This document shows, one piece after another, positions 1 to 64,000 of a stretch of DNA of 64,000 nt. The notes beneath the pieces are model-generated. The model was not told the origin of the DNA. It ran no database searches and saw only the letters and a program-made list of their open reading frames with translations. Both the position numbers and the translations under genes were made by a program. The stretch is from Tetrahymena thermophila SB210 (taxonomy: Eukaryota; Ciliophora; Oligohymenophorea; Hymenostomatida; Tetrahymenidae), in the NCBI RefSeq assembly GCF_000189635.1, contig NW_002476396.1, forward strand, positions 1-64,000, written 5' to 3'. Position 1 is the first letter of the stretch; each line of letters begins with the position of its first letter.

Positions 1-2228
1 ATTATTGGTGAAGAATTAACTAAGAATAATGCACTTTACAATCTAGATTCTATTAACTTCAGAAAGTAAATGTTAATATAGTCTATTATAAGCTATTCAA
101 ATAGGCTTTCATCGAGTAATTCTTTTTTGCCTACTTATGGAAATAAAATTATATCAGTTCTTCAAGCTTCCTTAAATAGTAAATATCAAACCCAAACTTA
201 CAAAGTCCTTAACTATGTTAGCACAACTTTGCAAAACTAACAGCAAAAAATTGCGAATTAAAACAATAATAATAAATTATTTAATAATAACGATATAGTT
301 CAATAGAATTTAGTTGATTGCTTTAAAATATTGAACTCAACTACCCAAGAGGCATCATAAACACTTTAGTAGCAAAGTAATAATAATGGTAAAAGGCTTT
401 TAAAAAGTTAAGAAGATTATTCAAATACTTTAGGCACTTTTAGATCCCTTGCTTCTAATCAAACTATGTTGCAGCAATAAATGGATTTATCAGACTAAAT
501 AGGAAATCTACTAAACAACATTACCCTTCCTAACTAAGGAGACCTTTAATTACAAGGAAATTTAATCTCTCTTAGCACAGAGTAAATAACATCTAAGAAT
601 CTTTAAAAATACATGTATGTTTAAAACTAGCCATAGTAAAATGATTCAAGCACTTATAATGTTGTTATGACTAAATATTCTTATAACCCTTTTATTAATA
701 CTGACGGCTTTTAATAATATATAAATTAACTTTAAAACTCTACTCCTGGTATTCAAGTTTCTATAAATCCTGTGGTAAAACCATTTATCTAAAATACAAA
801 TAATGCCACGAGTTAAGGGTTTAATAATTCTCTTACTCTTTAATTTTCGAATATTAAACCATCAAAATATAATTTAACTTGCTTGTAGCAATAATCTTAA
901 TCAAACTGGACAAATTAAGACTGTAAATTAATTGAATCTACCCAAACTGGCTCTTAAACTTGTTTTTGTAAAAATCAAAAACCCACTACTATAGCCGAAG
1001 ATTTATAAGATCTTCTTGATAATAAAAATTTAAAAACGGCATTTGGTTCATAGGGAATATAAAATATTTCTAATTTTACAACATTCTATGAGTATGCTGT
1101 ATTTTGGATTCTGAGTTCAGTTACACTAATCCAAATAGGACTCTGTATTTATGGTAATTAGCTAGATTCTAAGAATAAAAATTCATTTGTAGGATCTATG
1201 TCAAAAATCAATCCAATATCTTTAGTAAATTTTGAAAATTTTGATTAAAAAAACACAGATGAATAATATCAACTACAACTAAATTAATAAAAATAAGAAT
1301 CCGATAAATTATAATAAAAGGAATCGACTGTTTTTATAAATTACTAGCAATAAAAATAATAATCTTAAAGAGCTACGCAATCAAATATAAACCTGAAAAG
1401 ACCTGAAGATGATTATCAAGGAAGTAAATTATTTGTTTAATAATAAGAAAACGATGTAAACAACCAAAAAGTTTAGAATTTATAGTCTTTATCTGATAAC
1501 CAAAGCATTTAAAGCATATATCTGAGTTCAAAAGATAATAAATAGGAATTAAAATTGGATTAACCGAACACCATTACTGAATAAGTTAATGATAAGAAAA
1601 CAAATAATATGAAGACAAAGGCAAATAAAGTAAAGAATAATAAAAGGATATCGTTGAAATATTAAAAGGATCAAAAAATACTCAAAAATTAATGGAGACC
1701 TCTTTGTTGAAAAAGATATTAATTTTTCACAATTTTAGCAGTATTTTCTTTGTTTACAGTAGTTAAGAATCTAGAGCACTAAGATTTAGCATTTTCTACT
1801 TAAGAGTAATTCACTCATTAAGTATATCAACGATATTTGATTAACAGTACAATGAAGAGTAGATTATTATAGTTTCACTAATAAACTCTGTTATTCTGAT
1901 AGCAAGTGTTACGTTAATTAGATTTTTGTATAAATCTAGAAAAATATTTAAAATAGTTGCTTTTTTGATAATGATGGGTTTGCTTGTACTATATTATTAT
2001 ATAATTTTATCAATTGTGAGCGGACAATCAAATGATTTCTCAAATAAAAGGATATCTTCTTTTTTTATAATGTTTGGAGTAGATTTCTTGATCTTATCAA
2101 CATTAGTCTCTATAATTAACATATTTGCCTTTATTAAAATAGTTAAGGATGCAATTAAAAACAAATTTATATTAAAATTATTAAGTTTATTATAAATATA
2201 AGATATTTTAGAAAATTTAGCGTTGTGA
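1..2228 (+). pseudogene. Family A REJ/GPS multi-TM receptor-like gene A0, 3' part, frameshifted
   Basis: This is the last exon of a family A gene whose 5' part lies before the window; base 1 is a codon start matching position 8651 of A1. In the ciliate code it reads open through the stalk, a GPS-like Cys motif (about 883-990), a first membrane helix (about 1087-1150) and a Q-rich cytoplasmic loop. Around 1609-1611 one T is missing compared with all other copies (ATATGAAG instead of ATATTGAAG). This shifts the frame and gives a TGA at 1708-1710. The remaining four helices are still fully conserved in the other frame, up to the family stop TGA at 2226-2228. Either the break is very recent or it is a sequencing or assembly error. 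The homologous tail is that of a five-TM polycystin-1-like protein. Function is inferred from architecture only. Confidence 0.8.
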
Positions 2229-2714
2229 TATTGTAAATAAAAGCTTTATTTTTATTTGTCTTTATGTTTGTTTTAGGTGTGAAACTTTAATATGTTAATT
2301 TCTGTAATAATTTCATAATTAAATCTTATCAGTATTTATTAAGGTAAAATTCCTCCAAAATGCATAAATTTAGGTTCCTAATTACTAATAATCTAGGTTT
2401 TTATTTTTTCAAAAATATTAATAAATATAATTTTAAATGGTAAATTTGAGAGATTTTAAGAGAATTTGTTAGAAATAAAACATAATAATGTATTGGTCAT
2501 TCAACATACGACAGATTAATTTTAATCGAATTTTATGAAATAGCATACTATTTATTACCTATCCTAAAATAAACAGAAACCAAATAAAAAAGATTGATCA
2601 AATCATATTTTTTATTTTTCTCTACCATATTTATATTTTTCGTTATTTTTTATGTTATGATGGTTGATTAATTTTTTGGTTAGTACATCTTCTTATTTGT
2701 AAAATTAAATTTAA
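2229..2714. other. Intergenic, no gene seen
   Basis: AT-rich 3' flank of A0. The first ~200 bases resemble the flanks after the other A genes. I see no coding frame or RNA gene. Confidence 0.6.
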
Positions 2715-3570
2715 CAAATTAAATAGAATATTAATTATTTTTTTATATTACATTCTACCCCACCTAATATCCTTATATCTTTATAAATTTAAAATTAAAA
2801 ATATTTTTCCAATAAAAATAAATAAATAAATAAATAAAGTAAAAATATAATTTTATCTTTGTTAAATTCCTATTTTTATTTTATTTATATTATTTAATTT
2901 AATAGGTAAATGGACTTGTAAATCACGTATTTTTTTACTATCTAATAATTTGATTAGAATGGGATTGAAATTTTTTAAGATTAGTTTGATATCTAAATCA
3001 CTTCATCAGTTCATCTTCTCTTAACAAAAGTTTAACTAAATCCAATGACCAATAAATATAATTAGAAATACAACCTTATGCTATACCTCCTATTTTCTAC
3101 TTAAGAGTAATTCACTCATTAAGTATATCAACAATATTTGATTAACAGTATAATGAAGAGTAGATTATTATAGTTTCACTTATTAACTCTGCTATTCTGA
3201 TAACAAGTGTTACCATAATTAGATTTTTGAATAATTCTAGAAAAATATTTAAAATGGTTGCTTTTTTGCTAATGATAGGTTTACTTGTACTTTATTATTA
3301 TATAATTTTATCAATTTTTAGCGGTCAATCAGATGATTTCTCAAATAAAAAGATATTTTTTTAATAATATTTGGAGTAGATTTCTTCTTCTTATCAACAT
3401 TAGTCTCTATTATTAACATATTTGGCTTTGTTAAAATAGTTAAAATGCAATTAAAAACAAATTTATATTATAATTATTAAGTTTATTATATGATATTATA
3501 CAAAATTTAGTATTGTGATTTTATAAATAAACATTTTATTTATCTTTATGATAGTTTTAGATATGAACGA
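2715..3570 (+). pseudogene. Family A remnant: intron 5/exon 6 fused to the C-terminal helices
   Basis: Bases 2715-2880 match the end of family A intron 5, and about 2880-3091 match exon 6 (REJ region). At about 3091/3092 the sequence jumps straight to the last-exon segment that begins with the second membrane helix, so more than 3 kb of exon 7 is missing. The junction itself keeps the codon phase, but exon 6 has a 1-nt loss near 3012-3030, and the helix region has a further deletion near 3355. No ATG or signal peptide is present. The 3' flank after 3490 still resembles that of intact copies. I read it as a non-functional deletion product of a former tandem copy. Confidence 0.85.
2816..2840. 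repeat. Short AAAT simple repeat
   Basis: Five to six units of AAAT/AAATA within the intron-like part of the A remnant. Similar ATTT runs end the window (63985-64000). Confidence 0.7.
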
Positions 3571-4479
3571 TTAATATATCAATTTCCTTAAAATAACTGT
3601 TACTGGTTTTAAAATTCTAATGATTGAATTATTAGTAATCAGAAAAATTTGTAAAAATATTAACATATAAATGACTAAATTGCATCCTAAATATTTTTTC
3701 TTTTCTTTTTTAAATCAGAATTTATCGGATGGATACACCTACATTTGCTCAAAATATAAAATTTGGAAGCATTAATTTCCGAAAATTAAATGCAAATAAA
3801 TTAAAAAATATTATAATAAAAAAAACTATTATAAAAAATAAATAAATTATTTAATTTAAAATTATAAATTTGATTTAAAAAATAACAAACAAACGAAGGT
3901 ATTAATGGAAAAAATTTACAAAATTATTAATTATTATATTAATATAATTTATAGCTTAAGTTCGAATTAAATTCTTGGGTGTCAGCGTTAGCTAGAATTT
4001 AATTCATGGAAATTAGAGATGAAAGAGGTATAAAATAGCAATAATAAATAAATAAAGATTAATTTTGTGGCTTCAAATCAATAATAAGAAGAAATCAAAA
4101 GAAAATTAATGATGATTTTAAGAGAGTAATTTTTACTTGGATATTAACTCATTTTTAATGATTTAAATAAATGATTTAAAATGCTCTTTATCATTTTTCG
4201 AAATAAGTTAAAAGAAACTATGTAAAAAGAAAATTGATATTGCATTTAAATTGTAAAGGAAACTTATATTCATACTACTTTATTTGATAAATAATGAGTT
4301 AACTAACGTGCTTCTTCAAATCAATAAACAAAACAAATCAAAAGGAAATTAATTATAATTTATAATAATTACAAAAGAATTCTTTGAAAATTACTTCATT
4401 CCCTTTAAAAAGTTAGATAATAAATTAGCTAATAACTCTACTTGATTTCCATCAAGCTTATAAAATTTTTTAGACAAAA
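3571..4479. promoter_or_regulatory. 5' flank of A1
   Basis: No gene seen. Several blocks are shared with the flanks of A2-A5, including the hairpin element at 3964-4005 and the block just before the ATG containing CCATCAAGCTTAT (about 4449-4461). That last block is conserved 20-30 bases upstream of the start codon in all five A genes and is the best candidate for promoter or 5' UTR sequence. Confidence 0.5.
3964..4005. repeat. Conserved hairpin element, copy 1 (upstream of A1)
   Basis: Perfect 12-bp inverted repeat GAATTAAATTCT / AGAATTTAATTC with an 18-nt loop. It is preceded by TAATTTATAGCTTA and followed by CATGGAAAT, as in the two other copies (20705-20754 and 62528-62577). It lies 475 bases before the A1 start codon. 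Nature unknown: a small non-coding RNA, a tiny mobile element or a cis element are all possible. Confidence 0.6.
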
Positions 4480-7400
4480 ATGTTAATATTCTGTAAGGAT
4501 AATCTCTTTTTTATTCATTAAATTAATGATTTATATAAATATTTATAGGCATCTTGCTTGCTTTAAGGATAGTCTAAGCATAGGATTGCTCATTCCTTCT
4601 CTCAAAACCTTAACCAACTACTCCACCTTTGGGTAAATTTTAAATTCTAAAATTATAAACTCAACCAACCATTAAAACTTAAATGAATTTTAGGCTACGA
4701 GTGTGTTATGAGCTCTTCAACAACATTCGATAATGCTTACGTTTAAGCGACAACCAAATATACAATATGGGCAGTAGCTGAAAGCAACCAACATACCAAT
4801 CCATAAATTCTTATAAGATAACCTCAATGTGCAAATCTTATTTAGCAAGATAGCTTGAACTATCCAGGCTTAGATATATGGTTTGATAGAAATAGCTAGA
4901 ATTTAAAAAATATGTACATTAGTTATGATTTATATACCAATCAACAACCAGGTTAGTTTACAATTAAAACAGGCTGGAATTAAGATTAATCATACAGTTA
5001 TACTTATCATTCTAATCAACTGACTTCCTCATAAATGGATGCTTGCGGTAAATTCAAAATAAGTTTATTTGAAAGTATAGATTTTACTAGCTTATCAACG
5101 AAATTTAGCGCATCTTTTATTATTTTTCGTGCCTATGATTCATTCAATAGCTCAATTTAAACTTGGTTATCAAATGTGTAGATTCTCGCTTACTACGAAG
5201 TAAATTTTATTGATTTGTTTCATTGTAGAAACTATTTTTTACTCCTATTCATTTTTTTTGATATAAATGTTAACAAATCTCCAGCTAATAATTTTATTCA
5301 CTACTTTATTAGTTTATTTTTATATTTTTTATTATAAAATTAATTTATTTTAGTTGTACTTTTAAACAATTTAGTTTTATTTTTTAGCCATATTAATTGC
5401 CACTAACTAACTAACTATATTATTTAATTAAAAATTTTTTAAAATAATTAAGTCTTTGGTTTTTAGATTTAATGATTTGATTTTTAATTATTTAATAGTG
5501 TCCAATTGGATGCTCGGGTTCTTGTCCTTCAGGAGTTTGTTCAGCTTGTTTAAGCGGCTACAATATTTAAAGTGGAAAATGTTTATTATAGTGCAATTTA
5601 GGCTAATACTTAAATTAAGATTAATCTTCAAAATAATCTTGCTTATCTTGCATTCCTAATTGCAATTAATGCGCTGATGGGAATACTTGTATAACTTGTG
5701 CTAATAGTTTTACCTACGCTTTCGTTAATGGCTAAAATAGGTGTTATCCATCATGTAGCTAATCTAACCAGTATATTGACTCAACAGGTTCATGCTAAAA
5801 TTGTATGTAATATTGCAGCAAATGCTCTTAAGCTAATAAATGCGACACTTGTTTATCAGGATTCACTTAGAGTGCTTCATTCGTTTGCTAATGTTAAGGT
5901 TTTGTCAACAACAGTAATCAATGCACTCCTTGCACTCCTCCTTGCTAAACTTGTGGTGATATCTCAACTACAAGCTGTCAATCCTGCATAAATAATTACT
6001 ACCTTGTTAAAGATTATCCAAATTAGTCATAATCTTTATGTCTTTAAATATGCCCTAATAATTATTAACTAATCAATAATACTTGTAAATTATGTATTTA
6101 GACTATTTACAACGATTGTTTTAATTGCCCTAAAACTTGTAGATCTTGCTCTCCATCTCAGATTAACAAATGTTAAGATTGTTATCCTGGAATGCAGCTT
6201 AATAGTAACGGCTTATGCGAGCCTTCACCCTAGCCTGGACTATAAGTAGATAGTAGAAATCTCAATTTTTATTATTGTAGCTATAATAATATAGCAGTTG
6301 TTTAGGCTACTTTTTCAAGCTCAAGTCCAACATTAACTCTAGAATTCGGTATTAATTTAGTTACTATACCTGGACTACAATGCAGTTAAATATTTGACTC
6401 TGTTACTCTAAATTTGTTAGGTTCTAGTACATGCTCTATCAGTTCATCATAAATCGTAGTGGCATTAAGTATATTTTATTAAATAATGAATTAAATATTA
6501 ATATAATATCTTCTTAAAAATAGGTTAAGATGCTAATTTAATGGTTAACTAAGTCATAACTATAACTACAATTGCTTAGGTACTTTAATTCTAAGGAGTC
6601 AGTTCTAAAATTGATACTATTTATCTGATTTCTTATGTTTAACAACCAGTTACTCCTTAAGTGAATGTTCTATACAATTAAGTTGTAAATTCTTGTGATG
6701 ACATCTAATTCTAAATTTAAACACCATAAAATGATGCAGGAAGAGGTTTCTTCAATATATAATGGATATTACCTAATTCATAAACTTTTAACCAAGAAAC
6801 TTTGAATAATTTAAGTGTTATTATAAATAGCGCAAATGCGCTTCAAAGTTTAACTTTGTTAATCCCAAAATACACACTTCCCATTAATACTAACATATCT
6901 ATTTAGCTCAAATACACTCTTAAAGTCTATTAAAGCAACACCTTGTCATTTACAACTAACAATTAATAAAAGAAGCAAATTATTCTAAGCCAAATTTAAA
7001 ATAATTATGCTCCAATATATAGGTAAACTAATTATTTTAAACATATTTACAAAAAATAAAATTATTTTTTTAATTATTTAAAATATAAATTTCCTTAAAA
7101 TGAATATGTTAATTTAATTCTATTTTATTTCAGTTACTTCAAACATTTCATTTTAAAAATATAATTTTTGAAAAAATCAATATTTATGATTTTTTAAATA
7201 AGTAAAAAAATAATTTTATTTTTTTATCATTAAATTTTTACTAATTTTTTAAATTAAATAGGTATATGGACTTGTAAATCACATATTTTTTTACTAGTTA
7301 ATAGTGTGATTAGCAAGGGATTCACTTTTTTTAAGATTAATTTGATATCTAAATCACTTCATTAGCTCTACCTTCTCTTAATAAAAGTTTAACTTAATTC

Positions 7401-10400
7401 AATGCTCAATAATTATAATTAGAAATACAACCTTATCTTATATCTGCTAGTACAAATTTAGATATTTAGGTAGAATTTATTTTTATTATGTTATTAATTA
7501 TTAACTATTTAATATTTTTTAGGTTGTTGCTTAAATTAGTGGCGATGCATCAATTAGCAATAAAAATACTTTATCTATTCCTTATACCCTATCGAAACTT
7601 TAGATTCTGATCTAAAATGGAGCTAATATGCTTGTTGATTATAAAAATAATCTTACTCTGATTGGTTTCGCAAGAGATTATGAAATTCAAGATCCTAACT
7701 CTCCATAAGGAATACAACTAAGTTGGCAGTGCAAGTCTTTGTAAGTATAAAATGGGGATGACAAATGTTACACATATAAAAAGGTAGTTTATGTACCATA
7801 AAATACTTAGAATATTACAATCAATGGTGGTACTTTCAACCCTTATTAAACCCTCAATTTCATTTTTTAAGGATCTAAAGATTCTAGAACTTCCGAGTCT
7901 AGCACTTTACTTATTTTTGCAGAGATAGATCTTCCTCCTCTCATAGTTATATTTGATGACCCTACATAATTATAATAAATTAACATAAACGAAGATATTC
8001 GAGCAACTCTTATTTATGGCTCAAATGTACCTTCGGATATTCTAACTTATGCTGGAGCAATTCTCTACAATAACTTTGTAGTTGGAGTAATTAAATTTGA
8101 TTATTACAAACTTAAATTTAGAATTTGGGATTACTTTTCTAATATAAAAGCAGATAATCTAATTGTTCAAATCAGATTTACTGTATATAATCCTGCCAAT
8201 ATAATGCCTAGTTTAAGCGTAACTAACTTTAATATAAACTTCCCTCCTTAAAATTGTGTTCTTTCTGTTACTCCTTTAAGTGGTCAGGCTTTAACTACCT
8301 AATTCACTATTCAATTTGATGGTTGCACAGCCATTAATAATCCTATAACTTACTAATTCTTCTATTATAACCAGACTTCTGATGTACAATAAGAAATTTT
8401 AATCCCTTAAAATATCCTAAGAAGATAATTACAAGATCAGAGTTTACAGTCCAAAATTATTACCAATCTCCCTTCAGGAAATATAGTAATTATGGGTCAA
8501 GCTATGGATTCTTACTTAGCTGTCTTTAATTCAACCATATAAGTGAATGTTTCTCCATTCTCGGGAGATGAGTAGACATTACTGAGTTTAATAGGTTCAG
8601 CTCTTTCTTAGAAAAATATAAATATAAATTAAATGCTCATTAATTTATGCATTATTGGTGAAGAATTAACTAAGAACAATGCACTTTACAATCTAGATTC
8701 TATTAACTTCAGAAAGTAAATGTTAATATAGTCTATTATAAGCTATTCAAATAGGCTTTCATCGAGTAATTCTTTTTTGCCTACTTATGGAAATAAAATT
8801 ATATCAGTTCTTCAAGCTTCCTTAAATAGTAAATATCAAACCCAAACTTACAAAGTCCTTAACTATGTTAGCACAACTTTGCAAAACTAACAGCAAAAAA
8901 TTGCGAATTAAAACAATAATAATAAATTATTTAATAATAACGATATAGTTCAATAGAATTTGGTTGATTGCTTTAAAATATTGAACTCAACTACCCAAGA
9001 GGCATCATAAACACTTTAGTAGCAAAGTAACAATAATGGTAAAAGGCTTTTAAAAAGTTAAGAAGATTATTCAAATACTTTTGGCTCTTTTAGAGCCCTT
9101 GCTTCTAATCAAACTATGTTGCAACAACAAATGGATTTATCAGACTAAGTAGGAAATCTATTAAACAACATTACCCTTCCCAATTAAGGAGACCTTTAAT
9201 TACAAGGAAATTTAATCTCTCTTAGCACAGAGTAAATAACATCTAAGAATCTTTAAAAATACATGTTCATTTTAAACTAGCCATAGTAAAATGATTCAAA
9301 CATTTATAATGTTGTCCTGACTAACTATACTTATAACCCTTTTATTAATACTGACGGCTTTTAGTCATATATAAATTAAGTTTAAAACACGACTCCTGGT
9401 ATACAAGTTTCTATAAATCCTGTGGTAAAACCGTCTATCTAAAATGTAAATAATACCTTTAGTTAAGGGCTTAATAATTCTCTTACTCTTTAATTTTCGA
9501 ATATAAAACCATCAAAATATAATTTAACTTGCTTGTAGCAACAATCTTAATCAAATTGGATTCAATCAGATTGTAAATTGATTTAATCTACCCTAAGTGG
9601 ATCATATATTTGTCTATGTAAAGATTAAAAACCCACTACTATAGCCGAAGATTTATAAGATCTTCTTGATAATAAAAATTTAAAAACTGCATTTGGTTCA
9701 TAGGGAATATAAAATATTTCTAATTTTACAACATTCTATGAGTATGCTGTATTTTGGATTCTGAGTTCAGTTACACTAATCCAAATAGGACTCTGCATTT
9801 ATGGTAATTAGCTAGATTCTAAGAATAAAAATACATTTGTAGGATCTATGTCAAAAATCAATCCAATATCTTTAGTAAATTTTGAAAATTTTGATTAAAA
9901 AATTACAGATGAATAATATCAACTACAACTAAATTAATAAAAATAAGAATCCGATAAATTATAATAAAAGGAATCGACTGTTTTTATAAATTACTAGCAA
10001 TAAAAATAATAATCTTAAAGAGTTACTCAATCAAATATTAACCTAAAAATTCCTGAATATGATTATCAAGGAAGTAAATTATTAGTTTAATAATAAGAAA
10101 ATGATATAAACAACCAAAAAGTTTAGAATTTATAGTCTTTATCTGATAACCAAAGCATTTAAAGCATATATCTGAGTTCAAAAGAAAATAAATAGGAATT
10201 AAAATTGGATTAACCGAACAGCATTACTGAATAAGTTAATGATAAGAAAACAAATAATATTGAAGATAAAGGCAAATAAAGTAAAGAATAATAAAAGGAT
10301 ATTGTTGAAATATTAAAAGGATCAAAAAATACTGAAAAATTAATGCAGACCTCATTCTTAAAAAAGATATTAATTTTTCACAATTTTAGCAGTATTTTCT

Positions 10401-10879
10401 TTGTTTATAGTAATTAAGAATCTAGACCACTAAGATTTACCATTTTTTACTTAAGAATAATTCACTCATTAAGCATATCAACGATATTTGATTAACAGTA
10501 CAATGAAGAATAGATTATTATAGTTTCACTTATAAATTCTGTTATCCTGATAGCAAGTGTTACGTTAATTAGATTTTTGTATAAATCTAGAAAAATATTT
10601 AAAATAATTGCTTTTTTACTTATGATAGGTTTGCTTATACTATATTATTATATAATTTTATCAATTGTGAGCGGTCAATCAAATGATTTCTCAAATAAAA
10701 GGATATCTTCTTTTTTTATAATGTTTGGAGTAGATTTCTTCATCTTATCAACATTAGTCTCTATAATTAACATATTTGCCTTTATTAAAATAGTTAAGAA
10801 TGCAATTAAAAACAAATTTATATTAAAATTATTAAGTTTATTATAAATATAAGATATTTTAGAAAATTTAGCTTTGTGA
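4480..10879 (+). CDS. Family A receptor-like protein A1 (Cys-rich, REJ, GPS-like, 5 TM)
   Basis: Predicted 1,878-aa surface protein. Exons: 4480-4492, 4549-4632, 4694-5199, 5499-6468, 6524-7022, 7262-7469, 7523-10879; the phases join without any TGA until 10877-10879. The start is supported because splicing exon 1 to exon 2 yields a signal peptide (MLIFCILLALRIVQA then QDC). Exon 3 (aa ~33-201) is a variable N-terminal domain ending in LAYYE. Exon 4 is a furin/growth-factor-receptor-like Cys-rich stretch (CPIGC...C..C, aa ~202-450). Exons 5-6 look REJ-like (C-x-D-I...RG...W, aa ~525-760). A GPS-like Cys motif (C...W....C...CxC) sits near aa 1430-1475, with NQKPT where a cleavable GPS has HLS/T. 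Helices lie near aa 1499-1520, 1731-1750, 1758-1780, 1787-1813 and 1823-1850, with a Q/N-rich loop after the first. The plan is polycystin-1-like but lacks PLAT. Ligand and function are unknown. Confidence 0.87.
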
Positions 10880-11231
10880 TGTTCTAAATAAAAGTTTTAT
10901 TATTGTTTGTCTTTATGTTAGTTTAAGATATGTACATTTAATATGTTAATTTCTGTAAGATTACATAGATCATGAATATTTTATGAATCTTGATTAAGAT
11001 AAATTATTCCCAAAATGCATAAATTTAGGCAGGTAATTTGTAATTATCTTAGTTTTTAAAAATTACCTTGGTTTTTATGATTTTCCAAAATATAAAATTT
11101 AATTGTAAAAATTGTAAATTTTAGAGTTAAAAAAAAAATTTGATGCCAAAATAAAAATTGTTTTAGTATTTAATAATTGATGAGTTTATGGTATTTATAA
11201 AAAATTTATAAATTTTGATTAATACTTCGAG
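10880..11231. other. Intergenic, no gene seen
   Basis: 3' flank of A1, similar for ~200 bases to those of the other A genes. Nothing further recognised. Confidence 0.6.
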
Positions 11232-11945
11232 GATCAAAACTTATGAAAAGAATAATTTGAAATTTAATCTTATTCATTTCTCCTATCCCTAAAAAATTTA
11301 AAGTAAATATACTCAAATTTAATGAATAAATTGAAATAGATTAAAAAAATAAATAAAAAACAAAAATGGATATTAGCTATTATAAAAATATATTTAATAG
11401 CAAAAAATAAATAAATACATTCAAAATTTATAAATTAACTGAAATAAAATTGTGGTTTCTTCTGCTAAATTGTAATTTTTGGTTGTGTTTTTTATAGAGA
11501 AATTAGTTTTGGAAATAAATATTTATTTATTTGATTTTAAGTAATACAAAGTTATTAAAGTAATGTTTTTAATAAAAAAAATTAGATTTCAAAACTTAAG
11601 AAAATAATAATTTGAAATTTAATCTTATCCATTTCTCCTATCTCTAAAAAATTTAAAGTAAATATGCTCAAATTTAATGAACAAATTGAAATAGATTAAA
11701 AAAATAAATAAAAAACAATAAAGGATATTAGCTAATCTAAAAATATATTTAATAGCAAAAAATAAATAAATATATTCAAAATTTATAAATTATCTGAAAT
11801 AAAATAGTGATTTTTTTTAAAAAGTAATTTTTGTCTGTGTTTTTTATAGAGAAATCAATTTGGGAAATAAATATATTTTTTATTGTATTTTAAGTAATAC
11901 ACAGTTGAAGTAATTTTTTTTGATGAAGAAAATTTGATCTATCAA
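11232..11945. repeat. Two direct repeats of about 355 bp upstream of B1
   Basis: Unit a (about 11232-11587) and unit b (about 11588-11945) share the same block order: AAAACTTAAGAAAATAAT-like start, CATTTCTCCTATC, TATTAGCTA, AAATATATTTAATAGC, GTAATTTTTGG and TTTTAAGTAATAC. A single unit lies before B2 (about 14495-14730), a double one before B3 (54975-55690), and a scrap before B4 (59325-59390). No coding capacity seen. The repeat is part of the B gene duplication unit. Confidence 0.7.
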
Positions 11946-12405
11946 AAAACCTGTTTATTCATCAAACTGAAAAATAAAATTGTTAATAAAAGTGACCAAT
12001 AAAATTTAAATTAGGTAATGTATATTTTATTTCATATTTATTTTCAAAGGAATGATTGAATAAATAATTTAATTATTAAATAGTTGATAACAATTAACTT
12101 GTATACCAAAATCAATTCATTTGATAGATAGAGTAATTAACAAATATTGAAATTAAGTCAAACTTCAAGTTAATCTTGATGTTTAAAAAGAAAGCAAACA
12201 AGCCAAATAATAAAAAAAATATATAATAATAACAAGAAAGAAACAAATTATTAAAAGATCAAATAATCAATAAATTAGTAGAATTAATTATTCACAGTAC
12301 TCCCTCAAGCAATATAAACATTATTGAATTAGTTCCAACCAAAGATGATTTACTAAAAACTTGATTCATTTTCATCTTAATTTATTTAACATCAACAACC
12401 AGTAA
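11946..12405. promoter_or_regulatory. Conserved 5' flank of B1
   Basis: From about 12117 (TTTGATAGATAGAGTAATTA) to the start codon, ~290 bases are shared with the flanks of B2, B3 and B4, ending in ACAACCAGTAAATG. Likely promoter plus 5' UTR carried along with each duplicated B gene. No ORF seen. Confidence 0.5.
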
Positions 12406-14219
12406 ATGAAGAAGGGTATCCTTTTCAATTTCGTTCTTTCCATTTTTTTTATTTTTAAAAACACTCTGCTATTTTACTACAACATACATCAATATGAAAC
12501 AAACTTAATAGAATCTAACTTTAGATCTTAAAGTTTCATCAATGATGGTGATATTGACATAACTTTGAATAGTTACCTAGTTGCTTTCAACTTCGATTAT
12601 GGTGAAAAACTGACCTTTAAATTGTTAATTCGAAAAACAAAATATACTTGGTTTACTATGCTTACTTTTACTTCTAAAAATTAGAAAAGTGTACATCATC
12701 AGACTACCTGTTTTTGAATGCACCAACCCTAAACTATTAGGATTTTATTGTTTAGATCTATCTGTGACTACCAATATAACACTTGTGCTGAATGCTTAAG
12801 AAAATATCCTATCATAGATATATCTATATATTTATGAATGCTTAGATGTTGAAGATTTAAAAAATATGGTTCCTGATAATTGTGCAACCTAATAAGAGAT
12901 AGACCATATGGTAAATGGTATGAACGCTATTTTCAAATTTAAACTATTAACATCTTAGTATAACATCTAATCATAAGAAAATGAAAACAATTAACGTTTT
13001 GATCTAGACAGTTGCTAACCAATAAATAGTAACCTAAATGAAAACTCAAAAGTAAATTACCTCTGTGAAATAAGGGTTAAAATGTATAGACTCAAAATAT
13101 TTACTCTTCTCCTATCTCTTACACTAATCAGATTAACCTATTGATAGAACCTATGTTGCGAAATATATTGGAATCGCTAGCTACAACTGTGTAATCATTT
13201 ACATGGATGAAATTGTCTAACAAATTTAAATTTAACATCCATATTTACCTTAAGTATTCTCATTTATTAATAGTATATTTAGTTTTTTGATGCTTTTAGT
13301 GATTTTTTAAGGATAGTATAAAAACATCCTTCTTGATTAGACTGAGAAACAGCTCTTCCCAAAATACCATACCAAGATACCTATTTGTAAAAATTGTGAA
13401 GGAAAATTAACTTTAAAATGCAGAAAAAGAGATAGAGTAAGGCGATGATAAATATTCAGAGAAGAATAAGTAGACAAATGCTGAAAATTATTATCTACAA
13501 TAACAAAAGTAAATCTAAACATGAGGAACATAAGCAAAAGAAGGAAGTGGAGAAGGAGATTAAGAAGTTAAGAGATTAGGTAATAAAATTTCAGCCAAAA
13601 AAATTACTGTACCTGTTTTAGTAGTAAATAAAAGCAATTTTTATATTTAGAGGCTGTTTCCCTATTCAATATTAATAAAATTGACAAACATAAGTAATAA
13701 TCTAAAGGTTGTAATTAGACGAATTATCAAATAAAATGCAGTATAATTGCTCAAATTATAAAATTTAAAATGACAAAAATGATTTAAATAATGTTTCATA
13801 ACAAAAAAGATTAGTAAATTTTATTAAGTCTAAGACTCAGTAATTTAGGAATGCTAGCAAGGCCATGGCCATGGAGAATTACTAAACAGTTTATTTACAG
13901 AAAAAAACTATCAGTTTTCTCCTTACAAATCGAGCTTATTGTAATCCTAGTTTAAAAAATAGATCTCCTGAGTCAGCCCCTCAAATTATCATCAAAATTT
14001 TAAGAACAAATAAAAAAAAGTGTCAGTGTAAACACCTAAGTAGTCAAAAGTATTGAGGAAAAGTTTAAAAATATGGAAAACATCAAAAATAAAAATTTAT
14101 CTGATAAACTAGTTGAGTTTATTTTTAAAATGAGGTACTTCATTCATTTATTTAATTTCAGTTAATTTATTTTTTTAAATATTTAAAAAATTATAAAGAG
14201 CTTACAAAAAAAGAAGAAA
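12406..14219 (+). pseudogene. Family B two-TM protein, broken copy B1
   Basis: Starts like the intact copies with MKKG and an N-terminal helix. Near 12603-12610 one base is lost (GGTGAAAAACTG against GGTGACAACACTG in B3), which leads to TGA at 12715-12717. More damage follows: small indels in the ectodomain, and a 68-bp inverted segment at 13301-13368 that replaces the coding sequence from the second membrane helix into the adjoining tail. A 6-bp duplication (GGCCATGGCCAT) lies near 13862. Exon 1 sequence can be followed to 14134 and the following intron to about 14205. The two short 3' exons are missing after GAAGAAAG at about 14219. It is clearly non-coding now, while its neighbour B2 is intact. 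Confidence 0.9.
13301..13368 (-). other. 68-bp in-place inversion within B1
   Basis: Read on the minus strand, this stretch matches the segment of B2 that follows GATGCTTTTA (about 16071-16139, from GGTATT to AATACC). The flanking sequence on both sides stays in the normal orientation. In intact copies the segment is bounded by the inverted hexamers GGTATT and AATACC, which could have mediated the flip. Confidence 0.9.
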
Positions 14220-15169
14220 GTTAAAAAATATTTTAACTTTGTATAATTAAATACAGTAATTTTAAAAGTAAAAGAAAAATAATAAACTAATTATTACATT
14301 AAATTAATATTAAAAGATAATTAATTTTTGATATTGTCACATTTTAAATAAAATCCAAAATAAATTTAATGTAATTTTAGTTTTTTACTTTTATTTTAAG
14401 AAATTTAAAAGTAAAATAAAATTGTTTTAATTTATTTTTAATAATTAATGAGTATGGTAATTATATAAATTTTATTAATTCTGATTAATACTTAGAGACT
14501 CAAAACTTAAGAAAAAAATAATTTAATGTTATTCGTTTCTCCTATCCCTAAAAAATTGCAAATTAATATGCTCAAATTTAATGAACGAATTTAAATAGAT
14601 TATATAAATAAATAAAAAACAAGAAAGTATATTTGCTTTCCTAAAAATATATTTGATAGCAAAAAATTAATAATAATTTTTGGCTGTCTTTTTATTGAGA
14701 AATCAGTTTGAGGGTTCATTCATAAAACTGAAAAATAAAATTTTTAACAAAAGGTAAAATTTAAGTAAGGAAATGTATATTTTATTTTCAAAGGAATGGT
14801 TGAATTGACTTTTCGATGGGAATTCACTTGTATAGCAAAAATAATAAAGAAAAACATGCAAAAATAAAAATATAAAGCAAAAATTACAAATCAATTCATT
14901 TGATAGATAGAGTAATTAATTGAAATTACTTCAAATTTCAAGTAAATTTTGATGTTTAAAAAGACAAAAAACAGGCCAAATAATTAAAAAATATATAATA
15001 ATAAGAAAGAAACCAATTATTTAAAGATCAAATAATCAATAAAAAAGTAGAAGTATTGACAGTCCTCCTTCAAAAAATATCAAATATTCTTGAATCAGTC
15101 CCAAAAATGATTTACTCAAAATTTGATTTATTTTCATCTTAATTTTAGTTTAATATCAACAACCAGTAA
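14220..15169. promoter_or_regulatory. Intergenic and 5' flank of B2
   Basis: One ~235-bp unit of the B-upstream repeat (about 14495-14730). Then comes the conserved B flank from TTTGATAGATAGAGTAATTA (about 14899) to the start codon. An open minus-strand stretch at 14703-14894 is only AT-rich chance. No gene seen. Confidence 0.55.
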
Positions 15170-17438
15170 ATGAAGAAGGGTACCCTTTTCGGTTTCCTTC
15201 TTTCCATTTTTGTTATTTTAACTACATTCTCCTATTTTATCTACATCATACAGCAATATACAACAAACTAAATAGAACCTAACTTTAGATCATAAAGCTT
15301 CATCTCAGATGGTGAAATCGACATAGATTTGAATAGTGACTTAGTTGCTTTCAAGTTCGATTATGGTAACAACACTGTAATTTATGAGGCTAATTAGAAA
15401 AATAAAACATACTTGGTTTACTATGCTTTCTTTTACTACTAAAAATTAGACAAATCTGACTACATTCAGCTACCTGTTCTTCAATGCACCAACCCTAAAC
15501 TCTTAGGATTTTACTGCCTAGATCTATCTGTGATTAGCAATACAACGCTTGTTATGAATACTTCAGAAAATATTCTATCTTAGATATAAATCTATACCTA
15601 TGGATGTTTAGATATTGACGATTTGAAAACTACTGCTCCTGATAATTGTGCAACATAAACAGAGATAGACAATATGATCAATGGTATTAACGCTGTTATG
15701 AGATTTAAGCTACTAACATCTTAGTATAACACCTAAACATAATAAAACGAAGACAATTACAGGAACTTTTTGATCTATACAATTGCTAACTAATAAATAG
15801 TTACCTAAATGAAAACTCAAAAGTAAATTACCTCTGTGAAATAAGGGTTAATTGTTTAGACTCAATCTCTTTACTCTTCTCCTATCTCTTACACTCAATC
15901 AGATTCACCTATCGATAGAACCTATGCTGCAAAATATATTGGAATCTCTAGCTACTGCTGTTTAGTCCTCTACATGGATGAAATTGTCTAACAAATTTAA
16001 ATTTAATATCCATCCCTACCTTAAGTATTCTCATTCATCAACAGTATCTTTACTTTTTTGATGCTTTTAGGTATTTTAGGAAGATCTGTGTCTCAGTTTT
16101 CAATCAAGAAGGATTTTTTTATGCTATTCTTAAAAAATCAATACCAAGACACATATTTGCAAATTATGAAGGAAAATTAACTTTAAAATGCAGAAAAAGA
16201 GAAAGACGAGGATAAATATGTTGAGAAGAATGAGTATGTATTTGCTGAAAATTAATATCTACAATAGCAAAAGGAAACCTAAACATAAGGAACATAAGCA
16301 ATAGAAGGAAGAGAAGGTAGAGGAGAAGAAGATGAAGAAGTTAAGAGACTTGATAATACAATACCAGCCAGAAAAATTACTGTACCTACTTTTAGTAGTA
16401 AATAAAAGCAATCATTAGATTTAGAGTCTGTTTCCCCTTTCAATATTAATAAAATTGACAAAGATAACCAATAACACAAAGGCTTTGGAGCTGTAGCAGC
16501 ATAGTTAGACGAATTATCAAATAAAATTCAACATGACTGCTCAAATCATGAAAATAATAATGTTTCATAACAGCAAAATTTGTAGATTAATAAGTTTTAT
16601 TAAGTCTAAGACTCAGTGCTTTAGGAATATTAGCGAGGCCATGGAGAATTATTACGCAATTAATTTACAGAAGAAAATTATGAGTTTTCTCCTAACAAAT
16701 AGAGCTTATTGCAATCCTAGTTTAAAAAATAGAGTTCCTTAGTCAGCCCCTCAACTTATTAATCAAAACTATAACAAAAAATTAAAAAAAGTACCAGTCT
16801 AAACACCTAAATAGTCAAAAGTATTGAAGAAAAGATGAAAAATATGGAAAACATCCATAATAAAAAATTATCTGATAAACTACTCCAGTTTATATTTAAA
16901 ACGAGGTACTTCACTTTACTTCATTTGAATTAATTCATTTTTTATATATTAAAAAATTTTTTTCTATCTAAATTAAAGACTTTTCAAGAAGAAGAAAGAG
17001 CTGGTTGGAGGACTCAAAAAAAGCTAGCTCCAACAAATCGAGTCTTAAATAAATAAAGAATTGGATATCATGAACTTCGTTAAAGATATTCTGTTTTTGA
17101 AAAAAGCAATCATGCTTGTCTTTGACCCTGATCAGCTAGTAGCGCTGTAACTTATAGGCTGTTCGCAACATTTTTTAGACTAGTAATTGGATGATTTAGA
17201 ATCAGATCCTAATTAATTTGGTAAAAACATAAATGTATATTTTGATATATTTATTATAAATTAATTCTATTATAATAAAGAAAATGACACTACACTGAGT
17301 TTCTATGAAAAGCAATTTGCCGTTTCACAATCAGAGAAATTATAGCAACATTACATGAAGAGATTCTTAGATAAATGTACGAATAAAAGAAATTTTAACG
17401 AATTGGATGAAAGAATTTTAGCTTCTCTCAAAAACTGA
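15170..17438 (+). CDS. Family B two-TM protein B2 with Q-rich C-terminal tail
   Basis: Predicted 711 aa. Exons: 15170-16905, 16979-17220, 17281-17438 (TGA 17436-17438); phases 2 and 1 close correctly. The start MKKGTLFGFLLSIFVI opens with a positive patch and a helix at aa ~6-28, acting as a signal anchor or uncleaved signal. Aa ~30-283 form a Cys-containing domain with N-glycosylation-like NxT/S sites (NKT, NTT). A second helix (VFSFINSIFTFLMLLGILG) lies at aa ~285-305. The remaining ~400 residues are charged and rich in Q, K and E, and look cytoplasmic. The last two exons hold a conserved helical stretch (LFLKKAIMLVFDPDQL). No enzyme motif is recognised. Four tandem relatives exist in the window. 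The family looks ciliate-specific to me, and its function is unknown. Confidence 0.87.
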
Positions 17439-18459
17439 AAAACCAAATGATCATTTTTTGCCTCAAAAGGTTCTGATTCAAAGCTCTAAAAAAAAACTTG
17501 ATCTTATTGCAAAATTTAGAAAAACATAAATTTAAAAAAGAAATTATTCTAGATTTTTTTACTTTTTATTATTATTATTATTATTAAGTATTAGTAAGTA
17601 TTATATATTTTTTAGTAAATTTGAATTATTTTAACTTTATTTCTTTATATTTTAATTCAAATAAACTTCTTTTTCTTTATTAAAGTTAATATCATACGAA
17701 AGCAAATTCTAACTATTTTATTTAAATTTATTTACAATTATGACTTTTTTATCTTTTGTTTGATAGATTGATGATTTGATATAATATAAATTATATTCGA
17801 TAAATTTTTAAATATTGATGGATTCATGATTGTAATTAATTAATTGATAATAAATGAATATATAAATTACTTATACGTCATTTTTCAAAAATTGTGTTAA
17901 TCAATCACATATATTTTGTATGAATATTCATAATGATTAATAAAATTTAGCTTAATTAACTCTTGTGATTCCCATTCATCTAAAAAATGAATAAAATAAA
18001 AATTCCTCATTTTTACCTATTCACCCAACACCACCTAAAACCTATTATAATCACAAAATAAAATTAAAGAACAATTTAAAGGAAAAATCTGAAATAGATT
18101 TTATAAAAAAAGACAAAAATATATGAGAATTAACAATCGGAGCATTTTTAAATCAGCATGTAGAAAAAACCTTCCTTCTATACTGCAAATTTTTCACCTT
18201 CCAAGTACTTTACTTCATTTTCAGACTTTTTTAAAAACTTTTATTTTTTGTATTTTGATTATTTTTCTTAAGCATTTTATAATCAAATAAAAAGACATTA
18301 ATTAAGATTTAGAACAATAAAATGTTCATATTTAATTAACTAATTAATTAATATAATAATCATTTGAAATATCACAAATCATGATATGATTAATGGTTGA
18401 TTTGTGATATTTCAAGTACAGGAAGAAACAGCTATATTTATAAAATACTTTTAAATAAT
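17439..18459. other. Intergenic
   Basis: The first ~480 bases resemble the 3' flanks of B3 and B4 (shared GAAAGCAAATTCTAACT, about 17699). A (TTA)n run lies at about 17565-17586. The rest is AT-rich without a gene. From about 18240 it matches 28310-28530, upstream of another A pseudogene, and contains a palindrome at 18364-18415. Confidence 0.6.
18364..18415. repeat. Perfect 18-bp palindrome arms, copy 1
   Basis: TTGAAATATCACAAATCA (18364-18381) is followed after 16 bases by its exact reverse complement (18398-18415). The same hairpin, with two changes in the right arm, occurs at 28424-28475. Both sit ~100 bases before an A pseudogene. Confidence 0.8.
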
Positions 18460-20045
18460 TTAAATTAAATCCAATTAGGCATACGGCATACAGTCTGATC
18501 TGATAGCTGTTAATATAAATTTTGATATAATTTTTTTAAAGGTATTAATTATTAAATATTTAATATTTTTTAGGCCACTGTGTAAACTATCAGTGATACA
18601 TCTATTATTAGTTCAAATAATCTATTTTTTCCTTATACGCTATCATTATTTTAGATTCTGATCAAAGGTAGACATTATTGAGTTTATTTGATTCAGTTCT
18701 TTAATATCTAAGTACAAAAATTAATTAAATCTAGTCAATTTATGTGCTTTAGTATTGGAATAGCTAAGAATACTGACTGCTCTTTCAATCTAGATTCAGT
18801 TAATTTAAAAAAGTAATTATTACTCTAAGCAATTATAAGCTAAAAAGATATACTTTAGAATAATTATTTTTGACTATCTATGCAAATAAAATTATAGCAG
18901 CTCTTCAAGTCAATCCTAAAGTTAAAGAGAGCGTCCTTAATTAAATTACCATAATTTTATAAAATTCACAACAAAAAAGTGAAAATTAATTAAGCAAAAC
19001 ATAACAAATTATTTAATAATAGCGAAATTTTTTATGAGAGTTTTATTGATTGCTTTAAAATATTGAATTCTACTACCTAAAGCTCATCATTAATATTTTA
19101 GTGGCTTATTAGCTATACTTTATCACAAACTATGGTGCAAAAACAAATGAATTTATCAGAATAAATAGGAAATCTACTTTTAACAAAATTATCAGTAGAA
19201 CTTCTATAGAACGAAATTTAATCTCTAAGTACATTATAAACAACATCTAAGAATCTTTTAAAATATGCTATCTTTTAACTAGCCACAATAAGATAATTCA
19301 AATATATATAATGCTGTACTGACTAGCTATTCTGCTAATCCTTTTATTCAAACTGATTGCTTCTAATAGTAATTTAACTTTAAAAACAAGTCCTGATAAA
19401 ATAATTTCTATAAATCTTGTTGTAAATATCGCCTCTAGTTAAGGATTAAAAAATTTAATTATGCATTAATTTTTGAATATAAAATCATCAAAATTTAATA
19501 TAATTTGCTTTTAGCTATAATCTTAATCAAAATACACTCATTAAGACTGTAAATTGATTTATTTAGCCTAACTAGTTCATTGGGAATATAAAATATTTCT
19601 AAATTTAAAACATTCTATGAGTATGCAATATTTTGAAATTTTAGTTCAATTACATAAATCGAAATAGAATTCTGTGTTTATGGTAAAACGCACTATTCTA
19701 AGAATAAATTGCATTTGTGGTATCTATGACAAAAGATAATCCAATATCTTTGTGAATTTTGATAATTTTAATTAAAAAATTGAAGATGAATAATATCAAC
19801 TACAATCAATTACATTAATAAAAATAAGAATCAGATAAATAATAAAAAAAGGTATTGATTATTTACAGTAATAATAACAATAATCTTAATTAAAGAGAAA
19901 CTAAATCAAATACAATCCTAAAAAAACCTGATTATGATTATAAGGAAGTAAATTATTGTTTAATGATAAGAAAAAGATACTTGCAATCTTTATCTGATAA
20001 CCTAAGCATTTAATGAATATATCTCAATTCAAAAGATAATAAATA
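18460..20045 (+). pseudogene. Decayed family A copy, first of three
   Basis: Begins with a trace of the exon 6/intron 6 junction (TTTTTAG at about 18571). The exon 7 start follows (GTGTAAACTATCAGTGATAC). At about 18666-18670 (ATCAAAGGTAGACATT) it skips ~1 kb that intact genes have between positions equivalent to 24612 and 25577. It then follows the stalk, the GPS-like region, the first helix and the loop, with many frameshifts, and ends in the loop near CAAAAGATAATAAATAA. The last four helices are absent. The same deletion junction occurs in the pseudogenes before A3 and A4, so the deletion came before the array expanded. Confidence 0.85.
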
Positions 20046-21227
20046 ATTTTTATATTTTTATTTGTATTTTGTTTGGTTTTAGATATGAAAGTTTAACATT
20101 TTAATTAATTACCTTACAAAAATCTAAAATATTATTGTAAGTTTTAAGTACAATGTATAACTCTCTTTCTAACTAGATGAAAATATCTATAACATAAACC
20201 ATATTAGATGATTACCCTAAGTTCTTAAAAAATTTTGCTTGGTAACCATTATTTTCTTTTAAAAATAAGTTAAAAAAAAATTACATCACAAAATAATGAA
20301 AATATATTTTATTTTTTATATAATTGCCCTCCTTTTTTAAATCTTAAAATATTCCATTGTGCCCTCATTTTACAAATTTTGATTCATAAATACATATAAA
20401 AAAATTAAAAATGATATTTTATTTTAACTTTTAAAACCTAATGGCTATGTGCTATTTAGCAGCAATAGCCATTTTTTAAAATAGCAAAGTGCTATAATAA
20501 TTCTATTATAAAATATAAAAATCAAATTTTTAATAAATAACTAAAAAATCTATTTCATAATAAGTGACATACAAAGGACTGAATTTTTGAATGGCATTTT
20601 GCTATAAACTAATTTACAATAATAGATTTAATTTAAAAATAATATTTAATGGATAAAATTACAAAATTAGTATTTTTTATATTAAAATAATTTATAGCTT
20701 AAAAATGAATTTAATTCTTGGGTTTAAGTGTGCATGAGCTATAATTTAATTCATGGAAATGGAAGTGCTATAAAATAAATATGTCAAATAAATAATGAGT
20801 TAATGTATGGTTTCAAATCAATAAAAAGATAGAACCACCAAATATTAATGAAGATTTTGAGAGAGTAATTTAATACTTGAATATTGATTGATTATTTTTT
20901 TAATGGTTTCAATGTAAATTATTCTTGCTAAAATTCTTTGTATCTTCCTTAGAAGTAATTTAAAAGAAACTAATTATATATATAAGAAAAGTGATATATA
21001 TTGCATTTAAATTGTAAATTAAAGTAAATTATATTCATATTAATTTCTGTAAAAAATAGTGATTAACTTGCTACTTTAAATCAAAAATAGAAACAAATCA
21101 AAAGGAAATTAATTATAATTGATAGTTATTAAGAAAGAATTCTTTGAAAACTTTAAAAAGTCAATTAATTAAATTAGTAAATAACACTAATTAATTTCGA
21201 TCAAGCTTATCTAAGTTTTGAGCAAAA
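20046..21227. promoter_or_regulatory. 5' flank of A2
   Basis: No gene seen. Contains a short hairpin (AATGGCTAT/ATAGCCATT, 20440-20473) within a stretch not found before the other A genes. It also has the block AATGGCATTTTGCTATAAA (about 20591) shared with 30857, 40309 and 38323, the hairpin element at 20705-20754, and the conserved ATCAAGCTTAT block just upstream of the start. Confidence 0.5.
20705..20754. repeat. Conserved hairpin element, copy 2 (upstream of A2)
   Basis: ATGAATTTAATT pairs with AATTTAATTCAT with one mismatch. It is preceded by TAATTTATAGCTTA and followed by GGAAAT. Its distance to the A2 start codon (474 bases) equals that at A1. At A4 the matching position (about 40420-40430) runs through without the hairpin. 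Confidence 0.6.
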
Positions 21228-24200
21228 ATGCTAATATTTTGTAAGGATAATCTTTCTTTTTTATTCATTAAATTAATGATACATATAAATATTTATAGGT
21301 ATTTTGCTTGCTTTAAAAATAGTCTAAGCATAGGATTGCTCATTACTTCTCTAAAAAACTAAACCAACTACTGCACCTTTGGGTAAATTTTAAATTCTAA
21401 AATTATAAATGCAACCAACTATTAAAACTTAAATGAAATTTAGGCTACTCCTGCAAAATTAGTACATCTACAACTTTCAATGCTACTTAAATTTAAAATA
21501 AAACCACGTATAAACTAAGGGCATATAATTTAAATAGTAGTTTCATTGATGCACATGCTAATATTAGATAACCTTAATGTGCGAATCTTATCTAAGCAAT
21601 CGATTATAATTATCCAAACTTAAATTTTGAGATTAATGGAGATAGCATGTTATAGTATATAAATAATATATACATAGGCTTTGATTTATATACCACTTAG
21701 TTATTTTAGGGATTAAATATTACTTCAAGTTGGAATTCATAAGCGTAATAAACTCTATCTTTCAATTCGTAAGATTTTTCTCAATAAATAGATGCTTGCA
21801 GTGTATATTATGTAAATGTATTCGCAAAAATAGATTTGACTAGCTAAACAAATAAATTTAGTTCAATATCGATTATTTTTACTAGTTTGGTTGATAATAA
21901 TACAGTGATTTTAATTTCGATTTCAAATCTATAGGTTCTCTTTTACTACAAAGTAAATTTTATTGATTTCTTCATTTTTTAGAAGTTATTTTTTACTCAA
22001 AGTCATTTTTTTAAAATAAATGCTAGCAAAGTTCCTGCTTATTATTTTATTCAGAACTTTATCTGTTAGTTTTAATATTTTTTTTAATAAAATTAATTTA
22101 TTTTCGCTGTACTTTTTAACAACTTAGTTTATTTTTTAGCCATTTTAATAGCCACTAATTATTTAATTAGATAATTTCAATATATTATTATGTATTTAGT
22201 TTTTAGATGTAATCATTTTGTTTTAAAATATTTAATAGTGTCCGATTGGCTGTATGGGTGACTGTCCTTCGGGGAATTGCCAATCTTGCTAAAGCGGCTA
22301 CGATCTTATCAGTGGTTCGTGTGTATTAAAGTGCGGTTAAAGATAATACTCGAAAGTAGTAGATGCCTCTTCATAATAAACTTGCTAACCCTGTCTTACT
22401 CATTGCAATGTATGTGCTAATGGAAATACTTGTACAAATTGTGATAGTGGTTATACTTTCGCTTTCGTTAATGGTTCAGCTTAGTGCTATCCATCATGTA
22501 GCTAACCTAGCCAGTATATTGATTCATAAGGTATTTGCCAAAATTGTATGTAATATTGCAGCAATTGCAACACAGCAACATTTTGTACGGCTTGTTTTAC
22601 AGGATTCACTTTGAATGCTAACAATGCTTCTTGTTAATGTAACGGTGTTATTAACAATAATATATGCAATCCTTGTACTTCTCCTTGTTAAACTTGTAAT
22701 GATAACTCAGTAAGCTGCAAAACCTGTATAAATAATTACTACCTTGTTAAAGATTATCCAAATTAGTCTTAATCTTAATGTCTTTAAATATGCCCTAATA
22801 ACTATTAACTAATCAATAATACTTGCTAATTATGTATTTAGACTATTTACAACAGTTGTTTTAATTGCCCTAGTACTTGTAGATCTTGCTCTCCATCTTA
22901 AATTAACAAGTGTTAAGATTGTTATCCTGGAATGCAGCTTAATAGTAATGGTTTATGCGAACCTTAGCCCTAACCCGGACTATAAGTAGATAGTAGAAAT
23001 CTCAAATTTTATTATTGTAGCTATAATAATATAGCAGTTATTTAGGCTACTTTTTCAAACTCAAGTCCAACATTAACTCTGGAATTCGGAATTAATTTAG
23101 TTACTATACCTGGACTACAATGCAATTAAATATTTGACTCTGATACTCTAAATTTGCTAGGCTCTAGTACATGCTCTATCAGTTTATCATAAATCATTGT
23201 GACATTAAGTATATTTTATTAAATAATGGATTAAATATTAATATAATTAATTCTTAAAAATAGGTTAAGATGCTAATTTAATGGTTAACTAAGTCATAAC
23301 TATAACTACCACTGCTTAGATACTTTAATTCTAAGGATTTAGTTCAAAAATTGATACTATTTATCTGATTTCTTATGTTTAACAACCAGTTACTCCTTAA
23401 GTGAATGTTCTATACAATTAAGTTGTAAATTCTTGTAATGACATCTAATTCTAAATTTAAACACCATAAAATGATGCAGGAAGAGGTTTCTTAAATATAA
23501 AATGGATATTATCTAACCCATAAAATTTCAGTTAAATAGTTATGCTGACCTTATTAGATATTATAACTACAGCTAACGATAATCAAAGTTTTACTTTGTT
23601 TATCCCAAAATTAACTATTCCCGTAAATACTGACATATCTATTAAGATCGCCTACACTCTCAAAGTCTCTTAAAGCAACACCTTGTCTTTTACAACCAAA
23701 TATTAATAAATGAAGCAAATTATTATTAGCCCATTTTAAAGTAAATAACCTCCAATATATAGGTAAAAAAGGCTAATTTTAACATATTTTCTACAATAAA
23801 ATTATTTTTTTTCTTGTTATTATTTAAAATAAAATTTCATTAATTTAATTAATTCTATTTTATTTCATTTTTAAAAAATATATTTTTTTAGCAAATCAAT
23901 ATAGCTATTTTCAGAAAATTATTTCTCGAGTTAGAAATATAGACTCAGTAAAATAAGAAATATTATTTAATATTATATTAAAAAAAATAAAATAAATAAA
24001 AAAAAGGTTTTGAAACAGGTTTCGAACCTGATAGAAGAAAAAAATAAAAAATGTTTAATCAAAGATGCAAATTAAATAATATATTAATTATTTTTTTTTA
24101 TATTACATTCTATCCCACCCAATATCCATAACTTAAATTAATATCTTTATAAATTAAATACAAAAAAATATTTTTTTTAGAAAAATAAAAAAATAATAAG

Positions 24201-27200
24201 TAAAACATAATTTTATCTTTTGTTAAATTATTATTTTTATTTTATTAATATTATTTAATTCAATAGGTATATGGACTTGTAAATCACATATTTTTTTACT
24301 ATCTAATCATGTGATTTGAATGGGATTCAATTTTTTTAAGATTAGATTGAAATCTAAATTACTTCATCAGTTTTACCTTCTCTTAACAAAAATTTAACTA
24401 AATTCGATGATCAATAAATATAATTAGAAATACAACCTTATCTTATACCTACTAGTACAAATTTAGATATTTAGGTAAAATTTATTTTTATTATTCTATT
24501 AACTATTAATTATTTAATATTTTTTAGGTTTCTGTGTAAATTAGTAGCGATGCATCTATTAGTAGTACAAATACTTTATCTGTAGCTTACACGGTACCAT
24601 AAATTTAGATTCTGATCTAAAATGGATCTGATATGCTTGTTAATTATAAAAACAATCTTACTCTAATTGGATTGGCACGAGATTATGAAATTCAAGATCC
24701 TAACACTTCACAAGGAATACAACTAAGTTGGCATTGCAGATCTTTGTAAGTATAAAATGGGGATAACTAATGTTACACATATAAAAAGGAAGTTTATGTA
24801 CCATAAAATACTTAGAATATTACAATCGATGGTGGTACTTTCAACCCTTATTAAATCCTCAGCTTCACTATTTAAGGATCTAAAGATTCTAGAACTTCCT
24901 AGTATAGCTCTTTAATTATTTTTGCAGAGACAGATCTTCCTCCTCTCTTGGTTGTATTTGATGACCCTAGGTAATTATAACAGATTAACATAAACGAAGA
25001 TATTCATGCAACTCTTATTTATGGCTCAAATGTACCTTCGGACATTCTAACTTATGCTGGAGCAATTCTCTACAATAATTTAGTTGTAGGAGTAATTAAA
25101 TTTGATTATTATAAACTTAAATTTAGAATTTGGGATTATTTTTCTGATATAAAAGCAGATAATCTAATTGTTCAAATCAGATTTACTGTATATAATCCTG
25201 CCAATATAATGCCTAGTTTAAGTGTAACAAACTTTAATATAAACTTACCTCCTTCAAATTGCGTTCTTTCTGTTACTCCTTCAAGCGGTTAGGCTTTAAC
25301 TACCTAATTCACTATTCAATTTAATGGTTGCGTAGCCCTTAATAATCCTATAACTTACTAATTATTCTATTATAACCAGACCTCTGATGTACTAAAAGAA
25401 ATTTAAATCCCATAGAATATCCTAAGAAGATAATTACAGGATTAGAGTTTACAGTCCAAAATTATTACCAATCTCCCTTCAGGAAATATAGTAATTATGG
25501 GTCAAGCTATGGATTCTTACTTAGCTGTCTTTAATACTACTATTTAAGTGAATATTTCTCCATTCTAGGGAGATGAGCAGACATTATTGAGTTTAATAGG
25601 TTCGGCGCTTTCATAGTAAAATATAAAAGTAAATTAAATGCTCATTAATTTATGCATTATTGGTGAAGAAATATCTAAGAACACTGCTCTTTACAATCTA
25701 GATTCTATTAACTTCAGAAAGTAATTGTTAGTATAGTCAATTACAGTGCTTACGGTGAATTTTTACAAAAAATATTTAATATTACATATAAATAGAAAGA
25801 TATACAAATTTGTTAATATAATCAATATTCAGTCATACAACCTTATAATTCAATGCATTTCTATAATCTTGAACTCATAGAACAAATCTCCCTCTACAAA
25901 ACGGTATATGGATATAGGGTTTTATACTTGAATTGAGTATAGATAATATTTAAATAATTTTGTAAAAATTGACCGTAAGCACTGTATAAGCTATTCAAAT
26001 AGGCTTTCAAGTAATTCTTTTTTGTCTACTTATGGAAATAAAATTATAGCAGCTCTTCAAGCTTCCATAAATAATAATTATCAAACCTAAAGTTATAAAG
26101 TCCTTGAATATGTTAATACAACTTTGCAAAACTCACAGCAAAAAATTGCAAATTAAAAGAATTATAATAAATTATTTAATAATAACGATATTGTTCTATA
26201 GAATTTGATTGATTGCTTTAAAATATTGAACTCAACTACCCAAGAGGCATCATAAGACTCTTTTAGATCCCTTTCTTCTAATCAAACCATGTTGCAACAA
26301 CAAATGGATTTATCAGATTAAATAGGAAATCTATTAAACAACATTACCCTTCCCAATTAAGGAGACCTTTAATTACAAGGAAATTTAATCTCTATAAGCA
26401 CAGAGTAAATAACATCTAAGAATCTTTAAAAATACATGTTTATTTTAAACTAGCCATCATAAAATGATTCAAACATTTATAATGTTGTCTTGACTAACTA
26501 TTCTTATAACCCTTTTATTAATACTGAAGGCTTTTAGTCATATATAAATTAACTTTAAAACACGACTCCTGGTATATAAGTTTCTATAAATCCTGTGGTA
26601 AAACCGTCTATCTAAAATGTAAACAATACCTTTAGTTAAGGGCTTAATAATTCTCTTACTCTTTAATTTTCGAATATAAAACCATCAAAATATAATTTAA
26701 CTTGCTTGTAGCAACAATCTTAATCAAACTGGAATCAATCAGATTGTAAATTGATTTAATCTACACTAAGTGGATCATATGTTTGTCTATGTAAAGATCA
26801 AAAACCCACTACTATAGCCGAAGATTTATAAGATCTTCTTGATAATAAAAATTTAAAAACTGCATTTGGTTCATAGGGAATATAAAATATTTCTAATTTT
26901 ACAACATTCTATGAGTATGCTGTATTTTGGATTCTGAGTTCTGTTACACTAATCCAAATAGGACTCTGTATTTATGGTAATTAGCTAGATTCTAAGAATA
27001 AAATTACATTTGTAGGATCTATGTCAAAAATCAATCCAATATCTTTAGTAAATTTTGAAAATTTTGATTTAAAAATTACAGATGAATAATAGCAACTACA
27101 ACTAAATTAATAAAAATAAGAATCAGATAAATTATAATAAAAGGAATCTATTGCTTTTATAAATTACTTGCATTAAAAATAATAATCTTAAAGAGCTACG

Positions 27201-28040
27201 CAATCAAATATAAACCTAAAAAGACCTGAATATGATTATCAAGGAAGTAAATTATTTATTTAATAATAAGAAAATGATATAAACAACCAAAAAGTTTAGA
27301 ACTTTTAGTCTTTATCTGATAACCAAAGCATTTAAAGCATATATCTGGGTTCAAAAGATAATAAATAGGAATAAAAATTGGATTAACCTAACATCATTAC
27401 TGAATATAAAAAAACAAATAATATTGAAGACAAAGAACAAAGTAAAGAATAATAAAAGGATATAGTTGAAATATTAAAAGGATCAAAAAATACTCAAAAA
27501 TTAATGCAGACCTCTTTGTTGAAAAAGATATTAATTTTTCACAATTTTAGCAGTATTTTCTTTGTTTACAGTAGTTAAGAATCTAGACCACTAAGATTTA
27601 GCATTTTCTACTTAAGAATAATTCACTCATTAAGCATATCAACGATTTTTGATTAACAGTACAATGAAGAGTAGATTATTATAGTTTCACTTATAAACTC
27701 TGTTATTGTGATAGCAAGTGTTACGTTAATTAGATTTTTGTATAAATCTAGAAAAATATTTAAAATAGTTGCGTTTTTGGTAATGATGGGTTTACTTGTA
27801 CTATATTATTATATAATTTTATCAATTGTAAGTGGTCAAATAAATGATTTCTCAAATAAAAGGATATCTTACTTTTTTATAATGTTTGGAGTAGATTTCT
27901 TGATCTTATCAACATTAATCTCTATAATTAACATATTTGCATTTATTAAAATAGTTAAAAATGCAATTAAAAATAAATATATATTAAAATTATTAAGTTT
28001 ATTATAAATATAAGATATTTTAGAAAATTTAGCTTTGTGA
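21228..28040 (+). CDS. Family A receptor-like protein A2, interrupted by a TA-flanked element
   Basis: Exons: 21228-21240, 21299-21382, 21444-21952, 22239-23208, 23264-23762, 24267-24474, 24528-28040 (TGA 28038-28040). Domain order as in A1: signal peptide MLIFCILLALKIVQA, variable exon 3 ending LFYYK, Cys-rich exon 4, REJ-like exons 5-6, stalk, GPS-like motif, five helices. A 241-bp inverted-repeat element sits in exon 7 at 25744-25984. With its 2-bp duplication it adds 243 bases, so the downstream frame is unchanged, but it brings one in-frame TGA at 25929-25931. Without it the protein would be 1,850 aa. Relative to A1, a 24-codon stretch is missing after TQEAS. Intron 5 is unusually long (504 bp). 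Whether a full protein is made depends on whether the element is removed from DNA or RNA. Confidence 0.82.
25744..25984. mobile_element. MITE-like or IES-like element, 241 bp, 27-bp TIRs, TA duplication
   Basis: The left end (25744-25770, starting CAGTGCTTACGGT) and right end (25958-25984, ending ACCGTAAGCACTG) are inverted repeats with one mismatch over 27 bases. TA flanks both sides (25742-25743 and 25985-25986). A0, A1, A3, A4 and A5 have a single TA at this place, so the empty site is known. There is no transposase ORF. A TA duplication with CAGTG ends fits Tc1/mariner-type non-autonomous elements. TA-bounded inverted-repeat segments are also typical of some ciliate internal eliminated sequences. 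Confidence 0.9.
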
Positions 28041-28529
28041 TTTTCTAAATAAAAGTTTCATTATTGTTTGTCTTTATGTTAGTTTAAGATATGAACATTT
28101 AATATTTTAATTTCTGTAATGCATAGATCATGAAATTTTATGAAAATGTATAAATTTAGGAAAGTATATTCGAAATATCTTAGTCTTTAAAAATTACCAT
28201 GGTTGGTTTTTTATATTTTCCAAAATATTAAATAATAATTGTAAAAATTGTTAATTTTAGAGATTTTAAAAAATTTTCTTTAAAAAAATAACATAAATAA
28301 AAGTTTTAAGTATTTTGATTATTTTTCGTAAGCATTTTATAATCAAATATAAAGAAATGAATTAAGATGAAGAATAATAAAATGTTCATATTTAATTAAC
28401 TTATTAATTAATATAAAAATCATTTGAAATATCACAAATCATGCTATAATTAATGGTTGGTTTGTGATATTTTAAATAAAAAAAAGAGCAGCTATATTTA
28501 TTAAACAATTTTCAATAATTTAAATTAAA
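28041..28529. other. Intergenic, palindrome copy 2
   Basis: 3' flank of A2, then from about 28310 the same block that precedes the 18460 pseudogene, including the palindrome at 28424-28475. No gene seen. Confidence 0.6.
28424..28475. repeat. Palindrome, copy 2
   Basis: Left arm TTGAAATATCACAAATCA is identical to that at 18364. The right arm (28458-28475) differs at two bases, so the stem is slightly decayed. Confidence 0.7.
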
Positions 28530-30672
28530 TTCAATTAGGCATACAGCTTGATCTTATAGCTGCTGTTAATATAAATTTAGATATTATTTTTTTAAAGGTA
28601 TTAATTATTAAATTTTTAATGTTTTTTAGGTCACTCTGTAAACATAGCAGTGATACATTTATTATTAATTCAAATAATATATTTTTTCCTTATACGCTAT
28701 TATTACTTTAGATTCTGATCAAAGGTAGTAGACATTATTGAGTTTATTTGATTCAGCTCTTTAATAGCTAAGTACAAAAATAAATTAAATCTAGTCAATT
28801 TATAATTTTGGTAGCGGAATAGCTAAAAATACTGACTGCTCTTTTCAATCTAGATTCAGTTAATTTAAAAAAGTAATTATAAGTCTACGCAATTATAAGC
28901 TAAAAAGATATACTTTAGAATAATTCTTTTTTACTATCTATGCAAATAAAATTATATCAGCTCTTCAAGTCAATTCTAAAGTTAAAGAGAGCGTCCTTAA
29001 TTAAATTACCATGATTTTATAAAATTCACAACAAAAAAGTGAAAATTAATTAAGCAAACATAATAAATTATTTAATAATAGCGACAGGTTTTTTTAGAGT
29101 TTAATTGATTGCTTTAAAATATTGAACTCTGCTACCTAAATACTTTAGTGGCTTATTAGCAATACTTAATCACAAACTATGGTGCAAAAACAAATTGATT
29201 TATATGACTAAATAGGAAATCTGCTAAACAAAATTATCCTTCCCAACTAAGTAGAGCTTCTACAACAAGGAAATCTAATCTCTAAGATCATTATAAACAA
29301 CATCTAAGAATCTTTTAAAATGCGTTATCTTTTAACTAGCTAGAATAGAATTATTCAAATATATATAATGCTGTACTGACTAGCTATTCTGCTAATCCTT
29401 TTATTCAAACTGATTGCTTTTAATAATAATTTAACTTTAAAAACAAGTGCTGATATATAAATTAATATAAATTTTGTGGTAAATATCGCCTTTAGTTAAG
29501 AATTTAATAATTTAATTACGCATAAATTTTTGAACATAAAATCATCTAAAATTTAATACTATTTGCTTTTAGCCATAATCTTAATCAAAATGCACTCAAT
29601 AAGACTGTAAATTAATTTATTTAGCGAAACTAGCTCATATGCATGCATGCGTTTGTAAAAATCAAAAACCAGCTTTGAAGATATTTTATAAATAGATATT
29701 CATGATAATAAACATTTAAAAACTATATTTGCCTCTATATAATATTTGTAAATTTAAAACATTCTACGAGTATGCAATATTTTTAAATTTTAGTTCAGTT
29801 ATATTAATCGAAATATAATTGTTTTTATGGTAAAACGCATGTTTCTAAGATTAATTTCATTTGTAATATCTATGACAAAAGATAATATACATTAGATAGT
29901 CAGAGACCTTACAGAATATAAAATCATCTAAATTTAATATTATTTGCTTTTAGCCATAATATTAATCAAAATGCACTCAATAAGACTATAAATTAATTTA
30001 TTTAGCAAAACTAGCTCATACGCATGCGTTTGTAAAAATCAAAAACCCACAGCTTTGAAGATGATTTATAAATAGATATTCATGATAATAAACATTTAAA
30101 ACCTATATTTGCATCTATAAAATATTTCTAAATTTAAAACATTCTACAAGTATGCAATATTTTTAAATTTTAGTTCAGTTATATTAATCAAATTGTTTTT
30201 ATGGTAGAACGCAAGATTCTAAGAATAAATTGCATTTGTACTATCTATGACAAAAGATAATATATATTAGATAGTCAGAGGCCTTACAAAATATAAAATC
30301 ATCTAAATTTAATATTATTTGCTTTTAGCCATAATCTTTCTAAATCAAAATACACTCAGTTAGACTGTAAATTGATTCATTTAGCAAAACTATCTCATAA
30401 CATTCGATTGTAAAAATCAAAAATCCACAGCTTTGAAGATGATTTACAAGATAGATATTCATGATAATAAACATTTAAAAACTATATTTGCCTTTGGGAA
30501 TATAAAATATTTCTAAATTTAAAACATTCTACTAGTATGAAATATTTTTAAATTTTAGTTCAGTTATATTAATCAAATTGTTTTTATGGTAGAACGCACG
30601 ATTCTAAGAATAAATTGCATTTGTACTATCTATGACAAAAGATAACATATATTAGATAGTCAGAGACCTTAC
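28530..30672 (+). pseudogene. Decayed family A copy, second of three, with internal triplication
   Basis: Same start and same ~1 kb deletion junction (about 28718-28730) as the 18460 pseudogene, with multiple frameshifts through the stalk. Its 3' part is expanded: the segment spanning the GPS-like region, the first helix and the start of the loop is present three times in tandem (29532-30672). It ends in ATTAGATAGTCAGAGACCTTAC-like repeat boundaries that do not occur in intact genes. Not translatable. Confidence 0.82.
29532..30672. repeat. Tandem triplication, units of about 375-385 bp
   Basis: Units run approximately 29532-29912, 29913-30286 and 30287-30672. Each starts ATAAAATCATCTAAA and ends AGTCAGAGACCTTAC (AGTCAGAGGCCTTAC in the second). 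Units 2 and 3 are closer to each other than to unit 1 (shared CAAATTGTTTTTATGGTAGAACG). Confidence 0.88.
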
Positions 30673-31379
30673 TCAACCTCTATTTTTTTGAGGAATTACA
30701 GAAAATATGTAAAAAAAAAATAATTTATTTTTGAAATTATAATAAATTAAATTATTAATTCATTATAATTCTATTATAATATATAAAAAACAGATTTTTA
30801 TAAATAACTAAAAATCAATTTCATTATCAGTAACATCCAAACGACTGAATTTTTGAATGGCATTTTGCTATAAACTACTTTACAATAATAGATTTAATTT
30901 AAAAATAATATTTAATGGATAAAATTACAAAATATCAAATAAAAAACGAGTTAATCTATGGTTTCAAATCAATAAAAAGAACGAACCATCAAATATTAAT
31001 GATGATTTTGAGAGAGTAATTTAATACTTGAATATTGATTGATTATTTTTTAATGGTTTCAATGTAAATTATTCTTACTAAAATTCTTTGTATCTTCCTA
31101 AGAAGTAATTTAAAAGAAACAAATTATATACATAAGAAAAGTGATAAATATATTGCAGTCAAATTGTAAATAAAAGTAAATTATATTCATATTAATTTAT
31201 GTTATAAATAGTGATTAACTTGCTACTTTAAATCAAAAATAGAAACAAATAAAAAGTAAATTAATTGTAATTGATAATTATTAAGAAAGAATTCCTTGAA
31301 AACTTTTAAAAACCATTTAATATAATTAGTAAATAACACTAATTAATTTCCATCAAGCTTATCAAAGTTTTGAGCAAAA
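30673..31379. promoter_or_regulatory. 5' flank of A3
   Basis: No gene seen. Shares most blocks with the A2 and A4 flanks, but the stretch that holds the hairpin element is deleted (about 30931). The block CCATCAAGCTTATCAAAG lies just before the A3 start codon. Confidence 0.5.
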
Positions 31380-34300
31380 ATGTTAATATTTTGTAAGGAT
31401 AATCTTTCTTTTTTATTCATTAAATTAATGATATATGTAAATATTTATAGGCATTTTGCTTGCTTTAAAAATAGTCTAAGGATAGGATTGCTCATTCCTT
31501 CTCTCATAACCTAAACCAACCACTGAACCTTTGAGTAAATTTTAAATTCTAAAGTTATAAACGCAACCAACTATTAAAATAAATGAAATTTAGGCTACTC
31601 ATGCATAATTAGTACATCTAAAGTTTTCGATGCTGCTTTAATTTCAGATAAAAGGACGTATAACTTAGGGCAAGCTAATTTAGAAAATGGCTCTTTCAGC
31701 GAGGTATTTGTATCTACTAATTCACCTTAATGTACTCTTATTAAAATAAGAACTCCATTACAACCAAGCGTATATTTTGAGATTAATGGAGATAGCATGT
31801 TATAGTATATAAATAATATATACATAAGCTTTGATTATTTATGTAATGAACCTTAAAGATTAAATATTACTTCAAGATGGAATTCATAAGAGTAATAAAC
31901 TATATCTTTCAATTTTAAAGATTAGAACTTTCCATTACTACCTGATTGCCCTGCTTTACCTAGTAAAAATATATTCGTAAATATAGATTTGACTAGCTTA
32001 ACAAATAAATTTAGTTCAAGTACCATTTTTATTACTCAATTAAGATAAGATAATACACCGACTATAATTTTTATTACAAATCTATAGGTTCTGATTTACT
32101 ACAAAGTAAATTTTATTGATTTTTTCATTTTAGAAGTTATTTTTTACTCATAGTCATTATTTTAACATAAATGCTAGCAAAGTTCCAGCTTATTATTTTA
32201 TTCAGAACTTTATCTGTTAGTTTTTATATATTTTTTATTAAATTTATTTATTTTTGCTGTACTTTTAAACAACTTAGTTTATTTTTTAGCCATTTTAATA
32301 GCCACTAATTATTTAATTAGATAATTTGAATATATTATTATGTCTTTTGTTTTTAGATGTAATCATTTTCTTTTAAAATATTTAATAGTGTCCGATTGGC
32401 TGCATGGGTGACTGTCCTTCGGGGATTTGCCAATCTTGCTAAAGCGGCCACGATCTTATTAGTGGTTCGTGTGTATTAAAGTGTGGTTAAAGATAATACT
32501 TGAAAGTAGAGGCCTCTTCATAATAAACTTGCTAACCCTGTCTTACTCATTGCAATGTATGTGCTAATGGGAATACTTGTTCAAATTGTGATAGTGGTTA
32601 TACTTACGCTTTCGTTAATGGTTCATTTTAGTGTTATCCGTCATGTACCTAACCTAGCCAGTATATTGATCTAAAAGGTAATTGCCTAAACTGTATGAAA
32701 TATTGCAGCAATTGTGACACAGCAACTATTTGTACGGCTTGTATTACAGGATTCACCTTGAGTGCTAATAATGCTTCTTGTTAATGTAACGGTTATATTA
32801 ACAATAATCAATGCCTTCCTTGTACTTCTCCTTGTTAAACTTGTAATGATAACTCAATTACAAGCTGCCAATCCTGTATTAGTAATTACTACCTTGTTAA
32901 AGATTATCCAAATTAATCATAATCTTAATGTCTTTAAATATGCCCTAATAACTATTAACTAATCAATAATACTTGCTAATTATGTATTTAGACTATTTAC
33001 AGCAGTTGTTTTAATTGCCCTAGTACTTGTAGATCTTGCTCTCCATCTTAGATTAATAAGTGTTAAGATTGTTATCCTGGAATGCAGCTTAATAGTAATG
33101 GTTTATGCGAACCTTAGCCCTAAACCGGACTATAAGTAGATAGTAGAAATCTCAAATTTTATTATTGTAGCTAAAATAATATAGCTGTTGTTTAGGCTAC
33201 TTTTTCAAGCTCAAGTCCAACATTAATTCTGGAATTCGGAATTAAATTAGTTAGTATACCTGGGCTACAATGCAATTAAATATTTGACTCTGTTACGCTA
33301 AATTTGCTAGGCTCTAGTACATGCTCTACCAATTTATCATAAATCATAGTGACATTAAGTATATTTTATTAAATAATGAATTCAATATTAATATAATATA
33401 TTCTTAAAAATAGGTTAAGATGCTAATTTAATGGTTAACTAAGTCATAACTATAACTACCACTGCTTAGATACTTTAATTCTAAGGAGTTAGTTCAAAAA
33501 TTGATACAATTTATTTGATTTCTTATGTTTAGCAACCAGTTACTCCTTAAGTGAATGTTCTATACAATTAAGTTGTAAATTCTTGTAATGACATCTAATT
33601 CTAAATTTAAACACCATAAAATGATGCAGGAAGAGGTTTCTTAAATATAAAATGGATATTATCTAACCCATAAAATTTCAGTTAAATAGTTATGCTGACC
33701 TTATTAGATATTATAACAACAGCTAACGATAATCAAAGTTTTACTTTGTTTATCCCAAAATAAACTATTCCCGCAAATACTGACATATCTATTAAGATCG
33801 CCTACACTCTCAAAGTCTCTTAAAGCAACACCTTGTCTTTTACAACCACATATTAATAAAAGAAGCAAATTATTATTAGCCCATTTTAAAGTAAATAACC
33901 TCCAATATATAGGTAAAAAAAGCTAATTTCACATATTTTCTACAATAAAGTTATTTTTTTCTTGTTATTATTTATAATAAAAATTTCAATAATTTAATTA
34001 ATTCTATTTTATTTCATTTTTAAAAAATATTTTTTTTTAGCAAATCAATAGTAATAATTTTTTAAATTAAAAAAATTTTAAATGAAATAATATATTAATT
34101 ATTTTTTTTATATTACATTCTACCCCACCCAATATATCCATAACTTAAATTAATATCTTTATAAATTAAATATTAAAAAATATTTTTTTTTAGAAAAATA
34201 AAAAAATAATAAGTAAAACAGAATTTTATCTTTTGTTAAATTATTATTTTTATTTTATTTATATTATTTAATTCAATAGGTATATGGACTTGTAAATCAC

Positions 34301-37300
34301 ATATTTTTTTACTATCTAATCATGTGATTTGAATGGGATTCAATTTTTTTAGGATTAGATTGAAATCTAAATTACTTCATCAGCTCTACCTTCTCTTAAC
34401 AAAAGTTTAACTAAATTCGATGATCAATAAATATAATTAGAAATACAACCTTATGCTATACCTCCTAGTACAAATTTAGATATTTAGGTAAAATTTATTT
34501 TTATTATTCTATTAACTATTAATTATTTAATATTTGTTAGGTTTCGGTGTAAATTAGTAGCGATACATCTATTAGTAGTACAAATACTTTATCTGTAGCT
34601 TACACGGTACCATAACTTTAGATTCTGATCTAAAATGGAGCTGATATGCTTGTTAATTATAAAAACAATCTTACTCTAATTGGATTGGCACGAGATTATG
34701 AAATTCAAGATCCTAACACTTCACAAGGAATACAACTAAGTTGGCATTGCAGATCTTTGCAAGCATAAAATGGGGATAACTAATGTTACACATATAAAAA
34801 GGAAGTTTATGTACCATAAAATACTTAGAATATTACAATCGATGGTGGTACTTTCAACCCTTATTAAATCCTCAGCTTCACTATTTAAGGATCTAAAGAT
34901 TCTAGAACTTCCTAGTATAGCTCTTTAATTATTTTTGCAGAGACAGATCTTCCTCCTCTCTTGGTTGTATTTGATGACCCTAGGTAATTATAACAGATTA
35001 ACATAAACGAAGATATTCATGCAACTCTTATTTATGGCTCAAATGTACCTTCGGACATTCTAACTTATGCTGGAGCAATTCTCTACAATAATTTAGTTGT
35101 AGGAGTAATTAAATTTGATTATTATAAACTTAAATTTAGAATTTGGGATTATTTTTCTGATATAAAAGCAGATAATATAATTGTTCAAATCAGATTTACT
35201 GTATATAATCCTGCCAATATAATGCCTAGTTTAAGTGTAACAAACTTTAATATAAACTTACCTCCTTCAAATTGTGTTCTTTCTGTTACTCCTTCAAGTG
35301 GTCAGGCTTTAACTACCTAATTCACTATTCAATTTAATGGTTGCGTAGCCCTTAATAATCCTATAACTTACTAATTATTCTATTATAACCAGACCTCTGA
35401 TGTACAAAAAGAAATTTAAATCCCTTAAAATATCCTAAGAAGATAATTACAGGATTAGAGTTTACAGTCCAAAATTATTACCAATCTCCCTTCAGGAAAT
35501 ATAGTAATTATGGGTCAAGCTATGGATTCTTACTTAGCTGTCTTTAATACTACTATATAAGTGAATGTTTCTCCATTCTAGGGAGATGAGCAGACATTAT
35601 TGAGTTTAATAGGTTCGGCGCTTTCATAGTAAAATATAAAAGTAAATTAAATGTTCATTAATTTATGCATTATTGGTGAAGAAATAACTAAGAGCACTGC
35701 TCTTTACAATCTAGATTCTATTAACTTCAGAAAGTAAATGTTAGTATAGTCGATTATAAGCTATTCAAATAGGCTTTAGAGTAATTCTTTTTTGTCTACT
35801 TATGGAAATAAAGTTATAGCAGCTCTTCAAGCTTCCATAAATAATAATTATCAAACTTAAAGTTATAAAGTCCTTGACTATGTTAGTACAACTTTGCAAA
35901 ACTCACAGCAAAAAATTGCAAATTAAAACAATAATAATAAATTATTTTAGAATAACGATATTGTTCTTTAGAATTTGATTGATTGCTTTAAAATATTGAA
36001 CTCAACTACCCAAGAAGCATTATAAACGCTTTAGTAGCAAAGTAACAATAATGGTAAAAGACATTTAAAAAATTAAGAAGATTATTCAGACTCTTTTAGA
36101 TCCCTTTCTTCTAATCAAACCATGTTGCAACAACAAATTGATTTATCAGACTAAATAGGAAATCTATTAAACAACATTACCCTTCCCAATTAAGGAGACC
36201 TTTAATTACAAGGAAATTTAATCTCTATAAGCACAGAGTCAATAACATCTAAGAATCTTTAAAAATACATGTTTATTTAAAACTAGCCATCATAAAATGA
36301 TTCAAACATTTATAATGTTGTCTTGACTAACTATTCTTATAACCCTTTTATTAATACAGAAGGCTTTTATTCATATATAAATTAACTTTAAAACACGACT
36401 CCTGGTATATAAATTTCTATAAATTCTGTGGTAAAACCGTCTATCTAAAATGTAAACAATACCTTTAGTTAAGGGCTTAATAATTCTCTTACTCTTTAAT
36501 TTTCGAATATCAAACCATCAAAATATAATTTAACTTGCTTGTAGCAACAATCTTAATCAAACTGGACTCAATCAGATTGTAAATTGATTTAATCTACCCT
36601 AAGTGGATCATATGTTTGTCTATGTAAAGATCAAAAACCCACTACTATAGCAGAAGATTTATAAGATCTTCTTGATAATAAAAATTTAAAAACTGCATTT
36701 GGTTAATAGGGAATATAAAATATTTCTAATTTTACAACATTCTATGAATATGCTGTATTTTGGATTCTGAGTTCAGTTACACTAATCCAAATAGGACTCT
36801 GTATTTATAGTAATACACTAGATTCTAAGAATAAAATTACATTTGTAGGATCTATGTCAAAAATCAATCCAATATCTTTAGCAAATTTTGAAAATTTTGA
36901 TTAAAAAATTACAGATGAGTAAAATCAACTACAACTAAATTAATAAAAATAAGAATCAGATAAATTATAATAAAAGGAATCGACTGTTTTTATAAATTAC
37001 TTGCAATCAAAATAAGAATCTTAAAGAGCTACGCAATCAAATATAAATCTAAAAAGACCTGATGATAATTATCAAGGAAGTAAATTATTTGTTTAATAAT
37101 AAGAAAATGATATAAACAACCAAAAAGTTTAGAACTTGTAGTCTTTATCTGATAACCAAAGCATTTAAAGCATATATCTGAGTTCAAAAGATAATAAATA
37201 GGAATAAAAATTGGATTAACAGAACATCATTACTGAATAAGCTAATGATAAAAAAACAAATAATATTGAAGACAAAGGCAAACAAAGTAAAGAATAATAA

Positions 37301-37885
37301 AAGGATATAGTTGAAATATTAAAAGGATCAAAAAATACTCAAAAATTAATGCAGACCTCTTTGTTGAAAAAAATATTAATTTTTCACAATTTTAGCAGTA
37401 TTTTCTTTGTTTACAGTAGTTAAGAATCTAGACCACTAAGATTTAGCATTTTCTACTTAAGAGTAATTCACTCATTAAGCATATCAACGATTTTTGATTA
37501 ACAGTACAATGAAGAGTAGATTATTATAGTTTCACTTATAAACTCTGTTATTCTGATAGTAAGTGTTTCGTTAATTAGATTTTTGTATAAATCTAGAAAA
37601 GTATTTAAAATAGTTGCTTTTTTGGTAATGATGGGTTTGCTTATACTATATTATTATATAATTTTATCAATTGTGAGCGGTCAATCAAATGATTTCTCAA
37701 ATAAAAGGATATCTTCCTTTTTTATAATGTTTGGAGTAGATTTCTTCATCTTATAAACATTAGTCTCTATAATTAACATATATGCATTTATTAAAATAGT
37801 TAAAAATGCAATTAAAAACAAATTTATATTAAAATTATTAAGTTTATTATAAATATAAGATATTTTAGAAAATTTAGCTTTGTGA
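31380..37885 (+). CDS. Family A receptor-like protein A3
   Basis: Predicted 1,876 aa. Exons: 31380-31392, 31451-31534, 31594-32105, 32389-33358, 33414-33912, 34280-34487, 34541-37885 (TGA 37883-37885). Signal peptide MLIFCILLALKIVQG then QDC. Exon 3 is the most divergent of the A2-A5 set: its middle third aligns poorly, while the shared NGDSMLQYINNIYI core and the end VLIYYK are kept. Exon 4 carries the Cys-rich repeats, exons 5-6 the REJ-like region, and exon 7 the stalk, GPS-like motif (no HLS/T), five helices and Q-rich loop. No interruption is seen. A small 3-codon loss lies in the variable stalk segment. Splice sites match those of its paralogues in position and phase. Role: probable ciliary or cell-surface receptor, by architecture only. 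Confidence 0.87.
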
Positions 37886-38339
37886 TGTTCTAAATAAAAG
37901 TTTCATTATTGTTTGTCTTTATGTTAGTTTATAATATGAACATTTAATATGTTAATTTTTGTAATGCATAGATCATGAAATTTTATGAATCTTGAGTAAG
38001 GTAAACTATATCTCAAAATGCATAAATTTAGGAAAGTATTTTCGAATTATTTTAGTTTTTAAAAATTACCATGGTTTTTTATATTTTCCAAAATATTAAA
38101 TAATAATTGTAACCGACCCCAGACCCAATCTAAAAAATTTTATGTATGCCCCGTGGGGCAGTTGTCTCATTTTATATTATATATTTTTATTCAATCAGAT
38201 TTAATTACTTTTTTGAATTTTCTTATTTCTACTTAGCTTAACTAAACAATTAATTAATTAAAAACGAATGTGTGTAATTAAATTCGATTTACTTATATAG
38301 TCGTTTCCAAAAGACGAAATTTTTGAATGGCATTTTGCT
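37886..38339. other. Intergenic with a GC-rich patch
   Basis: 3' flank of A3, then a segment of ~220 bases not seen elsewhere in the window (about 38110-38325), beginning with a GC-rich patch. It ends at GAATGGCATTTTGCTATAAA, which is fused directly to the pseudogene leader (TCCAATTAGGCATACAG). In the other two units those two sequences are far apart, so this is a rearrangement junction. Confidence 0.6.
38112..38175. other. GC-rich patch with inverted repeat
   Basis: AACCGACCCCAGACCCAATC followed ~25 bases later by GCCCCGTGGGGC, a 5-bp inverted repeat around GT. It stands out strongly against the surrounding AT-rich DNA. No known motif recognised with confidence. Confidence 0.55.
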
Positions 38340-40020
38340 ATAAATCCAATTAGGCATACAGCCTGATCTTATAGCTATTAATATAAATTTAGATATAATT
38401 TTTTTAAAGGTATTAATTATTAAATATTTAATATTTTTTAGGTCACTGTGTAAACTATCAGTGATACATTTATTATTAATTCAAATAATCTATTTTTTCC
38501 TTATACACTATCATTACTTTAGATTCTGATCAAAGGTAGACACTATTGAGTTTATTTGATTCAGCTCTTTAATATCTAAGTACAAAAATAAATTAAATAT
38601 AATCAATTTATGTGTTTTTGGTAGCGGAATAGCTAAGAATACTGACTGCTCTTTTCAATCTAGATTCAGTTAATTAAAAAAGTAATTATTTGTCGACGCA
38701 ATTATAAGCTAAAAAGATATACTTTAGAATAATTATTTTTGGCTATCTATGCAAATAAAATTATAGCAGCTCTTCAAGTCAATTCTAAAGTTAATAAGAG
38801 CATCCTTAATTAAACTACCATAATTTTATAAAATTCACAACAAAAAAGTGAAAATTAATAAAGCAAACATAATAAACTATTTAATAATAGTGACATATTT
38901 TTTTAGAGTTTAATTGATTGCTTTAAAATATTGAAATCTACTACCTAAATACTTTAGTGGCTTATTAGAAATACTTTATCACAAACTACGGTGCAAAAAC
39001 AAATGGATTTATATGACTTAAAAGGAAATCTACTAAACAAAATTATCCTTCCCAACTAAGTAGAGCTTCTACTACAACGAAATTTAATATCTTAGCACAT
39101 TATAAACGATATCTAAGAATCTTTTAAAATACGTTATCTTTTAACTAGCTATAATAAAATAATTCAAATATATATAATGCTGTACTGAATAGCTATTCTG
39201 ATAATCCTTTTATTCAAACTGATTGCATTTAATAATAATTTAACCTTAAAAACAAGTCCTGATTTATAAATTTCTATAAATCTTGTGGTAAATATCTCCT
39301 CAAGTTAAGGATTTAATAATTTAATTATGCATTAATTTTTGAAAATAAAAACATCTAAATTTAATATAATTTGCTTTTAGCCGTAATCATAATCAAAATG
39401 CACTCAGTAAGACTGTAAATTGATTTATTTAGTCAAATTAACTCATATACATTTGTTTGTAAAAATCAAAAACCCACAGCTTTGAAGATGATTTATAAGA
39501 TAGATATTCGTGATAATAAACATTTAAAAACTATATTTGCCTCTGAAAATATAAAATATTTCTAAATTTAAAACATTCTACGAGTATGCAATATTTTTAA
39601 ATTTTAGTTCAGTTACATTAATCGAAATAGAATTGTGTTTATGGTAAAACGCACAATTCAAAGAATAAATTGCATTTGTAATATCTATGACAAAAGATAA
39701 TCCAATATCTTTGTGAATTTTGATAATTTTAATTAAAAATTTGCAGATGAATAATATCAACTACAATTAATTACATTAATAAAAATAAGACTAAAAATAA
39801 AAGGAATTGACTATTTGCATAGATTTCTTCAGTAATAATAACAATAATCTTAATTAAAGAGAAAAGAAATCAAATATAAACCTAAAAAAACACGATTATG
39901 ATTATAAAGAAGTAAGTTATTGTTTGATGATAAAAAAAAGATATATGTAATCTTTATCTGATAGCCTAAGCATTTAGTGAATATATCTCAATTCAAAAGA
40001 TAATAAATAATTTTTACATT
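38340..40020 (+). pseudogene. Decayed family A copy, third of three
   Basis: Closest in layout to the 18460 pseudogene: leader, exon 7 start at about 38443, the same ~1 kb deletion at about 38531-38535, an early in-frame TGA just after it, then stalk, GPS-like region, first helix and loop with frameshifts. The last four helices are missing. A minus-strand open stretch at 39578-39760 is incidental. Confidence 0.85.
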
Positions 40021-40892
40021 TTTATTTGTATTTTGTTTGGTTTTAGATATGAACGTTTAACATTTTAATTAATTACCTTACAAAAATCTAAAATATTATT
40101 GTAAAAATTAATTTTAAATTTTAGAGATTTTTTATTCAATAATTTAGCTAAATTAAAAATTTTGATGTAAAAAAATAATTTATTTTTGAAATTATAATAA
40201 ATTAAATTATTAATTATAATTCTATTTTAAAATACAAAAATCAGATTTTTTAATAAATAACTAAAAAATCTATTTCATAATAAGTGACATATAAACGATA
40301 GAATTTTTGAATGGCATTTTGCTATAAACTAATTTACAATAATAGATTTAATTTAAAAATAATATTTAATAGATAAAATTAAAAAATTAGTATTTTTAAA
40401 ATTAAAATAATTTATAGCTTAAAAATGTAAGTGATATAAAATAAATATATCAAATAAATAATGAGTTAATTTATGGTTTCAAATCAGTAAAAAGATCGAA
40501 CCATCAAATATTAATGATGATTTAGAGAGAATTTAATATTTGGATATTGATTGATTGATTTTTTAATGGTTACAATGTAAATTTTTCTTTCTAAAATTCT
40601 CTGTATCTTCCTTAGATATTATTTAAAAGAAAAAATTATATATGTAAGAAAAGTGATATATATTGCAGTTAAATTCTAAATTAAAGTAAATTATATTCAT
40701 ATTAATTTATGTTATAAATAGTGATTAACTTGCTACTTTAAATCAAAAATAGAAACAAATAAAAAGGAAATTAATTGTAATAATTGATAATTATTAAGAA
40801 AGAATTCTTTGAAAACTTTAAAAAACCAATTAATTAAATTAGTAAATAACACTAATCAATTTCCATCAAGCTAATCAAAGTTTTGAGCAAAA
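40021..40892. promoter_or_regulatory. 5' flank of A4
   Basis: No gene seen. Aligns with the A2 flank, but the hairpin element is cleanly absent at about 40427 (CTTAAAAATG runs directly into TAAGTGATATAAAAT). The ATCAAGCTAATCAAAG block precedes the start codon. Confidence 0.5.
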
Positions 40893-43800
40893 ATGTTAAT
40901 ATTTTGTAAGGATAATCTTTCATTTTTATTCATTAAATTAATGATAAATGTAAATATTTATAGGCATTTTGCTTGCTTTAAAAATCGTCTAAGCATAGGA
41001 TTGCTCATTCCTTCTCTAAAAAACTTAACCAACTACTACACCTCTGGGTAAATTTTAAATTCTAAAATTATAAACGCAATTAACTATTAAAACTTAAATG
41101 AAATTTAGGCTACTCCTGCAAAATTAATACATCTGTAAATTTCAGTGATGCTTAAATTTAAGATACAACCAAGTATAAATTAAGGGCAGCTAATTTTTAT
41201 GGCAATGTCACGGGCGCAATAGTTAGTATTAGATAACCTACGTGTGATAATTTAATTTAAACAAATGATCAAAATTATCAAAGCATAAATTTTGAGATTA
41301 ATGGAGATAGCACGTTATAGTATATAAATAATATATACATAAGCTTTAATTTATATAGCCCCATTAAACCTGTATTATTAAATTTTACTTCAAGTTGGAA
41401 TTCATAAGCGTAATAAACTCTATCTTTAAATGTTTCAGATTACCCCCGTGATTAACCACCTACTTGCCATTATTTTCGTGTATAAAATGTATTCGCAAAT
41501 ATAGATTTGACTAGCTTAACAAATAAATTTAGTTCAAGTTCCATTCTTATTACTAGATTTTTAGATTAAACTAATATGGCTTTAATTTGGGTTTCAAATT
41601 TATAGGTTCTGATTTACTACAAAGTAAATTTTATTGATTTTTTTATTTTAGAAGTTATTTTTTACTCATAGTCATTTTTTTAACATAAATGTTATATATT
41701 TTTTTTATAAAATTAATTTATTTTCGCTGTACTTTTAAACAATTTAGTTTATTTTTTAGCCATTTTAATAGCCACTAATTATTTAATTAGATAATTTGAA
41801 TATATTATTATGTCTTTTGTTTTTAGATGTAATCATTTCTTTTAAAATATTTAAAAGTGTCCGATTGGATGCATGGGTGATTGTCCTTCGGGGAATTGCC
41901 AATCTTGTTAAAGCGGCTACGATCTTATCAGTGGTTCGTGTGTATTAAAGTGCGGTTAAAGATAATACTCGAAAGTAGTAGATGCCTCTTCATAATAAAC
42001 TTGCTAACCCTGTCTTACTAATTGCAATTTATGTTCTAATGGGAGTACTTGTACAAATTGTGATAGTGGTTATACTTATGCTGTCGTTAATGGTTCAAAT
42101 TAGTGCTATCCATCTTGTACCTAACCTAACCAGTATATTGATCCATAAGGTAATTGCCAAAACTGTATGTAATATTGCAGCAATTGCAGCACAGCAACTT
42201 ATTGTACAGCTTGTTTTACAGGATTCATTTTGAATGCTAACAATTCTTCTTGTTAATGTAACGGTTATATTAACAATAATCAATGCCTTCCTTGTACTTC
42301 TCCTTGCTAAACTTGTACTGATAGCTCAATTTCAAGCTGCCAATCCTGTATAAATAATTACTACCTTGTTAAAGATTATCCAAATTAGTCTTAATCTTAA
42401 TGTCTTTAAATATGCCCTAATAACTATTAACTAATCAATAATACTTGCAAATTATGTATTTAGACTATTTACAACAGTTGTTTTAATTGCCCTAGTACTT
42501 GTAGATCTTGCTCTCCATCTTAGACTAACAAGTGTTAAGATTGTTATCCTGGAATGCAGCTTAATAGTAATAATTTATGCGAACCTTCGCCATAACCCGG
42601 ACTATAAGTAGATAGTAGAAATCTCAACTTTTATTATTGTAGCTAAAATAATATAGCAGTTGTTTAGGCTACTTTTTCAAGCTCAAGTCCAACATTAACT
42701 CTGGAATTCGGAATTAATTTAGTTCCTATACCTGGGCTATAATGTAATTAAATATTTGACGCTGTTACGCTAAATTTGCTAGGCTCTAGTACATGCTCTA
42801 TCAATTTATCATAAATCATTGTCACATTAAGTATATTTTATTAAAAGTTGAATTCAATATTAATATAATATATTCTTAAAAATAGGTTAAGATGCTAATT
42901 TAATGGTTAACTAAGTCATAACTATAACTACCACTGCTTAGATACTTTAATTCTAAGGAGTTAGTTCAAAAATTGATACAATTTATTTGATTTCTTATGT
43001 TTAGCAACCAGTTACTCCTTAAGTGAATGTTCTATACAATTAAGTTGTAAATTCTTGTAATGACATCTAATTCTAAATTTAAACACCATAAAATGATGCA
43101 GGAAGAGGTTTCTTAAATATAAAATGGATATTATCTAACCCGTAAAATTTCAGTTAAACAGTTATGCTGACCTTATTAGATATTATAACTACAGCTAATG
43201 ATAATCAAAATTTTACTTTGTTTATCCCAAAATAAACTATTCCCGCAAATACTGACATATCTATTAAGATCTCCTACACTCTCAAAGTCTCTTAAAGCAA
43301 CACCTTGTCTTTTACAACCACATATTAATAAAAGAAGCAAATTTTTATAAGCCAAATTTAAAATAATTATCCTCCAATATATAGGTAAAAAAAATATTTA
43401 CAAAAATAAAATTATTTTTTTCTTGTTATTATCTATGCAAATTAAATAATAAATTAATTATTATATTACATTCTATCCCTCCCAATATCCATAACTTAAA
43501 TTAATATCTTTATAAATTAAATATTAAAAAATATTTTTTTAGAAAAATAAAAAAATAATAAGTAAAACATAATTTTATCTTTTGTTAAATTATTATTTTT
43601 ATTTTATTTATTTAATTCAATAGGTATATAGACTTGTAAATCACATATTTTTTTACTATCTAATCATGTGATTTGAATGGGATTCAATATTTTTAAGATT
43701 AGATTGAAATCTAAATTACTTCATCAGCTCTACCTTCTCTTAACAAAAGTTTAACTAAATTCAATGAACCATAAATATTATTAGAAGTACAACCTTATGC

Positions 43801-46800
43801 TATACCTGCTAGTATAAATTTAGATATTTAGGTAAAATTTATTTTTATTATGCTATTAACTATTAATTATTTAATATTTTTTAGGTTTCTGTGTAAATTA
43901 GTAGCGATGCATCTATTAGTAATACAAATACTTTATCTGTACCTTACACGGTAACATAACTTTAGACTCTGATCTAAAATGGATCTGATATGCTTGTTAA
44001 TTATAAAAACAATCTTACTCTAATTGGATTGGCACGAGATTATGAAATTTAAGATCCTAACACTTCACAAGGAATACAACTAAGTTGGCATTGCAGATCT
44101 TTGTAAGTATAAAATGGGGATAATTAATGTTACACATATAAAAAGGAAGTTTATGTACCATAAAATACTTAGAATATTACAATCGATGGTGGTACTTTCA
44201 ACCCTTATTAAATCCTCAGCTTCACTATTTAAGGATCTAAAGATTCTAGAACTTCCTAGTATAGCTCTTTAATTATTTTCGCAGAGACGGATCTTCCTCC
44301 TCTCTTGGTTGTATTTGATGACCCTAGGTAATTATAATAGATTAACATAAACGAAGATATTCATGCAACTCTTATTTATGGCTCAAATGTACCTTCGGAC
44401 ATTCTAACTTATGCTGGAGCAATTCTCTACAATAATTTAGTTGTAGGAGTAATTAAATTTGATTATTATAAACTTAAATTTAGAATTTGGGATTATTTTT
44501 CTGATATAAAAGCAGATAATATAATTGTTCAAATCAGATTTACTGTATATAACCCTGCCAATATAATGCCTAGTTTAAGTGTAACAAACTTTAATATAAA
44601 CTTAGCTCCTTCAAATTGTGTTCTTTCTGTTACTCCTTCAAGTGGTCAGGCTTTAACTACCTAATTCACTATTCAATTTAATGGTTGCGTAGCCCTTAAT
44701 AATCCTATAACTTACTAATTATTCTATTATAACCAGACCTCTGATGCTTTAAAAGAAATTTAAATCCCTTAAAATATCCTAAGAAGATAATTACAGGATT
44801 AGAGTTTACAGTCCAAAATTATTACCAATCTCCCTTCAGGAAATATAGTAATTATGGGTCAAGCTATGGATTCTTACTTAGCTGTCTTTAATACTACTAT
44901 TTAAGTGAATGTTTCTCCATTCTAGGGAGATGAGTAGACATTATTGAGTTTAATAGGTTCGGCACTTTCATAGTAAAATATAAAAGTAAATTAAATGCTC
45001 ATTAATTTATGCATTATTGGTGAAGAAATAACTAAGAACACTGCTCTTTACAATCTAGATTCTATTAACTTCAGAAAGTAAATGTTAGTATAGTCGATTA
45101 TAAGCTATTCAAATAGGCTTTAGAGTAATTCTTTTTTGTCTACTTATGGAAATAAAGTTGTAGCAGCTCTTCAAGCTTCCATAAATAATAATTATCAAAC
45201 TTAAAGTTATAAAGTCCTTGACTATGTTAATACAACTTTACAAAATTCACAGCAAAAAATTGCAAATTAAAACAATAATAATAAATTATTTAACAATAAC
45301 GATATTGTTCTATAGAATTTGATTGATTGCTTTAAAATGTTGAACTCAACTACCCAAGAGGCATCATAAGACTCTTTTAAATCCCTTTCTTCTAATCAAA
45401 CCATGTTGCAACAACAAATGGATTTATCAGACTAAATAGGAAATCTATTAAACAAAATTACCCTTCCCAATTAAGGAGACCTTTAATTACAAGGAAATTT
45501 AATCTCTATAAGCACAGAGTAAATAACATCTAAGAATCTTTAAAAATACATGTTTATATAAAACTAGCCATCATAAAATGATTCAAACATTTATAATGTT
45601 GTCTTGACTAACTATTCTAATAACCCTTTTATTAATACTGAAGGCTTTTAGTCATATATAAATTAACTTTAAAACACGACTCCTGGTATATAAGTTTCTA
45701 TAAATTCTGTGGTAAAACCATTTATCTAAAATACAAATAATGCCACAGTTAGTTAAGAGTTTAATAATTCTCTTAGTCTCTAATTTTCGAATATTAAACC
45801 ATCAAAATATAATTTAACTTGCTTGTAGCAATAATCTTAATCTAACTGGACTCAATCAGATTGTAAATTGATTTAATCTACCCTAATTGGATCATATACC
45901 TGTGTTTGTAAAAATCAAAATCCCACAACAATTATAGAAAATTTAAAAGATCTTCTTGATAATAAAAATTTAAAAACTGCATTTGGTTCATAGGGAATAT
46001 AAAATATTTCTAATTTTACAACATTCTATGAGTATGCTATATTTTGGATTCTTAGTTCAGTTACACTAATCCAAATAGGACTCTGCATTTATGGTCATTT
46101 GCTAGATTTTAAGAATTAAATTACATTTGTAGGATCTATGTCAAAAATCAATCCAATATCTTTAGCAAATTTTGAAAATTTTGATTAAAAAGTTACAGAT
46201 AAGTAAAATCAACTGCAACTAAATTTATAAAAATAAGAATCAGATAAATTATAATAAAAGGAATCGACTGTTTTTATAAATTACTTGCAATCAAAATAAG
46301 AATCTTAAAGAGCTACGCAATCAAATATAAACCTAAAAAGACCTGAATATGATTATCAAGGAAGTAAATTATTTATTTAATAATAAGAAAATGATATAAA
46401 CAACCAAAAAGTTTAGAACTTATTGTCTTTACCTGATAACCAAAGCATTTAAAGCCTATATCTGACTTCAAAAGATAATAAATAGGAATAAAAATTGGAT
46501 TAACCCAACATCATTACTGAAAATAAAAAAACAAATAATATTGAAGACAAAGGCAAACAAAATAAAGAAGAATAAAAGGATATAGTTGAAATATTAAAAG
46601 GATCAAAAAATACTCAAAAATTAATGGAGACCTCTTTGTTGAAAAAGATATTAATTTTTCACAATTTTAGCAGTATTTTCTTTGTTTACAGTAATTAAGA
46701 ATCTAGACCACTAAGATTTAGCATTTTCTACTTAAGAGTAATTCACTCATTAAGCATATCAACAATATTTGATTAACAGTACAATTAAGAGTAGATTATT

Positions 46801-47160
46801 ATAGTTTCACTTATAAACTCTTCTATTGTGATAGCAAGTGTTACGTTAATTAGATTTTTGTATACATCTAGAAAAATATTTAAAATAGTTGCTTTTTTGA
46901 TAACGATAGGTTTGCTTGCACTATATTATTATATCATTATATCAATTGTGAGCGGTCAATCAAATGATTTCTCAAATAAAAGGATATCTTCCTTTTTTAT
47001 AATGTTTGGAGTAGATTTCTTGATCTTATCAACATTAGTCTCTATAATTAACATAATTGCATTTATTAAAATAGTTAAAAATGTAATTAAAAACAAATTT
47101 ATATTAAAATTATTAAGTTTATTATAAATATAAGATATTTTAGAAAATTTAGTTTTGTGA
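40893..47160 (+). CDS. Family A receptor-like protein A4
   Basis: Predicted 1,855 aa. Exons: 40893-40905, 40964-41047, 41109-41623, 41858-42830, 42886-43384, 43624-43831, 43885-47160 (TGA 47158-47160). Signal peptide MLIFCILLALKIVQA. Exon 3 is similar to that of A5 (CDNLIQTND, FEINGDS) but with many replacements. Cys-rich, REJ-like, stalk, GPS-like and five-TM parts are as in A1. The third intron (234 bp) has lost ~50 bp relative to A3, which shows that the segment is not coding. It shares with A2 the 24-codon loss in the stalk after TQEAS. All exon phases close, and no premature TGA is seen. Confidence 0.87.
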
Positions 47161-47918
47161 CTTTATAAATAAAAGTTTTATTTTTTTTGTCTTTTTGTTA
47201 GTTTAAATATGAACTTTTAATCTGTTAATTTCTGTAATACATAGATCATAAAAATTTTATGAATTTTGAATAAAGTAAATTACTTGCAAAAATGCATAAA
47301 TTTAGGCAAGTGATTTCGAGTTAACTTGGTTTTTAAAAATTGTATAGGTTTTTATGATTTTCCAAATTATTAAGATGTAAAAAATAATTTATTTTTGAAA
47401 TTATAATAAATTAAATTATTAATTTTAATTCTATAATAAAATATAAAAATCAGATTTTTTAATAAATTACTAAAAAATCTATTTCATAATAAGTGACATA
47501 TAAAAATAATATTTAATGGATAAAATTACAAAATTATTAGTATGATGATTTAGAGAGATTTAATACCTGGATTTTGATTGCTTCTTTTTCTAATGGTCAC
47601 AATTTAATTTTTCTTTCTAAAATTCTTTGTATCTTCCTTAGAAGTAATTTAAAAGAAACAAATTATATATGTAAGAAAAGTGATATATATATTGCAGTCA
47701 AATTGTAAATAAAAGTAAATTATATTCATATTAATTTATGTTATAAATAGTGATTAACTTGCTACTTTAAGTCAAAAATAGAAACAAATAAAAAGTAAAT
47801 TAATTGTAATTGATAGTTATTAAGAAAGAATTCTTTGAAAACCTTAAAAAAACAATTAATTAAATTAGTAAATAACACTAATCAATTTCCATCAAGCTTA
47901 TCAAAGTTTTGAGCAAAA
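47161..47918. promoter_or_regulatory. Intergenic and 5' flank of A5
   Basis: Unlike A2-A4, no decayed A copy lies here. The 3' flank of A4 is joined (about 47373) to the block that follows the pseudogenes elsewhere (TAATTTATTTTTGAAATTAT). The hairpin element is absent. The ATCAAGCTTATCAAAG block precedes the start codon. Confidence 0.55.
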
Positions 47919-50900
47919 ATGTTAATATTTTGTAAGGATAATCTTTCTTTTTTATTCATTAAATTAATGATAAATGTAAATATTTATAGGCATTTTGCTT
48001 GCTTTAAAAATAGTCTAAGCATAGGATTGCTCATTCCTTCTCTAAAAAACTTAACCAACTACTGCACCTCTGGGTAAATTTTAAATTCTAAAATTATAAA
48101 CGTAACCAACTATTAAAACTTAAATGAAATTTAGGCTACTCATGCAAAATTAATACTTCTACTACTTTTGATGCTGCTAAAATTTAAGATACAACCACAT
48201 ATAAATTAAGGGCAGCTAGTTTTAATGGCGATTTCGCGAACGCACGTGTTAATATTAGATAACCTAGTTGTGATAATTTAATTTAAACAAATGATTCAAA
48301 TTATCAAAACATAAATTTTGAGATTAATGGAGATAGCATGTTATAGTATATAAATAATATATACATAAGCTTTAATTTATATACCCCCATTAAACCTGTA
48401 GGATTAAATTTTACTTCTAGTTGGAATTCATAAGCTTAATAAACTCTATCTTTAAATGTTTCAGATTACCCCCGTGATTAACCAACTGGTTGCCATAATT
48501 TTCGTGTATAAAATGTATTCGCAAATATAGATTTGACTAGCTTAACAAATAAATATAGTTCAAGTTCCATTCTTATTACTAGATTCGAATAAGATAATTC
48601 AGTGGCTTTTATTTGGCTTTCAAATCTATAGGTTCTGATTTACTACAAAGTAAATTTTATTGATTTTTTCATTTTAGAAGTTATTTTTTCCTCATAATCA
48701 TTTTTTTAACATAAATGCTAGCAAAGTTCGAGCTTATTATTTTATTCAGAACTTTATCTGTTAGTTTTTATATATTTTTTTAATAAAATTAATTTATTTT
48801 CGCTGTACTTTTAAACAACTTAGTTTATTTTTTAGCCATTTTAATAGCCACTAATTAATTAATTAGATAATTTGAATATATTATTATGTCTTTTATTTTT
48901 AGATGCAATCATTTTCTTTTAAAATATTTAAAAGTGTCCGATTGGATGCATGGGTGATTGTCCTTCGGGGAATTGCCAATCTTGTTAAAGCGGCTACGAT
49001 CTTATCAGAGGTTCGTGTGTATTAAAGTGTGGTTAAAGATAATACTCGAAAGTAGTAGATGCCTCTTCATAATAAACTTGCTAACCCTGTCTTACTCATT
49101 GTAATGTATGTACTAATGGGAATACTTGTACAAATTGTGATAGTGGTTATACTTACGCTTTCGTTAATGGTTCATTTTAGTGTTATCCGTCATGTATCTA
49201 ACCTAGCCAGTATATTGATCCATAAGGTAATTGCCAAAACTGTATGTAATATTGCAGCAATTGCGACACAGCAACTTTTTGTACAGCTTGTTTTACAGGA
49301 TTCACTTTAAATGTTAACCATGCTTCTTGTTAATGTAACGGTTATATTAACAATAATCAATGCCTTCCTTGTACTTCTCCTTGCTAAACTTGTACTGATA
49401 GCTCAATTTCAAACTGCCAATCCTGTATTAATAATTACTACCCTGTTATAAATTAACCAAATTAATCATAATTTTAATGTCTTTAAATATGCCCTAATAA
49501 CTATTAACTAATCAATAATACTTGCAAATTATGTATTTAGACTATTTACAACAGTTGTTTTAATTGCCCTAGTACTTGTAGATCTTGCTCTCCATCTTAG
49601 ATTAACAAGTGTTAAGATTGTTATCCTGGAATGCAGCTTAATAGTAATAATTTATGCGAACCTTCGCCATAACCCGGACTATAAGTAGATAGTAGAAATC
49701 TCAACTTTTATTATTGTAGCTAAAATAATATAGCAGTTGTTTAGGCTACTTTTTCAAGCTCAAGTCCAACATTAACTCTGGAATTAGGAATTAATTTAGT
49801 TCCTATACCTGGGCTATAATGTAATTAAATATTTGACGCTGTTACGCTAAATTTGCTAGGCTCTAGTACATGCTCTATCAGTTTATCTTAAATCATTGTG
49901 ACATTAAGTATATTTTATTAAAAATTGAATTCAATATTAATATAATATATTCTTAAAAATAGGTTAAGATGCTAATTTAATGGTTAACTAAGTCATAACT
50001 ATAACTACCACTGCTTAGATACTTTAATTCTAAGGAGTTAGTTCAAAAATTGATACAATTTATTTGATTTCTTATGTTTAGCAACCAGTTACTCCTTAAG
50101 TGAATGTTCTATACAATTAAGTTGTAAATTCTTGTAATGACATCTAATTCTAAATTTAAACACCATAAAATGATGCAGGAAGAGGTTTCTTAAATATAAA
50201 ATGGATATTATCTAACCCGTAAAATTTCAGTTAAATAGTTATGCTGACCTTATTAGATATTATAACTAAAGCTAACGATAATCAAAGTTTTACTTTGTTT
50301 ATCCCAAAATAAACTATTCCCGCAAATACTGACATATCTATTAAGATCTCCTACATTCTCAAAGTCTCTTAAAGCAACACCTTGTCTTTTACAACCACAT
50401 ATTAATAAAAGAAGCAAATTTTTATAAGCCAAATTTAAAATAATTATCCTCCAATATATAGGTAAAAAAAATATTTACAAAAATAAAATTATTTTTTTCT
50501 TGTTATTATTTAAAATAAAATTTCATTAATTTAATTAATTAAATATTATTTTATTTTTAAAAAATATTTTTTTTTTAGCAAATCAATAGTAATAATTTTT
50601 TAAAAATTAAATAATATATTAATTATTTTTTTTATATGACATTCTACCCACCTAATATCCATAACTTAAATTAATATCTTTATAAATAAATATAAAAAAA
50701 TATTTTTTTAGAAAAATAAAAAAATAATAAGTAAAACATAATTTTATCTTTTGTTAAATTATTATTTTTATTTTATTTATATTATTTAACTCAATAGGTA
50801 TATGGACTTGTAAATCACATATTTTTTTACTATCTAATCATGTGATTTGAATGGGATTCAATTTTTTTAAGATTAGATTGAAATCTAAATTACTTCTTCA

Positions 50901-53900
50901 GCTCTAGCTTCTCTTAACAAAAGTTTAACTAAATTCAATGATCAATAGATATTATTAGAAGTACAACCTTATGCTATACCTCCTAGTACAAATTTAGATA
51001 TTTAGGTAAAATATTTTTATTATACTATTAACTATTAATTATTTAATATTTTTTAGGTTTCTGTGTAAATTAGTAGCGATGCATCTATTAGTAATACAAA
51101 TACTTTATCTGTACCTTACACGGTAACATAACTTTAGATTCTGATCTAAAATGGATCTGATATGCTTGTTAATTATAAAAACAATCTTACTCTAATTGGA
51201 TTGGCACGAGATTATGAAATTCAAGATCCTAACACTTCACAAGGAATACAACTAAGTTGGCATTGCAGATCTTTGTAAGTATAAAATGGGGATAACTAAT
51301 GTTACACATATAAAAAGGAAGTTTATGTACCATAAAATACTTAGAATATTACAATCGATGGTGGTACTTTCAACCCTTATTAAATCCTCAGCTTCACTAT
51401 TTAAGGATCTAAAGATTCTAGAACTTCCTAGTATAGCTCTTTAATTATTTTTGCAGAGACAGATCTTCCTCCTCTCTTGGTTGTATTTGATGACCCTAGG
51501 TAATTATAACAGATTAACATAAACGAAGATATTCATGCAACTCTTATTTATGGCTCAAATGTACCTTCGGACATTCTAACTTATGCTGGAGCAATTCTCT
51601 ACAATAATTTAGTTGTAGGAGTAATTAAATTTGATTATTATAAACTTAAATTTAGAATTTGGGATTATTTTTCTGATATAAAAGCAGATAATATAATTGT
51701 TCAAATCAGATTTACTGTATATAATCCTGCCAATATAATGCCTAGTTTAAGTGTAACAAACTTTAATATAAACTTACCTCCTTCAAATTGTGTTCTTTCT
51801 GTTACTCCTTCAAGTGGTCAGGCTTTAACTACCTAATTCACTATTCAATTTAACGGTTGCGTAGCCCTTAATAATCCTATAACTTATTAATTATTCTATT
51901 ATAACCAGACCTCTGATGTACAAAAAGAAATATAAATCCCTTAAAATATCCTAAGAAGATAATTACAGGATTAGAGTTTACAGTCCAAAATTATTACCAA
52001 TCTCCCTTCAGGAAATATAGTAATTATGGGTCAAGCTATGGATTCTTACTTAGCTGTCTTTAATACTACTATATAAGTGAATGTTTCTCCATTCTAGGGA
52101 GATGAGTAGACATTATTGAGTTTAATAGGTTCTGCGCTTTCATAGTAAAATATAAAAGTAAATTAAATGCTCATTAATTTATGCATTATTGGTGAAGAAT
52201 TAACTAAGAACACTACTCTTTACAATCTAGATTCTATTAACTTCAGAAAGTAAATGTTAGTATAGTCAATTATAAGCTATTCAAATAGGCTTTCGAGTAA
52301 TTCTTTTTTGTCTACTTATGGAAATAAAGTTATAGCAGCTCTTCAAGCTTCCATAAATAATAATTATCAAACCTAAAGTTATAAAGTCCTTGACTATGTT
52401 AGTACAACTTTGCAAAACTCACAGCAAAAAATTGCAAATTAAAACAATAATAATAAATTATTTAATAATAACGATATTGTTCTATAGAATTTGATTGATT
52501 GCTTTAAAATATTGAACTCAACTACCCAAGAGGCATCATAAACGCTTTAGTAGCAAAGTAACAATAATGGTAAAAGACTTTTAAAAAATTAAGAAGATTA
52601 TTCAAATATTTTAGACTCTTTTAGATCCCTTTCTTCTAATCAAACCATGTTGCAACAACAAATGAATTTATCAGATTAAATAGGAAATCTATTAAACAAA
52701 ATTACCCTTCCCAATTAAGGAGACCTTTAATTACAAGGAAATTTAATCTCTATAAACACAGAGTAAATAACATCTAAGAATCTTTAAAAATACATGTTTA
52801 TATAAAACTAGCCATCATAAAATGATTCAAACATTTATAATGTTGTCTTGACTAACTATTCTTATAACCCTTTTATTAATACTGAAGGCTTTTAGTCATA
52901 TATAAATTAACTTTAAAACACGACTCCTGGTATATAAATTTCTATAAATTCTGTGGTAAAACCATTTATCTAAAATATAAATAATGCCACTAGTTAAGAG
53001 TTTAATAATTCTCTTAGTCTTTAATTTTCGAATATTAAACCATCAAAATATAATTTAACTTGCTTGTAGCAAAATTCTTAATCAAAATGGACTCAATCAG
53101 ATTGTAAATTGATTTAATCTACCCTAAGTGGATCATATACCTGTGTTTGTAAAAATCAAAATCCAACAACTATTGCAGAAGATTTATAAGACCTTCTTGA
53201 TAATAAAAATTTAAAAACTGCATTTGGCTCATAGGGAATATAAAATATTTCTAATTTTACAACATTCTATGAGTATGCTGTATTTTGGATTCTTAGTTCA
53301 GTAACACTAATCCAAATAGGACTTTGCATTTATGGTCATTTGCTAGATTCTAAGAATAAAATTACATTTGTAGGATCTATGTCAAAAATCAATCCAATAT
53401 CTTTAGCAAATTTTGAAAATTTTGATTAAAAAATTACAAATGAGTAAAATCAACTACAACTAAATTAATAAAAATAAGAATCGGATAAATTATAATAAAA
53501 GGAATCGACTGTTTTTATAAATTACTTGCAATTAAGATAATAATCTTAAAGAGGAACGTAATCAAATATAAACCTAAAAATACCTGAAAATGATTATCAA
53601 GGAAGTAAATTATTTATTTAATAATAATAAAATGATATAAACAACCAAAAAGTTTAGAACTTGTAGTCTTTATCTGAAAACCAAAGCATTTAAAGCATAT
53701 ATCTGAGTTCAAAAGATAATAAATAGGAATTAAAATTCGGTTAACCGAACATCATTACTGAATAAGCTAAGGATATAAAAGCAAAGAATATTGAAGACAA
53801 AAGCAAATAAAGTAAAGAATAATAAAAGGATATAGTTGAAATATTAAAAGGATCAAAAAATACTAAAAAATTAATGCAGACCTCTTTATTGAAAAAGATA

Positions 53901-54410
53901 TTAATTTTTCACAATTTTAGCAGTATTTTCTTTGTTTACAGTAGTTAAGAATCTAGAGCACTAAGATTTAGCATTTTCTACTTAAGAGTAATTCACTCAT
54001 TAAGCATATCAACGATATTTGATTAACAGTACAATGAAGAGTAGATTATTATAGTTTCACTTATAAACTCTGTTATTCTGATAGCAAGTGTTACGTTAAT
54101 TAGATTTTTGTATAAATCTAGAAAAATATTTAAAATGGTAGCTTTTTTGGTAATGATGGGTTTGCTTGTACTATATTATTATATCATTTTATCAATTGTG
54201 AGCGGTCAATCAAATGATTTCTCAAATAAAAGGATATCTTCCTTTTTTATAATATTTGGAGTAGATTTCTTGATCTTATCAACATTAATCTCTATAATTA
54301 ACATATATGCATTTATTAAAATAGTTAAAAATGCAATTAAAAACAAATACATATTAAAATTATTAAGTTTATTATAAATATAAGATATTTTAGAAAATTT
54401 AGCTTTGTGA
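47919..54410 (+). CDS. Family A receptor-like protein A5
   Basis: Predicted 1,881 aa. Exons: 47919-47931, 47990-48073, 48135-48649, 48935-49907, 49963-50461, 50798-51005, 51057-54410 (TGA 54408-54410). Signal peptide MLIFCILLALKIVQA then QDC. Exon 3 ends VLIYYK and joins the Cys-rich exon directly (TGTCCG). Exon 4 and the introns are nearly identical to A4. Exon 7 keeps the full-length stalk segment that A2 and A4 have lost, and has the GPS-like motif without HLS/T, then five helices. No break is seen. It is the last copy of the array; a B gene pair follows. Confidence 0.87.
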
Positions 54411-54974
54411 TTCTCTAAATAAAAGTTTAATTATTCTTTGTCTTTATGTTAGTTTAGATATGAACTTTTAATATGTTAATTTCTGTAATACATAGATCAT
54501 AAAAATTTTATGAATTTTTAATAAGGTAAATTACTTTCCAAAATGCATATTAGGCAAGTGATTTCGAGTTATCTTGGTTTTTAAAAATTATCTAGGATTT
54601 TATGATTTTCCAAAATATTAATTTTCTATCGAATCAATTTAAAAAGAAAATATTTAAAGTTAGAATTTTAACCTAAAAAAAGAGTAAAATGAATATGATG
54701 ATTTTTAATTTATGATAATGTAAAAGCAATAATTCTAGGATTATGATATGTAAAATCAAACTAAGTCTTAAGAAGATAAAATTTTTAATATCCAAAATAA
54801 AAAAAATTTAATTTTTGTTAATTTAATGAATGAAGTCCAAAAAAATATTTTTTATATTTTTGAAAATGTTTAAAAAAAAAACTTTAAGCAAAATAAAAAT
54901 TGTTTTAGTTTTTAATAATTGATGAGTTTTTGGTATTTATAAAAATTTTATAAATTCTGATTTATACTTAGAGA
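54411..54974. other. Intergenic, no gene seen
   Basis: 3' flank of A5 followed by AT-rich sequence that joins the B-upstream repeat block. Nothing recognised. Confidence 0.6.
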
Positions 54975-55690
54975 GTCAATATGAAATGAATAATTTGAAA
55001 TTTAATCCTATTCATTTCTTCTTTCCCTACAAAATTTAAATTAAATATGCTTAAATTTAACGAAAAAATTGAAATTAATTATGTAAATAAAAAACTATAA
55101 AGGATATTAGCTATTTTAAAAATATATTTGATAGCAAAAAATAAATAAAAACACTTAAAATTTATTCATTAACTGAAACAAAAATGTGATTTATTCCTGT
55201 TAAATAGTAATTTTTGGCTGTGTTTTTTAGAGAAATCACTTTGGGAAGTAAATATATTTTTTATTGTATTTTAAGTAATATATAGTTATTAATGTAATCT
55301 TTTTTGATAAAGAAAATTTTATCTCAAAACTTAAGAAAATAATAATTTGAAATTTAATGTTATTCATTTCTCCTATCACTAAAAAAAAAAAAATATGCTC
55401 AAATTTAATGAACGAATTGAAATAGATTATATAAATAAATAAAAAACTATAAAGAATATTAGCTATTCTAAAAATATATTTGATAGCAAAAAATAAATAA
55501 ATAAAAATATTTAAAATTTATTAATTAACTTAAATAAAATAGTGATTTCATCTTCTAAATGTAATAATTTTTGGCTGTGTTTTTTAGAGAGAAATCAGTT
55601 TGGGAAATAAATATTTTTTTTGATTATATTGTTTGTTGGTAATACCCAGTTATTGAAGTAAAGTTTTTTGATGAAGAAAATTTAATCTAT
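54975..55690. repeat. Two direct repeats of about 350-370 bp upstream of B3
   Basis: Units at about 54975-55321 and 55322-55690, homologous to 11232-11945 upstream of B1. The double unit before both B1 and B3 suggests that the repeat pair is older than the B duplication. Confidence 0.7.
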
Positions 55691-56208
55691 CAGAAAACCT
55701 GTTTATTCATCAAAAAAGAAAAATATAATTGTTAATTAAAGTTAGCAATAAAATTTAAACTAGGGAATGTATATTTTATTTCATATTTTATTTTCAAAAG
55801 AATAAATAAATAATTGGATAAATAAATAAACAATTGATTTGCCGATGGGTATTCACTTGTATAACAAAAATAATAATAAATAGAAGCAAACAAAAAATAA
55901 AAAATAACGCAAACATTTCAATTCAATTCATTTGATAGATAGAGTAATTAATTGAAATTACGTCAAATTTCAAGTTAATTTTGATGTTTAAAAAGAAAGC
56001 AAACAAGACTAATAGTTAAAACAATAAATAATAATAATAAGAAACAAACAAATTATTAAAAGATCAAATTATCAATAAATAAGTAGAAGTACTCAAGTCC
56101 TCCCTCAAACAATAACAAACATTATTGAAATAGCCCCAATCAAAGATGATTTACTCAAAACTTGATTTATTTTCATCTTAATTTTAATTTAATATCAATA
56201 ACCAGTAA
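55691..56208. promoter_or_regulatory. Conserved 5' flank of B3
   Basis: Contains TTTGATAGATAGAGTAATTA (about 55930) and the ~280-base block shared by all four B genes, ending ACCAGTAAATG. No ORF. Confidence 0.5.
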
Positions 56209-58498
56209 ATGAAGAAGGGTACCCTTTTTGGTTTCATTCTTTCCATTTTTGTTATTTTAACAACGCTCTGCTATTTTATCTACATCATACAGCAATATGC
56301 AACAAACTAAATAGAACCTAACTTTAGATCTTAAAGTTTCATCAATGATGGTGAAATCGACATACCTTTGAATAGTGACCTAGTTGCTTTTAAGTTCGAT
56401 TATGGTGACAACACTGACCTTTACAAGGCTAATTCAAAAAACAAAACATACTTGGTTTATTATGCTTTCTTTTACTACTAAAAATTAGACAAGTATGACA
56501 ATATAAGACTACCTGTTTTTGAATGCACCAACCCTAAACTCTTAGGGTTTTACTGCCTAGATCTATCTGTAATTACTAACACAACGCTTGTTCTGAATAC
56601 CTAAGAAAACATTCTTTCCTAAATATAGCTCTATACCTATGGATGTTTAGATGTTGATGATTTAAAAAAGACGGTTCCTAATAATTGTGCAACCTAATAA
56701 GAGATAGACCATATGGTCAATGGTATTAATGCTGCTTTCAAGCTTAAGCTGCTAACATCTTAGTATAACACATAAACATAATAAAACGAAAACAATTACA
56801 GGAACGTTTTGATCTATACAGTTGCTAACTAGTAAATAGTTACATAAATTAAAGCTCAAAAGTAAGTTACCTCTGTGAAATAAGGGTTAATTGTCTAGAC
56901 TCAATCTTAATACTCTTCTCCTATCTCTTACACTCAATCAGATTAACCTATTGATAGAACATATGCTGCGAACTATATTGGAATCGCTAGTTACAACTGT
57001 CTAGTCATGTATATGGATGAAATTGTCCAACAAATTTAAATTTAATATCCATCTCTACCTTAAGTATTCTCATTCATTAATAGTATATTTACTTTTTTGA
57101 TGCTTTTAGGTATTTTAGGAAGAGCTGTGTCTCAATTTTCAATTAAGAAGGATTTTTTTATGCTATTCTTAAAAAATCAATACCAAGACACTTATTTGCA
57201 GATTATGAAGGAAAATTAACTTTAAAATACAGAAAAATAGAAAGGTGAGGATAAATATGCAGAGAAGAATGAGTAGATAAATACTTATTATCTATAATAG
57301 CAAAAGTAAACCTAAACATTAGGAACATAAGCAATGGATGGAAAAGGAGAAGAAGATGAAGAAGCTAAGAGATTAGATAATAATAAACCAGCAAGAAAAA
57401 TTACTGTACCTGCTTTTAGTAGTAAACAAAAGTAATCTTTAGATTTAGAGGCTGTTTCCCCATTCAATAGTAATAAAATTGACAAAAATAACGAATAACC
57501 CGAAGGCTTGGAAGCTATTGCAGCATAATTAAACGAATTATCAAATAAAATACAGCATGATTGCTCAAATAATGAAAATTAAAATGACAAAAATAATTTT
57601 AGTAATGTTTTATGTAAACAAAATTCGTAGATTAGTAAGTTTTATTAAGTCTAAGACTCAGTGATTTAGGAATGCCAGCAAGGTCAGGGAGAATTGCTAA
57701 ACAGTTAATTTACAGAAGAAAACTATCAGTTTTCTCCATACAAATCGAGCTTATTGTAATCCCAATTTAAAAAATAGAGTTCCTTAGTCAGCCCCTCAAA
57801 TTATCAATCAAAACTATAAGAACAAATCAAAAAAAGTGTCAGCGTAAACACATAAATAGTCAAAAGTATTGAGGAAAAGATGAAAAATATGAAAAACATC
57901 CAAAATAAAAATTTATCTGATAAACTAGTTGATTTTATTTTTAAAATGAGGTACTTACTTAATTCATTCATTCAATTCAATTCACTTCACTTCAATTAAT
58001 TCATTTTTATTAATTAAAAAATTATATCTAAATTAAAGAGTTTTCAAAAAGAAGAAAGAGCTGGTTGGAGGACTCAAATAAAGCTAGCTCCAACAAATCG
58101 AGTCTTAAATAAATAAAGAATTGGATATCTTGAACTTCGTCAAAGATATTATGTTTTTGAAAAAAGCAATCATGCTAGTCTTTGACCCTGATCAGCTAGC
58201 AGCGCTATAACTTATAGGCTGTTCGCAGCATTTTTTAGACTAGTAATTGGTTGATTTCGAATCAGATCCTAACTAGTTTGGTAAAATCATAAATGCATAT
58301 TTTGATAAATTTATAATAAATTAATTCTTTAATTATTTAGAAAATGACATTACACTGAGTTTCTATGAAAAGCAATTCGTAGTTTCGCAATCAGAGAAGT
58401 TATAACAACATTACATGAAGAGATTCTTAGATAAATGTACGAATAAAAGTAATTTTAACGAATTGGATGAAAGAATTTTAGCTTCACTTAAAAACTGA
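56209..58498 (+). CDS. Family B two-TM protein B3
   Basis: Predicted 713 aa. Exons: 56209-57950, 58039-58280, 58341-58498 (TGA 58496-58498). Start MKKGTLFGFILSIFVI. Helices at aa ~6-28 and ~285-305 flank a domain with conserved Cys (ECTN, YCLDLS, YGCLD, NNCAT) and NxT sites. The long Q/K/E-rich tail includes two clusters of acidic residues (GEEDEEA). The final exons encode the conserved LFLKKAIMLVFDPDQL stretch. Very close to B4. Every codon was followed and no TGA interrupts it. Function unknown; probably a type of ciliate membrane protein with both termini inside. Confidence 0.88.
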
Positions 58499-59661
58499 AA
58501 AACCAAAAGATCATTCTTTTGCCTCAAAAGGTTCTGATTCAAGGCTCTAAAAAAACTTGATCTTATTGGATAAGATAACTTAAAAAACAAAAATTAAAAG
58601 AAATTATTCTAGATTTTTTTAGTTTTTTTATTTGAATTATTAAGTGTTTGCAATTATTATATATTTTTAGTAAATTTGAATTATTATCACTTTATTTATT
58701 TTTGTTTCAATAAATATAAACTTCTTTTTTATTATTTAATTTTATGTCATATGAAAGCAAATTCTAACTTTTTCATTTAAATTTATTTACAATTATAAAC
58801 TTTTTTGATTCTATTTTTTTGTTTGTTTGTTTGATAGATTGATAATTTGATATTTTAAAAAGTTATATTCGATAACTTTTTAAATATTGATGACGTAGTG
58901 ATTTTGTACTTAATTAATAATAAATGAATAAATAAATTACTTATACATCATTTTTCAAAAAAAGTGTGTTAATTTTGTTAACTATTATTTTTAAATTTAA
59001 AGTAATAATTAAGTCATTCATTTATTTTTTATTAACATATTGAAATAAGATAGTAAAGTGAGCACAATGCTAGTGAGGATTTTCCTAAAATTAATAGAGT
59101 AATGTTTTTTATTTTTATTAGTGTCTTCCTCTTAATTTGATTCAAATTATCATAGAGAAGAAAGCGGAACTAAGAATACTTATTCATTAAGAAAAAATAA
59201 AATTATACAGATTATGTTATTAGGTGAAAGGGTGAATGAGAAAAATTAAGTGGTTTATCAATTGATGGATGAATGTATTGAATTAAATTTTTTGATGAAC
59301 TAAAAAAAAATATTTTTTTAACAAGAAAGAATATTAGCTATTTTAAAAATATATTAGATAACAACAAATAAATAGAAAACCAAAATATTAAAATAGCATG
59401 TAAACAGATTCATCCAATTCATTTGATAGATAGAGTAATTAACAAATATTGAAATTAAAAAAAAGAAAGGAAGCATGTTAAATAATTAAAAAAATAATAA
59501 AGAAGCAAATTATTAAGATTAAATAATCAATAGTCAATAGATAAGTAGAAGTATTCCTCAAATAATAACAAACATTATTGAAATAATCCCAACCAAAGAT
59601 GATTTACTCAAAATTTGATTTATTTTCATCTTAATTTTAGTTTAACATAAACAACCAGCAA
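58499..59661. promoter_or_regulatory. Intergenic and 5' flank of B4
   Basis: B-type 3' flank for about 480 bases (with GAAAGCAAATTCTAACT). A unique AT-rich part follows at about 58980-59320, then a scrap of the B-upstream repeat (about 59325-59390), then the conserved B flank from TTTGATAGATAGAGTAATTA (about 59421). No gene seen. Confidence 0.55.
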
Positions 59662-61957
59662 ATGAAGAAGGGTACCCTTTTCGGTTTCGTTCTTTCCATT
59701 TTTGTTATTTTAACAACACTCTGCTATTTTATTTACATCATACAGCAATATGCTACAAACTAAATAGAACCTAATTTTAGGTCATAAAGTTTCATCAATG
59801 ATGGCGAAATCGACATACCTTTGAATAGTGATTTAGTTGCTTTCAAGTTCGATTACGGCGACAACACTGACCTTTACAAGGCTAATTCAAAAAACAAAAC
59901 ATACTTGGTTTATTATGCTTTCTTTTACTACTAAAAATTAAACAAATATGACAATATCATGCTACCTGTTTTTGAATGTACCAATTCTAAACTTTTAGGA
60001 TTTTACTGCCTAGACCTATCTGTGATTACTAATACAACACTTATTCTGAATACCTAAGAAAATATTCTATCATAGATCTAGCTGTATACCTATGGATGTT
60101 TAGATGTTGATAATTTAAAAAAGACGGTTCCTGATAATTGTGCAACCTAAAAAGAGATAGACCATATGGTCAATGGTATTAATGCTGCTTTCAAACTTAA
60201 ACTATTAACATCTTAGTATAACACCTAAACATAAGAAAATGAGCACAATTATAGGAACGTTTTGATATATACAGTTGCTAACTAGTAAATAGTTACCTAA
60301 ATTAAAGCTCAAAAATAAATTACCTCTGTGAAATAAGGGTTAATTGTCTAGACTTAAACTCAATACTCTTCTCCTATTTCTTACACTCAATCGGATTAAC
60401 CTATTGATAGAACCTATGCTGCAAACTATATTGGAATCGCTAGTTATAACTGTCTAGTCATGTACATGGATGAAATTGTCCAACAAATTTAAATTTAATA
60501 TCCATCTCTACCCTAAGTATTCGCATTCATTAATAGTATATTTACTTTTTTGATGCTTTTGGGTATTTTAGGAAGAGCTGTGTCTCAGTTTTCAATCAAG
60601 AAGGATTTTTTTATACTTTTCTTAAAAAACTAATACCAAGACACTTATTTGCAATTTATGAAGGAAAAATAAATTTAAAATGCAGAAAAAGAGAAAGGTA
60701 AGGAAAAATATGTAGAAAAGAATTAGTAGACATTTGCTTAAAATTGTTATGCATAATAGCAAAAGTAAAACTAAATATTAGGAATATAAGGAGTTGAAGA
60801 AGGAGGAGGAGAAGAAATAAAGAGATTTGAAGAGAAAGAATCAGACAGAAAAATTTATGTACCTAATTTTAGAAGTAAATACAAGCACTGTTTGGATTCA
60901 GAGACAGCATCCTAATTCAATAGTAATATTATTGACAAAGATAACCAATAACCCAAAGGTTTTGGAGTTGCAGTAGTATAATCAGATGAATTATCAAATA
61001 AAATGCAGCATGATTGTTCAAATCATGAAAATTAGAATGATAAATATGGTTTAAATAATGTTACATAACAACTAAATACATAGATTAGTAAATTCTATTA
61101 AGCCTAAGACTCAGTAATTTAGTAATATTAGCAAGGCCATGGAGAATTGCTAAACAGTTAATTTACAGAAGAAAACTATCAGTGTTATCCTTATAAATCG
61201 AGCTTATTGTAATCCTAGTTTAAAAAATAGAGTACCTTAGTCAGCCCCTCAAATTATTAATCAAAACTATAACAACAAATAAAAAAAAGTGTTAGTCTAA
61301 ACACCTAAATAGTGAAAAATATTGAGGAAAAGATGAAAAATATGGAAAACATCCAAAATAAAAAGTTTTCTGATAAACTAAACGAGTTTATTTTTAAAAT
61401 GAGGTAGGTACTTACTTACTTACTTTATTCATTAATTTGACTTCAATTAATTTATTTTTTATATATTTAAATTTTTTTTCTAAATTAAAGAGTTTTCAAA
61501 AAGAAAAAAGAGCTAGTTGGAGGATTAAAAAAAAGTTAGCTCAAACAAATCGAGTCTTAAATAAATAAGTAATTGGATATATTGAACTTCGTCAAAGAAG
61601 TCTTGTTTTTGAAAAAAGCAATTATGCTTGTCTTTGATCCTGACCAACTAGCAGCGCTGTAACTTATAGGCTGTTCTCAGCATTTTTTAGATTAGTAATT
61701 GGATGATTTAGAATCAGATCCTAATTAATTTGGTAAAAACATAAAAATTTTGATACATTTATTTTTTATTAATAATACATTTATAAATTAATTATTAAGA
61801 AAATGACATTAAACTGAATTTCTATGAAAAACAATTCGCCGTTTCGTAATCAGAGAAATTATAACAACATTACATGAAGAGATTTTTAGACAAATGTAAG
61901 AATAAAAGCAATTTTAACGAATTAGATGAAAGAATTTTAGCTTCTCTCAAAAACTGA
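59662..61957 (+). CDS. Family B two-TM protein B4
   Basis: Predicted 713 aa. Exons: 59662-61403, 61491-61732, 61800-61957 (TGA 61955-61957); exon lengths equal those of B3 (1742, 242, 158). Start MKKGTLFGFVLSIFVI. Ectodomain and both helices are nearly the same as B3. The tail is more diverged: an acidic glycine stretch replaces the B3 sequence near aa 376-385, and KHCLDSET stands where B2 and B3 have Q.SLDLE. No break is seen. Same unknown function as B2 and B3. Confidence 0.88.
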
Positions 61958-62735
61958 AAAATAAAATGATAATTTTTTTGCCTTAAAAGGTTCTGATTCA
62001 AAGCTCTAAAAAAACTTGATCTTATTGGATAACTTAGAAAAATATAAATTAAAAAGAAATTATTCTAGATTTTTTTACTTTTTTTATTTGATAATTATTA
62101 TATGTTAATAAGGAAGTAAGTATAGTAAATTTTAATTTTTATCACTTTATTTCTTTTTATTTTCATATACTTCTTTTTCGTTATTAAGTTTATGTCATAT
62201 CAAAGCAAATTCTAACTATTTCATTTATTTACAGCTATCAATTTTTTAGATTCTATTTTTTTTAATAGATTGATTGATGATTTTATATAATAAAAAATTA
62301 TCGAATATAACTATTTAAATAGTGATGACTAATTGCTTTTTTACTTAATTAATAATAAATGAATACATAAATTTCTTACTAAGCTCTTTATTTCCAAAAA
62401 GAGTTGAATTTTGAATTAAATTTTTGAAAATTTTGAAAATTAAAATTATTTATCTAAATAATTAAATTTTCAATGAGTGACCAATATAGAATGAGTTCTT
62501 TCTATTAATCTAATTTATAGCTTATTTATGAATTAAATCCATGCAACTGAACGTTCATAAGAATTAATTTAATTCATGGAAATGCTATTATTTTGTGAAG
62601 AAACCAACCTAATTAATGCTCATTTTGAACTTATCTTTAAATTAAAGACTAATTTAACTTCTCAATAATTTTATTTGAAATTAACTTTTAAGATAATTAA
62701 CAAATCATAAAGACCTTATTTATCCAAACAAAAAA
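61958..62735. promoter_or_regulatory. Intergenic and 5' flank of the LRR gene
   Basis: B-type 3' flank to about 62350, then AT-rich sequence with the third hairpin element (62528-62577) 159 bases before the LRR start codon. GAAACCAACCTAATT follows at about 62599. No gene seen. Confidence 0.5.
62528..62577. repeat. Conserved hairpin element, copy 3 (upstream of LRR gene)
   Basis: ATGAATTAAAT pairs perfectly with ATTTAATTCAT. It is preceded by TAATTTATAGCTTA and followed by GGAAATGCTAT, as in the copies upstream of A1 and A2. The loop sequence is different. This copy is upstream of an unrelated gene. Confidence 0.6.
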
Positions 62736-64000
62736 ATGAAAAGTCAAAAATCAACAAGTTTTAATAATTTAAAAATTGTAATTCCATATTTTCAAATTGT
62801 TTGTTTATTTATTTAATTTTAACATATCAAAAGTTTTTAAACTCTAAGCTATCTCACCACAAAGACCTTCAAATTGACTTAAGGTAAAAATAACAAAATT
62901 TCTTTTTACAATCAACAAATATAAATAAAATCTTGATTTAAAATAAGTTATTTTTTTTAAATGATTATTTAAGTATCTTCATACATTTATTTTTAATAAT
63001 TTTAATTTAAATATTAAAAAATGTTAAAAATATAAAAAGGGAAATTTAAATTGATAACTAAGGATTATCAGACTTAGGATTTGCTTTATAGAAATGTGTT
63101 CATCTTTCAACTTTCAAATTGGATCTAAGGTAAAAATATTCTTAAAATTTTATTCACAACCTAAGTAATTTATTTATTTATTTCGACAAAATAAATAAGA
63201 ATACAAGCTAAATTTGCATATTAAAGTTAATTTGATTGTTATTTAATTAAAAACGTACTTACTTTTTAGGTTATTTATTTATTTTATTTAACCTTTAAGT
63301 GGATTAATTTATAACTTAATTTTTTTTCTACAATTTTTTCTTTAAATAAAATATTGCTAAAAACACATAAAGACATTAAAAAATGGATTCATAAGGTCTA
63401 TCCAACTTAAGTTTTGGTTTAGCGAAATGCGCTAATCTGTAAACTTTCACTGTTGATCTAAGGTAACAATAATAAATAAATAATTTAAAGAGATTTATAA
63501 ATTTAATTTATAAAGTTAAAATATAATAGGTGGATTTGGTGCATCAGACTTAGGCTCTGCTTTAGCAAAGTGTCTTAATCTGTCAAATTTAACACTCAAA
63601 TTTAAGTAAGTAAATAGACAAATAAATCTTATTTTTTAATATTTTTTCATTTAAAATTTTTTATTAAATTATTTTTTCAACTTAAATTTATATATTAAAT
63701 TTCAAATAAAGATATTTTTCCTAATTTTTTCATTAAAAATTATTATATTATTTAAAATTTTTATAAAGTTGCAACTCGATTGGTTCTTAGGGTACTTAAG
63801 CTTTTTGTTCCTAATTAGCAAAATTTAATAATCTCTCAAATTTGACTCTTAACCTTAAGTAAAAAAAAAACATTAATTTATTTATTTTGCCTTTATATTT
63901 TTAGAAACAGTTTTTATTTTCATAAAAAGTAAAAATAAGTTTAATATTTACTTAATTTTAACTTTTAAGTATACTTCTCTCTTTATTTATTTATTTATTT
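62736..64000 (+). CDS. Leucine-rich-repeat protein, 5' part, one repeat per 90-nt exon
   Basis: Exons: 62736-62777 (MKSQKSTSFNNLKI), 62834-62883, 63040-63129, 63373-63462, 63516-63605, 63769-63858, then running off the window. Exons 3-6 are each exactly 90 nt, start and end in the same phase, and encode one ~30-residue LRR such as GASDLGSALAKCLNLSNLTL. The pattern (L..L...L..C..L..L.L.L....I...G) is the long LRR type common in ciliate protein families. Introns of 53-243 bp separate them. The start codon is the first ATG that splices in frame into the repeat series; it is less certain than the repeats. LRRs of this kind normally bind other proteins; the partner is unknown. It has no signal peptide, so the product is probably intracellular. 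Confidence 0.75.

Follow-up and report, generated by a model that had tools for sequence, protein, structure and literature searches.

The long 3′ exon of A2, which belongs to a tandemly arrayed family of REJ-domain genes in Tetrahymena thermophila, is interrupted by a 241-bp element with terminal inverted repeats and a duplicated TA target site. We regard it as probable that this is a Tc1/mariner-type DNA transposon, short and non-autonomous (either MITE-like or derived by internal deletion), which inserted into A2 in the germline and has not been eliminated. This explanation is founded on the target-site duplication, the inverted repeats, the empty sites in related genes and the presence of the element in an assembly of macronuclear type. 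Among the readings offered in the original prediction, that of a MITE which escaped elimination is the best supported, and its description of a MITE-like, TA-duplicated insert in a ciliate host was likewise borne out.

The analysis covered a window of 64 kb, that is, the whole stretch of DNA under study, and positions refer to this window unless a contig is named. The element occupies 25744–25984 (+ strand), between a left TA (25742–25743) and a right TA (25985–25986), neither TA copy being assigned a strand; these coordinates confirm those first proposed, and the paralogue empty sites have a single TA. The left terminal inverted repeat of 27 bp lies at 25744–25770 (+ strand) and the right at 25958–25984 (− strand). 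Alignment of the first 27 bp inside the TA at both ends matched 26 of 27 positions, in agreement with the one mismatch predicted. Homology extends up to 25790 on the left and 25938 on the right, and the arms 25742–25790 and 25938–25986 are 84% complementary over 49 nt. The repeats start with CAGTG, which we take to be like the ends of Tc1.

When the 64-kb window was scanned for 27-nt inverted repeats that pair at 26 or more positions and span up to ~830 nt, two pairs were found, the A2 element and an A/T-only palindrome at 7051/7224, as compared with 0, 0 and 0 pairs in three order-1 Markov controls. The end 13-mer, with up to two mismatches allowed, occurred twice in the window, both times as the element's own ends (mean of shuffle controls 0.16; two of 100–200 shuffles also reached two). 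RNA folding of 25742–25986 gave a long hairpin (−62.6 kcal/mol, z −7.6, 0/200 shuffles as good), which arises because of the inverted repeats of the segment. No Pfam match was found in the 241 bp in six frames up to E = 10, and a transposase fragment within the element was thereby ruled out. The A/T-only inverted repeat elsewhere in the window (7051–7224; 27 nt, 26 matched) lies upstream of the A1 long exon.

For the long 3′ exon of A2 (24528–28040, + strand), the start is inferred from the AG of the A/T-rich stretch before it, and the end is the next in-frame stop. The REJ-domain array to which it belongs occupies 1–2403, 7150–11120, 24050–28290, 34060–38120, 43420–47390 and 50590–54640 of the window. 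The family has further members near C148:72848 and on contigs C195 and C202. Since C148 begins within copy A0, the array may extend past the assembly break. Alignment of A0–A5 revealed that the 243 bp (the element with one TA copy) are the only A2-private insertion in the long exon. The frame is kept across them, as had been claimed, and runs on to 28040. The other indels that set the A2 exon apart from the paralogues have lengths divisible by three; one of them, a 9-bp gap at 27405, was split by the aligner. There is also an in-frame length difference near 26254 of A2, where A0, A1 and A5 have 72 bp more, and A3 63 bp more, than A2 and A4 (9010–9081 in A1, 36025–36087 in A3).

The insert was absent at all 15 family sites read (eight in the window and seven elsewhere, family matches that do not span the insertion site being left out of the count), and at 13 of the 15 the TATAA context was preserved with one TA. 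The five paralogues for which an empty site had been reported each have one TA, at 87–88 in A0, 8737–8738 in A1, 35755–35756 in A3, 45099–45100 in A4 and 52271–52272 in A5. In diverged copies within the window the flanks are joined at one TA at 18834, 28894 and about 38702. Outside it, empty copies with one TA were found twice on C195 and three times on C202, with small gaps beside the site in the third C202 copy. The two most diverged relatives (64% identity), at C148:72700–73900 (near 73,400) and C161:102900–104300, do not have the insert either; their context differs, and the C161 copy is without the TA at the insertion site.

The assembly looks macronuclear from its total span and from the telomeres of C4. 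It comprises 101,022,631 bases in 445 contigs, and published sizes for T. thermophila are 104 Mb for the macronucleus (MAC) and 157 Mb for the micronucleus (MIC) (PMC6547420). C4A2 telomere runs are present at both ends of C4 (465,941 bp), one at the start and the other reaching from 465,612 almost to the last base. A germline contig as the default was rejected on these grounds, and the suggestion that the contig is germline is therefore unsupported. The window lies on C148 (206,733 bp); no telomere was found in the end stretches read of C148, C5 and C284, and C148 might still be a germline contig that has strayed into the assembly.

A genome search with the element ends identified two further loci, each with one end. 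The 23-bp end, with up to three mismatches allowed, matched four places genome-wide, all exactly, and the reversed-pattern control matched none; the four are the two ends of the A2 element and two one-ended remnants. The remnants are lone right-type ends at C284:293918–293973 (56/56 bp identical) and C5:108305–108345 (41/41 bp identical), these lengths including the TA, and both are broken inside the terminus. Minus its remnant, the C284 surroundings aligned at 79–80% with nearby sister repeat units; since these units are without the remnant, the C284 piece is an insertion that lost its other end. The C284 and C5 remnants indicate that a family of mobile elements shares these ends.

No second full copy and no copy of the element interior were found elsewhere in the 101-Mb assembly, in a search that skips very common words, and at E ≤ 5 the left 199 bp of the element matched nothing else apart from the element's own right arm. 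Viral contigs gave 0 matches to the element end. A DDE_3 profile search of the assembly yielded eight stretches among 17 scored candidates, six of them above the curated cut-off and none on C148. The 14-bp terminus, with up to three mismatches, was found in the ~3 kb around 0/8 of these loci, which speaks against any of the eight being the autonomous partner; a source would be expected in the germline genome. One DDE_3 stretch, at C116:487051–487479 (158 aa), is open under the ciliate code, having only TAA and TAG inside; it is possibly a domesticated or retained transposase.

The element is filed as Tc1/mariner-type by its ends and TA target site only: the inverted repeats lie directly inside the TA, and the TA duplication is matched by empty sites. 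It has the form of a MITE in being short and non-coding (241 bp, no Pfam match), with terminal inverted repeats and a target-site duplication. Besides the one complete copy, the macronuclear-type assembly holds two fragments with a single end each, and because multiple full copies are lacking there we use the label 'MITE-like'. The A2 element resembles Tc1/mariner-derived MITEs in length, inverted repeats, TA duplication and the lack of a protein family in six frames, but differs from them in that the assembly contains one complete copy only and that no source transposase was identified.

We propose that the element inserted at a TA in germline A2 after A2 had split from its tandem sisters. 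It would have been mobilised in trans by a transposase whose gene lies elsewhere, probably in the part of the genome restricted to the germline. Being short, nearly unique, genic and outside eliminated regions, the element probably does not attract the small-RNA/heterochromatin elimination machinery, and would consequently stay in the macronucleus. A published 'Scenario 3' describes a naive transposable element (TE) that is newly inserted outside internal eliminated sequences (IESs) and outside regions producing small RNAs, and is retained in the new macronucleus (PMC5666084). The A2 element probably represents naive-TE retention of this kind. Counting against retention of a transposed element are the lack of a complete sister copy and of any transposase found with these ends, as well as the state of the A2 frame downstream of the insert.

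That frame shows no sign of decay as yet. Private substitutions in A2, expressed as synonymous to non-synonymous, were 5:4 upstream of the insert (415 codons) and 9:12 downstream (677 codons), as compared with 2:5, 7:3 and 3:1 upstream and 7:14, 7:30 and 9:14 downstream in the sisters A3, A4 and A5, respectively; these counts are small, part of the A2 branch predates the insertion, and random change without selection is expected to be ~23% synonymous. Possibly the insertion is recent, or else the protein downstream is still produced. As a separate observation within 25142–26586, A2 is closest to A3 (98%) left of the insert and, when the whole length of the right-hand side is considered, to A4 (97%) right of it. 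This switch in similarity suggests gene conversion among array members near the insertion site.

A different history of the DNA, which we consider unlikely, is that the germline holds a longer Tc1/mariner transposon of which the 241 bp are the residue, elimination having cut inside the element and fused both ends in the exon. The C284 and C5 loci keep one end only (56 and 41 bp), as expected from cuts within elements. This agrees with a published bias of retained sequence towards TE ends (PMC5182062), and no other copy of the element interior was found in the assembly. However, no coding-exon scar of this type is described in the available text of PMC5182062, where the coding-region IESs are TTAA-bounded, piggyBac-ended and precisely excised, and no internal junction is recognisable in the 241-bp sequence. 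That the Tc1/mariner-type transposon in germline A2 is longer, and loses its interior during macronuclear development through cuts inside the element that leave both ends in the exon, seems to us quite improbable. If true, A2 would contain a TA-bounded, Tc1/mariner-derived elimination site in a coding exon, of a sort not described for Tetrahymena in the available text of the literature cited here, and the length of the scar could vary between cell lines, switching A2 between in-frame and truncated forms. The lone right ends on C284 and C5 are good sites at which to seek germline elements shortened by DNA elimination.

Under the preferred explanation, retention of a short transposon, the message would carry the insert. 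The insert contains one in-frame TGA, the sole type of stop under code 6, at 25929–25931 (+ strand), as had been noted; it lies ~62 codons into the element. In the original prediction the almost complete read-through was considered unusual, a view that our controls do not uphold. When the 243 bp were shuffled 5000 times by dinucleotides, an in-frame TGA was absent from 1177 of the resulting sequences and occurred once in 1921, a total of 3098 (62%) with one at most; the near-openness of the insert is thus at chance level, because TGA is the sole stop codon. An insert length divisible by three is a one-in-three event. The openness, being at chance level in shuffles, is no proof of a functional 81-codon exon, and this candidate was set aside.

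The consequences for the protein were judged from A5, the long frame of which matches the REJ domain PF02010 at residues 68–501 (E = 2.8e-34). In the A5 frame of 1256 codons the insertion site falls at codon 544, past the REJ match, and the four hydrophobic peaks found in this frame (880, 1136, 1169 and 1202) are all C-terminal to it. The mRNA would meet the TGA at 25929, and the A2 protein is probably truncated, with the REJ region kept and the C-terminal hydrophobic segments lost. Such truncation may be tolerable given the intact sister copies. Decoding of the TGA as selenocysteine was examined through Rfam: no match to a known RNA or SECIS element was obtained at the gathering score in 25500–26250, the only range searched, and a SECIS could sit in a distant 3′ UTR.

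The insert might alternatively be removed from the RNA, either through host splice-like sites that it pushed 282 nt apart, creating a new intron, or through the element ends acting as splice sites. We judge this rather doubtful; it concerns the fate of the message and is compatible with a retained element. The splice model was derived from telomerase exons on C60 that match chain 6d6v_A, named telomerase reverse transcriptase (TERT) by its depositors; 6d6v is presumably the structure of T. thermophila telomerase. The spliced reading was compared over 1044 of the 1117 residues of the chain (all but the last 73) and reproduced every one, which marks the host as T. thermophila or something extremely close to it; it contained 18 GT–AG introns, the shortest of 47 nt. 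Their donors are all GTA, and their acceptors are TAG in 13 cases, AAG in four and CAG in one.

In this model, a candidate cryptic intron identified by score only (25721–26002, + strand; 282 nt, in frame; donor GTAATT, acceptor AAATAG) has both sites in host exon sequence, and its use would remove the entire element together with 39 bp of host sequence. Its donor at 25721 scored 8.7 bits and its acceptor at 26002 scored 6.8 bits, a sum of 15.5 that exceeds the leave-one-out scores of all 18 TERT introns (3.2–14.6). The same sites are only 39 nt apart in the sisters (282 minus 243), under the length of the shortest TERT intron. Nevertheless, one of 25 exon control stretches scored 16.6 and three more scored 14.8–14.9, the controls being consecutive 370-bp pieces of A1, A3 and A5 that include sister versions of the candidate sites. 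The four control stretches at 14.8–16.6 show that such splice-like pairs are common in this A/T-rich DNA, and these comparable scores leave low odds for a new intron. Splice sites inside the inverted repeats (GTGCTT and GTGAAT) scored poorly and are unlike the GTA donors of TERT.

It is very unlikely, in our view, that the insert is a TA-bounded IES which is normally excised from the coding exon and of which the assembly holds a retained or germline-contaminant copy. The termini TACAGTGC do come close to the Tc1/mariner-like end consensus of Paramecium IESs (TAYAGYNR; PMC3464196), the last position excepted, excision at the TA would exactly restore the sister reading frame, and the end stretches read of C148 carry no telomere, as would suit a germline contaminant. 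The exonic IESs known in T. thermophila, however, are TTAA-bounded with piggyBac-like ends, both the six of PMC5182062 and the twelve of later work cited by PMC6547420 and PMC5666084. Those that depend on Tpb1/Tpb6 (PMC5182062, PMC5666084, PMC6547420) are, like the A2 element, short inserts with inverted repeats in coding exons, but they have TTAA flanks and CACTTT repeats and are excised, whereas the A2 insert has TA flanks and CAGTGC ends and is present in the macronuclear-type assembly. Judged by its ends, the A2 element is not of this known TTAA/piggyBac kind, and a Tpb1/6-type exonic IES was rejected. Presence in such an assembly also argues against complete elimination. Moreover, no empty allele of A2, and no second contig with A2 flanks around an empty site, was found among the 40 of 42 candidates scored, the next best left-flank match being 98%. 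An assembly chimera, which had been raised as a possible refutation, was rejected, since it is not expected to yield a TA duplication and inverted repeats exactly at a site that is empty in 15 relatives.

In T. thermophila ~95% of putative TE sequence is removed and ~1 Mb stays in the macronucleus, where in some instances it is preferentially the ends of TEs that are retained (PMC5182062). The pieces on C284 and C5 fit such remnants as surviving ends; the A2 element differs in having both ends and both TA copies, and in lying in a coding exon. Like the A2 element, Paramecium IESs are TA-bounded, have a Tc1/mariner-like end consensus and occur in coding sequence (PMC3464196). They belong, however, to another genus, as do the MITE-derived IESs of Blepharisma (PMC9942856), and the A2 element is without sign of excision. 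Introners (PMC9860276) are also transposon-like exon inserts that can become introns, but the A2 element is a single copy and its best candidate splice sites lie outside it. No report of the element was found among titles and abstract openings on Tetrahymena MITEs, mariner elements, IESs and exons, and a search of papers for its 12-letter end sequence gave 0 matches.

With both ends preserved in an exon and many empty sister sites to serve as controls, the A2 element is well suited as a natural test of how a new transposon can evade elimination guided by small RNAs. A2 is also a case for asking how the cell copes with such an insertion, whether by truncation, splicing or excision.
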